Of a DNA stretch of 64,000 nt, positions 1-64,000 are shown in pieces. Source of the stretch: Pseudomonas sp. stari2 (GTDB taxonomy: Bacteria; Pseudomonadota; Gammaproteobacteria; Pseudomonadales; Pseudomonadaceae); assembly GCF_040760005.1 (NCBI RefSeq), contig NZ_CP099760.1, positions 4,211,501 through 4,275,500 of the forward strand, written 5' to 3'. A program made the position numbers and the translations under genes. How positions within the stretch are numbered: position 1 is the first letter of the stretch; each line of letters opens with the position of its first letter. The notes beneath the pieces are model-generated. The model was not told the DNA's origin. It did no database searches and saw only the letters and a list, made by a program, of their open reading frames with translations.

Positions 1-635
1 TGTACTCCAGTCGCCTGAAAGATGCCTGGAACCAGTATTACGCCGGCACCGCCTGGACGTATCCGCTATCGGATGACCTGTCGCTGTTCGGTGGCCTGAA
101 CTATTACAAGGCGGTCGATGAAGGCAAACAACTGCTCGGCAAGTTCGACAACAACATCTGGAGCGGCCGGGTCGGCGTGAAACTCGGTGCCCATTCGGTC
201 GCCCTCTCCCACCAGCGCAACAACGGCAACGACGATTTCGATTATCTGCGCCAGTCCGACTCGATCTTCCTCGACAACTCCATCCAGTACAGCGACTTCA
301 ACTCGCCGAAAGAGCGTTCGTGGATGGTGCGCTACGACCTCGACATGACCAACTATGGCGTGCCGGGCCTGTCGTTCATGACCCGTTATGCCCGCGGCAC
401 CGACGCCGATTACTCCAACGCCAACGCCGTGTACATGCGCCGCGATGCCGAAGGCAATCCGCTGACCGACCAAAAGCGCTGGGAGCGTGACATCGAAGTC
501 AAATACGTGGTGCAAAGCGGTTCGATGAAAGACCTGTCACTGCGCCTGCGTCAGGCCACCACCCGAGCCACGGCGTTCGAGTCGGATCTGGATGAAGTAC
601 GGGTGATCGTCGAATACCCGCTGGCGATTCTCTGA
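1..635 (+). CDS. OprD-family outer-membrane porin, C-terminal part (5' end outside window)
   Basis: The reading frame is open from base 3 and ends at a TGA at 635, giving the last 210 residues or so of a beta-barrel porin. Alternating hydrophobic/aromatic strands (such as WSGRVGVKLGAH and SWMVRYDLDM) and the C-terminal pattern EVRVIVEYPLAIL are typical of the OprD/OccD-OccK family, which takes up basic amino acids, carboxylates or small peptides across the outer membrane. The substrate cannot be told from this fragment. A terminator-like hairpin follows at about 700. The start, signal peptide and constriction loop lie upstream of the window. Confidence 0.85.
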   Translation, partial: YSSRLKDAWNQYYAGTAWTYPLSDDLSLFGGLNYYKAVDEGKQLLGKFDNNIWSGRVGVKLGAHSVALSHQRNNGNDDFDYLRQSDSIFLDNSIQYSDFNSPKERSWMVRYDLDMTNYGVPGLSFMTRYARGTDADYSNANAVYMRRDAEGNPLTDQKRWERDIEVKYVVQSGSMKDLSLRLRQATTRATAFESDLDEVRVIVEYPLAIL

Positions 636-701
636 GTTTCACGAGCAACACACATTCACCTTTAGAAGCTCCTTGCTCCTTTGGTAAGAGGTGAATCCTT
701 T

Positions 702-726
702 GGCGTCCTTCGGGGCGCTTTTTTTT
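702..726 (+). terminator. Rho-independent terminator after the OprD porin
   Basis: Stem GGCGTCC / GGGCGC with a TTCG tetraloop (709-712) followed by eight T. It ends the porin transcript. It also lies inside the over-long upstream extension of the acyltransferase reading frame, which argues that the acyltransferase starts later, at 814. Confidence 0.75.
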
Positions 727-813
727 GCCTTGATAAAAGATCGTTTTCTTGACCGCACAGCGAGCGAACTGCCATCTTCGCCTGCGTTGAAAAACAAGAA
801 TAACGAGGGATTG

Positions 814-1998
814 ATGAGTAACCGTAAAAACCTGGAAATCGAATACTTGAGAGGGGCCGCGGTTGCCATGACCTTCCTGTGTCACGTCACCATGATGCTG
901 CCGTTCCATACCGATACCCTGCTGAGAATCTTCTCGATCTTCATGCCCTGGACCGGGGTCGATCTGTTTTTCTGCATTTCCGGCTTCGTCGTCAGCAAGG
1001 CCTATCTCGATTATTTCGACAACCATCGCGCGCAAGGTCAGTCTGGTCTGGCAACAGCGTGTTTCTGGTTGCGCCGTGCCTACCGCCTGTTGCCCACAGC
1101 CTGGCTCTGGATACTCGTTCCGCTGTTGTTTTCCATCGTTTACAACCAGTCGAATGCCTTTGGCTCGTGGTATGACAATCTGCGCAGCTTCACCGCCGTC
1201 GCGACCTTCAGCGGTAATCTGGGGATGCATTTCAACTCGCTGCTGGGCCCCAGCCCGCAATACTGGAGCCTGGCGCTTGAAGAGCAGTTTTACTTCGTAT
1301 TCCCGTTGTTTCTGCTGTTTGTCACGCCCCCCCGCTGGCGAATCATTGCCCTGTTCGCGCTCATTGCCCTGCAGTTCGGTATCGATCGCAACCCCTATCC
1401 CGAACCCGGAAGCATACTCACGCACTTTCGTCTGGATGCAATGCTCTGGGGAATTCTCCTGTGCCTGTTTACCCGAACCCGCCTCTATCGACAGATAGAA
1501 CCTGTCGGGCTGGGTCAGGGAACGCTCAAACCGCTGCTGTGCACACTGTTCCTGCTCTACATGCTGGGTTCCGTCGCGATTCAGCTGATTGCCATGCCGA
1601 TTGCAGTCGGTATCGTTGCGATCGTTGCGGTGCTGATTGTCTGGCTGGCGAGTTACCAGAAAGGCTACATCTACTGCCCGGTTTTCATGCGCGGTCTCAT
1701 GCAGTGGCTCGGCTCACGGTCCTATGGACTTTACGTGATCCATGTTTTCACCAATCACTTGAGTACCGAAATCTGGACCCGTGTAGCCGCCAGTCAGGGC
1801 GTGCCCCTCGACGGGCGTTTTACCGTTGAGCTGTTGCTGACGTCGGTGGGTCTGCTAGTGGTGCTGAGCGAGCTCAATTACCGCCTGGTCGAAACGCCGC
1901 TGCGCCAGCGTGGAGCCGAAATTGCCCGCCGCAAACTCAGCCATGAAGCGCTCCCCGAAACAGCCGGCGCGAACACAGTACCATTGCCGGTCAAATAG
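814..1998 (+). CDS. Acyltransferase 3 family integral membrane protein
   Basis: A 394-residue polytopic protein of the acyltransferase-3 (AT3/OafB-NolL) family, which O-acylates surface or secreted glycans. The N-terminal helix carries the family's Arg...His pair (EYLRGAAVAM...LCH), and the motif WSLALEEQFYFVFPL is typical of the family. About ten hydrophobic helices are visible. There is no C-terminal SGNH domain, so it is the stand-alone form. The reading frame is open from 691, but ATG 814 has GAGGGA at a good distance and begins the family's usual N-terminus. The acceptor glycan cannot be inferred because no polysaccharide genes are adjacent. Confidence 0.85.
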   Translation: MSNRKNLEIEYLRGAAVAMTFLCHVTMMLPFHTDTLLRIFSIFMPWTGVDLFFCISGFVVSKAYLDYFDNHRAQGQSGLATACFWLRRAYRLLPTAWLWILVPLLFSIVYNQSNAFGSWYDNLRSFTAVATFSGNLGMHFNSLLGPSPQYWSLALEEQFYFVFPLFLLFVTPPRWRIIALFALIALQFGIDRNPYPEPGSILTHFRLDAMLWGILLCLFTRTRLYRQIEPVGLGQGTLKPLLCTLFLLYMLGSVAIQLIAMPIAVGIVAIVAVLIVWLASYQKGYIYCPVFMRGLMQWLGSRSYGLYVIHVFTNHLSTEIWTRVAASQGVPLDGRFTVELLLTSVGLLVVLSELNYRLVETPLRQRGAEIARRKLSHEALPETAGANTVPLPVK

Positions 1999-2083
1999 TC
2001 CGGAAACGGCGAAGCGCGGCAGACCCGAAAGTCTCCCGCGCACAGCCGTGATGACGGGCTGCACACCATGGCGGTGCGCAGCA

Positions 2084-2416
2084 TCAGCCACCACTGTTTC
2101 GGCAAACACCTGCCACGCTGTATTTGAGCGTATTGAGCTGCCCGTTCGAATCTTCATAGGTCATCGCAGTGGGGACGACTGCGCAAGCGGGCTGGGGCTT
2201 CACCACGCTGACAATTTTCACCACGTCCAGCTTCATCCCGTATTCGTAGTCCTTCACCACCGGAACTGCTTTGCCTCGTTCGGCCGCGTATTGCTCCATG
2301 GCCTTTGCGTTAGCGCTGAACGCGCGCTCGAAGGTTCGATCACCGCCCCCTTCGGCCAGCACATTCAAGGACATCGTCATGACGCCGGCGAAGGCCATCC
2401 ACTTGATCAACTTCAT
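2084..2416 (-). CDS. Small secreted DUF2790-type protein with PtrA-like N-terminal motif
   Basis: A 110-residue protein with a signal peptide (about residues 1-21, ending ...SLNVLA). The mature protein opens with AEGGGDRTFER, nearly the same start as the neighbouring 66-residue protein, and continues with YGMKLDVVKIVSV...ACAVVPTAMTYEDS, the pattern of the Pseudomonas DUF2790 family. Two cysteines (PACAVV and the C-terminal VCRNSGG) could form a disulfide. A strong SD (GGAGGA) lies 5 nt before the ATG. An intrinsic terminator ends only 14 nt upstream of the start, so no promoter fits between them. The family has no established function; the position next to a metal pump suggests a periplasmic metal-related role, which is inference. 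Confidence 0.75.
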   Translation of the reverse strand: MKLIKWMAFAGVMTMSLNVLAEGGGDRTFERAFSANAKAMEQYAAERGKAVPVVKDYEYGMKLDVVKIVSVVKPQPACAVVPTAMTYEDSNGQLNTLKYSVAGVCRNSGG

Positions 2417-2430
2417 GTTTTCTCCTCCAT

Positions 2431-2465
2431 AAAAAAGCCCGACACCGGCATGCGACAGCGGGCTT
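2431..2465 (-). terminator. Intrinsic terminator between the two PtrA-motif genes
   Basis: Read on the minus strand: AAGCCCG, an 17-nt loop region, CGGGCTT, then TTTT. It lies downstream of the 66-residue gene and directly abuts the SD of the DUF2790-type gene, so it may act as an attenuator for the second gene. Confidence 0.7.
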
Positions 2466-2482
2466 GTCTCAGTGCCGCGGGC

Positions 2483-2683
2483 TCAAAGGTCCTGTGTGCT
2501 GTCACCTTTCTTGTCATTGACGACAACGGGATCCCGGGCCTTTTCCTTGGCAACGAACAGCTCCATGGAGCGGTCGTTGTTGGTCATCATCCGGTCGAAA
2601 GTGCGGTCGCCGCCACCTTCGGCCATCGCCAGGGAAGACACCGCCAACGCCAACAAAAACGCACCGTTCTGTACAGGTTTCAT
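2483..2683 (-). CDS. Small periplasmic protein with PtrA N-terminal motif
   Basis: A 66-residue protein: signal peptide (about residues 1-21, ...AVSSLAMA), then AEGGGDRTFDRMM and a charged tail (VVVNDKKGDSTQDL). This opening matches what annotation pipelines call the co-regulatory protein PtrA N-terminal domain. PtrA of P. aeruginosa is a small copper-responsive periplasmic protein. There is no Cys; possible metal ligands are Asp, Met and Glu. About 70 bp upstream of its start is an 18-bp element that recurs before czcC, so it probably belongs to the same metal regulon. It is separated from czcA by its own terminator and so is not simply the last gene of the pump operon. Confidence 0.75.
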   Translation of the reverse strand: MKPVQNGAFLLALAVSSLAMAEGGGDRTFDRMMTNNDRSMELFVAKEKARDPVVVNDKKGDSTQDL

Positions 2684-2753
2684 GTTCGATTCCTCATTTA
2701 AGTAACTGACGGGATCAAGGTAACAATCCGAACCTTTCGTGACGGTGGCGCCG

Positions 2754-2771
2754 AAATTACATATCCGTTAT
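2754..2771 (-). promoter_or_regulatory. Putative metal-response operator (copy 1)
   Basis: AAATTACATATCCGTTAT on the plus strand matches the element at 8552-8569 at 17 of 18 positions and has the same orientation relative to the downstream minus-strand gene. It contains TTAC-N7-TTAT, two half-sites 11 bp apart, the spacing used by OmpR/PhoB-family regulators. Assignment to the CzcR/CopR-like regulator at 8885 is inference. Confidence 0.55.
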
Positions 2772-2775
2772 GTAG

Positions 2776-2800
2776 AAAGGCCCGCAGTTGCGGGCCTTTT
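2776..2800. terminator. Terminator downstream of czcA
   Basis: Inverted repeat AAAGGCCCGCA...TGCGGGCCTTTT, a 10-11 bp stem with a 3-4 nt loop. The run of T is better on the plus strand, but the hairpin also sits just after the czcA stop on the minus strand. Confidence 0.7.
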
Positions 2801-2817
2801 GTTAAAGCAAAAAATGA

Positions 2818-5985
<3,168 letters not shown>

Positions 5986-7179
5986 TTAGTGACTGTGCTC
6001 GGCCGAGGCTTTGCCCAGCTCCGATTTGAGGACGAAGCTGCCGGCGCTGGCGACTTGCACGCCCGGCGCAAGTCCGGCGGTGATTTCCACCTGACCCGCC
6101 GCGCGACTGCCCAGCTCCACCGCTTGCGCCTTGAAGCCGTCATCGGTGCGCACGAATACCGTGGGTTTGTCCTCGACGGTCTGGATCGCGGTTTCCGGTA
6201 CAGCGACCTTGGCCTGACGGCTGTCGGTGGCGACCAGCGCGGTGACAAACAGCCCGGGGCGCCATGAGCCTTGCGGGTTTTCCAGAGTGACGCGCACGGT
6301 CGCGGTACGGGTCTGTTCGCCGAGCAGGCTGCCGACGTAAGCCACGGTGCCGCTGACTTCGGCGTTCAACTCCGCCGCGCTGACGGTGACGGGTCTGCCC
6401 ACTTGCACCTTGTTCAAGTCCTTCGGTGAAACGCCGAAGGTGACCCACACCCGCGACAAGTCCGAGAGCGTGAAGGCCGCCGTGGTTTCATCGACCACTT
6501 CCCCCGGTGTCAGGTGTTTTTCCACCACCACGCCATCGAACGGCGCCCGCAGTTCATAACGATTGCCGCCGGTGGCGACCACACTGCCGCTGAGCACGCT
6601 GATCTTTTGCCGGGCGTTGCTCACGGCGATCTCGGCTTCTTCCAGGGCCTGACGCGCCTGGAGGAAATCCTGTTCGGCGGAGATCTTGTCCTGCCACAGT
6701 TTTTTCTCGCGTTCGAACGTCGTGCGCGCCAGGGCCAGCCGGCGCTGCGCGGCTGCCTGCTCGCTGCGCTGATCGGAAATCTGCTGACTGGCGATTACGG
6801 CCAGCAACTGACCTTTCTTCACCGACTGCCCGAGATTGACCGACACCGACTCGACCACCCCCGGCACACGCGGCACCACATGGGCGGTACGGTCCTCGTC
6901 GAAGCGCACTTCGCCGGGGAACGGCAAGCCGAGACTGATGCGTTGCGCTCGCGCTTCGGCCAGTTGAATACCCGCCGCCGTGATCTGCTCCGCCGTCAAT
7001 TCGATGTGTCCTTCTTCGCCATGCTCGCCTTCGGCGGCTGCGCCTTCTTCAGCGTGATCCGCATGCTCGGAGGCTTCATCGGCATGCGCATCGATGCCCG
7101 AGTTGCCCGCCCACATCGAGCCGATACCAATGCCCAACGCCAAGGTCGCCGCAGCGACCACGATCAGTTTTTTATCCAT
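5986..7179 (-). CDS. czcB: Heavy-metal efflux periplasmic adaptor CzcB
   Basis: A 397-residue membrane-fusion protein linking the CzcA pump to the CzcC outer-membrane channel. It has an N-terminal signal/anchor (KKLIVVAAATLALGIG), then a His/Asp/Glu-rich stretch (about residues 27-60, such as DAHADEASEHADHAEE) likely to bind metal, then a lipoyl/coiled-coil hairpin (QRRLALARTTFEREKKLW) and beta-barrel domains. It ends in KASAEHSH. ATG 7179 is preferred over the upstream in-frame start at 7203 because GAGGAG lies 5-6 nt before it and MDKK opens the signal sequence. It is the middle gene of czcCBA. Confidence 0.9.
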   Translation of the reverse strand: MDKKLIVVAAATLALGIGIGSMWAGNSGIDAHADEASEHADHAEEGAAAEGEHGEEGHIELTAEQITAAGIQLAEARAQRISLGLPFPGEVRFDEDRTAHVVPRVPGVVESVSVNLGQSVKKGQLLAVIASQQISDQRSEQAAAQRRLALARTTFEREKKLWQDKISAEQDFLQARQALEEAEIAVSNARQKISVLSGSVVATGGNRYELRAPFDGVVVEKHLTPGEVVDETTAAFTLSDLSRVWVTFGVSPKDLNKVQVGRPVTVSAAELNAEVSGTVAYVGSLLGEQTRTATVRVTLENPQGSWRPGLFVTALVATDSRQAKVAVPETAIQTVEDKPTVFVRTDDGFKAQAVELGSRAAGQVEITAGLAPGVQVASAGSFVLKSELGKASAEHSH

Positions 7180-7228
7180 GGAAACTCCTCTGCGCCGTGC
7201 CATCGCGCAGTGATCAGAAAATTGAAAT

Positions 7229-8476
7229 TCAAGGGCTGACGCTGAGGTCGCCGAAAATGCGTTCGATGCGGACCCGGGCGTCGGTCGCCTCGCTCACCGC
7301 CTGGATGTATTGGCTGCGGGCGCTGATCAGCGTGCGCTGCGCGTCGAGTACGTCGAGGAAGCCGAACTTGCCCATTTCGAAACCGCGAGTGGCGCTGTCG
7401 ACCGCACTTTGCGCGGCGGGCAGGATTGTCCGGTCGAACGCCTGGATTTCGCCGTTGGCGGTCTGCCATTGGGCAAGCGTGGTCTGGATTTCCGTGCGCA
7501 GGCGAAGTTCGGTGGCGTTGCGCATATCCCGTGCCTGATCGGCACGCCGCGCCGCCGCCAGCACATTGCCCTGATTGCGGTTGAACAGCGGAATCGGCAT
7601 CGACAGCCCGACCACGTTGACACGCTCGCGCTCGGTTTCGCTGTACTGACTGCCGATGCTGACGGTGAGATCGGGAATCCGCTGGGACTTCTCCAGTCCC
7701 AGCGATGCCTCGCGCTGATCGATCTGCAACTTGGCCAGACGCAACTCCGCCGTTTCGTTGAGGCGCTCAAGCAAACGGTTCGGCGGTGGGAGGCTTGGCA
7801 GGCTTTGAGCAGCGCTTTGCACCGTGGTCGAAGTCGGCAACGGTGCGCCCATGACCTGCGCCAGTTGCTGGTAGGCATTGGCCTGATCGCGCTCAGCGCG
7901 GCTCAGCTCCAGACGCACTTCCGAGAGCTGTACTTGCGCCCGCGTGCCTTCCACCGGCGACGACTTGCCCGCCTCGATCCGCCCCTGAGCCACACGCACA
8001 CCGTGCTCGGCGAGTTGCAGCGACTGCCGGGCCAGTTGCAACCGTTGCTGCGCCGTTTGCGCGCCGTTGAACGCTTGAATGACATCGGCGCGCAAGGCGT
8101 TGCGCTTGCGCTCCAGCTCGATGCCGGCGGCATCCTGCGCACGGCTCGCCACATCGATTCGCGCGCCACGCTTGCCGCCCAGCTCGATCGGTTGGCTGAG
8201 CATCACCGTAGTGGTGCGCGACTGGCGCCGGGTGTCTTCGGCCTCCCACGAAACCTCGGGGTTAGGGATCAGGCCCGCCTGCTTACGGTCACCTTCGGCA
8301 ATGCCGATTTCCCACTGCGCAGCGGCCAGATCCGGGTTGCCGGCGAAGGCGGTTTGCAGGGCTTGATCCAGAGTCAGGGTCGAAGCACTGGCAAGGCTTG
8401 TACAGGCCAACAACAAGAGGCCGCTGGCGGTTTTTTTCAGGCGTGATCGCGCCGTCCGTTCTATTAAACCGGGCAA
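7229..8476 (-). CDS. czcC: Outer-membrane efflux channel CzcC (TolC family)
   Basis: A TolC-family channel of about 415 residues. The signal peptide is LKKTASGLLLLACTSLASA and the mature start STLTLDQALQTAFAGNPDLAA is typical of CzcC. Two repeats of long coiled-coil helices follow. There is no in-frame ATG near the start. The frame is open to a TTG at 8497, but TTG 8476 has AAAGGAAG seven bases upstream and is the better start. It is the first gene of the pump operon, 49 nt ahead of czcB; the putative operator lies 76 bp upstream of the chosen start. Confidence 0.85.
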   Translation of the reverse strand: MPGLIERTARSRLKKTASGLLLLACTSLASASTLTLDQALQTAFAGNPDLAAAQWEIGIAEGDRKQAGLIPNPEVSWEAEDTRRQSRTTTVMLSQPIELGGKRGARIDVASRAQDAAGIELERKRNALRADVIQAFNGAQTAQQRLQLARQSLQLAEHGVRVAQGRIEAGKSSPVEGTRAQVQLSEVRLELSRAERDQANAYQQLAQVMGAPLPTSTTVQSAAQSLPSLPPPNRLLERLNETAELRLAKLQIDQREASLGLEKSQRIPDLTVSIGSQYSETERERVNVVGLSMPIPLFNRNQGNVLAAARRADQARDMRNATELRLRTEIQTTLAQWQTANGEIQAFDRTILPAAQSAVDSATRGFEMGKFGFLDVLDAQRTLISARSQYIQAVSEATDARVRIERIFGDLSVSP

Positions 8477-8884
8477 TGGAAGACTTCCTTTAATCAAGAA
8501 TCTTTGATTGCGCCACGGTAGGGTTTTGAACTTATCGACAAGGTGACTGGAAAATTACAAATCCGTTATCCACGGTTTAGCGAAGTTTTTTGCTCTAGGA
8601 TTCGAAGTTCGAACGACCTTGCGGCAACACATCGAAACAAATGCACGTTAGTTATCCGCCGAACAACACTTGCCGAAATCGAAGTCATGAAAAATTCGCG
8701 TTCCTGCTGCGACAGGCTGTCGCGGACGGCCGTTTTAAAGGCCTCAGGCGTTGACTCTGTAGCCACTACAGCCTTTACCGTGCACAACATTCAGTTATCG
8801 AAACAATCCGGAAGATCCTACAAAAACAACAACTTCCACGACCGCCTTAATTAAATATCCATTAAATACAAGTGGTGAAAAATC
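8477..8884. other. Divergent intergenic region between czcC and the two-component system
   Basis: No convincing gene. It holds the 18-bp putative operator at 8552-8569, a 15-bp palindrome (CTGTAG-CCA-CTACAG, 8757-8771) placed between a TTGACT (8751) and a weak -10-like TTTACC, and an A-rich ACAAAAACAACAACTT stretch (about 8819-8834) resembling Hfq/Crc sites, about 50 nt before the response-regulator ATG. A 74-codon minus-strand frame here (8566-8790) has no recognisable features. Confidence 0.6.
8552..8569 (-). promoter_or_regulatory. Putative metal-response operator (copy 2)
   Basis: AAATTACAAATCCGTTAT on the plus strand, 17/18 identical to 2754-2771 and oriented the same way toward its minus-strand target czcC. 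It lies in the intergenic region shared with the divergent response-regulator gene, so it could serve both. Confidence 0.6.
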
Positions 8885-9559
8885 ATGCGAATCCTTGTCG
8901 TCGAGGACGAGCTTAAAGCTGCCGAATATCTGCATCAGGGCCTGACCGAAAGTGGTTATATCGTTGACCACGCCGTTAATGGCGCCGATGGATTGCATCT
9001 GGCGCAACAACAGGTTTATGACCTGATCATTCTGGATGTGAATCTGCCGGCACTCGACGGCTGGGGCGTGCTGGAACAGTTACGCCGCACCCACTCCACC
9101 CGGGTGATGATGCTCACCGCACGCGGGCGGCTGGCGGACAAGATCCGGGGGCTGGATCTGGGCGCCGACGACTATCTGGTCAAGCCGTTCGAGTTCCCCG
9201 AACTGCTGGCCCGGGTGCGCACCCTGATGCGCCGCAGCGAAAACATCCCGGTGCCGCAGGTGCTCAAGGTCGCCGATCTGGAACTCGATCCGGGCCGTCA
9301 CCGGGCATTTCGTGGCACGCAGCGTATCGACCTGACCACCAAGGAGTTCGCCCTGTTGCATCTGCTGATGCGCCAGTCCGGCGAAGTGCTGACCCGAACC
9401 CAGATCATCTCGCTGGTGTGGGACATGAATTTTGACTGCGACACCAATGTGGTCGAAGTCTCGATTCGCCGCTTGCGGGCGAAAATCGACGACCCGTTCG
9501 GCAGCAAACTGATCCACACCCTGCGCGGTGTCGGCTATGTGCTGGAGGCACGGGAATGA
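8885..9559 (+). CDS. Heavy-metal response regulator (CzcR/CopR/CusR type, OmpR family)
   Basis: A 224-residue OmpR-family regulator: receiver domain (residues 1-120) with acidic pocket E8/D9, phospho-acceptor D51 ([13 protein letters not shown]) and K101 region (DDYLVKPF), then a winged-helix DNA-binding domain with [19 protein letters not shown] and [14 protein letters not shown]. The receiver sequence is that of the heavy-metal response-regulator group. It is divergent from czcCBA and overlaps the kinase gene by ATGA. It most likely activates czcCBA and the ptrA-like gene through the shared 18-bp element. The metal specificity label (Czc versus Cop) is inferred from the adjacent HME1 pump. 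Confidence 0.9.
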
Positions 9560-10965
9560 AGCCGGCCAGCCTGTCGCTGCGATTGGGTCTGACCGTCAGC
9601 ACTCTTGGCGCGTTGCTGGTGGTCTTTCTGGCGATCCTCGCGTATTTCGCCCTGACCCATGAGCTCAATGCATTGTCCCGTGACAACCTGGAAAAGAAGA
9701 TGGCGCAGGTGGAACACAGTCTGTCGCTGTACGTCGATGCCAATGAAGTCAGTGGCAAGCCGCACATTCTGCTCGATCAGGTCATGGGCCATGACAACCT
9801 CACGCTGACGATTTATGACCGGGGCAATTTGCGCTCGCCGCTGCTCAAGTCCGGCTCGGGACTGACAGACCCAAGGATTGAATTGAAAGCGGTACGGGCG
9901 ACGACCGATCAACTGACTTACACCGACAGCGTCGATGCTGAAGGCGCGAAATTTCTAACTGCATCGAAGCTGATTCGCCTGAAGGACGGCAGCAACGTAC
10001 CGGTGCTGCTGTCGATGGATAATGCCCACGATCAGGCCTTGCTCAGCGCCTACCTGCGCTCGACGCTGATTGCCTTGCCGTTGCTGCTGGTGTTCATCGG
10101 TCTGACAGCATGGGGCGCGGTGCAGCGCGGACTGGCGCCGCTGCGCGAGTTTCGCAAAGTGGCGGCCCGGGTGACCACCCAGGATCTCGACCATCGGCTT
10201 TCAGTGGTGAACATGCCCCAGGAGCTCAGCGAGCTGGCGCAAGGCATCAACGTCATGCTCGATCGCCTGGACAGCGGTGTGCAGCAGTTGTCGCAGTTCT
10301 CCGATGATCTGGCCCACGAACTGCGCACGCCGATCAACAACCTGATGGGCAAGGCACAGGTCACGCTGTCGCGGGAACGTACGGTCGACGAATACTCCGA
10401 CGTCCTGGTGTCCTGCACCGAAGAACTGGAACGCGTCGCGCGAATTGTCTCGGACATGTTGTTTCTGGCCCAGGCCAGCCAGCCGATGACGCACGCGTCG
10501 TTCGAACCGATTGCACTGGAAGATGAGGCGTTCAGGGTGGCCGACCTGTTTTCCCTGTCGGCGCAGGACAAGCAGATCCATCTGAAGGTGGTCGGTAGCG
10601 CGCAAGTCTCGGGCGACCGGCTGATGATCCAGCGAGCGATATCGAACCTGCTGTCCAACGCCCTGCGCCACTGCCCTGCCGGCAAAACCGTTTCGCTGTT
10701 CATCGAGCAGGCGCCGACACAGGTGGCTCTGCGAGTGAGCAATCCCGGCGCAGGCATCGAAGCGCAACACTTACCACATCTGTTCGACCGCTTTTACCGC
10801 GTAGACAGCAGCCGTACCCGCTCACAGGGCAGCACCGGTCTGGGGCTGGCCATCGTGCGCTCGATCATGAGCCTGCATTCGGGCACCGCCCAGGTGCAAA
10901 GCCATCCGGGGGCGATGACGGTATTCAGTCTGGTTTTTCCCGCGTTGCCTTCCACACCCTATTGA
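9556..10965 (+). CDS. Heavy-metal sensor histidine kinase (CzcS/CopS type)
   Basis: A 469-residue membrane sensor kinase. TM1 lies at about residues 14-34 and TM2 at 165-190, enclosing a periplasmic sensor domain of about 130 residues. HAMP follows ([16 protein letters not shown]), then HisKA with H254 ([13 protein letters not shown]), and the HATPase with NLLSNALRH (N box) and [13 protein letters not shown] (G2 box). It overlaps the regulator gene by 4 nt, so the two are co-translated. It should sense periplasmic metal and phosphorylate the partner regulator. No His-rich stretch is evident in the sensor domain. Confidence 0.9.
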
Positions 10966-11418
10966 AGCCTCAGCCATTTGTGCGGTGTTTTCTCAATTAC
11001 CATCAGAAAATTCACCGCACAGATGCGCCATAAATCCACATAGTTCCTTCAGTGCGATTTTGCGTCGGCATTGCGATGAAACGTCTGACGAAGGTATGAA
11101 ACAAAACTTCGTAGAGGGTTAATGCATCGTCGCGTCACTCGCCTACGGCGACCCATTACAACCGCTCTAAAACGGGGCTTTTCTTCGGGCATGACGCGAC
11201 TACTCACGATTTATCAGTACGTATTTCGGTACTCCCAAAAACCGCGACTGGAAACGTCTGGACATCTTTGACGCCACCCTCGCGGTGCTTCTAGATTCGG
11301 CTCGTGCTTGACACCGTTGACTCACAAGACAGCCAGGGAGAACACACCATGAGTGCAATCGAAAGAAGGAACGCAAACCCGATCCGTAAACCCGATATCG
11401 CCTGACGGCCAAGTCGAC
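10966..11418. other. 453-bp intergenic region with a large inverted repeat and a mini-ORF
   Basis: No full gene. Directly after the kinase stop is an interrupted inverted repeat: TGTGCGGTG TTTTCT (10979-10993) paired with AGAAAA tt CACCGCACA (11005-11021). It has no T-run, so it is only a possible terminator. Near the end is an 18-codon ORF, 11349-11405, with a good SD (GGGAG), just before the hydrolase gene. A small hairpin (AGTAC/GTACT) lies near 11217-11236. Confidence 0.5.
11349..11405 (+). CDS. Possible 18-residue leader peptide
   Basis: ATG 11349 is preceded by CAGGGAGAACACACC (SD GGGAG, spacing 8) and reads MSAIERRNANPIRKPDIA then TGA, ending 14 nt before the likely hydrolase start. 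The hydrolase ATG itself has only a weak SD, so translational coupling is possible. It could equally be the remnant of a longer N-terminus or chance. No homologue is recognised. Confidence 0.3.
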   Translation: MSAIERRNANPIRKPDIA

Positions 11419-12297
11419 ATGACCTTTACCCTGCAAAGCAGAGGCTTTTACCCAACCGACGACGGTCATCAACTCTACTGGGAACGCCATGGCATTGCGG
11501 GAGGCGAACCGGTGTTTTTCCTGCATGGCGGCCCCGGCGGGCGCATCAGCCGTCATCATCTGGATTTCTTCGACCTGCGCCATTTCGACATCATCCTGTT
11601 TGACCAACGCGGTTGCGGGCGCTCGACGCCTTACGGCGAACTGCGCGGCAACACGACCGGGCTCTGCGTCGAAGACATCGACGCGCTGCGCCAGCACTTC
11701 GGCTTCGAAAAAATCAGTGTGCTGGGCGTTTCGTGGGGCAGTTGGCTGGCGATCCAGTACCAGCAGCGCTATCCGCAACACCTGCTGAAAACCACACTGG
11801 TGTCGGTGTTCGTACCTTTCGCAGCCAATATCCGGTCATACGATCAGGCACTCAATGACGGGTTGACACAGTCGCCTCAAGCGACGTCAGGCAATCGCGC
11901 CAGGGACATCTACCGCATACTCGGTGAAGGTTGCCCATTGCAACAGCGTGTCGCCGCCATTGAATGGTTGAACGGGGTTTTGCGCCGCACGGGGCAGACG
12001 GTTTGCCCCGGCACGCTGGAGAGTTTCGTCGATCAGGAAGCGGTGCTCGCCATCCGTCTGGAACTGCATTACCACCTGCACGGCTATTTCTTCCAGCCAA
12101 GGAACCAGAAGCTGACACTCGACGACAACACCCTGCTGATCCAGGGCATTCGCGATACCTTCGGCATGGCCAGCGTGCGCTGGCTCCGGCAACGCATGGA
12201 CATTCACTGCCGACTGCTGCATGCCGGGCACAACGCCTTCGAAAGCGCCATTCTCAAAGCCGTGCGCCGGGCGGTGAAACGTGAAATCGAGGACTGA
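11419..12297 (+). CDS. Alpha/beta hydrolase, proline iminopeptidase-like (S33 family)
   Basis: A 292-residue alpha/beta hydrolase. It has oxyanion-hole HGGPGG, FDQRGCGRSTPYGELRGNTT as in prolyl aminopeptidases, nucleophile elbow GVSWGSW, an Asp in GIRDTFG and the catalytic His in HAGHNAFE. It would release N-terminal residues (Pro in the type family) or hydrolyse an amide or ester. The helical cap region between the nucleophile and the Asp looks divergent from classical PIPs, so the substrate is uncertain. The frame is open from a GTG at 11353, but ATG 11419 begins the conserved core (MTFTLQSRGFYPTDDG). It is a single gene ending at a bidirectional terminator. Confidence 0.75.
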   Translation: MTFTLQSRGFYPTDDGHQLYWERHGIAGGEPVFFLHGGPGGRISRHHLDFFDLRHFDIILFDQRGCGRSTPYGELRGNTTGLCVEDIDALRQHFGFEKISVLGVSWGSWLAIQYQQRYPQHLLKTTLVSVFVPFAANIRSYDQALNDGLTQSPQATSGNRARDIYRILGEGCPLQQRVAAIEWLNGVLRRTGQTVCPGTLESFVDQEAVLAIRLELHYHLHGYFFQPRNQKLTLDDNTLLIQGIRDTFGMASVRWLRQRMDIHCRLLHAGHNAFESAILKAVRRAVKREIED

Positions 12298-12322
12298 AAA
12301 AAACGGCACCCGAAGGTGCCGT
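12297..12322. terminator. Bidirectional terminator between hydrolase and ABC operon
   Basis: ACGGCACC-CGAA-GGTGCCGT, a perfect 8-bp stem. The A-run on its left gives a strong U-tract on the minus strand, ending the ABC operon; on the plus strand it ends the hydrolase gene. Confidence 0.85.
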
Positions 12323-12340
12323 TCTGTTCCCCCAAAACGC

Positions 12341-14083
12341 TTACTTGCGTGCTGCCTCCCACGACTTGAGCAGTTCGTTGTAGCTCACGGTCTCGCCTTT
12401 CGGTTTCTCGTTGGCCAGTTTCGGCTTCGGTGCACCCGGTTGGTCGAACCAGTATTGCGCGTCGCGCTCGGGGTTCATTTTCGGCGCGCAGGTGGCCTGA
12501 GCCTTGGAGCGTTCCAGACGGGTCATGATCGCGTCCTGATCCTTGGCCAGGCCGTCGAGCGCCTGTTGCGGGGTCTTGTCGCCGCTGGCGGCTTCGGCGA
12601 TGTGGCTCCACCACAGTTGTGCCAGACGTGGGTAGTCCGGCACGTTGGTGCCGGTCGGCGTCCATTGCACCCGGGCCGGGCTGCGGTAGAACTCGACCAG
12701 ACCACCGAGCTTAGGTGCCAGGTCGGTCATGGCTTGCGAGTTGATGTCCGACTCGCGGATCGGCGTCAGGCCGACGATGGTTTTCTTCAGCGACACGGTT
12801 TTCGAGGTCACGAACTGCGCATACAGCCAGGCCGCGAGTTTCTGTTTCTCAGGCGTGGATTTCATGAAGGTCCAGGACCCCACGTCCTGATAACCCAGCT
12901 TCATCCCCTCTTCCCAGTACGGTCCGCGTGGTGACGGCGCCATCCGCCATTTCGGCGTGCCGTCGGCATTGACCACCGGCAGGCCCGGTTTGGTCATGTC
13001 GGCGGTGAACGCGGTGTACCAGAAGATCTGCTGCGCGATGTTGCCCTGGGACGGTACCGGGCCGGACTCGGAGAAGGTCATGCCCGCCGCTTCCGGTGGC
13101 GCGTAGGCCTTGAGCCAGTCGACATACTTGGTCGTGGCGAACACCGCCGCCGGGCCGTTGGTATCGCCGCCACGGGTCACGCTGGAACCCACCGGGTGGC
13201 AGTCTTCGACACGAATGCCCCACTCGTCCACCGGCAAACCGTTGGGCAGGCCCTTGTCGCCGCCCCCGGCCATGGAGAACCAGGCATCGGTGAAGCGCCA
13301 GCCCAGCGACGGGTCTTTCTTGCCGTAGTCCATGTGCCCGTAGATGCGCTTGCCGTCGATTTCCTTGACGTCTTCGCTAAAGAATTTGGCGATGTCTTCA
13401 TAGGCCGACCAGTTCACCGGCACGCCCAGGTCATAGCCGTACTTTTCCTTGAACTTGGCTTTCAGGTCGGCGCGTTCGAACCAGTCGGCACGGAACCAGT
13501 ACAGGTTGGCGAACTGCTGGTCGGGCAATTGATAGATCTTGCCGTCCGGCGCGGTGGTGAAGGAGATGCCGATGAAGTCCTTGATGTCGAGGGTCGGCGA
13601 AGTGAAATTTTTGCCTTCGTTGGCCATCAGGTCGGTGATCGATTCAGTCTTGCCGTAGCGAAAGTGCGTACCGATCAGGTCCGAGTCGTTGACCCAGCCG
13701 TCGTAGATGTTCTTGTCCGACTGCATCACCGTCTGCATTTTTTCCACGACGTCGCCTTCCTGCAGCAGGTCGTGGGTCAGCTTGATCCCGGTGATTTCGC
13801 TGAAGGCCTTGGCCAGCACCTTGGATTCATATTCGTGGGTGGTCAGGGTTTCCGAGACGACCTTGATGTCCATCCCGCGAAACGGCTCGGCGGCCTTGAT
13901 GAACCACTTCAGTTCTTCGAGTTGCTGCTCGGGTGTCAGGGTCGACGGCTTGAACTCGCTGCCGATCCATTTTTTCGCCGCGTCCTCGTAGGCATCGGCC
14001 CAGGCGGATGCGCTCAAACCGCTGAGTGCCAGCATGGCTGCCAATGAAATGCTATGTCGCAGCTTATTGTTTTTGTCGAACAT
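12341..14083 (-). CDS. ABC transporter substrate-binding protein, GlpV-like (polyol/glycerol class)
   Basis: A 580-residue periplasmic binding protein, larger than usual for the sugar-binding SBP_bac_1 class. The signal peptide is SISLAAMLALSGLSASAWA, cleaved before DAYEDAAKKW. ATG 14083 has CAGGAGGT just upstream; the 105 residues that would extend the frame to 14398 overlap the neighbouring gene and are not expected. The last gene of a six-gene operon whose order (ATPase, ATPase, permease, permease, small DUF2160 membrane protein, binding protein) equals the rhizobial glycerol transporter glpSTPQUV. Glycerol itself is not assured: no glpK or glpD is nearby, and pseudomonads normally take up glycerol by GlpF, so another polyol is possible. 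Confidence 0.85.
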   Translation of the reverse strand: MFDKNNKLRHSISLAAMLALSGLSASAWADAYEDAAKKWIGSEFKPSTLTPEQQLEELKWFIKAAEPFRGMDIKVVSETLTTHEYESKVLAKAFSEITGIKLTHDLLQEGDVVEKMQTVMQSDKNIYDGWVNDSDLIGTHFRYGKTESITDLMANEGKNFTSPTLDIKDFIGISFTTAPDGKIYQLPDQQFANLYWFRADWFERADLKAKFKEKYGYDLGVPVNWSAYEDIAKFFSEDVKEIDGKRIYGHMDYGKKDPSLGWRFTDAWFSMAGGGDKGLPNGLPVDEWGIRVEDCHPVGSSVTRGGDTNGPAAVFATTKYVDWLKAYAPPEAAGMTFSESGPVPSQGNIAQQIFWYTAFTADMTKPGLPVVNADGTPKWRMAPSPRGPYWEEGMKLGYQDVGSWTFMKSTPEKQKLAAWLYAQFVTSKTVSLKKTIVGLTPIRESDINSQAMTDLAPKLGGLVEFYRSPARVQWTPTGTNVPDYPRLAQLWWSHIAEAASGDKTPQQALDGLAKDQDAIMTRLERSKAQATCAPKMNPERDAQYWFDQPGAPKPKLANEKPKGETVSYNELLKSWEAARK

Positions 14084-14130
14084 AGAGACCTCCTGTTTAA
14101 GTTCTGGAGCAACATTGCCGAGCGATTCGA

Positions 14131-14406
14131 CTAGCCCCAACGCATCACAGCCAACAGCCACACCAGGGACAACGCGGACGCCACCCAGATGCTCCAGTCG
14201 GTCACGCCGATTACCAGCAGATGCAGGTAGGCGCTGCCGAGAAGACCGATGAACAAGCGATCGCCACGGGTGGTGGCAATCGGCAGAAACCCGCGCCGCA
14301 GAATGCTCGGCGAGCGCAGTTCCCAGGTGGTCATGCCCACCAGGATCAAGCCAATCACGATGAAAAACGCTGCTGTCGGGACGGTCCAGCTCATCCATTC
14401 CATCAT
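14131..14406 (-). CDS. Small DUF2160 membrane protein, GlpU-like
   Basis: A 91-residue protein with three hydrophobic helices (SWTVPTAAFFIVIGLILVGM; LFIGLLGSAYLHLLVIGV; WIWVASALSLVWLLAVMRW in outline) and a short basic loop. This is the DUF2160 family, found only beside ABC importers of this type; it corresponds in position to glpU of the rhizobial operon. The start has two adjacent ATG codons after GAGGAACTG; the first (14406) is taken. It begins 7 nt after the upstream permease gene. Its role in transport is not established. Confidence 0.8.
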   Translation of the reverse strand: MMEWMSWTVPTAAFFIVIGLILVGMTTWELRSPSILRRGFLPIATTRGDRLFIGLLGSAYLHLLVIGVTDWSIWVASALSLVWLLAVMRWG

Positions 14407-14413
14407 CAGTTCC

Positions 14414-15214
14414 TCAGACCCGGCCCAGGGCAAAGCCCTTGGCCACGTGGTTGCGAACAAACCAGATCACCAGCATGCCCGGCAGAATGGTCAGCACCCC
14501 CGCCGCCGCCAGTACGCCCCAGTCGATACCGGACGCCGACACCGTGCGCGTCATCACCGCCGCGATCGGTTTGGCGTTCACTGAGGTCAGCGTGCGCGCC
14601 AGCAACAGTTCGACCCAGGAAAACATGAAGCAGAAAAACGCTGTCACACCGATGCCGGAACCGATCAGCGGGATGAAAATCTTCACGAAGAACTTGGGAA
14701 AGCTGTAGCCGTCGATGTAGGCGGTTTCATCGATTTCCTTGGGCACGCCGGACATGAAGCCTTCGAGAATCCACACCGCCAGCGGAACGTTGAACAGGCA
14801 GTGCGCCAGTGCCACCGCAATGTGCGTATCGAACAGACCAATCGACGAGTACAGCTGGAAGAACGGCAGCAGGAACACCGCCGGCGGCGCCATCCGGTTG
14901 GTCAGCAGCCAGAAAAACAGATGCTTGTCGCCGAGAAAGCGATAACGGGAAAACGCATAAGCCGCCGGCAACGCCACGCTCAGGGAAATCACCGTGTTCA
15001 GGCTCACGTAGTACAGCGAGTTGAGGTAACCGGTGTACCAGCTCGGATCGGTGAAGATCACCTTGTAGTTGTGGAAGGTGAAATCCTGGGGAAACAGCGT
15101 CAGGCCACCAAGGATTTCGGTGTTGCTCTTGAACGACATGTTCAGCAGCCAGTAGATCGGCACCAGCAGGAACAGGATGTAGAGCAGCAGCGGGATCACT
15201 TTTCTCTTGCTCAT
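14414..15214 (-). CDS. ABC transporter permease, GlpQ/MalG-like
   Basis: A 266-residue inner-membrane permease with six predicted helices. The cytoplasmic EAA-type loop is seen at EIDETAYIDGYSFPKFFVKIFIPLI, where the conserved Gly precedes the FxxxxxP segment that docks the ATPases. It starts 9 nt after the partner permease, so the two are co-translated. It pairs with the 288-residue permease to form the translocation path of the polyol importer. Confidence 0.9.
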   Translation of the reverse strand: MSKRKVIPLLLYILFLLVPIYWLLNMSFKSNTEILGGLTLFPQDFTFHNYKVIFTDPSWYTGYLNSLYYVSLNTVISLSVALPAAYAFSRYRFLGDKHLFFWLLTNRMAPPAVFLLPFFQLYSSIGLFDTHIAVALAHCLFNVPLAVWILEGFMSGVPKEIDETAYIDGYSFPKFFVKIFIPLIGSGIGVTAFFCFMFSWVELLLARTLTSVNAKPIAAVMTRTVSASGIDWGVLAAAGVLTILPGMLVIWFVRNHVAKGFALGRV

Positions 15215-15223
15215 GGCCGGGCC

Positions 15224-16090
15224 TCAGCGGTTAGCGTCGCTGTGGGTCATGGCGGTATAGAACAGCCAGGACACCAGCAGGATGATCAGGAAGTACACCA
15301 GCGAAAACGCCGCCGCCGGCCCCAGGTCGAATTGGCCTACAGCCATCTGGGTCAGCGTCTGACTCAGAAAGGTCGTGGCATTGCCCGGCCCGCCGCCGGT
15401 GAGCACGAACGGCTCGGTGTAGATCATGAAACTGTCCATGAAGCGCAACATCACCGCGATCAGCAGCACGCTCTTCAGTTTGGGCAACTGGATGTGGCGA
15501 AACACCGCCCAGGCCGAAGCCCGGTCGATCCGCGCCGCCTGGTAATACACATCGGGAATCGCCCGCAGCCCCGAGAAACACAGCAGCGCCACCAGCGACG
15601 TCCAGTGCCACACGTCCATCACCAGCACGGTGACCCAAGCGTCCATGGTGTTGGCCGCGTAGTTGTAGCTGATGCCCATCGCATTAAGGCTCGATCCCAT
15701 CAGGCCAATGTCGGCGCGACCGAAAATCTGCCAGATGGTGCCGACCACGTTCCATGGAATCAGCAGCGGGATCGCCAGCACAATCAGCACCACCGACGAC
15801 CAGCGACCCTTGGTCGGCATGGTCAGGGCGATGGCGATCCCGAGGGGGATTTCGATCAGAAGCACACACGCCGAGTAGATGAACTGGCGCAGCAACGAGT
15901 CGTGCAGACGCGGATCGAGCAGCACCTGCTTGTACCAGTCGGCACCGACGAAGTAGCGGCTCGACTGGTCGAAGATGTCCTGCACCGAATAATTGACCAC
16001 GGTCATCATCGGGATCACCGCACTGAAGGCCACCAGCAGAAACACCGGCAATACCAGCCACCAGGCCTTGTTGTTCTGCACCTTGTTCAT
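15224..16090 (-). CDS. ABC transporter permease, GlpP/MalF-like
   Basis: A 288-residue permease. It has an N-terminal helix (WWLVLPVFLLVAFSAVIPMMTV) characteristic of the MalF-type CUT1 subunit and an EAA loop (DVYYQAARIDRASAWAVFRHIQLP). The start ATG overlaps the stop of the second ATPase gene by 4 nt (ATGA). It forms the heterodimeric channel with the 266-residue permease. Confidence 0.9.
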   Translation of the reverse strand: MNKVQNNKAWWLVLPVFLLVAFSAVIPMMTVVNYSVQDIFDQSSRYFVGADWYKQVLLDPRLHDSLLRQFIYSACVLLIEIPLGIAIALTMPTKGRWSSVVLIVLAIPLLIPWNVVGTIWQIFGRADIGLMGSSLNAMGISYNYAANTMDAWVTVLVMDVWHWTSLVALLCFSGLRAIPDVYYQAARIDRASAWAVFRHIQLPKLKSVLLIAVMLRFMDSFMIYTEPFVLTGGGPGNATTFLSQTLTQMAVGQFDLGPAAAFSLVYFLIILLVSWLFYTAMTHSDANR

Positions 16091-17196
16091 GGCTGTACCT
16101 CTTCGCTGGCTTCGAGCAGGAACTCATCGGCGTAGACCATCAGCCACTGCGCCGGAAAACTGATGTACGCCGTGCCCTGGGGCACCGGTTTGTCCTCGGC
16201 CAGACGCACTTTCAGCGGAGCGCCGTCCAGGTCCAGGGTCATGATCTTGTAGGTGCCGAGGTCTTCGACGTGTACGACCCGCGCCTGCATCGCGTCATCG
16301 AACGGCTCGTCCCACACATGAATGAACTCGGGGCGGATGCCGACCTTCAGATTTTTCCATTGCCCGTGTTCGATATGGCGCTGCAGGGCGTCGGACAGCG
16401 GCAGATGGGTCGAATTGAAACCGACGCCGCCCGGTTGCGGCTGCACCTCGATCAGATTCATCCCGGGGCTACCGATGAAGTAGCCGACAAAGGTGTGGCT
16501 CGGCCGTTCGAACAATTCCCGGGGAGTGCCGAACTGGACGATCTGGCCGCCGTACATCACCGCGATCTTGTCGGCGAAGGTCGAGGCCTCCAGCTGATCG
16601 TGGGTGACGTAGACCATGGTGATGTTGAACTGCTCGTGGATCTGCTTGAGCTTGCGCCGCAATTTCCATTTCAGGTGCGGGTCGATCACTGTCAGCGGCT
16701 CATCGAAGAGAATTGCCGACACATCGTCGCGCACCAGCCCACGGCCCATGGAGACTTTCTGTTTTTCGTCGGCGGTGAGGTTGCGCGCTTTCTTGCCAAG
16801 CAAGTTTTGCAGATCGAGGACTTCGGCGATTTCCTGCACCTTGCTATGGACTTTGGCCTCGGCCATGCCCTGATTGCGCAGAGGGAAGGCCAGGTTGTCG
16901 AACACCGTCATGGTGTCGTAGACCACCGGAAACTGAAAAACCTGAGCGATGTTGCGCTTCTCCGGGGTCAGGTCGTTGACCGCTTTGCCATCGAACAGCA
17001 CATGACCCTGAGACGGGCTGAGCAGGCCGGAAATGATGTTGAGCAAGGTCGACTTGCCGCAACCCGACGGCCCGAGCAAGGCATAGGCGCCGCCCTGCTC
17101 CCAGATGTGGTCCATCTCGCGGATCGCGTAATCCTCGGACCCGCTCGGGGATTTGCTGTAACTGTGGGCGAGGTGCTGCAAACGGATTTCGGCCAT
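16087..17196 (-). CDS. ABC transporter ATPase 2, GlpT-like, with degenerate signature motif
   Basis: A 369-residue ATPase. Walker A GPSGCGKST (42-50), Q-loop Q88, Walker B ILFDEP (162-167) and switch His H199 (VTHDQLEA) are canonical. The ABC signature normally read as LSGGQ is LTADE (140-144), clearly degenerate. A C-terminal TOBE/MalK-like domain follows (about 240-369). The start overlaps the stop of ATPase 1 by 1 nt (TGATG). Together with ATPase 1, which keeps LSGGQ but lacks the switch His, it should form a heterodimer with one active and one impaired ATP site. Confidence 0.9.
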   Translation of the reverse strand: MAEIRLQHLAHSYSKSPSGSEDYAIREMDHIWEQGGAYALLGPSGCGKSTLLNIISGLLSPSQGHVLFDGKAVNDLTPEKRNIAQVFQFPVVYDTMTVFDNLAFPLRNQGMAEAKVHSKVQEIAEVLDLQNLLGKKARNLTADEKQKVSMGRGLVRDDVSAILFDEPLTVIDPHLKWKLRRKLKQIHEQFNITMVYVTHDQLEASTFADKIAVMYGGQIVQFGTPRELFERPSHTFVGYFIGSPGMNLIEVQPQPGGVGFNSTHLPLSDALQRHIEHGQWKNLKVGIRPEFIHVWDEPFDDAMQARVVHVEDLGTYKIMTLDLDGAPLKVRLAEDKPVPQGTAYISFPAQWLMVYADEFLLEASEEVQP

Positions 17197-18290
17197 CAGG
17201 CAACCCTCGCGACACGCCGGCCCGGTGCCTGCACCAGACGGCCCTGCGCATCGAACACAAACAGTTTATGGGTCGGGATATAGATGCGGATCGGCGCATC
17301 GACGTCGTATTCGTGAACCCCGGGCAAGTGCAGCACCAGCAGGAAATGCTCGTTGCGCACGTGCAGGAAGGTTTCCGAACCGCTGATTTCCGCCACCTCG
17401 ACGGTCACCGCCAATTCGAGATCGTCGTCGTTGCTCGGCACCAGCGAGATATGGCTCGGACGCACACCGAAACGGAACTCGCCCTCGCCCACCGGCCGCA
17501 GATCGACGTTCAACGGGAAGTGCACGAAGTTGGCGAAACTCACTTCGTTACCGGCGATGCGCCCCGGCATCAGGTTGATCGGCGGCTCAGAGAACAATTC
17601 GGCGGCCAGCACCGTTTGCGGCTGGTGATAGACCTCGGTCGACGGGCCGCTCTGGATCACCCGGCCTTCGTGAAGAATGGTGGTGGTGCCGCCCAGCGCC
17701 AACGCTTCGTTGGGCTCGGTGGTGGCGTAGATGGCGATGGTGTGGCGGGCCTTGAACAGCTCGCGCATTTCCTGGCGCAGTTCTTCGCGCAGTTTGTAGT
17801 CAAGGTTGACCAGCGGCTCATCGAACAGAATCAGTTCGGCATCCTTGACCAGCGCCCTGGCCATGGCGGTGCGTTGTTGCTGGCCGCCTGACAGCTCCAG
17901 CGGATAGCGCTTCAGAAACTTCTCGATGCGCAGCATCTTCGCGGTTTCCTGCACCTTGCTCTGGATCTGCTCGTTGGAGATCCCGGCCTGGCGCAGAGGC
18001 GAGGCGATGTTTTCGAACACCGTCATGGTCGGGTAATTGATGAACTGCTGATAAACCATCGACACGTTGCGCAGACGCACCGGGCGTTGGGTGACATCGA
18101 CGCCGTTCATCAGGATGCGACCGCTGTCGGGCTTGTCCAGACCGGCCATCAGGCGCATGAGGCTGGTCTTGCCGGACAGCGTACGCCCGAGGAGGACATT
18201 GAAGGATCCAGGTTCGAATTTCAGGTTCGCATCGTCGATCCAGGCCTGGCCCTCGACGGTGCGGCTGACGTGCTCCAGTGTGAGTGACAT
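17196..18290 (-). CDS. ABC transporter ATPase 1, GlpS-like, lacking the switch histidine
   Basis: A 364-residue ATPase of the CUT1/MalK class. Walker A GRTLSGKT (35-42), signature LSGGQQQR (133-140) and Walker B LILFDEP (153-159) are intact. The H-loop reads YATTEPNEA (189-197): the position of the conserved His (191) is Thr. A TOBE-type C-terminal regulatory domain follows. It is the first gene of the operon. Its leader carries a sigma-54 promoter, and an AATAATAAAAAGG tract overlaps the SD, which suggests Hfq/Crc repression of translation. Confidence 0.9.
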   Translation of the reverse strand: MSLTLEHVSRTVEGQAWIDDANLKFEPGSFNVLLGRTLSGKTSLMRLMAGLDKPDSGRILMNGVDVTQRPVRLRNVSMVYQQFINYPTMTVFENIASPLRQAGISNEQIQSKVQETAKMLRIEKFLKRYPLELSGGQQQRTAMARALVKDAELILFDEPLVNLDYKLREELRQEMRELFKARHTIAIYATTEPNEALALGGTTTILHEGRVIQSGPSTEVYHQPQTVLAAELFSEPPINLMPGRIAGNEVSFANFVHFPLNVDLRPVGEGEFRFGVRPSHISLVPSNDDDLELAVTVEVAEISGSETFLHVRNEHFLLVLHLPGVHEYDVDAPIRIYIPTHKLFVFDAQGRLVQAPGRRVARVA

Positions 18291-18297
18291 GGCTCGG

Positions 18298-18310
18298 CCT
18301 TTTTATTATT
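18298..18310 (-). promoter_or_regulatory. Hfq/Crc-type CA motif overlapping the SD of the ABC operon
   Basis: On the minus strand the leader reads CCAATAATAAAAAGGCCGAG before the ATG. AATAATAA fits the AAYAAYAA catabolite-repression motif bound by Hfq with Crc, and the following AAGG is the SD. Confidence 0.6.
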
Positions 18311-18334
18311 GGAGTCAAGCGACATGTGCAGTAG

Positions 18335-18350
18335 AGCGACATTCGTGCCA
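18335..18350 (-). promoter_or_regulatory. Sigma-54 (-24/-12) promoter of the polyol ABC operon
   Basis: The minus strand reads TGGCACGAATGTCGCT, with GG and GC separated by exactly 10 bases and the -24 block TGGCAC perfect. A start site near 18325 would give a leader of about 35 nt. The divergent gene encodes a sigma-54 activator. Confidence 0.75.
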
Positions 18351-18414
18351 GAAATCCCAAGCCGTTGATTCGCCGCGAAAATCGCCGAAAACGCGGGCAA
18401 ACCACCTTCATTGC

Positions 18415-18462
18415 TGAACACATTTGAACAGTTCAACGATTGACAATGAACAATAGTGAACA
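18415..18462. promoter_or_regulatory. Four TGAACA repeats, candidate activator binding sites
   Basis: TGAACA occurs at 18415, 18425, 18447 and 18457 (spacings 10, 22 and 10 bp, so all on about the same DNA face); the second copy is part of the perfect palindrome TTGAACAGTTCAA (18424-18436). They lie 65-112 bp upstream of the sigma-54 promoter, the usual place for enhancer sites. Confidence 0.6.
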
Positions 18463-18501
18463 ACACTCTATCGATGCTTTTCAGGTCCCGAGGGGCCTCA
18501 T

Positions 18502-18515
18502 AACAATAATAAAAA
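18502..18515 (+). promoter_or_regulatory. Hfq/Crc-type CA motif in the activator leader
   Basis: AACAATAATAAAAA, a long uninterrupted match to the AAYAAYAA pattern, 24 nt upstream of the activator ATG. Confidence 0.5.
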
Positions 18516-18539
18516 CGCTGCTTTCAGAGGCTGACTGTC

Positions 18540-20387
18540 ATGGCCGCACCTGTCCCGCCACTTTCTCACGAGGCCATCGTTCAGGACTCCTGGTCCCGTT
18601 GCCGCGCCTTCGGCCTCAAGCATCAAAGTGCCCCGGCGTTCGACCAGTTGCCTGCCTCCGGCATTGCGCAGTTGCTCGACAGTCACCATTCACTGGTGCA
18701 GACCACCCATCAGGAAGTGTTGCCGTACTACGAGAACATCCTGAGCAATTCCAACTGCCTGATCATGCTGGCCGACAATCAGGGCCAGGTCCTTACGTCC
18801 TGGGGCACCCAACGCTTTATCGAGCCGAATCTGGCGCGGGGGTTTCAGGCCGGGGCGAGCTGGATGGAACACGCCAGCGGCACCAATGCCATCGGCACGG
18901 CGCTGGCCTGCGAGCAGGCGGTGCACATCGAGCACGACGAACATTTCCTCAAGGCCAACCGTTTCATGACCGGCTCCGCCGCACCGATTTTCAACGCCGA
19001 GCGCAAGGTCATCGCCGTGCTCGATGTGTCCAGCGACAGCTATCTGCCGCCTTCGCACACTCTCGGCATGGTCAAGATGATGAGCCAGACCGTGGAAAAC
19101 CGGCTGATCCTCAACCTGTTTCACGGCCAGCACTTTCAACTGACCTTCAACACCGGGTTGAACAACCTCGACAGCCAGTGGGCAGGGTTGCTGATATTCG
19201 ATGAGAGCGGTCAGGTGCTGTCGGCCAACCGCCGGGCCGACAATCTATTGGGCGTGCGGCTGTCGCGGGTGAGTGTCGAAAGTCTGTTCAAGGTGTCGTT
19301 GCTGGAATTGCTCAATCAGCCGGATGGTTTGCCGTTTTCCTTGCTGACGTCTGGGCGCAACCGTTTCCAGTGCCTGTTGAAACGACCCAAGCAGGCCCCG
19401 ATTCAGGCGCGGGTGTTCGCTGAAACCAAAGCCCCTGAGCCGCAAGTCACCGCACCCACACCCATCAGCCTGAACACCCTGCACTTCGGCGACAGCCGAG
19501 TGGAAAAGGCCGTGCGTCAGGCCGAGCGGCTGCTGGAAAAAGACATTCCGCTGTTGATTCACGGTGAAACCGGGGTCGGCAAGGAAGTGTTCGTCAAAGC
19601 CCTGCACAAGGCCAGTTCTCGCAGCAAACAGGCGTTCATCGCTGTGAACTGCGCAGCGATCCCCGCCGAACTGGTGGAGTCCGAGCTGTTCGGCTACGAG
19701 AAAGGCGCCTTCACCGGCGCCAACCAGAAAGGCAGCATCGGCCTGATCCGCAAGGCCGATAAAGGCACGCTGTTCCTCGACGAAATCGGCGACATGCCGC
19801 TGCCGACCCAGGCCCGCCTGCTGCGGGTGTTGCAGGAGCGTTGCGTGCAACCGGTGGGCAGCAGCGAATTGTTCCCGGTGGATTTGCGGATCATTTCCGC
19901 CACCAACCGCTCATTGCGCGAGCAGGTGCAACTGGGGCGCTTTCGCGAGGATTTGTACTATCGCATCGGCGGCCTGACCCTGGAATTGCCGCCGCTGCGC
20001 GAGCGCAGTGACAAGCAGGCGCTGTTCAAGCGGCTCTGGGAGCAACATCGAGAACCGACGCAGTGGGCAGGTTTGAGTCGCGAGGTACTGGAGCTGTTTG
20101 ATCGTCACCCGTGGCCGGGGAATTTGCGTCAGGTCAGCAGCGTGATGCAGGTCGCACTGGCCATGGCTGAAGAGCAACCGGTGAGGCCCGAGCATTTGCC
20201 GGATGATTTCTTTGTCGATCTGGAGATGGAACCACTGGAAACGCCAGAGCCCTTGGGGATCGATCTGAATGACAGCGAGGCGTTGAATCGGGAGTTGCAG
20301 GCGGCCGGCGGCAATATTTCTCATCTGGCGCGGCGGTTGGGTGTCAGTCGCAATACGCTCTACAAGCGCTTGCGCCAGGCTGAGTGA
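18540..20387 (+). CDS. Sigma-54-dependent transcriptional activator (AcoR-like, GAF-AAA+-Fis)
   Basis: A 615-residue enhancer-binding protein. The N-terminal half (about 1-300) contains a GAF-like sensory region as in AcoR; there is no receiver domain, so it likely responds to a ligand. The AAA+ domain (about 315-545) has Walker A GETGVGKE (342-349) and the sigma-54 contact loop GAFTGA (389-394), Walker B GTLFLDEIGD and an arginine-finger region. The C-terminal Fis-type helix-turn-helix is NISHLARRLGVSRNTLYKRL. The gene is divergent from the ABC operon, which has a -24/-12 promoter, so it is the likely operon activator; the effector is unknown. Confidence 0.92.
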   Translation: MAAPVPPLSHEAIVQDSWSRCRAFGLKHQSAPAFDQLPASGIAQLLDSHHSLVQTTHQEVLPYYENILSNSNCLIMLADNQGQVLTSWGTQRFIEPNLARGFQAGASWMEHASGTNAIGTALACEQAVHIEHDEHFLKANRFMTGSAAPIFNAERKVIAVLDVSSDSYLPPSHTLGMVKMMSQTVENRLILNLFHGQHFQLTFNTGLNNLDSQWAGLLIFDESGQVLSANRRADNLLGVRLSRVSVESLFKVSLLELLNQPDGLPFSLLTSGRNRFQCLLKRPKQAPIQARVFAETKAPEPQVTAPTPISLNTLHFGDSRVEKAVRQAERLLEKDIPLLIHGETGVGKEVFVKALHKASSRSKQAFIAVNCAAIPAELVESELFGYEKGAFTGANQKGSIGLIRKADKGTLFLDEIGDMPLPTQARLLRVLQERCVQPVGSSELFPVDLRIISATNRSLREQVQLGRFREDLYYRIGGLTLELPPLRERSDKQALFKRLWEQHREPTQWAGLSREVLELFDRHPWPGNLRQVSSVMQVALAMAEEQPVRPEHLPDDFFVDLEMEPLETPEPLGIDLNDSEALNRELQAAGGNISHLARRLGVSRNTLYKRLRQAE

Positions 20388-20419
20388 TCGTGGGCCGAAG
20401 GCACGTCAAATCGCCGCTC

Positions 20420-20512
20420 CCACATTAAATTTTCGTCATCTGCAGTTTTGTCTACGACACGAATCCCCCGTGGGAGTGAGCCTGCCCGCAAAGACGCCAG
20501 TGCGGCCATCAA
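20420..20512. repeat. REP-like pair downstream of the activator gene
   Basis: CGCCGCTCCCACAT (near 20421) faces CCGTGGGAGTGAGCCTGCCC (near 20469), two oppositely oriented copies of the common Pseudomonas GTGGGAGCGAGCCTGC repeat. The 244-bp gap holds nothing else apart from the uppP leader. Confidence 0.6.
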
Positions 20513-20631
20513 AAACCATCCAGCCCACCCATTGACCACACCGACTAGACTGTGACGAAATGTTTCAGCTTATCGCTGCATGCCTTTGATCCAGACACCT
20601 CCCTCCTCCTGCCCCTCACAGGACAAGCTCT

Positions 20632-21504
20632 TTGACCAACATCTGCACCACCGGCCTTGATACAGGCTTTGCCTCTCTCGATTACCTGCAAATCGGCGTC
20701 CTCGGCATCATTCAAGGCATCACCGAGTTGTTGCCCGTTTCCTCCACCGCCCACATGCGCATCATCCCCGCCCTGCTTGGCTGGCCGGATCCCGGTTCTG
20801 CCTTTTCCGCCGCCATGCAGATGGCCGCACTGGCGGCGGTCATCAGCTACTTCTGGCGAGACGTGAGGCAGGTTGTCAGCGGCAGCGCCGAGGCTGTGCG
20901 GCAGCGTGATTTCAACAATCAGTGGTTCATCCTGGCGGTGGCCATCGTACTGGCGACCATTCCCATCGGTATTGCAGGCCTGGCCCTGTCCTCGACGCTC
21001 AACGCCTGCAACTCGCCGTTGCGCGGTTTGATGGTAATCGGGATTTCCTGCGTGGTGATGGCGGTGTTGCTGGCCATCGCAGAGCTCACGTGTCGTCACC
21101 GCCGCACCGTTGGCGAAATGCGTTTGCGTGATGCGCTGATTGTTGGCATTGCGCAAATCGGGGCGCTGATTCCGGGCGTTTCGCGCTCCGGGTCTACGCT
21201 GACGGCGGCGCTTTTTCTCAATTTCAAACGTGAAGAAGCGGCACGCTTCTCCTTCCTGCTCGGATTGCCGGCCATCGCGCTGGCGGGGTTGAAGGAGTTG
21301 TGGGTGCTGTTCCATGCGCAACTGCCGGCGCAAGCCTGGGCGCACCTGATTTTCGGTCTGGTGATTGCCAGTATCTCGGCGTTTTTCGCGATCTGGGGCC
21401 TGATGCGCTTTCTGGAGAAGTTCTCCACCTGGCCTTTCGTGATTTACCGCGCGGTACTGGGGATTTTCCTGATCGTCGCGGTCAGCACCGGGCTCTTGAG
21501 TTAA
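20632..21504 (+). CDS. uppP: Undecaprenyl-diphosphate phosphatase (UppP/BacA)
   Basis: A 290-residue polytopic membrane enzyme that dephosphorylates undecaprenyl pyrophosphate so the lipid carrier can be reused in peptidoglycan and surface-polysaccharide synthesis; it also confers bacitracin tolerance. Both family motifs are present: GIIQGITELLPVSSTAH (E of the catalytic motif) and IPGVSRSGST. Eight or so hydrophobic helices are visible. The only plausible start is the TTG at 20632, with AGGA about 8 nt upstream; no ATG precedes the first motif. Pseudomonads often have more than one copy. Confidence 0.92.
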   Translation: MTNICTTGLDTGFASLDYLQIGVLGIIQGITELLPVSSTAHMRIIPALLGWPDPGSAFSAAMQMAALAAVISYFWRDVRQVVSGSAEAVRQRDFNNQWFILAVAIVLATIPIGIAGLALSSTLNACNSPLRGLMVIGISCVVMAVLLAIAELTCRHRRTVGEMRLRDALIVGIAQIGALIPGVSRSGSTLTAALFLNFKREEAARFSFLLGLPAIALAGLKELWVLFHAQLPAQAWAHLIFGLVIASISAFFAIWGLMRFLEKFSTWPFVIYRAVLGIFLIVAVSTGLLS

Positions 21505-21519
21505 GGCCCGCCACAAAAA

Positions 21520-21546
21520 ACAAAACCCGCACTTGGCGGGTTTTGT
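21520..21546. terminator. Bidirectional terminator between uppP and cysS
   Basis: ACAAAACCCGC-ACTTG-GCGGGTTTTGT, an 11-bp perfect stem flanked by A- and T-runs on either side, serving the two convergent genes. Confidence 0.85.
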
Positions 21547-21564
21547 TTTCTTGAAGCACTTACA

Positions 21565-21593
21565 TTTGTTCCCAAGCTGAGCGTGGGAACAAA
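21565..21593. repeat. Palindromic repeat (GTTCCCA...TGGGAAC type)
   Basis: TTTGTTCCCA / TGGGAACAAA with a 9-nt loop, 13 nt downstream of the cysS stop. The same family of palindrome occurs at 26219-26245. Confidence 0.6.
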
Positions 21594-21606
21594 CATGCCG
21601 AGCGGA

Positions 21607-22995
21607 TCAGTCAGCCAGACGCCAGGTCGTGCCGCCCTTGCCGTCTTCCAGCACCACGCCCATGGCGGTGAGCTGGTCGCGGATGCGGTCGGATTCGGCC
21701 CAGTCCTTGCCGGCACGAGCCGCCAGACGCGCAGCGATCAGCGCCTCGACTTCGGCTGCATCGACACGCCCTTCGGCGCCGGCCTGCAGGAAGTCATCGG
21801 CTTCGAGCTGCAACACACCCAGCACGCTAGCCAGTTCTTTCAGGCGCGCTGCCAGACCGGCCGCTGCGTCAAGATCGCTCTCGCGCAGACGGTTGATCTC
21901 ACGGACCATCTCGAACAGCACCGCGCAGGCTTCCGGCGTACCGAAGTCGTCGTTCATCACCGTGGTGAAACGCTCGACGAACGCTTCGCCGCCAGCCGGC
22001 GCCACGTTCGGCAGGCCTTTCAACGCATGGTAGAAGCGCTCCAGTGCGCCTTTGGCGTCCTTGAGATTGTCTTCCGAGTAGTTGATCGCGCTGCGGTAGT
22101 GGCTCGACACCAGCAGGTAACGCACGACTTCCGGGTGGTACTTGTCGAGCACGTCGCGAATGGTGAAGAAGTTGTTCAAGGACTTGGACATCTTCTCGCC
22201 ATTGATACGGATCATGCCGCAATGCATCCACGCGTTGGCGTAGGTCTTGCCGGTGGCCGCTTCGCTCTGGGCGATTTCGTTTTCGTGGTGCGGGAACTCG
22301 AGGTCGCTGCCGCCGCCATGAATGTCGAAGGTCTCACCGAGGCAGCAGGTGGACATCACCGAGCACTCGATGTGCCAGCCCGGACGCCCGGCGCCCCACG
22401 GCGACTCCCAGCTCGGCTCGCCCGGCTTGACGCCTTTCCACAGCACGAAGTCCAGCGGATCTTCCTTGGCTTCGTCGACCTCGATCCGCGCACCGATGCG
22501 CAGGTCTTCGATCTTCTTGCGCGAGAGCTTGCCGTAGCCCATGAACTTGCCGACGCGGTAGTACACGTCGCCATTGCCCGGGGCGTAGGCGAAACCCTTG
22601 TCGATCAGGGTCTGGATCATCGCGTGCATGCCCGGGATGTGATCCGTGGCGCGCGGTTCCATGTCCGGCTTCTGGATGTTCAGGCGCGCTTCGTCTTCGT
22701 GCATCGCCGCGATCATGCGCTCGGTCAACGCTTCGAACGACTCGCCGTTCTCGTTGGCACGGTTGATGATCTTGTCGTCGATGTCGGTGATGTTGCGCAC
22801 GTAGGTCAGGTCATAACCACTGAACCGCAACCAGCGGGTCACCAGGTCGAACGCGACCATGCTGCGGCCGTGGCCCAGGTGGCAGTAGTCGTACACGGTC
22901 ATCCCGCAGACGTACATGCGCACCTTGTTGCCATCCAGCGGCTTGAAGACTTCTTTGCTCTTGGTGAGCGTGTTGTAGATCGAAAGCACGGTCAT
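21607..22995 (-). CDS. cysS: Cysteinyl-tRNA synthetase
   Basis: A 462-residue class I aminoacyl-tRNA synthetase. The zinc-binding/active-site start [20 protein letters not shown] includes the HIGH variant [15 protein letters not shown] and [11 protein letters not shown] complete the zinc site; the second signature is KMSKSLNN. Length agrees with the bacterial enzyme. It begins 14 nt after glnS, so the two form an operon, the usual arrangement in Pseudomonas. Confidence 0.97.
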
Positions 22996-23009
22996 TCCTT
23001 AAGACTTGA

Positions 23010-24710
<1,701 letters not shown>

Positions 24711-24961
24711 AGGATCCTTGACTTACATGTGCGCGGCCGCAAAGGGGGCCAGACAAAACAAAGCCGCTATCATAGCCGATGCTGTCAAGGGCCTGACAGA
24801 GCAGGCTCTTATAAAGGCATGCATTTAATCGCCGGCAATTGAAAAACTGCCTCGAAATTCGCGCCTGTCACGCTAAACTGCGCTCCTTGGCCGAAGCAGG
24901 CTGAACCGGTTGCGGGGCTTTAGCCTCCAAGACCACGAATTCCCTATAAAGAGTACTGACC

Positions 24962-25468
24962 ATGACTCAAGTCAAACTGACCACCAACCACGGTGACATC
25001 GTCATCGAACTGAACGCTGAAAAAGCCCCGATCACCGTGGCCAACTTCATCGAATACGTCAAAGCCGGTCACTACGAAAACACCGTTTTCCACCGTGTCA
25101 TCGGTAACTTCATGATCCAGGGCGGCGGTTTCGAGCCAGGCATGAAGGAAAAGAAAGACAAGCGTCCAAGCATCCAGAACGAAGCCGACAACGGTCTTTC
25201 CAACGACAAGTACACCATTGCCATGGCCCGCACCATGGAGCCGCATTCGGCTTCCGCGCAGTTCTTCATCAACGTGGCCGACAACAGCTTCCTGAACCAC
25301 AGCGGCAAGAACGTTCAAGGCTGGGGCTACGCCGTATTCGGTAAAGTGACCGCCGGTACTGAAGTGGTCGACAGCATCAAGAAAGTCTCGACCGGCTCCA
25401 AGGCTGGCCACCAGGATGTACCAAACGACGACGTGATCATCGAGAAAGCCGAGATCATCGAAGCGTGA
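24962..25468 (+). CDS. ppiB: Peptidyl-prolyl cis-trans isomerase B (cytoplasmic cyclophilin)
   Basis: A 168-residue single-domain cyclophilin without signal peptide. Catalytic segments [26 protein letters not shown] and WGYAVFGKV are present. It speeds proline isomerisation during folding. Its stop overlaps the GTG start of lpxH by 4 nt (GTGA), so the two are translationally coupled. Confidence 0.96.
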
Positions 25469-26220
25469 TATTGCTGATTTCAGACTTGCATCTGGAAGAG
25501 GAACGCCCGGACATTACCCGGGCGTTTCTGGATTTGCTCGCCGGACGCGCCCGCTCGGCGAGTGCGTTGTACATTCTGGGCGACTTTTTCGAGGCGTGGA
25601 TTGGCGACGATGCCATGACCCCTTTCCAGCGTTCCATTTGCCAGGCACTGCGCGGTTTGAGCGACAGCGGCACGGCCATATTTCTGATGCACGGCAATCG
25701 CGACTTCCTGCTCGGCAAGGCGTTCTGCAAGGAAGCCGGCTGCACGCTGCTGAAGGATCCGAGTGTCGTGCAGTTTTACGGCGAGCCGGTGCTGCTGATG
25801 CACGGCGACAGCCTCTGCACCCGCGACGAAAGCTATATGAAGCTGCGTCGCTACCTGCGCAACCCGATCACCCTGTTCATCCTGCGACATCTGCCGTTGA
25901 GCACCCGCCAAAAACTGGCGCGCAAGCTACGCAGTGAGAGCCGTGCGCAGACGCGGATGAAGGCCAACGACATCGTTGATGTCACGCCGGAGGAAATTCC
26001 GCGGATCATGCAGGAATACGGAGTGAAAACCCTGGTTCACGGGCATACCCATCGCCCGGCCATCCACAAGTTGCAGATCGGCGATCAGGCGGCGAAACGG
26101 ATTGTGCTGGGGGACTGGGATCGTCAGGGCTGGGCGTTGCAGGTGGATGAGAACGGGTTTGTGTTGGCGCCGTTTGATTTTGCACCGCCGCCTTCCCTGC
26201 CTGCCCCTGCCACTGTTTGA
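25465..26220 (+). CDS. lpxH: UDP-2,3-diacylglucosamine diphosphatase LpxH
   Basis: A 251-residue peripheral membrane metallophosphoesterase that cleaves UDP-2,3-diacylglucosamine to lipid X in lipid A synthesis. The two-metal motifs are all visible: [28 protein letters not shown], and [10 protein letters not shown]. The start is GTG 25465, overlapping the ppiB stop. It ends at a large palindrome shared with the convergent emrB-like gene. Confidence 0.95.
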
Positions 26221-26245
26221 TCGTTCCCACGGCGTGGGAACGATC
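26219..26245. repeat. Perfect 12-bp palindrome between lpxH and emrB-like gene
   Basis: GATCGTTCCCAC-GGC-GTGGGAACGATC, overlapping the lpxH stop codon. It lacks a T-run; it is a Pseudomonas intergenic repeat that probably also halts convergent transcription. Confidence 0.65.
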
Positions 26246-26253
26246 TCCCGGAA

Positions 26254-27783
26254 TCAGTGACCGCTGGCCGCCGGCCCTGCTTTGGCAGCAAACGGCGGCT
26301 TCGCCAGCCACACGATCAGAATCAACCCCATGAACCCCCACCCCAGCAACGTGAAGTAGTCCACGGTCGAAAGCATATACGCCTGGCTGGTCAGCACATG
26401 ATCAAGCTGCGCATAGGCCGGATTACCGGCCCCGCCCAGGTTGTTCAGCGCTTCCCGGGTCGCCGGCTCATAGGTACTGATGCTTTCACTCATGTAGGCA
26501 TGATGTTGATCCGCCCGACGAATCCAGATCCAGGTGGTCAGCGAAGCCGCAAAGCTGCCGCCCAGGGTCCGCAGGAATGTCGCCAGACCAGCGCCGTCGG
26601 CAATCTGGCTCGGCGGCAGGTCCGACATCAGGATGCTCAGGGTCGGCATGAAGAACAGCGCAACGCCAATGCCCATGAACAACTGCACCAGCGCGATGTG
26701 CTGGAAGTCCACCTCATTGGTGAACTCGGCACGCATGAAGCAGCTCAGGCCGATCGCCAGAAACGCCAGCCCGGCCAGCAGTCGCAGGTCGAACTTGTGC
26801 GCGTACTTGCCGACAAACGGTGACAGCAGCACCGGCAGAATTCCGATCGGCGCCACCGCCAGCCCGGCCCAGGTCGCGGTGTAGCCCATCTGGGTCTGCA
26901 ACCACTGTGGCAGGATCAGGTTGATGCCGAAGAACCCGGCGTAACCCAACACCAGCACCAGCGTGCCGATGCGGAAGTTGCGGTGGGCGAACAGGCGCAG
27001 ATTGACCACCGGATGCTGGTCGGTCATTTCCCAGATCACAAACACCGCCAGCGCTATCACTGAAATGGCCGCACCGATGATGATGAAGTTCGACTCGAAC
27101 CAGTCCAGGTCATTGCCCTTGTCGAGGATCACCTGCAACGCACCTACGCCGATGATCAGCGTGATCAGCCCGACGTAGTCCATCGGCTGACGACTGGTGA
27201 CTACCGGACGTTTCGCCAGCTGCGAACGCACCACCATCACCGCGAACACGCCAATCGGTACGTTGATGAAGAAGATCCACGGCCAGCTGTAACTGTCGGT
27301 GATCCAGCCGCCGAGAATCGGGCCGGCAATCGGCGCCACCACCGTGACCATCGCCAATAACGCCAGGGCCATGCCGCGCCTGGCGGGCGGATACACCGCG
27401 ATCAGCAGCGTCTGGGTCATCGGGTACAGCGGCCCGGCCACCAGCCCTTGCAGGACCCGGAAGCCGATCAGCTCGGGCATCGACGTGGAAATACCGCAGA
27501 GAAACGAGGCCAGCACGAACAGCATGGTGGCCCAGAGAAACAGCTTCACCTCGCCGAAACGCCGGCTCAGCCAGCCGGTGAGCGGCAGCGCGATGGCGTT
27601 GCTCACGGCGAACGAGGTGATGACCCAGGTGCCCTGCTCCGAACTCACGCCGAGGTTGCCGGAGATGGTCGGCAGCGCCACGTTGGCGATGGTGGTGTCG
27701 AGCACTTGCATGAAGGTCGCCAGCGACAGGCCGATGGTGCTGAGCAACAGGCTGGGCGGCGAAAAAGAGGCGTTATTGCTCAT
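26254..27783 (-). CDS. DHA2-family multidrug MFS transporter (EmrB-like)
   Basis: A 509-residue, 14-helix proton antiporter of the DHA2 class. TM1 reads LATFMQVLDTTIANVALPTISGNL with the D-T-T-I-x-N-V-A-L-P motif; motif A GWLSRRFGEVK and motif C GPILGGWITD are visible. With the preceding adaptor and outer-membrane factor it should form a tripartite pump ejecting hydrophobic drugs or weak acids. It is the last gene of the marR-OMF-emrA-emrB cluster, 80 nt after the adaptor. The substrate cannot be deduced. Confidence 0.92.
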   Translation of the reverse strand: MSNNASFSPPSLLLSTIGLSLATFMQVLDTTIANVALPTISGNLGVSSEQGTWVITSFAVSNAIALPLTGWLSRRFGEVKLFLWATMLFVLASFLCGISTSMPELIGFRVLQGLVAGPLYPMTQTLLIAVYPPARRGMALALLAMVTVVAPIAGPILGGWITDSYSWPWIFFINVPIGVFAVMVVRSQLAKRPVVTSRQPMDYVGLITLIIGVGALQVILDKGNDLDWFESNFIIIGAAISVIALAVFVIWEMTDQHPVVNLRLFAHRNFRIGTLVLVLGYAGFFGINLILPQWLQTQMGYTATWAGLAVAPIGILPVLLSPFVGKYAHKFDLRLLAGLAFLAIGLSCFMRAEFTNEVDFQHIALVQLFMGIGVALFFMPTLSILMSDLPPSQIADGAGLATFLRTLGGSFAASLTTWIWIRRADQHHAYMSESISTYEPATREALNNLGGAGNPAYAQLDHVLTSQAYMLSTVDYFTLLGWGFMGLILIVWLAKPPFAAKAGPAASGH

Positions 27784-27863
27784 CGCGAATCCTTTGGAGC
27801 CGATTTTTTGGAGCGGGGACAGGCGCCGCGCCCGTTACGGAGCGCGGCGAAGGGATTGGCGAA

Positions 27864-29066
27864 TCAGCGTTGCGCGGTCTTGCTGACCGCAGCGCTGTTG
27901 TCGTGGATCAGTTGGGCGATCATCGCGTCGGCTTCACCCAGTTGGCGGTCGTAGACGCTGGTGCTGAACGAGGCCTGTTGCGGCGGCTGCTGAGCCAATA
28001 CCGGACCGCTCTGGTCGTGCAGGTTGACCTCGACATTGGTCGACAGGCCCACGCGCAGCGGATGCTTGGCCAGTTCTTCGGCGTTGATGTGAATCCGCAC
28101 CGGTACACGTTGCACGATCTTGATCCAGTTACCGGTGGCGTTCTGCGCCGGCAACAGGGCGAACGCGCTGCCGGTGCCGGCACCGAGGCTGTCGACGGTG
28201 CCGCTGAATTTCACGTCGCTGCCATAGATGTCGGATTCGATGTCCACCGGTTGGCCGATGCGCATGTCGCGCAGCTGGGTTTCCTTGAAGTTGGCATCGA
28301 TCCACAGCTGATCCAGCGGAATCACCGCCATCAGCGCGGTGCCCGGCTGCACGCGCTGGCCAAGTTGCACGGTGCGCTTGGCAACGTAACCGGTAACTGG
28401 CGCGATCAGCGTGCTGCGAGCATTGGTCAGGTAGGCCTGACGCAGATCGGCAGCGGCCGACATCACGTCCGGGTGCGAGGAGACTACGGTGTCATCGACC
28501 AGCGCGCTGGTGGTTTTCAGTTGTTGCTGGGCATTGGCCAGGGCGTTTTGTGCCGAGGTCAGGTCATCGCGAGCGTGGGACAGTTCTTCCTGGGAAATCG
28601 CGCCGCCGGCGGCGAGATTTTTCCGGCGGTTGTAGTTGTCCTGGGCTTTTTGCACGTTCGCCTGTTGCGCGTTGACCTGGGCTTTCATGCCATCAACGTT
28701 GCTGTACAAGCCGCGAACCTGACGCACGGTGCGCGCCAGTTTGGCCTGGGCACTTTGCAGGCCGACTTCGGCGTCGTTCGGGTCGAAGTTGACCAGTACC
28801 TGACCTTCATGGACCAGATCGCCATCGTCGGCGCCGATGCTGACCACGGTGCCGGTCACCAGCGGGGTGATTTCCACGACGTTGCCGTTGACGTAGGCGT
28901 CGTCGGTGCTTTCGTTCCAGCGACCGATGAATTCGTGATACGCCCAGACGCCGGCACCGGCGAGGGCAACCACGACGGCCAGCACCAGCAGCATCACTTT
29001 ACGTTTGCGCGGATTGCCGGTATCGGAGGTGTTGTCTTGAGCTTGAGTGTTTTCGGCAGTGGCCAT
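27864..29066 (-). CDS. EmrA-like membrane-fusion protein (HlyD family)
   Basis: A 400-residue adaptor: N-terminal helix (VMLLVLAVVVALAGAGVWAYHEF, about residues 24-46), first lipoyl half (VVSIGADDGDLVHEGQVLVNFD), long coiled coil (about 105-215) and second half (TLIAPVTGYVAKRTVQLGQRV). It bridges the EmrB-like inner-membrane pump and the outer-membrane factor. It starts 15 nt after the outer-membrane gene. Confidence 0.92.
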   Translation of the reverse strand: MATAENTQAQDNTSDTGNPRKRKVMLLVLAVVVALAGAGVWAYHEFIGRWNESTDDAYVNGNVVEITPLVTGTVVSIGADDGDLVHEGQVLVNFDPNDAEVGLQSAQAKLARTVRQVRGLYSNVDGMKAQVNAQQANVQKAQDNYNRRKNLAAGGAISQEELSHARDDLTSAQNALANAQQQLKTTSALVDDTVVSSHPDVMSAAADLRQAYLTNARSTLIAPVTGYVAKRTVQLGQRVQPGTALMAVIPLDQLWIDANFKETQLRDMRIGQPVDIESDIYGSDVKFSGTVDSLGAGTGSAFALLPAQNATGNWIKIVQRVPVRIHINAEELAKHPLRVGLSTNVEVNLHDQSGPVLAQQPPQQASFSTSVYDRQLGEADAMIAQLIHDNSAAVSKTAQR

Positions 29067-29081
29067 GACAAATACCTTGAA

Positions 29082-30551
29082 TTAGTTGTGCGTGGTGGCT
29101 GGGCTGGCGTTGCTGGCGGTCAGGGTTTGCCCCTGAAAGCCGCCACCCAGCGCTTGCATCAGTTGAATCGACAGGTCGATCTGCTCGGCATTCAGGTTTG
29201 CCAGTTGACGCTGGGCCTGCAGCAATTGCTGCTCGATGCTGAGCACGTCCAGGTAGTTGCCGATTCCGGAACCGTAACGCTGGACCACGGTGTTGTAAGA
29301 ATCCTGGGCAATCTCGGTCGCGTGCTGCTGGGCGCCGATCTGCCGGCCGATGTCACGCAACTGGTTGATGGTGTCGCCGACATCACCCAGGGCTTTCACC
29401 AGGCTTTTGTTGTACTGCGCCACGGCCAGGTCGTAATCGGCATCGCGAGCATCGAGGTTGGCGCGCAGGCGTCCGCCATCGAAGATCGGCAGCGAAAGGG
29501 TCGAGGCGATGTTGAAGAAGCGACTGGCGGACCCGAACATCGCGTCACCCAATAACGATTCGGCACCAGCGGAGGCCGACAGGTTCAAGTTGGGATAGAA
29601 GCGGGTCTTGGCCGAGTCGATGTCCTTGCTCGCGGCCTCGACACGCCAGCGTGCGGCAACCAGATCCGGGCGACGGCCCAACAATTCCGCCGGCAGTACC
29701 GAGGGCACAGCGACGGCACTGGCCTGCAGGACTTTCGGCCGGGCGATTTCGTTGCCACGATCCGGGCCTTTGCCGAGCAATACGGCCAGAGCGATTTTCG
29801 CGCTGTTCAGACGTTTTTCGGCGTCGATCAGGCTGGCTTCGGAGCTGGCTTCCAGACTTTGGGTCTGCTGGAACTGGTACTGGCTGTCGATCCCCGAGCT
29901 CAAACGACGCTGACTCAGGTCGAGCATCTGCTTGGTGCGCTTGAGGTCTTCGTTGGCCAGGTCATAAACGATATGCGCCTGCCCCAGATCGCTGTAGGCC
30001 CGGGCCACGTCGGCGGCGAGGGTCAACTGTGCGGCCTGACGGTCGACTTCAGCAGCGCGGGCCTGACCCAGTGCAGCTTCCCAGGCGTCACGCTGACCGC
30101 CCCAAAGGTCGAAGTTGTAATTGAAGCCGGCGCTGATATTGCGCGTAGTGGCGTAGGCATCGCCCTGCCCTCGCGGGTCCTGATCCTTGGCCAGACGCGA
30201 ACGGGTAATGCCGGCGCTGGCGTCAAGGGTCGGATAACGCTCGGCATCGGCGGCATAGGCGGCGGCGCTGGCCTGATGGGCGCGGGCGTCGGCGATCTGC
30301 ATGTCCGGGCTGTCATGCAGGGCTTCGCGAATCAGACCGTCGAGCTGCGGATCGCCGAGACTCGTCCACCAGTCGCTCTTCGGCCACGCGGCCGGCGACA
30401 GTGTCACGCCATTGAGGGATTGGCCGACCTTGAGGTCTTTCGCATCAAGGTTTTTGCCATGGGTATCGAGGCCGCTGTAGTTGGCGCAACCGGCGAGGAT
30501 CATCGCCGACAGCACCAGTGTCAGGCTGCTGCGCAAGGATTTACCGCTCAT
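29082..30551 (-). CDS. Outer-membrane efflux lipoprotein (NodT/OprM family)
   Basis: A 489-residue RND/MFS-type outer-membrane factor with a lipoprotein signal (LVLSAMILAGC, lipidated Cys). Duplicated TolC-type helices are visible (SAKIALAVLLGKGPDRGN; ADYDLAVAQYNKSLVKALGDV). ATG 30551 is preferred over the GTG at 30560 because TTAGGTGA is 5-7 nt upstream; it overlaps the end of marR by 11 nt, so expression is coupled to the repressor gene. Confidence 0.9.
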   Translation of the reverse strand: MSGKSLRSSLTLVLSAMILAGCANYSGLDTHGKNLDAKDLKVGQSLNGVTLSPAAWPKSDWWTSLGDPQLDGLIREALHDSPDMQIADARAHQASAAAYAADAERYPTLDASAGITRSRLAKDQDPRGQGDAYATTRNISAGFNYNFDLWGGQRDAWEAALGQARAAEVDRQAAQLTLAADVARAYSDLGQAHIVYDLANEDLKRTKQMLDLSQRRLSSGIDSQYQFQQTQSLEASSEASLIDAEKRLNSAKIALAVLLGKGPDRGNEIARPKVLQASAVAVPSVLPAELLGRRPDLVAARWRVEAASKDIDSAKTRFYPNLNLSASAGAESLLGDAMFGSASRFFNIASTLSLPIFDGGRLRANLDARDADYDLAVAQYNKSLVKALGDVGDTINQLRDIGRQIGAQQHATEIAQDSYNTVVQRYGSGIGNYLDVLSIEQQLLQAQRQLANLNAEQIDLSIQLMQALGGGFQGQTLTASNASPATTHN

Positions 30552-31023
30552 TGTGTTCACCTAACCGCTGGATGGTGATCGGGTCACCAGCCGCCAGCAA
30601 AATTTTCTTGAGGATGTATTCCAGGGTTTTCAACTCATCCGGAGTAATCGCGCCGGCCAGCTCATTCATGGCGTCGGCACCGATGTGCGGCAGACGATCG
30701 GCCAGCGCCTGACCTTGCCCGGTGAGCTTCAACTGCACCTGACGACGATCGCCTTCGCTGCGCTGGCGGATCAGGAAATCTTTCTGCTCCAGACGGTCGA
30801 GCATGCGGGTCATCGAACCGCTGTCCAGCGACAGGTGCCGACACAGCTCGGCCGGGGTGTCGACGCCGTACTGGGCCATGATGATCAACACCTTGAACTG
30901 CGCGGCAGTGATGCCGTGGGGTTCCATGTGGGTGTCGATGATCCTGTCCTTGAGCAAGGCTGCACGGCCGAGCAACAGGCCGAGGTGACAATGCTTGAAT
31001 TCATCCGGGGTGAAATGCTTCAT
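30541..31023 (-). CDS. MarR-family repressor of the efflux operon
   Basis: A 160-residue winged-helix repressor. DNA-recognition region: TPAELCRHLSLDSGSMTRMLDRLEQKDFLIRQRSEGDRR, with the wing arginines of the DRR motif. It is the first gene of marR-OMF-emrA-emrB, and two near-identical palindromes lie directly upstream, so it likely autorepresses the whole operon until a phenolic or drug ligand releases it. Confidence 0.92.
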   Translation of the reverse strand: MKHFTPDEFKHCHLGLLLGRAALLKDRIIDTHMEPHGITAAQFKVLIIMAQYGVDTPAELCRHLSLDSGSMTRMLDRLEQKDFLIRQRSEGDRRQVQLKLTGQGQALADRLPHIGADAMNELAGAITPDELKTLEYILKKILLAAGDPITIQRLGEHNER

Positions 31024-31037
31024 GTACGCACCTAATA

Positions 31038-31090
31038 ACTGCCTAGGCAGTGAATGTATGTCGAGATGTTACTGCCTAGGCAGCGAATGT
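31038..31090. promoter_or_regulatory. Two MarR operator palindromes
   Basis: ACTGCCTAGGCAGTGAATGT (31038-31057) and ACTGCCTAGGCAGCGAATGT (31071-31090) are direct repeats whose 12-14 bp cores (ACTGCCTAGGCAGT) are perfect or near-perfect palindromes; the centres are 33 bp apart (about three turns). The first ends 14 nt before the marR ATG. Confidence 0.85.
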
Positions 31091-31295
31091 CAACGCAATA
31101 GTTAGGCTGCTTTGTAATTAGTTGCCCAGCGGACTGGTTTTTTCGGGCAGGATGTCCTCACAAGCAAATTCCTCGGGACATGCGCCAGCCCAAAACATGG
31201 CCACGGCACCGGGATCGGACGTGCTCGCATAGAAGTAAGACAGCGTGGGCGCCAGCGCGCGGCTGAACGTTTTGAGCAAAGAGGGCAAGTCAGCT

Positions 31296-31313
31296 TTCTA
31301 GGAATCGCCTGAT
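31296..31313 (+). promoter_or_regulatory. RcsB-like box upstream of the adhesin gene
   Basis: TTCTAGGAATCGCCTGAT, identical at 17 of 18 positions to 40350-40367 before the pilin gene. The 14-bp core TAGGAATCGCCTGA keeps the outer T/A, G and C positions of the enterobacterial RcsB box. It lies 63 bp before the adhesin start. Confidence 0.6.
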
Positions 31314-31376
31314 GTCCATCGGCAGGCACCGCGCTTAAGTTACGGCGCTCTTTGGCCGACACGCAAAGCCCTCTTC

Positions 31377-32354
31377 ATGAAGCATTTAAAACTTCAGAGC
31401 TTCCTGTTCCCCCTGGTCTCAACAATGATGCTGGCATGCGCCTCGCAAGCCATGGCCGGCAGCTGCACAGTCGTCGATTCGACCACCGAAACCCTTAACT
31501 TCGGCGCCAGCCTGGTCAACACCAGTCTGACGATTCCTGCTGACACGCCTAATGGAACGGTGGTCTATCAAGACACCCTGCAAGGGTCCGCCCACATCTG
31601 GGAGTGCGCGCAGGCATCGCAATATGGCGTACTGCTGGATTCCAGACTGGGCAACGTCTCCGGCAAAGTAACGACGTTCCCCTTAGGCAAATCCGGACTG
31701 TCGTACCGCATCTGGATAGGGGCATTGGATCGATACGAGTCGTCGTTGAGCACCATCAATGCGACCCCCGCTGGTGCGAATTATGGCTTCAACGCCGGCA
31801 GTATCCGCCTGGAGATCGTCAAGAGCGGCGAGCTGGCTTCGCAGGTCAAGGTCGATGCAGGCGCCCTGGGCGCCCTGCAAGACGATGATCTTGTCCTGAT
31901 AAGATTCAATCTGAGCAACCCCATCGTACTGAATGCCGCCTCGTGCCAGACCCCGTCCGTACCGGTGGCCATGGGTGATGACTATCAACTCCATGAGTTT
32001 CGCGAGGCTGGCGCCACCCCTCGCAAGGTGCGGTTCAACATTGGCTTGAATCAGTGCCGGACCGGCATCAAGAAAGTCACTTACTCGCTCAAGGCCAACA
32101 CCCCGGTCATCGACGCCACAAAAGGCATCATCACGCTCAACGACAGCTCCACCGCGAAAGGCATCGGTCTGCAGTTGCTCAATGATGCCGGGCAACCGAT
32201 CGCACTGGACACGACTTACCCGTTCGATGCATTCACGGCCACTGGCACCGACTTCAAGATTCCCTTGTCGGCATCGTATTACCGTCTGACGACAGAGGAA
32301 CTCAAGGCCGGCAGCGCCAACACCGAAGTCACCTTCATCGTGAACTACCTGTAA
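31377..32354 (+). CDS. Two-domain fimbrial tip adhesin
   Basis: A 325-residue exported protein: signal peptide ending ...ACASQAMA, a lectin-like N-terminal domain (about 25-185) with a disulfide candidate (C30 and the Cys of WECAQ), then a pilin domain (about 195-325) with a second Cys pair (ASCQTP, NQCRTG) and the C-terminal strand EVTFIVNYL with the penultimate Tyr that chaperones recognise. This is FimH-like architecture. It is unusual that the adhesin is separated from pilin, chaperone and usher by four regulatory genes, but a shared upstream box links them. The SD is weak. The 286 bp before it hold no other credible gene. Confidence 0.82.
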   Translation: MKHLKLQSFLFPLVSTMMLACASQAMAGSCTVVDSTTETLNFGASLVNTSLTIPADTPNGTVVYQDTLQGSAHIWECAQASQYGVLLDSRLGNVSGKVTTFPLGKSGLSYRIWIGALDRYESSLSTINATPAGANYGFNAGSIRLEIVKSGELASQVKVDAGALGALQDDDLVLIRFNLSNPIVLNAASCQTPSVPVAMGDDYQLHEFREAGATPRKVRFNIGLNQCRTGIKKVTYSLKANTPVIDATKGIITLNDSSTAKGIGLQLLNDAGQPIALDTTYPFDAFTATGTDFKIPLSASYYRLTTEELKAGSANTEVTFIVNYL

Positions 32355-32360
32355 CCAATA

Positions 32361-32374
32361 TAAGGATCGTCTGA
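32361..32374 (+). promoter_or_regulatory. RcsB-like box upstream of the first hybrid kinase
   Basis: TAAGGATCGTCTGA, differing at 2 of 14 positions from the pilin-gene box, 36 bp before the kinase start. It suggests feedback of the regulator on its own signalling operon. Confidence 0.45.
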
Positions 32375-32409
32375 TTTTCCCGGTATCCGACCGTCCCTAC
32401 AGTGCCGGG

Positions 32410-35223
32410 ATGAGATTAAAGAACTACCTCCATCAGATCAGCCCCGTCCTGTCCACGCCCCATGCCGCGCGCCGCCTGCTGCGCATTTTTGCCTTCGTAC
32501 TGCTGGTGGGCATACTCGGCGGCGCATACAGCTTCCTGCTGTTTACCTTCAACAATGAAATCTCCCAGCGGCGCAGCTACATGAGCAGCGCCATCGCCGA
32601 GGCGCACACTTTTTTCACCACTCGCGAAGCACTGCTCAGAAGCCTGAGCCTGTCGGCGACGCGCAAAGTCGAAATAGAGGCTCCGGTCTCCGATGAAGAA
32701 ATACGCCTGCTGCTGGGGCAAGCACCGGGCCCGCAATGGAGTATCTGGCTGACCCGGCGCATGCGCGATTACCTCACGGCCCGACAATTGAACCTGATCT
32801 ACGTCAGCAGCGATTCCCGGGCCCAAGTGTTACGCCTGCACAATGCAACGCCGATGGTCGGTGATGTTTCTCAGGCCATGCTGGATCAACTGCAAGCCCT
32901 CAAATATCAAAACACCGGTGCCCTGCAAGAACTCTGGCTGACCCATGCCGTTGACGGGCATTCGCAGTTGTACATTTTCATTCGGCTGGACGAACGCGAC
33001 ATCGACTCCGGCTGGCTCGGCCTGGAAATGGACGACCGCGAAGTCTCCAGTGCCTTGAGTGACCACAGTGCAGGCGAGTTCACTATGTTCAATGCCCAGG
33101 GCATGCCACTCTTCAGCAATAGCCTGAAACCGCCGCCCGGACAGGATCTGCCGCTTCTGCGGCAGCAGGACTTTTTCGGTTTTGTCGGAAACGGCTGGTG
33201 GCCCGAGCAACTGGTGCTGCGCAAGCAACTGAAGTCATCGGACTGGCAGCTCACCTACTCCATCGATTTGCTGGCGGTGCTGTCGGCATTGTGGCCACAA
33301 ATGCTGGGGGCGCTGCTGTTCTGCCTGCTGAGTAGCGGCCTGGTGTGCGGGTTGACCCGACGTCTGGAATACCGCTTCATCAACCCGGCGATTCATCGGA
33401 TCCAGGCACTGGTGGAGAGCGAGTTGTTCAGTCGCGACGTGATCCAGACCGCCCCGGTGGCGCTCTGCGTACTGCGACGCACCGATGGCCAGGTGGTGCT
33501 GGAAAACACTCTCGCCCGCCAATGGCTGGGCGAGTGCCGCGCGCAACTGGGCGCCGGCTGGATCCGCGAGGCTTTCGATGCTACCGAGCCGCTCCTGACG
33601 GATGACTTCGAGACCACAGACGGCCGCCACCTTTACCTGAGTTGTGCGCCCACCCGCTACAAAGGCGAGGACGTGTTGCTGTGTGCGTTCAGCGACATCA
33701 GTGCGCGACGACAAATCGAAGCGGCACTGGAGCAAGCCCGCCAATCGGCAGACGCCGCCAATGAAGCCAAGACCTTGTTCCTAGCGACCATGAGCCACGA
33801 AATCCGCACACCGCTTTACGGCGTGCTCGGCACGCTGGAATTGCTTGCCCGAACGCAACTGGATAGCCGACAGAAAAGTTACCTGCAAGCCATCGAGGGC
33901 TCGTCCGCCACGCTGCTGCAACTGATCTGCGACGTGCTGGATGTGTCGAAGATCGAGGCCGGACAATTGGCCCTGGAGTTGAGCGAGTTCTGCCCCACGA
34001 CACTGGCGCAAGAGGTCGTGCAAGGTTACGCGGCAGCGGCGCAGAGCAAAGGCTTGCAACTGTATGCCTGCCTCGACCCGCAACTGCCGGATTGTTTGAG
34101 GGGGGATGCCAGCCGCGTGCGCCAGATCCTCAACAATCTGCTGAACAACGCGGTCAAGTTCACCGACTCCGGCCGTGTGGTGCTAAGGGTCAAACTGCTT
34201 CGTCGCGAAGGCGAGCGCGTGTGCCTGCAATGGCAAGTCTCGGACACCGGAAAAGGCATCGCTCATGACGATCAGGCCTTCATTTTCGAACCGTTTTACC
34301 AGACCGAGGGCAACACCAACGTGGTGGCCGGCACCGGCCTGGGCCTGCCCATTTGCCAACGGTTGACGCACTTGATGAATGGCACCCTGCGCATGGTCAG
34401 CGAGCCTGGACTGGGCAGCAGTTTTTCCCTGAGCGTGCCGCTGGAGCAGCGACCCTGCAATGCACCACCTGCAGCCTTGCCGGCCTTGGCGCCGGATACC
34501 GTTTATGTGGTCTCGCCCATCCGCGAACTGGCCGATAGCATCAGCGGCTGGCTGCGCCGCTGGGGTGCCCGACCGCAGATCGGCGCACCTGACGCCCTGG
34601 AACCTGACACGACGGCTGTGTTGCTGGAACTCTATCCCACGCCCTGCGAACAACGTTCCAGACCGGCATGGCAAGGGCCGCGAGTACTGGCCAGCGGCGA
34701 CGCTGCCCACGAGCCTCCGTTCAACGGTGATGGCTGGAAGGTCAACCTGAACGATCTGGCCGCGATCCAGCGCGCGGTTCGCCTGGCCCAGGGCGGCCCG
34801 GTTGCGCAGCGCACGGAACCACGCGAACCCTACGCTGTGCGGCCATTGCGCCTGCATATTCTGGTGGCAGAAGACAACGTCATCAACCAGCTGATCCTGC
34901 GCGATCAGCTAGAGGAACTGGGCTGCACAGTGACGTTATCCGGCGATGGCGAGGAAGCGTTGTCGCTCTGGCGCGAGCGCGCGTTCGACATCGTTCTGAC
35001 CGACGTCAACATGCCCCGACTCAATGGCTACGAGCTGGCCAAGACCCTGCGACGTCAGGACTGCACCCTCCCGATCATCGGCGCCACCGCCAACGCAATG
35101 CGTGGTGAAGACGCCCTGTGCCTGGCCGCCGGCATGAATCACTGCCTGGTCAAACCATTTACGCTACGAGCCTTGTTCACTGTCCTGGCTCCCTACGCAC
35201 GAGTTGCTCATGAAGCCCTGTAG
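32410..35223 (+). CDS. Hybrid sensor histidine kinase (PvrS/RocS-like)
   Basis: A 937-residue membrane kinase. TM1 lies at about residues 26-46 and TM2 at 290-312, flanking a periplasmic domain of about 240 residues; then a PAS-like segment (345-435), HisKA with H463 (ATMSHEIRTPLYGVLG), HATPase (TGLGLPICQRL), a degenerate linker receiver (about 690-800), and a receiver with D865 (LTDVNMPRLNGYEL). It has no Hpt domain, in contrast to the second kinase at 36484. It should feed phosphate to the shared RcsB-like or PvrR-like regulators. The layout matches pvrS of the P. aeruginosa PA14 cupD region. Confidence 0.88.
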   Translation: MRLKNYLHQISPVLSTPHAARRLLRIFAFVLLVGILGGAYSFLLFTFNNEISQRRSYMSSAIAEAHTFFTTREALLRSLSLSATRKVEIEAPVSDEEIRLLLGQAPGPQWSIWLTRRMRDYLTARQLNLIYVSSDSRAQVLRLHNATPMVGDVSQAMLDQLQALKYQNTGALQELWLTHAVDGHSQLYIFIRLDERDIDSGWLGLEMDDREVSSALSDHSAGEFTMFNAQGMPLFSNSLKPPPGQDLPLLRQQDFFGFVGNGWWPEQLVLRKQLKSSDWQLTYSIDLLAVLSALWPQMLGALLFCLLSSGLVCGLTRRLEYRFINPAIHRIQALVESELFSRDVIQTAPVALCVLRRTDGQVVLENTLARQWLGECRAQLGAGWIREAFDATEPLLTDDFETTDGRHLYLSCAPTRYKGEDVLLCAFSDISARRQIEAALEQARQSADAANEAKTLFLATMSHEIRTPLYGVLGTLELLARTQLDSRQKSYLQAIEGSSATLLQLICDVLDVSKIEAGQLALELSEFCPTTLAQEVVQGYAAAAQSKGLQLYACLDPQLPDCLRGDASRVRQILNNLLNNAVKFTDSGRVVLRVKLLRREGERVCLQWQVSDTGKGIAHDDQAFIFEPFYQTEGNTNVVAGTGLGLPICQRLTHLMNGTLRMVSEPGLGSSFSLSVPLEQRPCNAPPAALPALAPDTVYVVSPIRELADSISGWLRRWGARPQIGAPDALEPDTTAVLLELYPTPCEQRSRPAWQGPRVLASGDAAHEPPFNGDGWKVNLNDLAAIQRAVRLAQGGPVAQRTEPREPYAVRPLRLHILVAEDNVINQLILRDQLEELGCTVTLSGDGEEALSLWRERAFDIVLTDVNMPRLNGYELAKTLRRQDCTLPIIGATANAMRGEDALCLAAGMNHCLVKPFTLRALFTVLAPYARVAHEAL

Positions 35224-36397
35224 CATTTTGATTGTCGAAGACCACCCCTTCCAGCACTTGTACCTGCAGAATCTGTTCAACGAACTGGGCGAGTTCGATG
35301 TCGTGTGCGCCAGGGACGGCGAAGCCGCGCTGGCCTGCCTGAAAAAACGCGACTTCGACCTGGTACTCACCGACCTGCTGATGCCAGGTATGGACGGCGT
35401 GCAGTTCATTCAGGGACTCGCTGCACAACGTTCGCGTCCCGCGCTGGCCATCATGAGTGCGGCCTCACGCCGTATGTTGATGGGTGCCAGCCTGGTGGCG
35501 AGCAACCTGCAAGTGAAGGTGATCGGGCTGATTTCCAAGCCGGTGAGCACGGCCGCACTGCGCTGTCTGATCGATCAATTGCAGGCACTGCGCCAGACGG
35601 CGCCGACCGAGAATCGCGAAGGCATCGACCGTCAGAGTATTCTGCAGGCGCTGGACAACGGCGAACTGCAAGCCTGGTTCCAGCCCAAGAAAGCCCTGAA
35701 CAATGGCCGGATCGTGGCCGCCGAAGCGCTGGTGCGCTGGATTCATCCCGAGCACGGCACATTGCTGCCCGGCGCATTTCTGCCGACGCTGATCGCCTGC
35801 GACCTCGAAGAACAGTTGCTGTGGCGGGTGCTGCAACAAGCGATTGCCGCCCAAATCGTCTGGCGCCAGCAGGGCTATGACATACCGGTTTCGATCAACC
35901 TGCCCACGCACTTGCTCAACAGCCACGACCTCCCCGACCGCATCCTTGCGTTCGTGCTGGCCCATCAAGGATTACCGGCACGTATCTGCTTCGAGTTGAT
36001 GGAATGCTCGGTGCCCGATGACATCAGCAACTTCTACGCCGGTGCCTGCCGTTTGCGGATCAAAGGGTTCGAGCTGTCCCAGGACGATTTCGGCAAGGGC
36101 TACAGCTCCTACATGAACCTGGTGTCGGCCCCCTTCACCGAATTGAAGATCGACCGCGCGCTGGTGCAAGGCTGCAATGCCAACGAGGAACTGGCCCAGG
36201 CCCTGACCAGCATTGTCAGCCTGGGGAGGCAGTTGGGACTGACCGTGGTGGCGGAAGGTGTGGAAACCGCGCAAGAGCTTGCTCTGTTGCGTAAAATCGA
36301 CTGCACTCAGGTTCAGGGTTTCCTGATCTCTCACGCCGTGTCTTCGGATCAGTTCCAGCAATTGCTGACCCATGACGGGCCGGCAAACGTTTATTGA
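35210..36397 (+). CDS. CheY-EAL response regulator, c-di-GMP phosphodiesterase (PvrR/RocR-like)
   Basis: A 395-residue regulator. The receiver (1-125) has D55 (LVLTDLLMPGMDG). The EAL domain (about 145-390) keeps catalytic elements: EALVRW, INLP, FELME, DDFGKGYSS, LKIDRALV and VVAEGVET, so it is expected to be an active phosphodiesterase lowering c-di-GMP. PvrR and RocR have this architecture; RocR also competes for phosphate with the transcriptional regulator. ATG 35210 overlaps the kinase gene by 14 nt, giving translational coupling; a TTG two codons upstream is less likely. Confidence 0.9.
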   Translation: MKPCSILIVEDHPFQHLYLQNLFNELGEFDVVCARDGEAALACLKKRDFDLVLTDLLMPGMDGVQFIQGLAAQRSRPALAIMSAASRRMLMGASLVASNLQVKVIGLISKPVSTAALRCLIDQLQALRQTAPTENREGIDRQSILQALDNGELQAWFQPKKALNNGRIVAAEALVRWIHPEHGTLLPGAFLPTLIACDLEEQLLWRVLQQAIAAQIVWRQQGYDIPVSINLPTHLLNSHDLPDRILAFVLAHQGLPARICFELMECSVPDDISNFYAGACRLRIKGFELSQDDFGKGYSSYMNLVSAPFTELKIDRALVQGCNANEELAQALTSIVSLGRQLGLTVVAEGVETAQELALLRKIDCTQVQGFLISHAVSSDQFQQLLTHDGPANVY

Positions 36398-36483
36398 CCC
36401 GCAGGCCGGTGTTGACGAACGTCACTTGCTATCGAGGTCACCGTGTCCAAAGACTTTCCCATCACTGCAATCCAGGCACGCTG

Positions 36484-39400
36484 ATGCCGCATCCCGACGC
36501 CGTCCTGGAAAAACTCGCCAGCAGTTCATCGCGCCTGAACAAGGGCCTGCTGGTGCTGACCGCCCTCGTATTGCTGTTGCTCGGCATCAGCTACGTGGGG
36601 GTCATGCGCATGATCGAAGAGCGGCGCGATACCTTGCAGTTTCATTTTGCCGCGCTGATGGAGAATGTCCGCGAACAGGAAGTGTTCCTGCGCGATATCG
36701 TCCGTGAAAGCACCAAGGGCGAGCGGCTGCCCACAAGCACGCTGCCGCCTCCCGTACAAAAGGCCATGCCCGAAGAAGGGCCGAACACTTATGAAGGCCG
36801 CGGCCTGCCGTTTTCGCTCCCCTACAGCCTGAAGATCAATCCGGACAAAATCGCCCCCGATCAATACCCCGCAATCTTCGCGCTCGGCACCCACCTGGCC
36901 GCTTACTACAGCGCGTTCTGGTCGGCGTCACACTATCAATCGCCCCAGATCGTCCTGGTCAATGGTCCCGACAACTTTGATGTGGTCGTGCCCGCCGCCG
37001 GACGTCTGCGCGGGGCGAGCCCGATGCAGATCGATGAATTGGTTCGGGCGACGACTCAGGTGAACAAACGCATGCGCGCGCACAACTCGCCGCCACGCGA
37101 CCTTCAGGTGCATTGGGAACCCTATTCATCCGCCCGCGACAACAAGACCGCCCCCACCCTGATGGCCTACGTGAGCATCAACCTGGCGGGGAACACGCGG
37201 ACTATCGAGGGCGCCGATACCTGGGTGATAGTGGCCTCGCTGCTAAACCTGTCTCAGGTCAATAACATCGAACGGCTGATGAAGTGGGCAATCTACGACA
37301 ACTTCACCTTGATCACGCCCGGCGGTGTAATCCTGACGGGCGCCCTGAAACCCGGCCAGACGCTGCATGAGGGGGTGAACTTCAATCGCGACGGTCTGGT
37401 GTTCAAACTGACCAGCCCCGGAGAGGCGCACTGGACGGCGATCTACGTCATCAGTGTGCAGAGTTTTCTTGATTACGCACTCTGGCCATTGCTGTGCCTG
37501 ATCGCAATGGTCCTGGCGATCCTCGGCTGCAGTCGTGCCATCAATCGCTGGTACCGGACCCGAGTCATCCTGCCTGCACAGCTTGCACACGCCAGCATCG
37601 CCGAAAGCGAGGCGTTCAGCCGCACGGTGATCGATACGGCGCCGACCGGCCTGTGCGTGATCCGGCGTAGCGACCACCACGTGCTGCTGGAAAACCAGCG
37701 CGCCCAGCAATGGCACGACAACAGCCAGTTGATGAGTTTGCTCACATCGTGCAACGAGTCCGGCCACGCCGACATCGAAATCGACGGGCGCCATCTGCAT
37801 GTTGCCTTCGTGCCCACCCGCTACCAGGGTCAGGACGCCTGGCTGTGTGCCTTGCATGACGTGACCCGGCATGTCGAGGACGCGCTGGCACTGGAAGAGG
37901 CGCGCCAGGCCGCCGACTCGGCGAATCAGGCCAAGAGCCGGTTCCTCGCCACCATGAGTCATGAGATCCGTACCCCCCTGTACGGCGTGCTGGGCACTCT
38001 GGAATTGCTTGACCTGACACCGCTCACCCCGCGCCAGCAGGATTACTTGCACACCATCCAGCGCTCCTCCGCCACATTGTTCCAGCTGATCAGCGATGTA
38101 CTGGATGTATCGAAAATCGAAGCCGGGCAGATGACCCTGGAGCTTCAGGATTTCTGTCCCCTGGAACTGACCGAAGACACCGTGCGCGCCTACAGCGCCT
38201 TCGCCCGGTCCAAGGGTCTGCAACTCTATGCCTGCATCGACGCGACGTTGCCGGACCGGGTGCGCGGTGACCCGCTGCGGATTCGCCAGATTCTCAACAA
38301 CCTGCTGAGCAACGCGATCAAGTTCACCGACAACGGCCGCGTTGTACTCAGGGCACGGGTGCTGGACAGCCCCGACGGTCGCGTCAACGTGCAGTGGCAG
38401 GTCAGCGATTCGGGGATGGGGATTTCCCAGGCGCAGCAACAGCAGTTGTTCGCCCCTTTCTATCAGGTCAACAACGCTACCGAACAGGCCGGTGCGGGTC
38501 TCGGTCTGGCGATTTGCAAATGGCTGTGCGAATTGATGGAGGGGCAGTTGAACGTGGTCAGCGAACCCGGACTGGGCAGCAGCTTCACCCTGCAGCTCGG
38601 ACTGGAACGCGTACCCGGCGAGTTGCCCGACTGCCCCGTCTTCAGCCCTGGTACTCCCGCCGTTTATGTGCGCGCGCAAGTCACCGAGCTGGCACAACAT
38701 CTGATTGGCTGGCTCAGCCGGTTTGGCCTCGAGTGCCGCCTGGTAACGGACGAAACGTCAGCGCCATCGGCGCTGTTGGTGGAGTTTTCCTCCCTCCCCC
38801 ACACCCCGCCCTGGCCCGGTCCCAGAATCATTGCCACACCGGACGGGCCCAACCCCTCGCAGCGACGCGGTACCGACCGAGAGGTCAACGCCGACGATGT
38901 CCGTGCGATCGCCTGGGCCATCTACATGGCCCGACACGGCGCCAGTACCGACAATCATCCCGTGCCGTCGCAAATGACCCGGCGCTTGAACCTGCAGGTG
39001 CTGGTGGCGGAAGACAACGTGATCAACTCGGCCATCATCAAGGAGCAACTGGAGGTGCTGGGCTGCACGGTGACTGTCGCGGCCAATGGCGAACAGGCCC
39101 TGGCACAGTGGTCTCCCGGACGCTTCGACCTGGTGCTGACCGACGTCAACATGCCAATCATGAACGGTTACCAACTGGCGGCCGCGTTGCGCCAGCAGGA
39201 CCCGGCATTGCCGATCATCGGTGTCACCGCCAACGCCCTGCGCGAAGAAGGCGAACGCTGCGCCGCCGTCGGCATGAATGCCTGGATGGTCAAGCCGCTC
39301 AACCTCGCGACCCTGCGCGAGCACCTTGGAAAACACTGCAAAATCGACCTGCCCGCGGCCATCGTCGCGCCGATACAGCTTTCACCGAAAATGCGCGAAC

Positions 39401-39651
39401 TGTTTGTCACGACCCTGCGCCAGGACGTATCCGCCACGCTGGCGGCACTGGATAACGCCGACGCCACGCGTGTAGCCCAGCAACTGCACAGTATGGCGGG
39501 CGCCCTGGGTGCGGCGCAGGTCGAAGCCATGGCCACGACATTTGTCGATCTGGAATGCCGTTTGAACGGCATGGACGTGACCACCGCCCTGGACCTGGAA
39601 GTCCGCCAGAATCTGGCTCGACTGAAAGACTTACTGGATACCCTTGAATAA
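36484..39651 (+). CDS. Hybrid sensor histidine kinase with receiver and Hpt domains (RcsC-like)
   Basis: A 1055-residue membrane kinase. TM1 is at about 19-39 and TM2 at 325-345, with a periplasmic domain of about 280 residues carrying an Arg/Lys-rich surface. A PAS-like segment is followed by HisKA with H493 (ATMSHEIRTPLYGVLG), HATPase, a degenerate receiver-like linker, a receiver with D887 and a C-terminal Hpt domain with H1002 (LHSMAGALGA). It is thus a complete His-Asp-His phosphorelay. Its kinase core is closely similar to that of the first kinase, suggesting duplication. The frame is open to TTG 36394, overlapping the EAL gene, but ATG 36484 opens the usual cytoplasmic lead. Confidence 0.88.
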   Translation: MPHPDAVLEKLASSSSRLNKGLLVLTALVLLLLGISYVGVMRMIEERRDTLQFHFAALMENVREQEVFLRDIVRESTKGERLPTSTLPPPVQKAMPEEGPNTYEGRGLPFSLPYSLKINPDKIAPDQYPAIFALGTHLAAYYSAFWSASHYQSPQIVLVNGPDNFDVVVPAAGRLRGASPMQIDELVRATTQVNKRMRAHNSPPRDLQVHWEPYSSARDNKTAPTLMAYVSINLAGNTRTIEGADTWVIVASLLNLSQVNNIERLMKWAIYDNFTLITPGGVILTGALKPGQTLHEGVNFNRDGLVFKLTSPGEAHWTAIYVISVQSFLDYALWPLLCLIAMVLAILGCSRAINRWYRTRVILPAQLAHASIAESEAFSRTVIDTAPTGLCVIRRSDHHVLLENQRAQQWHDNSQLMSLLTSCNESGHADIEIDGRHLHVAFVPTRYQGQDAWLCALHDVTRHVEDALALEEARQAADSANQAKSRFLATMSHEIRTPLYGVLGTLELLDLTPLTPRQQDYLHTIQRSSATLFQLISDVLDVSKIEAGQMTLELQDFCPLELTEDTVRAYSAFARSKGLQLYACIDATLPDRVRGDPLRIRQILNNLLSNAIKFTDNGRVVLRARVLDSPDGRVNVQWQVSDSGMGISQAQQQQLFAPFYQVNNATEQAGAGLGLAICKWLCELMEGQLNVVSEPGLGSSFTLQLGLERVPGELPDCPVFSPGTPAVYVRAQVTELAQHLIGWLSRFGLECRLVTDETSAPSALLVEFSSLPHTPPWPGPRIIATPDGPNPSQRRGTDREVNADDVRAIAWAIYMARHGASTDNHPVPSQMTRRLNLQVLVAEDNVINSAIIKEQLEVLGCTVTVAANGEQALAQWSPGRFDLVLTDVNMPIMNGYQLAAALRQQDPALPIIGVTANALREEGERCAAVGMNAWMVKPLNLATLREHLGKHCKIDLPAAIVAPIQLSPKMRELFVTTLRQDVSATLAALDNADATRVAQQLHSMAGALGAAQVEAMATTFVDLECRLNGMDVTTALDLEVRQNLARLKDLLDTLE

Positions 39652-39672
39652 TTTCACTCTGGAAAATCACCC

Positions 39673-40320
39673 ATGGAAACCTTCAACGTTGTGATTGCCG
39701 ATGACCATCCCATCGTACTGGTGGGGGTACGTGAGCTGGTGGAGCGTGACAGACGCTTTCGCGTGGTGGGCGAAGCCGTTTGCTCCAGCGAGCTGATCCA
39801 TCTGCTCGACACCCGGCAGGTGGATCTGGTCATCACCGACTTCAACATGCCCGGCGACTCAACCTATGGGGATGGTCTGAAACTGGTGGAATACCTGACG
39901 CGCCACCACCCTACCGTCCGGGTACTGGTGCTGACCATGATTTCCAACCGCCTGATCCTGACGCGCCTGCACGAACTCGGGGTGCTGGGCATCATCCAGA
40001 AAAACCAGCTGCATAACGAAATCGAAACGGCGCTCAAGGCCATTGCGCGGGGCAACCCGGTGCGTGGCTATGAACCTGCGCCAACCTCAGTGGTGGTCGA
40101 CGGCGCAGACCTGGACGAACGTTTTACCCGGCTGTCGCCCAAAGAGCACGAAATACTGCGCCTGTTTGTTTCGGGACTGGGCGTCAGTGATATAGCACGA
40201 GGATTGAACAGAAGTGCGAAAACCATCAGCACTCAGAAGATATCGGCCATGCGCAAACTTGAGGTCAACAGCGATCAGGACTTGCTGGCTTATTGCATAG
40301 AACGCAATCTGTTCAACTAA
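39673..40320 (+). CDS. RcsB/RocA-like response regulator (NarL/LuxR helix-turn-helix)
   Basis: A 215-residue regulator strikingly like enterobacterial RcsB. The receiver keeps VIADDHPIVLVGVRE, phospho-acceptor D56 (the same number as RcsB D56) in VITDFNMPGD, YGDGLKLVEYLTRHHP and VLVLTM. The output domain has RLSPKEHEILRLFVSG and IARGLNRSAKTISTQKISAM. It starts 21 nt after the Hpt kinase gene, so they form one operon. It is the likely activator of the pilin and adhesin promoters through the repeated 14-bp box. Confidence 0.92.
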   Translation: METFNVVIADDHPIVLVGVRELVERDRRFRVVGEAVCSSELIHLLDTRQVDLVITDFNMPGDSTYGDGLKLVEYLTRHHPTVRVLVLTMISNRLILTRLHELGVLGIIQKNQLHNEIETALKAIARGNPVRGYEPAPTSVVVDGADLDERFTRLSPKEHEILRLFVSGLGVSDIARGLNRSAKTISTQKISAMRKLEVNSDQDLLAYCIERNLFN

Positions 40321-40349
40321 CAGGTAACTTCACAAAGCAATAAAACAAC

Positions 40350-40367
40350 TTCTAGGAATCGTCTGAT
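40350..40367 (+). promoter_or_regulatory. RcsB-like box upstream of the pilin gene
   Basis: TTCTAGGAATCGTCTGAT, 60 bp before the pilin ATG. A -10-like TATATC lies about 20 bp downstream (40388-40393), so a bound regulator would sit at about -35 or -45, the position of an activator. Confidence 0.6.
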
Positions 40368-40426
40368 ACTCCATCAGAAGTGCACTGTATATCGTGTTGT
40401 TTCAACCCGCCAACATGGTAAACAAC

Positions 40427-41014
40427 ATGAAAAATCTGTCTCACGCACTTCTCGCCCTTTCAATCATGGCCGCTGCCGGTCACGCTCTCGCAGCAGACCC
40501 GACACCGACCAAGGCTGGCAGTGGCACCATCAACTTCACCGGCACCATCAACAACGATGCCTGCTCTGTCGATGGCGCCGGAACGAACAAAACCATTTCC
40601 GTCAACATGGGCGAAGTGTCGATCAAGGACATGGGTACCGCCACCGCACCTAAAGGCAACGGTACGCTGAGCGTCGAAAACTTCGACATGAAGATCAACT
40701 GCAACGCCGGCACCAAGGTCGCCATGATCTTCGAACCGACCAAGGGCGCAGGCTCGGGCATCGTTCCTGGCACCAAAGTGCTGAAGTTGATCGACGGTCT
40801 GGGCGCCGCCAAGAACATCGGTATTGCCCTGCTCGATGCTAACGGTGCGTTGATCGACCTGAGCTCGCCGTCCACGGCGAAGATCGAAAACACTCTGCAA
40901 GACAGCAACACCACGCTGAAATTCTCGGCGGCCTACGTCACCACCGCTGATGTAGCGACAGCCGTTGCCGGTCGTGGCGACGCCACCCTGCCGTTCACGC
41001 TGCAATACGAATAA
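40427..41014 (+). CDS. Major fimbrial subunit (type 1 pilin family)
   Basis: A 195-residue pilin: signal peptide SHALLALSIMAAAGHALA, then ADPTPTKAGSGTINFTGTINNDACSV with the first Cys; second Cys in MKINCNAGTK; C-terminal strand TLPFTLQYE with the penultimate Tyr. In-frame ATG codons occur upstream (40415), but 40427 opens the signal peptide; no strong SD is seen at either. It is the first gene of pilin-chaperone-usher and is followed by a hairpin before the chaperone gene, which usually serves to keep pilin mRNA abundant. Confidence 0.88.
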   Translation: MKNLSHALLALSIMAAAGHALAADPTPTKAGSGTINFTGTINNDACSVDGAGTNKTISVNMGEVSIKDMGTATAPKGNGTLSVENFDMKINCNAGTKVAMIFEPTKGAGSGIVPGTKVLKLIDGLGAAKNIGIALLDANGALIDLSSPSTAKIENTLQDSNTTLKFSAAYVTTADVATAVAGRGDATLPFTLQYE

Positions 41015-41037
41015 TCCGCGCGAACACTCAAGTCCGG

Positions 41038-41063
41038 TGCGGGGTCGTTCGGCCCTGCACCCT
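41038..41063 (+). promoter_or_regulatory. Intercistronic hairpin after the pilin gene
   Basis: GGTGCGGGG / CCCTGCACC with an 8-nt loop (one G-U pair), not followed by a T-run. It is likely an RNA-stability or partial-attenuation structure that raises pilin over chaperone and usher. Confidence 0.55.
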
Positions 41064-41086
41064 CATTCAATTGCGCGGTACCTCCC

Positions 41087-41836
41087 ATGTTCTATCGTCA
41101 CACACTGTCCATTTGCGCAGGCCTGCTGGGCCTGCTCATGGCCGACCAGGCCATGGCCGGCATTTCATTGAGCAGCACCCGTCTGGTCTTCGACGGTCAG
41201 CACAAGGAAGCCGGGATCACCGTGCGCAACAGCGGTGAAGATGTATTGATCCAGTCCTGGATCGACACCGATACCAGCGAAACCGCCGCTGTACCGTTTG
41301 CCGTCACCCCGCCACTGGTGCGCGTCAGCGGCAACGAACAGCAAATACTGCGGGTGATCTACGAAGGCACGGGCATGCCGACCGACCGGGAGTCGGTGGT
41401 ATGGCTCAATGTCCAGGAGATCCCGCAGGCGGCGAAATCCCCCAACACGTTGCAACTGGCCGTGCGTCAACGCATCAAGGTGTTCTTCCGCCCGGCGGAA
41501 CTGAAAAACAACGCCTATCTGGCACCGAGCGAACTGACCTGGCGCCTGGCCGAACGCGCCGGCAAAAGCCTTCTGGTGGTGAACAACCCTGGCCAGTATC
41601 ACGTCTCGATTGCCGAGATAACGCTGCAATCCGGCGCTCTCAGCGAACGGCCCTTTGATTCGATGATGATTGCGCCAGGTGAACAAAAAGAGTTCAGCCT
41701 TAAACAACTGCATCACACAAGTACAGCCCGCCTGTTATTCAACAGCATTAATGACTATGGCGCACAAGATCGTTATGGCGCGCAACTCAACAACAGCGCC
41801 GAGACCCGAGCCAGTTTGAATAAAGAGTCCCCATAA
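41087..41836 (+). CDS. Periplasmic fimbrial chaperone (PapD family)
   Basis: A 249-residue chaperone: signal peptide SICAGLLGLLMADQAMA, then GISLSSTRLVFDGQHKEAGITVRN (the conserved G1 entry strand), QQILRVIYEGTGMPTDRESVVWLNVQEIP (the family signature) and IKVFFRPAEL. The conserved Arg and Lys that hold the pilin C-terminus (R in STRLVF, K in RQRIKVFF) are present. It donates a strand to pilin and adhesin and delivers them to the usher. Confidence 0.93.
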   Translation: MFYRHTLSICAGLLGLLMADQAMAGISLSSTRLVFDGQHKEAGITVRNSGEDVLIQSWIDTDTSETAAVPFAVTPPLVRVSGNEQQILRVIYEGTGMPTDRESVVWLNVQEIPQAAKSPNTLQLAVRQRIKVFFRPAELKNNAYLAPSELTWRLAERAGKSLLVVNNPGQYHVSIAEITLQSGALSERPFDSMMIAPGEQKEFSLKQLHHTSTARLLFNSINDYGAQDRYGAQLNNSAETRASLNKESP

Positions 41837-41921
41837 CTTTCGTGCCGCTGTCACAGCCGCACTGTCACTGTATTTCTCTTCGCTCCGTTAGTTCGTATCG
41901 GAGGTGATATAGGGTTCCTGC

Positions 41922-44411
41922 ATGTTTTTAATCAAGCGCGACGGATGGGCGCCGTTTTCGATGGCCCTGGTTTTCAGCAGCACCTGCCTGGCAGATGGCG
42001 ATGAACAGTTCAATACATCGTTTCTGCAAGGCGCTCCGTCCTCTGTGGACCTGCAATCACTGCTCGCCTCCAGTAGCGTGCTGCCCGGTATTTATAGGGT
42101 GGACCTCTACGGCAACGAAACCCTGGTCGGCCGTCGCGATATCGACTTCCGCCGCCACCCTGGCACGGGCAAGGTCGAGGCCTGCCTGACCCTGGAGATG
42201 GTGCAGCAGTTGGGGGTCGACCTCGGCAAACTGCAAGCTACCGGCAAACTGATCGGCGATGACCCGGATGCCTGTCTGGACCTGCCCGCCTTGATCGATC
42301 ACGCCAACGTGCGTTACGACGTGCCACGCCTGCGCCTGATGGTCAGCGTGCCGCAAAGCGCCATGGAACGCGGTCGACGCGGTTACGTCGACCCGGCCTT
42401 GTGGGACGAGGGCGTGCCCGCAGCGTTTATCAACTATCAATTGAGCAGCAGTCGCAACAGCACCCAGGCTGAAAACACCCTGTCCAACAACATCGGCTTG
42501 CGCAACGGTATCAACCTGGGTGCCTGGCGGTTGCGTAACGAATCGAACTTCAACAGCAGCACCGGCCGTCCCAATACTTTCAAAAGCAATCGCAGCTACC
42601 TGCAACATGACGTGACCGCCCTGAAGGGGCAGTTCAGTGCCGGGGACATTTTCTCGGATGCCGACCTGTTCGACAGCGTGCGCTATCGCGGCTTGAAACT
42701 GGCGTCCGACGACGGCATGCGCGCCGACAGCGAGCGCGGTTATGCGCCCATCATTCGAGGCATTGCGCAGTCCAGTGCCACTGTGGAGATTCGCCAGAAC
42801 AACTACATGCTCTACACCGCCAATGTGCCACCGGGCCCGTTCGAAATCAGCGATATCTACCCCAGCGGTTCGAACGGCGATCTCGAAGTGACGATTATCG
42901 AAGCCGATGGTCGGCGCCGGGTATCGCTGCAAGCGTTTTCCAGCCTGCCGATCATGGTGCGCCAAGGGCAGTTGAAATACAGCGTCTCGGCCGGTCAGTT
43001 CAACAGCAACAGCGATGATCAGAAGTCGCCGCAATTTGTCAGCAGCACGCTGGCCTATGGCGTCAGCAGCAATCTGTCGACGATTGTCGGGGTCCAGGCG
43101 TCGGACAACTTCCAGGCGTTGTCCGTGGGCGCCGGTCGTAACACGTCGATCGGTGCGGTCTCGCTGGACGTGACCCACTCCAGCAGCCGCACCTTCGGTC
43201 AGGCCGTCACGGGCAACAGCCTGCGTGCCTTGTATGCCAAGACGTTTACCGGTACCGACACCAATTTCACGCTGGCCGCCTACCGCTACTCGACCGAGGG
43301 CTATCGCACCCTCACCGAGCACGTCGAAGCGCTGAGCAGCGACGGTCAGCCACGCACCGGTAACTCGAAAACCCGCACCGACCTCACCGTCAACCAGAGC
43401 CTGGGACGCAACCAGCAATATGGCAGCGTCTACGTGAACGCCAGCGACCAGCGCTACTGGGGGCGCGGTGGTTCGCAAAGCCTGTCGGCGGGTTACAGCA
43501 ACTATTGGGGTGATGTGAGTTACAACATCGGGGCCACGTACTCCAAGGATGTCGGCAACTATGGGCCGTCGAACAATGACACCTTGCTGAACCTGTCCGT
43601 GTCATTCCCGCTGGGTTCCAAACCCCGTGCACCGCGGGCCTTTGTATCTGCCAGCACGCAGAAAGCCGACGACAGCACCCAGGTCGGCATCAATGGCTAC
43701 CTGTCGGAAAACAGCGACACCTACTACTCGGTGCAAGGCGGCAACAGCAGCACCGGTGGCGGCAGCGGTTCGGTGAACCTCAGCACCCGTACCTCGGTGA
43801 TGGACATCAGTGCCGGCTACAGCCAGGGACGCGGATACAACTCGCAGAGCCTTAACCTGGCAGGTTCGGTCGTGGGCCATGCCGGCGGGATCAACCTGGG
43901 ACAAACTGTGGGCGAAACGTTCGCACTGGCACAGGTCGAAGGTGCGGCGGGGGTCAAGATCGCCAGCTACTCCGGGGCCAAGACCGCCAGCAACGGTTTT
44001 GCCGTGGTCCCAAACGCACAGCCTTACCGGGTGAACTGGATCAACCTGGACACCCGTGACCTGGGCGGCGATATCGAGATCGAGAATGCGACCCGGCAAG
44101 TCGTCCCCCGACGCGGAGCGGTGGTTCTGGCACGCTACGCCAGCAAGACCGGGCGGCGTGTGCAATTTGCGTTGTTCGACAGCCAGCATCGGCCAATTCC
44201 GTTTGGCGCGTCGCTCGAGGACGGCAACGGCAAGCAGTTAGCGATCTCTGACCCTGGTGGCAAGGCACTGGCGCTGGTCGAAACAGATGCCGGCACGCTC
44301 ATCATCAACTGGCAGGGCCAGCGTTGTGAGGCGCCTTATGCGTTGCCGGAACGCAATAAGGCGCTGAACTATGAGCGTGTCTCGCTGGTGTGCAGTACGC
44401 CGGCCCTCTAG
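41922..44411 (+). CDS. Outer-membrane fimbrial usher (FimD/PapC family)
   Basis: An 829-residue usher: signal peptide about 1-24, N-terminal subunit-binding domain with EQFNTSFLQG, 24-strand barrel with central plug (YASKTGRRVQFALFD belongs to the C-terminal part), and a C-terminal domain with Cys residues (QRCEAPYALP ... LVCSTPAL). A long SD-like GGAGGTGAT (41900-41908) is unusually far from the ATG, with a closer AGGG at 41911. Its TAG stop overlaps the TAG of the convergent tamB gene through a shared CTAG. Confidence 0.93.
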   Translation: MFLIKRDGWAPFSMALVFSSTCLADGDEQFNTSFLQGAPSSVDLQSLLASSSVLPGIYRVDLYGNETLVGRRDIDFRRHPGTGKVEACLTLEMVQQLGVDLGKLQATGKLIGDDPDACLDLPALIDHANVRYDVPRLRLMVSVPQSAMERGRRGYVDPALWDEGVPAAFINYQLSSSRNSTQAENTLSNNIGLRNGINLGAWRLRNESNFNSSTGRPNTFKSNRSYLQHDVTALKGQFSAGDIFSDADLFDSVRYRGLKLASDDGMRADSERGYAPIIRGIAQSSATVEIRQNNYMLYTANVPPGPFEISDIYPSGSNGDLEVTIIEADGRRRVSLQAFSSLPIMVRQGQLKYSVSAGQFNSNSDDQKSPQFVSSTLAYGVSSNLSTIVGVQASDNFQALSVGAGRNTSIGAVSLDVTHSSSRTFGQAVTGNSLRALYAKTFTGTDTNFTLAAYRYSTEGYRTLTEHVEALSSDGQPRTGNSKTRTDLTVNQSLGRNQQYGSVYVNASDQRYWGRGGSQSLSAGYSNYWGDVSYNIGATYSKDVGNYGPSNNDTLLNLSVSFPLGSKPRAPRAFVSASTQKADDSTQVGINGYLSENSDTYYSVQGGNSSTGGGSGSVNLSTRTSVMDISAGYSQGRGYNSQSLNLAGSVVGHAGGINLGQTVGETFALAQVEGAAGVKIASYSGAKTASNGFAVVPNAQPYRVNWINLDTRDLGGDIEIENATRQVVPRRGAVVLARYASKTGRRVQFALFDSQHRPIPFGASLEDGNGKQLAISDPGGKALALVETDAGTLIINWQGQRCEAPYALPERNKALNYERVSLVCSTPAL

Positions 44412-47400
44412 AAATCGCGCTTGTAGAAGATATCCAGCGAACTGGCTACGCCACTGGCAGCTTCGAGGTAGACCTTTTTGCTGAGTTTGTAGCGCAGGGC
44501 GATGGTGTTGGCGGGCTCGAACACGCCAACACCATAACGCAGGCTCAGCTTCTCGGAGATATTGCCGCTGGCTACCACGCTGGTGGTGTTGCCGCTGCCC
44601 TGGGTGTCGAGCTGGAAATCCTGAATCCCCAGGTCCTTGGCCAGACCGCTGGTGACCCCGGAACTGCCCATCAGGCCCAGACCGAGCGCCGCTTGCGCAA
44701 GCATGTTGTTGTCTTCGCCGTTGCTGCTCAGCGGACGCCCCAGCACCAGATAGGACAGCGCCTGCTCCTGGCTCATCGCCGGCTCCGAGAAGATCTGCGT
44801 GGTCGGCTGTTCGGCGCTGCCGCTCAGGCGAATACCGGCGATCACGTCGTCGGTCTGGCGGATCGCTTCGATGTCCAGATAAGGCTGATCGATCGGCCCG
44901 GCAAACAACAGGCGCGCACGGCGCACCGTCAGGCGCTGGCCGTAGGCACGGTAGCGACCGTCGTTGAGCCACAGTTCGCCACGGGTGTCCATGTTGTCGC
45001 CGATGTGCACGTGACCTTGCAGATTGGCGGTCAGGCCGAACCCGGCGAAGCTCAGTTTGTCCTCGCCGACCACCACGTCGATGTCCATCTTCATGGCCAT
45101 CGGTGGCTTGCCCTCTTCGGTCTGCGCACCGACGATGATCGTGTCATCAGAGACTTTCACCGTGGATGGCGGCAATTCGCGCACGGTGATTTCGCCTCGG
45201 GGCACCAGCACTTTGCCGGCAATCGCCAGTTCGTCGCCGGCCATGGAAATCTTGAGGTCCGGCGCCACTTCAAGCTTGGCGTAGGGTTCGACGGTCACCG
45301 GCAGTTGCGTACCCTTGAGCGCCAGATCCACCACCAGCGCCTGGCCCCATGCGACGTTGCCGCTGAGGCTGCCCTGCCCGGTCTTGCCGCTTTTCCAGCC
45401 GCCGTCCAGGCGCACCGATTCGCCAGCGATCACCGCTTGCAGTCGCAGATCCTGCAACTGCAACGGCAGTTCCGGGCCGGACACTTCACCGTCACTGAGT
45501 TGCACGGTGCCGTTGACCAGCGGCGCGAGCAGGCCGCCGGAAATCGTGCCGCTGCCGTTCAGGCGCCCGGTGAGTTTCTCGACCATCGGCACGAACGGCC
45601 GGGCCACCGACAGATCCAGCCCGCTGAGACGGAACGAGCCATTCAGCGGTTTGTTCTTCGGCAGCGGATTGAGCTGCGCCTGCACCATCAGCTCACCGAG
45701 TTTGCCACCGACGAAATTGAGATCAGTGTCGATGCGTTTCGGCGTGAGTTTGCTGGTCAGCTTGAGGGTCTGGTACGGGAAGTCCAGCCACTGATCCTTT
45801 TCCTTCATGCGCAAGGTGCCGCCGCTGGCATCGACGCTGATCTGGCCGTTCGGGCCGCTGGCCGGCAGGTCCAGCTGCAGGTCGGCATTGAGCTTGCCCT
45901 GCCAGGCGAAATCCTTGGGCAGCCATTGCGCCAGGCTTTCGATCGGGAACTGCTTGAGGTGGTAGCGCAGCTTCGGCTCCGGCATCAACCGCTGGTCTTC
46001 GCCGCACAGGCTGGCATTGCCGGACATCCAGCAATGGGCGCCGAAGTTGATCTTGCCGTCGGCCAGACGTTCGAGTTTGGCCGGGTTTTGCAGCTTCCAG
46101 TCCTGACCGCCGGCCTGAATGTCACCGCTGGCCAGTCGCCCGCGCCAGTTGCCTTTGTCCAGATTGCCGTCCAGCCCCAGCGCGAGTTTCAGCTTTGGCC
46201 CGAGCAGGTCGAGGTTGAGCTTCTGATTTTTGATATCGCCCTGAGCGCTGACGGTCAACACACCCAGGTTCGTGTCGCCAGCCTGGATGCCGCTACCCTT
46301 CAGATCGATTTTCGCCCGCTGCGCGCTGTCGAGGGTGGCGTCGAGGTTGAGGCTTTGCAGGCGGTTGTCCTGGAACACCAATTGCGAGCCTTGCAGGTCG
46401 AGCTTGCCTTGCGGTGCTTTCAGCGTACCGGCGACATCGACTCGACCGTTGATCTGCCCGCGCAACTGCGGCCAGAGCTGGGCCAGACGCGGCAGCTTGA
46501 TATCGATCTGCCCGATGAGCTTCTGTTGCAGACTGCCCTTGCCATTGATGCTGTTGTCGCCGAGACGGATTTGCAGGGCATTCAGATTCCACTGTTCGCC
46601 CGCGCCGTCAGCCTTGGCTTGCAGCACCGCCGGTTGCCCGCGCAGTTTGCCTTTGAGATCGAGGTCGGCGTTGAGGCTCAGGCGCTCGTTTTTCATTTCG
46701 CCTGTGCTTTTCAACGGCCCTGCCAACGTGCCCGGCAATTCAGCCATCCAGTACGCCGGGTTGAGCGCGGACAATTCCAGCGCGGTGTCCCAGACAATGC
46801 CGTCGGCGAACTGCACGTTCACATGCCCTTCGGCCTTGCCCTGACCCGCTTCGAGCTTGAATTGCGGGAGGAAGATCTGCTTGAGATTGCCACTGAACGG
46901 ACTGCTCAGGCTGAACGCCCCGGCCGGGCCATCCATTGCGGCGGCGAAATTGCCGAGGTATTGGCCGTCGGTGTAAGAGACTTCACCAGTGAACGTGCGC
47001 AAGGCGACTTGCGGTTCTTCGATCTCGGAATAGAGCCGATGCCACGGAAAGTCCTGCCAATTGATATTGGCCTGGGCGCTGAGGCCTTTGCTCCAATCCA
47101 CGTTGCCGGTGAGCTTGAGGCTCTGTTTGTCATTGGCGGTCAGGTCGAGGCCGGCAATCTGTGCACCCTTGGCGTCAACCTTGCCTTTGAGCAACAGCGC
47201 TACCGGACCTTTATCCGCAGGCAACGTCGCATTGCCGAGCAATTGGTAACCGTTTTTCAGGTCGCCTTCGCCGGTCAATACCAGTTGATTCAATTGCAGG
47301 GTGTCCGGCAGATCGGCGCTCGGCTTGAACGCCTCGGAGGTGATGCGCACCTTGGCCGGCAGGTTTTCCGCCAGCGGTTTCAGCTCGCCGCTCAACTGGC

Positions 47401-48082
47401 CGTCGAGGTAGCCACGGCTGTCGGCGTGCAGATTAAGAGTCTTGAGCAGATCGCCGTCGACTTTGAGTGCAAGCGTCCATGGGCCGGTGCCCGGTGACGG
47501 CAGGGTCAGATCACCGGCGATGTTCAACGGCCAGTTACCGGTCGGTTGCAACAGGCCGGAGAGGTTCAGGCTCAGGTCGTCGCGTTGCAGTTTCACGCTG
47601 TCGATCTGCATGCCCTTGGCAGTCCAGTGTGCCGCCAGTTGCAGGCCCTTGAGCTGCTCGCTGCCGTTGAACAACAGGCTGCCGACCTGAACGTCGCCCA
47701 GTTCGATGGCTACCGGCAATTGCAGATCCGGGAGTTTAATCGGACCGCTGTCGGTGGTTTCTTCGCCAGGCGGGAATTGCAGGATGACCTGATCGGCCTT
47801 GAGCTGCTCGACGCATAGCGTCATACGTGTCAGGCACAGCGGCGACCATTCGAAGATCGGTTTGTTGAGCTCGACGCGACTGCTGTCCTGTTGCCACACC
47901 AGATGATCGGCGCTCCATTGTCCGCCGAGGCGCCCCTGAAAGTTATCCACGCTCAAGCCCGGCACCAGCCCCAGCACCCAACGGCTGCCGGCTTGTGTAC
48001 CGAGTACGGCGGTGACGCTCAATACAATCAACAGCACCAGCGACAACAGCGCCAGAGCGGAAATCTTCAAACCACGCTTCAC
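44408..48082 (-). CDS. tamB: Translocation and assembly module protein TamB
   Basis: A 1224-residue inner-membrane-anchored protein. It has an N-terminal helix (ISALALLSLVLLIVLSVTAVLG), a very long beta-taco of repeated amphipathic strands, and the C-terminal DUF490/TamB domain ending in YKLSKKVYLEAASGVASSLDIFYKRDF. It spans the periplasm as a hydrophobic groove that moves phospholipids to the outer membrane and, with TamA, supports autotransporter and usher assembly. It overlaps tamA by 4 nt (ATGA). Its stop shares bases with the convergent fimbrial usher stop. Confidence 0.94.
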   Translation of the reverse strand: MKRGLKISALALLSLVLLIVLSVTAVLGTQAGSRWVLGLVPGLSVDNFQGRLGGQWSADHLVWQQDSSRVELNKPIFEWSPLCLTRMTLCVEQLKADQVILQFPPGEETTDSGPIKLPDLQLPVAIELGDVQVGSLLFNGSEQLKGLQLAAHWTAKGMQIDSVKLQRDDLSLNLSGLLQPTGNWPLNIAGDLTLPSPGTGPWTLALKVDGDLLKTLNLHADSRGYLDGQLSGELKPLAENLPAKVRITSEAFKPSADLPDTLQLNQLVLTGEGDLKNGYQLLGNATLPADKGPVALLLKGKVDAKGAQIAGLDLTANDKQSLKLTGNVDWSKGLSAQANINWQDFPWHRLYSEIEEPQVALRTFTGEVSYTDGQYLGNFAAAMDGPAGAFSLSSPFSGNLKQIFLPQFKLEAGQGKAEGHVNVQFADGIVWDTALELSALNPAYWMAELPGTLAGPLKSTGEMKNERLSLNADLDLKGKLRGQPAVLQAKADGAGEQWNLNALQIRLGDNSINGKGSLQQKLIGQIDIKLPRLAQLWPQLRGQINGRVDVAGTLKAPQGKLDLQGSQLVFQDNRLQSLNLDATLDSAQRAKIDLKGSGIQAGDTNLGVLTVSAQGDIKNQKLNLDLLGPKLKLALGLDGNLDKGNWRGRLASGDIQAGGQDWKLQNPAKLERLADGKINFGAHCWMSGNASLCGEDQRLMPEPKLRYHLKQFPIESLAQWLPKDFAWQGKLNADLQLDLPASGPNGQISVDASGGTLRMKEKDQWLDFPYQTLKLTSKLTPKRIDTDLNFVGGKLGELMVQAQLNPLPKNKPLNGSFRLSGLDLSVARPFVPMVEKLTGRLNGSGTISGGLLAPLVNGTVQLSDGEVSGPELPLQLQDLRLQAVIAGESVRLDGGWKSGKTGQGSLSGNVAWGQALVVDLALKGTQLPVTVEPYAKLEVAPDLKISMAGDELAIAGKVLVPRGEITVRELPPSTVKVSDDTIIVGAQTEEGKPPMAMKMDIDVVVGEDKLSFAGFGLTANLQGHVHIGDNMDTRGELWLNDGRYRAYGQRLTVRRARLLFAGPIDQPYLDIEAIRQTDDVIAGIRLSGSAEQPTTQIFSEPAMSQEQALSYLVLGRPLSSNGEDNNMLAQAALGLGLMGSSGVTSGLAKDLGIQDFQLDTQGSGNTTSVVASGNISEKLSLRYGVGVFEPANTIALRYKLSKKVYLEAASGVASSLDIFYKRDF

Positions 48083-49806
48083 AGCTCAGGCCCCATGGAA
48101 AAGTGCAGCCGGATGCCGCCATCGTCGTCCAGCGCATGGGCCAGGTCGAGGCGGATCGGCCCCACCGGCGAGACCCAGCGCACACCGATACCGACCCCGG
48201 TCTTGAGGTTCGGCAGTTCGAGTTTGTTGAAAGAGTTGCCCTGATCGACGAAGGTCGCGACCCGCCATTTTTCGGCGATCGAGTATTGGTACTCGACGCT
48301 GCCGACCACCATGTAGCGCCCGCCGATGCGGTCGCCTTTGGAGTTCTCCGGTGACAGGCTCTGGTAGTCGTAACCGCGCACACTCTGGTCGCCACCTGCG
48401 AAGAAGCGCAGCGATGGCGGCACCGAGTTGTAACCGTTGGTGGCACTGCCACCGACCTGCACGCGCCCGAGGAAACGGTGATTGTCGAATACCGTGGTCA
48501 GCCCTTTGATCAGGGCCGTGCCATACAGCAGGTTGTTGTCCGAACCGACGCCCTCTTTCGCCACTTTGCTTTCAAAGGTCAGACGATAACCGTTGTGCGG
48601 GTCGATGCGATTGTCACTTTTCAGGTAGGAGTAACTGATGCCGGGCATCAACAAGGTACTCAGACCCGAGTCGTCACCGAGCTGGTATTCCTCGCGCTGC
48701 CACTTCAGCGAGATCACCCGCTGCCAGCCGCTGGGCAACTTGCTGTGCCATTCCGGGCCGAAGGTCAGCAGTTTGCTCAGGGTGTCGGAGCCGTCGATGT
48801 TTTCGTACTGATAACCACCGGCCCAGCGCAGTTTGTCGGTCAGCGGCGGATCCAGCGGAATGTCATAGAACAGACCGACGTTCTGCCGCGGCGCCGACAA
48901 TTCGGCCTCCCAGCCGTAACTGTCGCCTTGCGGGTTGACCCAGTGGCGGGTCCAGTTGGCCTTGATCCGCGGGCCGACGTCGGTGGAGTAACCGAGACCG
49001 AGACCCATGGTGCGTGGCTTGCGGGTATCGAGTTTGACCGCGACCGGGATCACGTCGTCCTTGGCAGCAGTCGGCGCAGCGTCGACCCGCACGCCTTCAA
49101 AGTAACCGCTCGATTGCAGGTCGCGGTTGAGTTCGGCGATCAGCTCGGAGTCGTAAGGCTCGCCCGGTTTGAACGGCACCATGCGTTGCAGCAGGTCTTC
49201 ATCGAACGGCGTGTCGCCTTCGAAACTGACCTTGCCCAGCGCATAACGCGGGCCGCTTTCATAGATCAGCTCGACATCGGCGACTCCGGCGCGGGGATCG
49301 ACCATCAGTTTCTGGCTGGTGAAATGACCACTGAAGAAACCGAAGCGCGAGGCCTGATTCTGGATCAGGCGCTTGGCGTCTTCGTAGCGGCCATGGTTGA
49401 GCACTGCACCGGGCTTGAGCACGTCGCTTTTCGGTACACGAAAGGATTTGAGGGCGGCAGCGGGTCCGTCGACCCGCACAGTCACATTGCGCAGACGGAT
49501 CGGTTCGCCGGGATCGATTTTCAGCACCAGGCGCGGTTTTTCTCCGCCCTTCACTTCACTGTCGATCTGCGGCTGGTAGTAGCCCAAAGCCTGGGCGGCC
49601 TTGCGCGCCTGCTCTTCGGCGCCGCGACTGAAGCGCTGCAAGGCTTCTTCGTCACGATCGCCGAGGCTGCCGATATAGCCTTCTATATTGGCTTTGAGTT
49701 CATCGTTGGACGGTTTGATCCGCACATCCAATTCACTTTGCGCCAGCGCCGCGCAGCTGCTTAACAGCATGAGCACGCCACTGGTAAATCTTCCTGGAAA
49801 CTTCAT
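48079..49806 (-). CDS. tamA: Translocation and assembly module protein TamA (Omp85 family)
   Basis: A 575-residue outer-membrane protein: signal peptide (GVLMLLSSCAALA), three POTRA domains (about 25-260) and a 16-strand Omp85 barrel with the conserved FFAGGDQSVRGYDYQSLSP loop (RGY motif) and GVGIGVRWVSPVGPIRLDLAHA near the end; C-terminal Leu. ATG 49806 starts the signal peptide; a longer frame to 49860 has no SD. It forms an operon with tamB. Confidence 0.94.
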   Translation of the reverse strand: MKFPGRFTSGVLMLLSSCAALAQSELDVRIKPSNDELKANIEGYIGSLGDRDEEALQRFSRGAEEQARKAAQALGYYQPQIDSEVKGGEKPRLVLKIDPGEPIRLRNVTVRVDGPAAALKSFRVPKSDVLKPGAVLNHGRYEDAKRLIQNQASRFGFFSGHFTSQKLMVDPRAGVADVELIYESGPRYALGKVSFEGDTPFDEDLLQRMVPFKPGEPYDSELIAELNRDLQSSGYFEGVRVDAAPTAAKDDVIPVAVKLDTRKPRTMGLGLGYSTDVGPRIKANWTRHWVNPQGDSYGWEAELSAPRQNVGLFYDIPLDPPLTDKLRWAGGYQYENIDGSDTLSKLLTFGPEWHSKLPSGWQRVISLKWQREEYQLGDDSGLSTLLMPGISYSYLKSDNRIDPHNGYRLTFESKVAKEGVGSDNNLLYGTALIKGLTTVFDNHRFLGRVQVGGSATNGYNSVPPSLRFFAGGDQSVRGYDYQSLSPENSKGDRIGGRYMVVGSVEYQYSIAEKWRVATFVDQGNSFNKLELPNLKTGVGIGVRWVSPVGPIRLDLAHALDDDGGIRLHFSMGPEL

Positions 49807-49872
49807 AGGCGCGGATGCTATCACGGGCTTGGGAGCGTGATAGAACAGGAAATTTCCCAAAAAGTTCGACGG

Positions 49873-50523
49873 TCATCCCGTTGCAGTTTGTAACACCTGC
49901 GGATTGGCGTGGAAAAATACATGCTCGCGCACCGGTCCGACGGCGACTTCGCCAATTTCCTCGTAGCCCTGACGCTTGTAAAACTCCAGGTAACGCGGGT
50001 TGCCGGTATCGAGGATCACGCCTTGGGAGCTTTCATCCACCGCGCACCAGTTGTGCACCGCTTGCAGCAGCTGCTCGCCGAAGTGCTTGCCCTGAAATTG
50101 TGGATGCACACCCAACAACGGCAGCATGTGAACCGAATCGGTGGGCACGCAGGCTTCAACGGCGGCGTGATACTCCAGATAGCGCCGGGTGCAGCGGAAA
50201 CCGGTGCTCAACACCATGCGCAAACGCCAGGCCCAACTCTCGGTAACACCCAGACGCCGTTGCGGCGGCGCGATCAGGGCGATCCCGATCAGACGATCAT
50301 TGACCAACAGGCCGATGGCCGGCAGATCCTGCAGGAAATGCTGTTTGACCAGTTCTCGCACCGTCGCGCGCACGCGTTGTTCATAACCCGGACGCTCGGC
50401 CTCGAACAGATAAGCGAAGGTCGGCTCGTGACGGTAAGCCTGATACAGCAAGGATCGTGCTTCACGGGAATAGCCGCGGTCGAGCATGTGGATGTCGGCG
50501 ATGGCGGTCGAGGTTTCAGGCAT
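49873..50523 (-). CDS. GNAT-family N-acetyltransferase
   Basis: A 216-residue acyltransferase of the GNAT fold. The acetyl-CoA binding motif is in LLGVHPQFQGKHFGEQLLQAV (Q/RxxGxG/A-type), followed by LDTGNPRYLEFYKRQGYEEIGEVAV. The substrate is unknown. ATG 50523 has GGGAGA about 9 nt upstream; the frame extends to 50604 without support. It is a single gene between tamA and xthA, and divergent from xthA. Confidence 0.82.
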   Translation of the reverse strand: MPETSTAIADIHMLDRGYSREARSLLYQAYRHEPTFAYLFEAERPGYEQRVRATVRELVKQHFLQDLPAIGLLVNDRLIGIALIAPPQRRLGVTESWAWRLRMVLSTGFRCTRRYLEYHAAVEACVPTDSVHMLPLLGVHPQFQGKHFGEQLLQAVHNWCAVDESSQGVILDTGNPRYLEFYKRQGYEEIGEVAVGPVREHVFFHANPQVLQTATG

Positions 50524-50697
50524 GACGGTGATTCTCCCTGGACGGGACTCAACAGGCCCCGTTCTTGTTATACGAGCCTTGGGCTGAAGTGATCGTTCCC
50601 ACACCCGAAAGACATTAGCAGCGCATATGGACTACCGCCACGCTGGCCCAGATCCTACATGTCAGCTAGCATCGCCCTTTTGCCAGGACTGCCGACC

Positions 50698-51510
50698 ATG
50701 AAGATCGTTTCCTTCAACATCAACGGACTGCGGGCCCGCCCGCATCAGCTGGCGGCGCTGATCGAAAAGCATCAGCCGGACGTCATCGGCCTGCAGGAAA
50801 CCAAGGTCCACGACGATCAGTTCCCTCTGGAAGAAGTGCGGGCCCTGGGTTATCACGTGTATTTCCACGGCCAGAAAGGCCATTACGGCGTCGCCCTGCT
50901 CTCGCGCCAGGAGCCGATTGCCGTGCACAAAGGCTTTGCCACCGATGAAGAAGACGCGCAGCGGCGTTTTATCTGGGGCACTTTCGCCGACGCCAACGGC
51001 GTTCCGGTGACGATCATGAACGGCTATTTCCCACAGGGTGAAAGCCGTGACCACCCAACCAAATTCCCGGCCAAGCAGCGTTTCTACAGCGATCTGCAAG
51101 CACTGCTGGAGAGCCAGTTCAACAATGAACAGCCGCTGGTGGTGATGGGCGATGTGAACATTTCGCCGGAAGACTGCGACATCGGCATCGGCCCGGACAA
51201 CATGAAGCGCTGGCTGAAAACCGGCAAATGCAGCTTCCTGCCGGAAGAGCGCGAGTGGATGGCCCGCCTGAAAAACTGGGGCCTGACCGACAGTTTCCGC
51301 CACCTGAACCCGGACGTGGCCGATATCTTCAGCTGGTTCGACTACCGCAGCCGTGGTTTTGAAGACGAGCCGAAGCGCGGTCTGCGGATCGACGTGATCC
51401 TGGCTTCCCACGGTTTGCTGCCACGGGTGAAAGCCGCCGGTGTCGACTATGAACTGCGCGGGATGGAAAAGCCTTCGGACCACGCGCCGATCTGGCTTGA
51501 ATTGAGCTGA
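50698..51510 (+). CDS. xthA: Exodeoxyribonuclease III (AP endonuclease)
   Basis: A 270-residue Mg-dependent exonuclease III/AP endonuclease of base-excision repair. Motifs: [57 protein letters not shown]...LRIDVILAS and [11 protein letters not shown] (catalytic His). Length equals E. coli XthA. ATG 50698 gives the family start; the 13-residue upstream extension is not expected. Confidence 0.95.
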
Positions 51511-51531
51511 TAGCGCAATCACCGCGAATCA

Positions 51532-51553
51532 CTGTGGGAGTTCGCTCCCACAG
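51532..51553. repeat. Short REP palindrome after xthA
   Basis: CTGTGGGAG-TTCG-CTCCCACAG, a perfect 9-bp stem with a TTCG loop, a short member of the TGTGGGAGC repeat class. It may also act as a terminator for xthA although no T-run follows. Confidence 0.65.
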
Positions 51554-51630
51554 CTTGAGCGCTGTCATCTTTCAGAAACGTCCCTGACTTAATCTCCCCG
51601 GCAATCCCCTTGGCTGCATTCGGTGCCGGC

Positions 51631-52965
51631 ATGACCCTGCGCGTTCTGTTCGTCTTTCTCTTGAGTGCCTGGCTGCAGGTTTCGGCCGCGGCATTGCCCA
51701 TTCCCGAGAACGGCCCGGTCCTGCGCATCCAGGGTTCCAACACCATTGGCGCAGCCCTCGGCCCGGCACTGGTGGAAGGCCTGCTGGAAGAACAGGGGCT
51801 GGTGAACGTCCACAGCGAAACGCCGGACACCGCCAACGAGCAACGGGTCGTCGGCCTCACGGCTCAAGGTAAACGTGTGGTGGTGGAAATCGCCGCCCAT
51901 GGTTCCAGCACCGGTTTCTCCGCGCTCAAAAACAACAGCGCCGATCTGGCCGCCTCTTCCCGTCCGATCAAGGACAGCGAGCTCGCCAGCCTTGTTTCGC
52001 TTGGCGATCTGAAAAGTCCAGGCGCCGAGCAAGTCATCGCCATCGATGGCCTGGCGATCATTCTTCACCCCGACAATCCGCTGAATCAGCTGAACATCGA
52101 GCAACTGGCGCGGATCTTCAGCGGCGAGGCGAAGACGTGGGAAGAACTCGGCGGCAAGGGTGGGACGATTCATCTGTATGCGCGGGATGATCAGTCCGGC
52201 ACCTACGACACGTTCAAGGAACTGGTCCTCAGCCGTCGTGGGAAAACCCTGAACAGTTCGGCGAAACGTTTCGAGTCCAGCGAGCAATTGTCCGACGCGG
52301 TCAGTGCCGATCCGCAGGGCATCGGTTTCATCGGTCTGCCTTATGTGCGCCAGGCAAAAGCCGTGGCAATCGTCGACGGGCAGTCCCAGGCCATGCTGCC
52401 ACTGGCCAGCCTGATCGCCACCGAAGACTATCCGCTGTCCCGCCGGCTGTTCTTCTATTTGCCACCCGATAATCAGAATCCATGGGCCGCAGCCTTGGTG
52501 GATTTTGCGCAAAGCCGCCAGGGGCAGGCGATTGTCGCGGCCAACGGTTTTATTGCCCAGACCGTGCATGCCATCTCGGTCACGCCGAATGCGCTGATGC
52601 CCGAGGGTTATCAATCCCTGAGCCGGCATGCCCAGCGTCTGACCGTGAATTTCCGCTTTGAAGAAGGCAGCGCCAGCCTCGACAACAAGGCCCGGCAGGA
52701 TCTGGTCCGGGTATTCGACTATATAAAGCACCATGACAAGACCGATCGCGCGGTCACACTGGTGGGTTTTGGCGATGCCAAGGATGACCCGGCCCGGGCG
52801 GATTTGCTGTCGAAGCTGCGGGCGATGGCGGTACGGCGGGAGCTGGTGAAGAACGGCGTGGTGTTGCGCGAAGTGCGCGGGTTTGGCGCGCTGATGCCGG
52901 TGGCGACCAACAGCGGGGATGAAGGCCGGATCAAGAATCGGCGGGTCGAGGTTTGGGTTTACTGA
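51631..52965 (+). CDS. Periplasmic PstS-like substrate-binding protein fused to OmpA domain
   Basis: A 444-residue exported protein. The signal peptide is VLFVFLLSAWLQVSAAA. Residues about 30-300 form a phosphate-type binding fold (LRIQGSNTIGAALGPAL; HGSSTGFSALKNNSADLAASSRPIK; LARIFSGEAKTWEEL; DDQSGTYDTFKELVL). Residues about 325-444 form an OmpA-like peptidoglycan-binding domain (VNFRFEEGSASLDNKARQDL ... GRIKNRRVEVWVY). The combination suggests a wall-tethered phosphate or anion binder; no PstCAB genes are adjacent. The frame opens at TTG 51610, but ATG 51631 begins the signal peptide. Confidence 0.87.
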   Translation: MTLRVLFVFLLSAWLQVSAAALPIPENGPVLRIQGSNTIGAALGPALVEGLLEEQGLVNVHSETPDTANEQRVVGLTAQGKRVVVEIAAHGSSTGFSALKNNSADLAASSRPIKDSELASLVSLGDLKSPGAEQVIAIDGLAIILHPDNPLNQLNIEQLARIFSGEAKTWEELGGKGGTIHLYARDDQSGTYDTFKELVLSRRGKTLNSSAKRFESSEQLSDAVSADPQGIGFIGLPYVRQAKAVAIVDGQSQAMLPLASLIATEDYPLSRRLFFYLPPDNQNPWAAALVDFAQSRQGQAIVAANGFIAQTVHAISVTPNALMPEGYQSLSRHAQRLTVNFRFEEGSASLDNKARQDLVRVFDYIKHHDKTDRAVTLVGFGDAKDDPARADLLSKLRAMAVRRELVKNGVVLREVRGFGALMPVATNSGDEGRIKNRRVEVWVY

Positions 52966-52972
52966 GCTGACG

Positions 52973-53007
52973 CTGTTCGATCCCACGTTTGTAGTGGGAC
53001 CGAACAG
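52973..53007. repeat. Inverted repeat between two convergent genes
   Basis: CTGTTCGATCCCAC / GTGGGACCGAACAG with a 7-nt loop and one mismatch, just after the PstS/OmpA gene stop and before the acyl-CoA dehydrogenase stop. It is a likely bidirectional transcription end or a REP-related palindrome. Confidence 0.6.
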
Positions 53008-53015
53008 GTGCTGGA

Positions 53016-54245
53016 TCAGCGCTCGCTACGCAGCATTTCCTTCGGCACGTACTTGCCGATCTCGAACTTGCCGATCGCCGCGCGGTGCACTTCGTCCGGG
53101 CCGTCGGCCAGGCGCAGGGTACGTTGCATGGCGTACATGTAGGCCAGCGGGAAATCGTTCGATACCCCTGCCCCGCCATGAATCTGGATCGCCCGGTCGA
53201 TCACCCGCAACGCGACATTCGGTGCGACGACCTTGATCTGCGCAATTTCGCTCTTGGCGACCTTGTTACCCACGGTGTCCATCATGTACGCCGCCTTCAG
53301 GGTCAGCAGACGTGCCATATCGATTTCCATCCGCGAGTCGGCGATCTTGTCGACGTTACCGCCCAGACGCGCCAGCGGTTTGCCGAACGCAGTGCGACTC
53401 ACCGAACGTTTGCACATCAATTCCAATGCGCGCTCGGCCATGCCGATCGAACGCATGCAGTGGTGAATCCGGCCTGGGCCAAGGCGACCTTGAGCGATTT
53501 CGAAGCCGCGTCCTTCACCGAGCAGGACGTTTTCGTACGGCACCCGCACGTTGTCGAACAGCACTTCGGCGTGACCGTGCGGTGCGTCGTCGTAACCGAA
53601 CACCGGCAGCGGACGGACGATCTTCACGCCGGGGGTGTCGACCGGTACCAGAATCATCGAGTGCTGGGCGTGGCGCGGTGCATCGGGGTTGCTCAGGCCC
53701 ATGAAGATCAGGATTTTGCAGCGCGGATCGCAGGCGCCGGAGGTCCACCATTTCTTGCCGTTGATCACCCATTCATCGCCATCGCGCACGGCACGGGCAG
53801 CCATGTTGGTGGCGTCGGAGGACGCGACGTCCGGCTCGGTCATGGCAAATGCCGAGCGGATCTCGCCGCGCAGCAGCGGTTCGAGCCAGCGCTGTTTCTG
53901 TTCTTCGTTGGCGTAACGCACCAACACTTCCATGTTGCCGGTGTCCGGTGCCGAACAGTTGAACGGCTCCGGGCCGAGCAGCGAACGGCCCATGATTTCC
54001 GCCAGTGGCGCATATTCGAGGTTGGTCAGGCCGGCGCCCAGTTCCGACTCAGGCAGAAACAAATTCCACAGCCCTTCCGCCTTGGCCTTGGCCTTGAGCT
54101 CTTCCATGATTGCGGTCGGCTGCCAGCGGTCGCCCTCGGCAACCTGCCGTTCGAACACGGCTTCGGCCGGGTAAACGTAAGTGTCCATGAACGCGGTCAC
54201 GCGCTCACGCAGTTCTTGCACCTTGGGCGAATATGCGAAATCCAT
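53016..54245 (-). CDS. Acyl-CoA dehydrogenase
   Basis: A 409-residue FAD flavoenzyme of the acyl-CoA dehydrogenase family (closest in pattern to the ACAD10/11 group). Motifs: [49 protein letters not shown] and the C-terminal [20 protein letters not shown]. It desaturates acyl-CoA in beta-oxidation-like steps. ATG 54245 is chosen over an in-frame TTG 6 nt upstream. A divergent LysR gene lies 176 bp away and probably controls it. Chain-length preference is not readable. Confidence 0.9.
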
Positions 54246-54421
54246 GAGCAATTACCTTTTTTCGGCAGGTTGTTTAAGTCATGCAATCGATGCTAGAACA
54301 GCGTTGATAATTTACCTAGCCTATTCTCGGCGTGTATAAACATTCATCACCGATATATGATTGGTTGATTTTCCTGGCCGCCCTGACCCGCGCCATCCAC
54401 CTATAAAAAGAGAGCCGCGTA

Positions 54422-55366
54422 ATGAATCTGAGCAAGGTCGACCTCAACCTTTTCATCGTCTTCGACGCGATCTACACCGAAGCCAACCTGACCCGCGCCG
54501 GGCAGATTGTCGGCATCACCCAGCCGGCGGTGTCCAACGCATTGGCGCGGTTGCGCGAGACCTTCAACGACCCGCTCTTCGTACGCACCGCCCAAGGCAT
54601 GGTGCCGACGCCCATGGCGCAGAACATCATCGGCCCGGTGCGCAACGCACTGTCGCTACTGCGGGTATCGGTTCAGGAAAGCCGCATTTTCAACCCTTCG
54701 CAAGCGGTCAAGACCTACCGCATCAGCATGACCGACCTGACCGAAGCGGTGATTCTGCCGCCGCTGTTCCAGCGTCTGCGTCGTCTGGCACCAACGGTGA
54801 TCATCGAAAGCTTCCTGTCCAAGCGCCGGGAAACCACCAAGGAACTGGCCGCCGGGCGCCTCGACTTTGCCGTGGATGCTCCGCTCAACACCGACCCGCA
54901 GGTGCGCCACGTCAAGCTGATGGAAGACCGTTATGTCTGCGCGATGCGCAAGGGTCATCCGCTGGCGACCAAGGAAAAACTCACCCTCGACGATTACCTG
55001 TCGCTGACCCACATTCATATTTCCAGCCGCCGCAGCGGCCTGGGCCATGTCGATCTGGCGCTGGGCAAAATGGGCATCCAGCGCAAGATCGCCCTGCGCT
55101 CGCAGCACTATCTGATGGCGTCCCAGGTGTTGCAGCAGACCGACATGGTGATGACCGTGCCGGAACGTTTCGCCCGCCGCCATGACCTGCATGCGTTCAA
55201 TCTGCCGGTCAACGATGTGCCGCCGGTGGAAACCCATTTGTACTGGCACGAAAGCACCGATCAGGACCCGGCCAACCGCTGGATGCGCGAGCAGATGATC
55301 GAGTTGTGCCAGCAAGTGACGGCGCACGAGAAGAAGCTCGACAAGCTGCAGGCGCCCGCCACTTGA
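54422..55366 (+). CDS. LysR-family transcriptional regulator
   Basis: A 314-residue LTTR. The N-terminal helix-turn-helix reads VDLNLFIVFDAIYTEANLTRAGQIVGITQPAVSNALARLRETFNDPLF, of the NahR/NodD-like subgroup. The effector domain follows (about 90-300). It is divergent from the acyl-CoA dehydrogenase gene, the usual arrangement for LTTR and target. Its stop codon lies inside the palindrome that appears to be the liuR operator. Confidence 0.9.
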   Translation: MNLSKVDLNLFIVFDAIYTEANLTRAGQIVGITQPAVSNALARLRETFNDPLFVRTAQGMVPTPMAQNIIGPVRNALSLLRVSVQESRIFNPSQAVKTYRISMTDLTEAVILPPLFQRLRRLAPTVIIESFLSKRRETTKELAAGRLDFAVDAPLNTDPQVRHVKLMEDRYVCAMRKGHPLATKEKLTLDDYLSLTHIHISSRRSGLGHVDLALGKMGIQRKIALRSQHYLMASQVLQQTDMVMTVPERFARRHDLHAFNLPVNDVPPVETHLYWHESTDQDPANRWMREQMIELCQQVTAHEKKLDKLQAPAT

Positions 55367-55378
55367 CGTAAACGTCAA
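55363..55378. promoter_or_regulatory. LiuR-type operator before liuR-liuE
   Basis: TTGACGTAAACGTCAA, a near-perfect 16-bp palindrome overlapping the LysR-gene stop, 44 bp before liuR. Two related palindromes precede liuA. Confidence 0.75.
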
Positions 55379-55421
55379 CCTGCCATTAGCTTAGCGCCAA
55401 GACCTTATTTCGAGCGCTTTC

Positions 55422-55823
55422 ATGAGCAGCCAGACCTACAGCATTTCCGACCTCGCCCGCGAGCTGGACATCACCACCCGGGCGATCCGCTTCTATGAAG
55501 AACAAGGCCTGCTCAGCCCTGAGCGCCGAGGCCAGGAACGCATCTACTCACCGCGCGACAAGGTCAGCCTGAAACTGATCCTGCGGGGCAAACGCATCGG
55601 TTTTTCCCTGGCCGAGTGCCGCGAGCTGATCGAACTCTACGACCCCTCCAGCGGTAACACCAAACAACTCAACAGCATGCTGGCGAAAATCAGCGAGCGC
55701 CGGGAACAGCTCGAGCAGCAATTGCTGGACATCGAACAGATGAAGCTGGAGCTCGACACCGCCGAAGAACGCTGCGTGCAGGCGCTGGAGCAGACGCTCA
55801 AGAGTCAGCAAGGCGCGCAGTAG
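55422..55823 (+). CDS. liuR: MerR-family regulator LiuR of the leucine/isovalerate pathway
   Basis: A 133-residue MerR-type regulator. The winged helix is at YSISDLARELDITTRAIRFYEEQGLLSPERRGQERIYSPRDK; the dimerisation coiled coil at about 80-130 (ISERREQLEQQLLDIEQMKLEL). No metal-binding Cys motif is present, as expected for LiuR. It is 29 nt upstream of liuE, and a 16-bp palindrome precedes it, consistent with autoregulation. Confidence 0.9.
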   Translation: MSSQTYSISDLARELDITTRAIRFYEEQGLLSPERRGQERIYSPRDKVSLKLILRGKRIGFSLAECRELIELYDPSSGNTKQLNSMLAKISERREQLEQQLLDIEQMKLELDTAEERCVQALEQTLKSQQGAQ

Positions 55824-55852
55824 CCTCCCGATAATTACAACAGGTCAATGCC

Positions 55853-56752
55853 ATGTCCCTCCCCTCCCAAGTACGCCTGATCGAAGTCGGCCCGCGTGAC
55901 GGCCTGCAGAACGAAGCCCAGCCCATCAGCGTTGCCGACAAGGTGCAACTGGTCGACGCGCTGAGCGCTGCCGGCCTCGGCTATATAGAGGTCGGCAGTT
56001 TCGTCTCGCCCAAGTGGGTGCCGCAGATGGCCGGTTCCGCTGACGTGTTCGCGCAGATACAGCGCAAACCCGGCGTGACCTATGGCGCGCTGGCGCCGAA
56101 CCTGCGCGGTTTTGAAGATGCACTGGCGGCCGGGGTCAAGGAAGTCGCAGTGTTTGCTGCTGCGTCGGAAGCTTTCTCGCAGCGCAACATCAATTGCTCG
56201 ATCAGCGAAAGCCTGGCGCGGTTCGTGCCGATCATGGAATCGGCGAAACAGCACGGCGTTACCGTACGCGGTTACGTGTCCTGCGTGCTGGGCTGCCCTT
56301 ATGAAGGCGAGGTCGCGCCAGAACAGGTGGCCATGGTCGCCCGCGAGTTGTACGCGATGGGCTGCTACGAAGTGTCGCTGGGCGACACCATCGGCACTGG
56401 CACCGCTGGCGCCACCCGCCGGCTGTTTGAAGTGGTATCGAAACAGGTGCCGAGAGAAAAACTCGCCGGCCACTTCCACGACACCTACGGCCAGGCCATG
56501 GCCAACATCTACGCCAGCCTGCTGGAAGGCATCGCGGTGTTCGACAGCTCGATCGCCGGCCTGGGCGGCTGCCCGTACGCCAAGGGCGCCAGCGGTAACG
56601 TCGCCACCGAAGACGTGGTGTACCTGCTCAACGGCCTGGGCATCAAGACCGGTATCGACCTCGACGCCTTGATTGCCGCTGGCCAACAGATCAGTGCAGT
56701 GCTGGGTCGCCCGACCGGTTCGCGCGTGGCCAAGGCCCGTAGCGCACAGTGA
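55853..56752 (+). CDS. liuE: Hydroxymethylglutaryl-CoA lyase
   Basis: A 299-residue TIM-barrel lyase that splits HMG-CoA into acetoacetate and acetyl-CoA, the last step of leucine catabolism. Motifs: EVGPRDGLQNEAQPIS (metal and catalytic residues), GLGYIEVGSFVSPKWVPQM, HFHDTYGQAMANI and the active-site Cys loop GLGGCPYAKGASGNVATEDV. Also called mvaB. It is co-directional with liuR but detached from liuABCD. Confidence 0.95.
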   Translation: MSLPSQVRLIEVGPRDGLQNEAQPISVADKVQLVDALSAAGLGYIEVGSFVSPKWVPQMAGSADVFAQIQRKPGVTYGALAPNLRGFEDALAAGVKEVAVFAAASEAFSQRNINCSISESLARFVPIMESAKQHGVTVRGYVSCVLGCPYEGEVAPEQVAMVARELYAMGCYEVSLGDTIGTGTAGATRRLFEVVSKQVPREKLAGHFHDTYGQAMANIYASLLEGIAVFDSSIAGLGGCPYAKGASGNVATEDVVYLLNGLGIKTGIDLDALIAAGQQISAVLGRPTGSRVAKARSAQ

Positions 56753-56760
56753 GGGGATGG

Positions 56761-56801
56761 TGTTACCGCCGAGCGCGAAACGTGGGCACAAGCGAGTAAC
56801 A
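56761..56801 (+). promoter_or_regulatory. Possible CbrB enhancer half-sites for crcY
   Basis: TGTTAC (56761-56766) and GTAACA (56796-56801) form an inverted pair with a 29-nt spacer, 83-123 bp upstream of the -24 element. CbrB sites are described as TGTTAC/GTAACA pairs; the spacer here seems longer than usual, so this is tentative. Confidence 0.4.
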
Positions 56802-56883
56802 CGGAAACAAATTGTCTGGTTTTGCCTGAAGGAAAAATCCTTCAAAAATCTCAAATCATTGATTTAAAAGGCTTTTTAAAAAC

Positions 56884-56899
56884 TGGCACGGCTTCTGCT
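56884..56899 (+). promoter_or_regulatory. Sigma-54 promoter of crcY
   Basis: TGGCACGGCTTCTGCT: perfect TGGCAC at -24, GC at -12, GG-N10-GC spacing. It predicts transcription starting at about 56910, just before the first A-rich motif. Confidence 0.85.
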
Positions 56900-56909
56900 A
56901 TCTCTATGG

Positions 56910-57285
56910 CATAACAAGAATAAAAAGCAGCAAACCAATAAAAATAAGACGTACCGACTCTGACATAACAAAAACAACACGGCAGAGACGCAGCTAACAG
57001 ATTTTTTTGGAGAAGGTGTGCTTTTCAGGGTGTTCCTCGGAATGACCCGCAACCGGGCAGAGAACAATAAAACTACCTTCAGGTAGCTCCCGAATCGGTT
57101 GGATCGCCTGGCGAGAAAGCAGATCAGCGCTCAAAAAAATACGTTTGCTCTTGACCCCGGATGGGGGTCGCCAAAAACAGCGGTAAAGGGCCACGGTTGC
57201 CAAAAACAACAACAGACCGCCCCTCAATAATAAAAAAGAGCACGCGACGACAAAATTAAAGGGGAGCTTCGGCTCCCCTTTGTGC
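56910..57285 (+). ncRNA. crcY: CrcY-type small RNA (Hfq/Crc decoy)
   Basis: A transcript of about 375 nt is defined by the sigma-54 promoter and the terminator at 57258-57281. It carries at least six A-rich CA motifs able to sequester Hfq/Crc: about 56912, 56938, 56967 (AACAAAAACAAC), 57063 (AACAATAAAAC), 57202 (AAAAACAACAACA) and 57226 (AATAATAAAAAAG). CrcZ and CrcY of pseudomonads are of this size and composition, are CbrAB/sigma-54 dependent, and P. putida crcY lies next to the HMG-CoA lyase gene as here. Exact ends are predicted, not measured. No coding frame of merit is present. Confidence 0.85.
57258..57281 (+). terminator. Terminator of crcY
   Basis: AAAGGGGAGC-TTCG-GCTCCCCTTT, a perfect 10-bp stem with a TTCG loop. 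Confidence 0.8.
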
Positions 57286-57318
57286 TTTCTACGATTCCTG
57301 TTTTCAGCGCCGCCCCCT

Positions 57319-57346
57319 TGTGGGAGCGGGCTTGCTCGCTCCCACA
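57319..57346. repeat. REP palindrome between crcY and the ligase gene
   Basis: TGTGGGAGCG-GGCTTGCT-CGCTCCCACA, a perfect 10-bp stem of the common Pseudomonas REP, ahead of the convergent ligase stop. Confidence 0.75.
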
Positions 57347-57357
57347 TTCGATCTTTG

Positions 57358-59055
57358 TCAGGCCTGCTTTTCTCGCAACTCCTCGATACTGATCTCACGC
57401 ATGCGGAATTTCTGGATCTTGCCCGTCACCGTCATCGGAAACTCGTCTACAAACTTGAAGTAACGCGGCGTCTTGAAGTGGGCGATGCGCTCCTTGCACC
57501 ACGCTTGCAGCTCTTGTTCGGTGGCGCTGTGGCCGGGATGGAATTTGATCCAGGCGACGATTTCCTCGCCGTAACGCGAGCAGGGAATGCCGATCACCTG
57601 CACGTCTGCCACCGCCGGGTGAGTGAAGAAAAACTCTTCCAGTTCACGCGGGTAAATGTTTTCGCCGCCACGGATGATCATGTCCTTGTTACGGCCGGCG
57701 ATGCACACGTAACCCTCGTCGTTCATGCTCGCCAGGTCGCCGGTGTGCATCCAGCCTGCCGCGTCGACGGCTTCGGCGGTGGCCTGCGGGTTGTTCCAGT
57801 AGCCGAGCATCACGCTGTAGCCACGGGTGCACAGTTCGCCGATGGTGCCGCGTGGTACCGGGTTGCCGGCCTCGTCGATGATTTTGCTTTCGAGTTGTGG
57901 CTGGGTGCGGCCGACGGTGGTGACGCGCAGTTCCAGTTCGTCCGATGGCCCGGTCTGCAGGGAGACGGGGCTGGTTTCGGTCATGCCGTAGGCGATCTGC
58001 ACTTCGCTCATATGCATTTCGCTGATGACCCGGCGCATCACCTCGATCGGGCAGGTGGCGCCGGCCATGATTCCGGTGCGCAGGGTCGACAGGTCGAATT
58101 CGGCGCGCTGCGGTTGATCGAGCATGGCGATGAACATGGTGGGTACGCCGTACAGCGCGGTGGACTTTTCTTCGGCGACGGTGCTCAGGGTCAGCAAAGG
58201 ATCGAAGGCGTCGTTGGGATAAATCATCGTACTGCCGTGGGTGACGCAGCCAAGATTGCCCATGACCATGCCGAAGCAGTGATACAGCGGCACCGGGATC
58301 ACCAAGCGATCGGCGGCAGTCAGGCCGAGGCTTTCGCCGACCATGTAGCCGTTGTTGAGGATGTTGTAGTGACTGAGGGTCGCGCCTTTGGGGAAACCGG
58401 TAGTGCCGGAGGTGTACTGGATGTTGACCGGTTGATCGAAGTGCAGGCTGTCGCTGCGTTCACGCAATTGTTCCGGGGAAACACTGGCGGCCAGATCGGC
58501 CAGTTGCGACCACGGAAGAAAACCCGAAGGCGGCTGAGGATCGAGACTGATCAGTCCGCGCAGCTCCGGCAAGCGCTCACTGTGGAGTTGGCCGATGGAT
58601 TGCTCGGTCAGTTCCGGCAGCAGGCCCTGAAGCATGCCGTGGTAGTTCGAAGATTTGAAAGCACCGGCACAGACCAGCCATTGGCAGCCGGATTGCTTGA
58701 GCACGTATTCGAGTTCGGAACTGCGGTAGGCCGGGTTGATGTTGACCAGAATCACGCCGATCTTTGCGGTGGCGAACTGAGTGATGCACCACTGTGCGCA
58801 ATTCGGTGCCCAGATGCCGAGCCGGTCGCCAACCTGCAAACCCAACGCCAGCAGGGCTCTGGCGTGAACATCCACCGCGTCGGCCAGTTGCCGCCAGGTG
58901 TAACGCAACTGCTGATGACGCACCACCAACGCCTCGCCGTCCGGGTACTGCGCGACGGTCTCGTCGAACTTCTGCCCGATGGTCATCGCCAGCAAGGCTT
59001 TGTCCTGGGAACCACGGGTATAGCTGCGTTGCGGGTTTGCACTGGGTTGATCCAT
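57358..59055 (-). CDS. AMP-binding acyl-CoA synthetase
   Basis: A 565-residue member of the ANL ligase superfamily. The ATP/AMP P-loop is [16 protein letters not shown], the A5 motif YGMTETSP, A7/A8 [26 protein letters not shown], and the catalytic Lys is in [15 protein letters not shown]. It would activate a carboxylic acid to its CoA thioester; lying next to liu genes and under the same palindromes, a short or branched acid such as isovalerate or a related compound is plausible but unproven. ATG 59055 has AGGGG 6 nt upstream. Confidence 0.9.
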
Positions 59056-59142
59056 GACGACCCCTATTGTCTTTATTAGTGGGTGTTGGACCGGAGCCAT
59101 GTCAGCTCCGACCGTTCAGAACTGGCCCTACTCTCGCTCAAG

Positions 59143-59158
59143 TTGACGTTAACGTAAA
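59143..59158. promoter_or_regulatory. LiuR-type operator 1 in the ligase-liuA intergenic region
   Basis: TTGACGTTAACGTAAA, 88 bp upstream of the ligase start on the minus strand. Confidence 0.75.
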
Positions 59159-59185
59159 GGGTGATTGACAGCCACTCGTCTCAAG

Positions 59186-59201
59186 CTTACGTTAACGTAA
59201 A
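59186..59201. promoter_or_regulatory. LiuR-type operator 2 in the ligase-liuA intergenic region
   Basis: CTTACGTTAACGTAAA, containing the perfect 14-bp palindrome TTACGTTAACGTAA, 56 bp before liuA. The centres of the two sites are about 43 bp (four turns) apart. Confidence 0.8.
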
Positions 59202-59256
59202 GGTGAGAGCCAAACCGCCGCCCTCCCCGCCCTACAAAAAGCCAAAAAGGTGACCC

Positions 59257-60420
59257 ATGAGCTATCCATCCCTGAACTTTGCCCTCGGTGAAACCATCGA
59301 CATGCTGCGCGATCAGGTCCAGTCCTTCGTCGCCAAGGAGATCGCCCCGCGTGCCGCGCAGATCGACAGCGACAACCTGTTCCCCGCCGATCTGTGGCGC
59401 AAGTTCGGTGACATGGGCCTGCTCGGCATCACCGTGCCGGAACAGTACGGCGGCGCTGGGCTGGGTTACCTCGCACACGTTGTGGCGATGGAAGAAATCA
59501 GCCGCGGTTCGGCTTCCGTGGCGTTGTCCTACGGCGCCCACTCCAACCTCTGCGTGAACCAGATCAACCGCAACGGCAACCACGAACAGAAATCCAGATA
59601 CCTGCCGAAACTGATCAGCGGCGAACACGTCGGCGCACTCGCCATGAGCGAGCCGAACGCCGGTTCCGATGTGGTCTCGATGAAACTGCGTGCCGATAAA
59701 CGCGGCGACCGTTTCGTGCTCAACGGCAGCAAGACCTGGATCACCAACGGCCCCGACGCCAATACCTACGTGATCTACGCCAAGACCGACCTGGAAAAAG
59801 GCCCCCACGGCATCACCGCATTCATCGTCGAGCGCGACTGGAAAGGCTTCAGCCGCAGCAACAAGTTCGACAAGCTCGGCATGCGCGGCTCCAACACTTG
59901 CGAGCTGTTCTTCGATGACGTTGAAGTACCAGAAGAAAACATCCTCGGCGTGCTCAACGGCGGCGTGAAAGTGCTGATGAGCGGCCTCGATTACGAGCGC
60001 GTCGTGCTGTCCGGTGGCCCGACCGGGATCATGCAGTCGTGCATGGATCTGATCGTGCCGTACATCCATGACCGCAAACAGTTCGGCCAGAGCATCGGCG
60101 AATTCCAGCTGATCCAGGGCAAAGTCGCCGACATGTACACCCAGCTCAACGCCAGCCGCGCCTACCTCTATGCTGTGGCCCAGGCCTGCGAACGCAACGA
60201 AACCACGCGCAAGGATGCCGCTGGCGTGATCCTCTACACCGCCGAACGCGCCACACAAATGGCTCTGGACGCGATCCAGATTCTCGGCGGTAACGGCTAC
60301 ATCAACGAATTCCCCGCCGGCCGTCTGCTGCGTGACGCCAAGCTGTACGAAATCGGTGCCGGCACCAGTGAGATCCGTCGCATGCTGATCGGTCGCGAAC
60401 TGTTCAACGAAACCCGCTAA
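59257..60420 (+). CDS. liuA: Isovaleryl-CoA dehydrogenase
   Basis: A 387-residue FAD acyl-CoA dehydrogenase converting isovaleryl-CoA to 3-methylcrotonyl-CoA. Motifs: [48 protein letters not shown] (the Glu used by isovaleryl-CoA dehydrogenases), [35 protein letters not shown]. It is the first gene of liuABCD, preceded by two LiuR boxes. An A-rich leader (ACAAAAAGCCAAAAAGG) overlaps the SD and could be an Hfq/Crc target. Confidence 0.96.
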
Positions 60421-60432
60421 ACGGAGCTGTCC

Positions 60433-62040
60433 ATGGCTATCCTGCATACCCAGCTCAATCCCCGTTCAGCGGAGTTCGCCGCCAACAGCGCGGCGATGCT
60501 CGAACAGGTCGACGCCCTCCATACCCTGCTTGCCCAAGTGGCTCAGGGTGGCGGCGCGAAAGCTCAGGAACGTCACACATCGCGGGGCAAGCTGCTGCCG
60601 CGTGAGCGGATCAACCGCCTCCTCGATCCGGGCTCGCCGTTTCTGGAAATCAGTCAATTGGCCGCCCACGCTGTGTATGGCGAAGACGTGCCGGCCGCTG
60701 GCGTGATTGCCGGGATCGGCCGCGTGGAAGGCGTCGAGTGCATGATCGTCGCCAACGACGCGACGGTGAAAGGTGGTTCGTACTACCCGCTGACCGTGAA
60801 GAAACACCTGCGCGCCCAGACCATCGCCCAACAGAACCGCCTGCCGTGCATCTATCTGGTGGACTCGGGCGGCGCCAACCTGCCGCGTCAGGACGAGGTG
60901 TTCCCGGATCGCGAGCACTTCGGGCGGATCTTCTTCAACCAGGCCAACATGAGCGCCATGGGCATTCCGCAGATTGCCGTGGTCATGGGTTCGTGCACCG
61001 CTGGCGGCGCGTATGTACCGGCGATGGCTGACGAAGCGATCATGGTGCGCAATCAGGCGACGATTTTCCTCGCCGGTCCGCCACTGGTAAAGGCTGCGAC
61101 CGGTGAAGTGGTCAGCGCCGAAGACCTCGGCGGGGCCGATGTGCATTGCAAGATTTCCGGCGTGGCCGACCATTACGCCGAAAGCGATGAGCACGCCCTC
61201 GCCCTCGCCCGCCGCAGCGTCGCCAACCTCAACTGGCGCAAGCTCGGCGAAGTGCAGCAGCGCACGCCGATTGCGCCGCTGTACGCCAGCGATGAGTTGT
61301 ACGGAGTGGTTTCGGCGGACGCCAAGCAGCCATTCGATGTGCGCGAAGTGATTGCACGACTGGTCGACGGTTCAGTGTTCGATGAATTCAAGGCGCTGTT
61401 CGGTACGACGCTGGTGTGCGGCTTCGCCCACCTGCACGGCTACCCGATCGCGATCCTCGCCAACAACGGCATCCTGTTCGCGGAAGCCGCGCAAAAAGGC
61501 GCGCACTTCATTGAACTGGCCTGCCAGCGCGGCATTCCGTTGTTGTTCCTGCAGAACATCACCGGCTTCATGGTCGGCCAGAAATACGAGGCCGGCGGCA
61601 TCGCCAAGCACGGCGCGAAACTGGTAACCGCCGTGGCGTGCGCCAAGGTGCCGAAATTCACCGTGATCATCGGCGGCAGCTTCGGTGCCGGTAACTACGG
61701 CATGTGCGGGCGGGCCTACGATCCTCGTTTCCTGTGGATGTGGCCGAATGCGCGGATCGGCGTGATGGGCGCCGAGCAGGCGGCCGGCGTGTTGGTACAG
61801 GTCAAGCGCGAGCAGGCCGAACGCAGCGGTCAGGCGTTCAGTGCCGAGCAGGAAAGCGAGATCAAGCAACCGATTCTCGACCAATACGAAGAGCAGGGTC
61901 ACCCCTACTATTCCAGCGCTCGGCTGTGGGACGACGGCGTCATCGACCCGGCGCAGACCCGCGATGTGCTGGCCCTGGCCTTGTCCGCGTCGTTGAACGC
62001 GCCTATCGAACCGAGCCGCTTCGGCGTGTTCCGGATGTGA
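60433..62040 (+). CDS. liuB: Methylcrotonyl-CoA carboxylase, carboxyltransferase (beta) subunit
   Basis: A 535-residue carboxyltransferase of the acyl-CoA carboxylase family. N and C halves show the crotonase-like repeats, with [43 protein letters not shown] and [24 protein letters not shown] (oxyanion-hole glycines). It carboxylates 3-methylcrotonyl-CoA together with LiuD. It is 12 nt after liuA. Confidence 0.96.
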
Positions 62041-62053
62041 TCGGGAGAACCTC

Positions 62054-62869
62054 ATGAGCGATTTCAACACCCTCGAACTGCACAGCGATCCACGGGGTTT
62101 CGCGACCTTGTGGCTGAGCCGCGAAGAAAAGAACAACGCGTTCAACGCCGAAATGATCCGCGAGTTGATTTTGGCTTTGGACAAGGTTGCCAGCGACGCC
62201 AGCCTGCGTTTCCTGCTGGTGCGCGGACGCGGCAAACACTTCAGCGCCGGCGCCGATCTGGCCTGGATGCAGCAATCGGCCGAACTCGATTACCACACCA
62301 ACCTTGACGACGCCCGGGAACTGGCGGAGCTGATGTACAACCTCGCCAAACTGAAATTCCCGACCATGGCCGTGGTGCAAGGCGCGGCGTTCGGCGGCGC
62401 GCTGGGTCTGATCAGTTGCTGCGATATGGCGATTGGCGCCGATGAGGCGCAATTCTGTCTGTCGGAAGTACGCATTGGCCTGGCGCCGGCGGTGATCAGC
62501 CCGTTCGTGGTGCAAGCCATCGGCGAGCGCGCGGCGCGGCGTTATGCGCTGACAGCCGAGCGTTTCGGCGGTCAGCGGGCGCGGGAAATCGGTTTGTTGT
62601 CGGAAAGCTATCCGGCGACCGAGCTTGAACAGCAAGTCGAGCAATGGATCGACAACCTGCTGCACAACAGCCCCGCCGCCATGCGCGCCAGCAAGGATCT
62701 GCTGCGTGAAGTCGGCAACGGCGCGCTGACGCCGGCCCTGCGTCGTTACACCGAAAACGCCATCGCCCGCATCCGCGTCAGCCCGGAAGGCCAGGAAGGC
62801 TTGCGGGCCTTTTTGCAGAAACGTCCGCCGAGCTGGCAAGCCGCAACCACCACCAAGGAGCCGCGTTGA
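62054..62869 (+). CDS. liuC: Methylglutaconyl-CoA hydratase
   Basis: A 271-residue crotonase-family hydratase making HMG-CoA from 3-methylglutaconyl-CoA. Oxyanion-hole segments are GRGKHFSAGADLAWMQ and QGAAFGGALGLISCCDMAIG; catalytic Glu region is EVRIGLAPAVISPFV. It is 13 nt after liuB and overlaps liuD by 1 nt (TGATG). Confidence 0.95.
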   Translation: MSDFNTLELHSDPRGFATLWLSREEKNNAFNAEMIRELILALDKVASDASLRFLLVRGRGKHFSAGADLAWMQQSAELDYHTNLDDARELAELMYNLAKLKFPTMAVVQGAAFGGALGLISCCDMAIGADEAQFCLSEVRIGLAPAVISPFVVQAIGERAARRYALTAERFGGQRAREIGLLSESYPATELEQQVEQWIDNLLHNSPAAMRASKDLLREVGNGALTPALRRYTENAIARIRVSPEGQEGLRAFLQKRPPSWQAATTTKEPR

Positions 62870-64000
62870 TGAGCGCACCTGTTCTCACCACCCTGCTGGT
62901 GGCCAACCGTGGCGAAATCGCTTGTCGGGTCATGCGCACCGCCAAGTCGCTGGGCCTGACCACCGTTGCCGTGCACAGCGCCACCGACCGGGAAGCCCGG
63001 CACAGCCGTGAAGCGGATATTCGCGTCGACCTGGGCGGCAGCAAAGCGGCCGACAGTTACCTGCAAATCGACAAACTGATCGCGGCGGCCAAGGCCAGCG
63101 GCGCTCAGGCGATTCATCCGGGTTACGGCTTTCTTTCAGAAAACGCCGGGTTTGCCCGCGCCATCGAAGCGGCCGGCCTGATCTTCCTCGGCCCGCCCGC
63201 CTCGGCCATCGACGCGATGGGCAGCAAGTCCGCCGCAAAAGCGTTGATGGAAACCGCCGGCGTGCCGCTGGTGCCGGGTTATCACGGCGAAGCCCAGGAT
63301 CTGGACACTTTCCGCGATGCTTGCGAACGCATCGGCTACCCGGTGCTGCTCAAGGCCACGGCCGGCGGTGGCGGCAAGGGCATGAAAGTGGTTGAAGACG
63401 TCAGCCAACTGGCTGAAGCGCTGGCCTCGGCTCAGCGTGAAGCGCAGTCGTCGTTCGGCGATTCGCGGATGCTGGTGGAGAAATACCTGCTCAAGCCGCG
63501 CCACGTGGAAATCCAGGTGTTTGCCGATCAGCATGGCAATTGCCTCTACCTGAACGAGCGCGACTGCTCGATTCAGCGTCGGCATCAGAAGGTCGTTGAA
63601 GAAGCGCCGGCACCGGGCCTGAGTCCAGAACTGCGTCGGGCGATGGGCGAAGCCGCTGTGCGTTCAGCGCAGGCCATCGGTTACGTCGGCGCCGGCACGG
63701 TGGAGTTTCTGCTGGACGCTCGCGGCGAGTTCTTCTTCATGGAAATGAACACGCGGTTGCAGGTTGAACACCCAGTCACCGAGGCCATCACCGGGCTCGA
63801 TCTGGTGGCCTGGCAGATTCGCGTCGCCCGTGGCGAAGCGTTGCCGATCACTCAGGATCAAGTGCCGCTGAACGGGCATGCGATTGAAGTGCGGCTATAT
63901 GCGGAAGATCCATCGAATGATTTTCTTCCGGCGACCGGTCGCCTGGATCTGTATCGCGAATCCGCCGCCGGGCCAGGGCGCCGTGTGGACAGCGGCGTTG
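62869..64000 (+). CDS. liuD: Methylcrotonyl-CoA carboxylase, biotin-containing (alpha) subunit, 5' part
   Basis: The first 377 residues of a biotin carboxylase subunit, cut by the right edge. Motifs: LLVANRGEIACRVMRTAKSLG, AIHPGYGFLSENAGFA, ATP-grasp loop KATAGGGGKGMKVV, LNERDCSIQRRHQKVVEEAPAP and EMNTRLQVEHPVTE (catalytic E and R). The biotinyl domain must lie outside the window. It completes the liuABCD order. Confidence 0.95.
   Translation, partial: MSAPVLTTLLVANRGEIACRVMRTAKSLGLTTVAVHSATDREARHSREADIRVDLGGSKAADSYLQIDKLIAAAKASGAQAIHPGYGFLSENAGFARAIEAAGLIFLGPPASAIDAMGSKSAAKALMETAGVPLVPGYHGEAQDLDTFRDACERIGYPVLLKATAGGGGKGMKVVEDVSQLAEALASAQREAQSSFGDSRMLVEKYLLKPRHVEIQVFADQHGNCLYLNERDCSIQRRHQKVVEEAPAPGLSPELRRAMGEAAVRSAQAIGYVGAGTVEFLLDARGEFFFMEMNTRLQVEHPVTEAITGLDLVAWQIRVARGEALPITQDQVPLNGHAIEVRLYAEDPSNDFLPATGRLDLYRESAAGPGRRVDSGV

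Follow-up and report, generated by a model that had tools for sequence, protein, structure and literature searches.

How could a tip adhesin encoded 9 kb away from its pilin operon be kept in step with the pilus? The question is raised by a split fimbrial locus in the window, that is, the whole 64,000-nucleotide stretch of Pseudomonas DNA analyzed here. All genes and sites of the locus described below are on the forward strand.

Gene content of the locus

The locus opens with the gene for a two-domain tip adhesin of 325 aa (31377..32354), which has a fimbrial domain (PF00419) at residues 197-324. Four regulatory genes come next. The first, identified by domain matches, codes for a PvrS-type hybrid histidine kinase with H463 (32410..35223). 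It is followed by a PvrR-type response regulator with an EAL domain (35210..36397; ATG 35210 was taken as the start, while the reading frame is open from TTG 35204) and by an RcsC-type kinase with a receiver domain (36394..39651), whose reading frame opens at TTG 36394 and whose true start is probably downstream. The Hpt match of this kinase is weak (20.6 bits, below the Pfam cut-off of 24.6), but residues 1031-1040 contain its histidine motif. The fourth gene codes for an RcsB-type response regulator with D56 and a LuxR-type HTH (39673..40320). The pilus genes complete the locus: a pilin (40427..41014, PF00419; the listed frame opens at GTG 40394, and ATG 40427 is the likely start), a PapD-type chaperone (41087..41836; PF00345, PF02753) and an outer membrane usher (41922..44411; PF00577, PF13954, PF13953). 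There is no adhesin gene 3' of the usher; the long ORF that comes next (44408-48082) runs on the opposite strand. With a hybrid kinase, an EAL regulator, an Hpt-bearing kinase and rcsB beside chaperone-usher genes, the window locus is a PvrS-PvrR-RcsC-RcsB/CupD-type system.

The first-pass annotation had described the regulator as having an RcsB-like receiver (D56) and HTH. This description holds, as D56 is present and invariant in 13 aligned homologues. The protein contains PF00072 and PF00196 domains, is ~44% identical to enteric RcsB, and shares 35 of 56 HTH residues with E. coli RcsB. Among solved regulators, RcsB is the closest (E 2e-43); the first other family is NarL (1.6e-15).

For the adhesin, a first structural model (pLDDT 51) was discarded, and the model used (pLDDT 84.6) was obtained with a deeper alignment. 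Its best PDB fold matches are the tip adhesin CupB6 (5cyl) and FimH, so that the protein models as a two-domain tip adhesin with CupB6 of P. aeruginosa as the best match, albeit at 16 to 19% identity and a whole-chain TM of 0.28 to 0.35.

Three copies of a short box precede the three transcription units

The 18-mer TTCTAGGAATCGYCTGAT occurs exactly at 31296-31313 and 40350-40367, as first noted, and these copies enclose the RcsB-type boxes 5' of the adhesin gene (box 1, 31299..31312) and of the pilin operon (box 3, 40353..40366). The variant reported ahead of the first kinase, TAAGGATCGTCTGA, is indeed found at 32361..32374, 5' of the kinase operon (box 2). Box 1 is 63 nt from the adhesin ATG, as previously given; the position of box 3 stands, and its distance to the likely pilin ATG is corrected from 60 to 59 nt. 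No further copies of TTCTAGGAATCGYCTGAT with up to three mismatches were detected in the rest of the 64 kb. Shuffled sequences gave on average 0.02 copies, and none of the 100 shuffles had two.

The 14-mer by itself is weak, non-specific evidence. With up to three mismatches TAAGGATCGTCTGA is found in 18 places against 16.9 expected, and with up to two mismatches there are 51 places genome-wide compared with 25 for the reversed control pattern. The genome scan for more boxes that had been suggested at the outset gave a sharper result with the broader 18-mer TTHTARGRATCGYCTKAT: with at most one mismatch it occurs three times genome-wide, each time in this locus, and the control not at all. Outside the locus, the 14-mer has three sites with one mismatch (L003, L004, L005), which lie within ORFs or at an ORF start and were not counted as part of a regulon; L006 was the sole two-mismatch site there to be inspected.

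Boxes are conserved at the same promoters in relatives

A box matrix was trained on 32 sites of other loci, four of the 36 candidate boxes being omitted (L062 2241, L064 3728, L066 18228, L067 4144), and the 10-bit cut-off was chosen after the randomised scores were known. Of the 80 named loci 61 were mapped, and 44 made up the held-out set, which omits duplicates of training genomes (L109, L130, L138, L139), two further Pseudomonas loci (L154, L162) and other genera. In the 44 held-out loci the matrix gives 98 sites, compared with 7, 6, 5 and 3 in randomised sequence. Promoters could be assigned to 79 of them (kinase 37, pilin 25, adhesin 9, adhesin-unit chaperone 8); the other 19 have no assignment to the kinase, pilin or adhesin unit. 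When training loci are included, a box lies ahead of all 30 close pilin orthologues and all 10 close adhesin orthologues, and of none of the 185 operon-internal genes tested (second-gene chaperones 0/27, ushers 0/17, pvrR 0/59, rcsC 0/17, rcsB 0/65).

This pattern makes it barely credible that the repeat merely reflects upstream DNA duplicated recently and plays no part in regulation. As counted in favor of that explanation, 17 of 18 bases are shared by the pilin and adhesin copies, but the DNA flanking the 18-mer differs on both sides, and held-out loci keep the boxes ahead of the same units. In several loci whose gene order is rearranged, boxes also precede pilin or kinase genes.

Across 298 Pseudomonas genomes, box presence tracks rcsB, mostly at the rcsB locus. 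The 18-mer has a match in 55 of 76 rcsB-positive genomes vs 29 of 222 rcsB-negative ones (Fisher p 1.2e-21). Among the 48 genomes whose rcsB is >=66% identical, 47 have a match. Counted by place, 49 of the 76 and 44 of the 48 have a match no further than 20 kb from rcsB; six of the 55 positives have it solely away from rcsB (G061, G067, G223, G288, G305, G337). The strict 18-mer is absent from 21 rcsB-positive genomes, 20 of which are outside the >=66% identical set; in some loci of such genomes, variant boxes were read by eye. At least 13 of the 29 rcsB-negative matches represent one recurrent 18-mer, found in L093 and L102 where a TolC-like gene begins.

Relationship to known Rcs boxes and their regulators

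The enteric RcsAB/RcsB box is TaAGaatatTCcta, with T1, A3, G4, T10 and C11 most conserved according to the available part of the source (PMC4325325). The window boxes resemble it in their 14-bp near-palindromic core (TAAGA-N4-TCTTA in many relatives) and differ in having CG at the center where the enteric box has AT. The earlier count of 9 of 14 consensus positions applies to the pilin and kinase boxes; the adhesin box has 8. At the five most conserved positions, the kinase box agrees with the enteric consensus in 5, the pilin box in 4 and the adhesin box in 3. The relatives' form, TAAGAATCGTCTTA, matches 11 of 14 positions and all five of the most conserved.

RcsB control of cupD via such a box is published for P. 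aeruginosa PA14. In the accessible portions of these accounts (PMC2696094, PMC3842833), a GAA triplet in the cupD1 box is crucial to promoter function, overproduced RcsB induces pvrS, pvrR, rcsC and rcsB, and H463 is the kinase residue of PvrS. The two systems have in common the four kinds of regulator, the predicted operon, the PvrS H463 number and an RcsB-type box 5' of the first pilin gene. PA14 RcsB raises the expression of its own gene cluster, and box 2 predicts such autoregulation in the window too. They differ in layout: cupD1-5 form one cluster on PAPI-1, whereas the window tip adhesin is a boxed unit of its own, separated from the pilin operon by 9 kb. Neither a pvrS box nor a leaderless start is mentioned in the same portions of the PA14 accounts, and both the split layout with its three boxes and the start without a leader look new. 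The PA14 cupD sequence, sought together with the regulator in plasmids and viral contigs, was not found; an eLife SELEX paper names RcsB in its reference list only.

Might the boxes be bound mainly by another NarL/FixJ-family regulator from this species, such as one of RocA type, with the local RcsB not the main activator? In the Roc system (RocS1/A1/R, RocA2, RocA3) hybrid and unorthodox kinases, an EAL regulator and DNA-binding regulators likewise control cup fimbriae, and the part of the report available describes similar binding motifs and overlapping targets for RocA1, RocA2 and RocA3 of P. aeruginosa (PMC12051241); RocA regulators might share the boxes. Additional regulator copies, one or two at 39 to 45% identity, are carried by 5 of 20 genomes with a match, and in L096, from a genome where no rcsB was detected, an exact box precedes a receiver-domain-like gene. 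The relatives' 39-45% identical paralogues, which we label RocA-like, sit in other loci. However, box presence follows rcsB in the 298 genomes, and RcsB-driven expression of PA14 cupD1 depends on the corresponding GAA triplet (PMC2696094, PMC3842833, in the portions available). We therefore regard another main regulator as unlikely. The proposed tie between the remote adhesin and the pilin-chaperone-usher operon is supported by conservation, placement, the rcsB link and the PA14 genetics.

Promoter geometry and a putative leaderless kinase mRNA

Going beyond the first-pass annotation, the analysis points to autoregulation through the box at the kinase operon, a fixed promoter geometry and a leaderless-looking kinase gene. 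A TANNNT element, predicted as the -10, lies 23 nt past every window box: TAAGTT (31336..31341) for box 1, TACAGT (32398..32403) for box 2 and TATCGT (40390..40395) for box 3. Transcripts would accordingly begin near 31348, 32410 and 40402. The same holds for most relatives' promoters, including 7 of 9 adhesin and 20 of 25 pilin promoters in the held-out set.

Leaderless promoters are recognized by a -10 element ending ~6 to 7 nt before the start codon, with no Shine-Dalgarno site. The kinase gene has this arrangement: its predicted -10 element ends 6 to 7 nt ahead of the ATG, with no Shine-Dalgarno site. In the window the distance is 6 nt, and the kinase mRNA is therefore predicted to be leaderless, with transcription starting at or next to ATG 32410, under RcsB autoactivation.

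The alternative is that the promoters are real and the kinase mRNA has a leader, starting upstream, with TANNNT before the ATG a by-product of constraints on codons and composition. The pattern is certainly loose: 9 of 11 ushers, which lack a box, have TANNNT 6-7 nt before the chosen start, as do 2 of 7 adhesins, and Shine-Dalgarno pairing is weak also at pilin, chaperone and rcsC starts. Nevertheless, TANNNT is found 6-7 nt before the ATG in 39 of 46 non-redundant kinase genes vs 114 of the total of 11780 ATGs that the loci contain. The box-to-ATG distance at the kinase is 35 or 36 nt in 58 of 65 entries despite a spacer only 33% identical. Most pilin and adhesin promoters have an equal spacing from box to -10, and the box-to-start distance of pilins ranges from 58 to 83. 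Taken together, these data make a leadered kinase mRNA rather doubtful. In two kinases that we consider RocS1-like (L075, L076), TANNNT was found 5-8 nt before none of the examined ATGs, their starts being approximate.

The kinase layout of box, -10 and ATG is present also in five Stenotrophomonas loci. It can be put forward only tentatively that the sensor kinase at the head of this biofilm circuit is made from a leaderless mRNA whose box, -10 and start keep near-fixed distances in Pseudomonas, Stenotrophomonas and one Acidovorax MAG. In PA14, 60 genes had no 5' UTR in the accessible part of a TSS study (PMC3460626). A literature search on leaderless pvrS mRNA returned nothing on the topic.

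Proposed regulon and its significance

We consider it quite probable that the three boxes are operators of RcsB (39673), that the adhesin, kinase and pilin operons form one regulon and that the kinase mRNA is leaderless. Because three copies of one short site precede the three units, it is very probable that one regulator switches on the adhesin, the signalling operon and the pilus-building operon. PvrS would feed phosphate to RcsB through the Hpt domain of RcsC, a step that has genetic support in PA14 and is inferred here. The phosphorylated RcsB dimer would then bind the near-palindrome at about -49 to -36, in the position of a -35 element, and activate the promoters of the tip adhesin, the pvrS-pvrR-rcsC-rcsB operon and the pilin-chaperone-usher operon. 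Three RcsB-activated promoters would make the split fimbrial locus one regulon. With one of them at the kinase operon, the regulator would control its own operon; this activation would provide positive feedback and, as a brake, also raise PvrR, a c-di-GMP phosphodiesterase. We infer RcsB binding, activation, transcription start positions and leaderless translation from the boxes, their conservation and geometry and the association with rcsB, all of which are seen directly in the sequences.

Such a regulon could explain how a remote tip adhesin keeps in step with its pilus, and box 2 would be a cis element through which the autoinduction described for PA14 could act. With the sequence rule of a box followed after 23 nt by TANNNT, promoters under RcsB control can be predicted at Pseudomonas fimbrial loci. 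A specific prediction, cheap to test, is a leaderless mRNA for the histidine kinase, conserved over the genus and beyond. If it is true, a self-activating operon whose first gene is leaderless would have its feedback loop tied to the cell's translation state, because leaderless initiation differs from the usual kind.

Gene content and layout of the locus

The window (G000:C1:4211501-4275500) comes from a genome of 6.31 Mb assembled as one contig. The leftmost gene of the locus (31377) encodes the adhesin, a fimbrial protein whose C-terminal part is a pilin domain. It is followed by genes for a hybrid kinase (HK1, 32410), a receiver-EAL regulator, a second kinase with a weak Hpt match and an RcsB-type regulator (39673), to the right of which lie the pilin, chaperone and usher genes, in that order. 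The HK1 histidine is at position 463, the same as in PvrS of P. aeruginosa PA14. The first kinase gene overlaps the EAL gene, at whose end the second kinase reading frame begins (the actual start of this kinase may lie further downstream), and a gap of 21 nt precedes rcsB. Judged from this arrangement, the four regulator genes look like one operon. The RcsB-like nature of the regulator, proposed in the first-pass annotation, was borne out: the nearest solved structure is RcsB, and its HTH is identical to that of E. coli RcsB at 35 of 56 residues (14 of 18 around the recognition helix). Its closest named matches are from Pseudomonas.

A separate feature is the palindrome TNACTGCCTAGGCAG, present in two copies (31036-31083) upstream of a 160-aa gene (30541-31023, minus strand). 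We take this gene to be MarR-like and to head a row of efflux-like genes; the palindrome pair is likely a MarR-type operator.

The box in the window and in relatives

RcsB-type boxes precede the adhesin (31299), the kinase (32361) and the pilin (40353). The 18-mer repeat described initially is real, with two exact copies and no further near copy within the window. The genome scan suggested at that stage, run with a broader 18-mer pattern and one mismatch, returned three places, all in this locus; the 14-mer core by itself is not specific. The fit to the enteric RcsB box, put at 9 of 14 positions, holds for the pilin and kinase boxes but drops to 8 of 14 for the adhesin box.

For comparison we used 20 stretches from relatives and 80 loci from named genomes. 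In close relatives, boxes precede the same three units, the adhesin box being degenerate in one of them (L058). In several rearranged loci they precede the pilin or the kinase, partly as variants read by eye. The most frequent palindromic form is TAAGA-N4-TCTTA. A matrix built from 32 sites in 12 loci of the relatives' set (cut-off ≥10 bits) was applied to 44 held-out named Pseudomonas loci (856,356 bp), where it found 98 matches, versus 7, 6, 5 and 3 in four Markov-randomised sets. These fell before the kinase (37 matches, in 37 of the 44 loci), the pilin (25), the adhesin (9) and a chaperone that in other clades is the first gene of the adhesin unit (8). Another 19 were counted as unassigned, although some of these, between rcsB and a fimbrial operon (L144, L147), may be promoters of pilins that gave no close match. 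Counting homologues with 45% identity or more, and with the training loci among them, the box precedes all 30 pilins and all 10 adhesins, and none of the operon-internal genes (0/27 chaperones, 0/17 ushers, 0/59 pvrR, 0/17 rcsC, 0/65 rcsB).

Four loci from P. protegens, P. chlororaphis and P. piscis (L119, L122, L124, L151) keep the boxed regulatory genes, with pilin, chaperone and usher matches absent within the fetched stretch.

Promoter geometry and the kinase start

At each of the three boxes in the window, the 14-mer is followed, after 23 nt, by TAAGTT, TACAGT or TATCGT. In the held-out set, the distance to TANNNT is exactly 23 nt for 28/37 kinase, 20/25 pilin, 8/8 chaperone and 7/9 adhesin promoters, and 24 nt for 4 further kinase promoters. 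The box would lie at about -49 to -36 from the inferred start, occupying the place of the -35 element.

The kinase start was analyzed in 65 kinase-matching Pseudomonas entries, of which four are duplicated between sets. The ATG lies 35 or 36 nt past the box in 58 of the 65. Two of the seven exceptions (L066, L131) fit by eye once the right box is taken, three (L110, L146, L153) are either truncated or hits to the other kinase, and one (L150) is without a scored box. The last, L136 from P. folii, carries an insertion of ~86 nt ahead of the kinase ATG and keeps the box and a -10-like element (about 2508-2643); it appears to be a natural leadered version of the gene.

In 39 of 46 non-redundant kinase genes TANNNT ends 6 to 7 nt upstream of the ATG, as against 114 of 11780 among all ATGs in the loci. 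The box-to-ATG spacer is only 33% identical, and codon-position conservation sets in from codon 2 onward. Shine-Dalgarno pairing at kinase starts (mean -2.32 kcal/mol, n=46) is no stronger than at randomly chosen positions (-2.92 kcal/mol, n=460); it is also weak at pilin, chaperone and rcsC starts. Against a predicted leaderless kinase mRNA counts the same TANNNT spacing before 9/11 ushers and 2/7 adhesins; for the other five genes it occurs at 0/142 starts. At the window usher, TAGGGT lies 6 nt ahead of the ATG, and GGAGGTGA is found upstream of that (41890-41924). All five Stenotrophomonas loci of the list, along with a distant Pseudomonas (L162) and an Acidovorax MAG (L158), carry a box-like element in the box/-10/ATG layout of the kinase genes, partly as read by eye; L166 deviates in its spacer (24 nt) and L158 in the distance to the ATG (8 nt).

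In PA14, according to PMC3842833, RcsB activates cupD, the cupD1 box lies near -75 with a GAA triplet crucial for promoter function, and overproduced RcsB induces pvrS, pvrR, rcsC and rcsB. The principle of RcsB control through such a box is therefore already known. Neither the three-box split regulon, nor the box-to-promoter rule, nor a leaderless kinase mRNA was found in the accessible literature searched, subscription journals lying largely outside it.

Distribution of the box and rcsB across Pseudomonas

Of 298 Pseudomonas genomes, 76 contain rcsB (E 1e-60) and 84 the 18-mer (≤1 mismatch); the reversed pattern, used as a control, occurs in 7. The 18-mer is present in 55/76 rcsB-positive versus 29/222 rcsB-negative genomes (p 1.2e-21), and in 47 of the 48 with rcsB at least 66% identical. 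Matches no more than 20 kb away from rcsB occur in 49 of the 76 and in 44 of the 48. One recurrent 18-mer accounts for at least 13 of the 29 rcsB-negative matches; in L093 and L102 it falls where an apparently TolC-like gene begins. In G250, where rcsB was not detected, the two exact sites are on short contigs, so the assembly may have split the locus.

An exact box in L096 (G050:C10, ~55947) precedes an apparent stand-alone receiver-domain gene, recalling the PA1468 target reported in PA14; rcsB was not found in this genome at E 1e-40. Tandem pairs of rcsB-like genes, sharing 52 to 58% identity with rcsB of the window, occur in several Pseudomonas genomes (L142, 10001-11323; also G150, G160, G176, G240, G288, G300 and G336), one of the two copies in G336 having an internal stop.

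The remote adhesin and its proposed usher partner

The adhesin model (pLDDT 84.6) best matches the CupB6 tip adhesin; next in order come LpfD, type 1 pilins and FimH. Since the whole-chain TM to CupB6 is 0.28 to 0.35, the tip-adhesin assignment rests on domains. The genome has three ushers. The two outside the window are at G000:C1:4284773-4286161, ~9 kb past its right end, and at 14002-15615. Far from all three is a fimbrial-domain protein (G000:C1:1507491-1507931) whose open frame spans 324 aa. The usher operon of the window is without an adhesin of its own, and we therefore infer that it most naturally pairs with the boxed remote adhesin.
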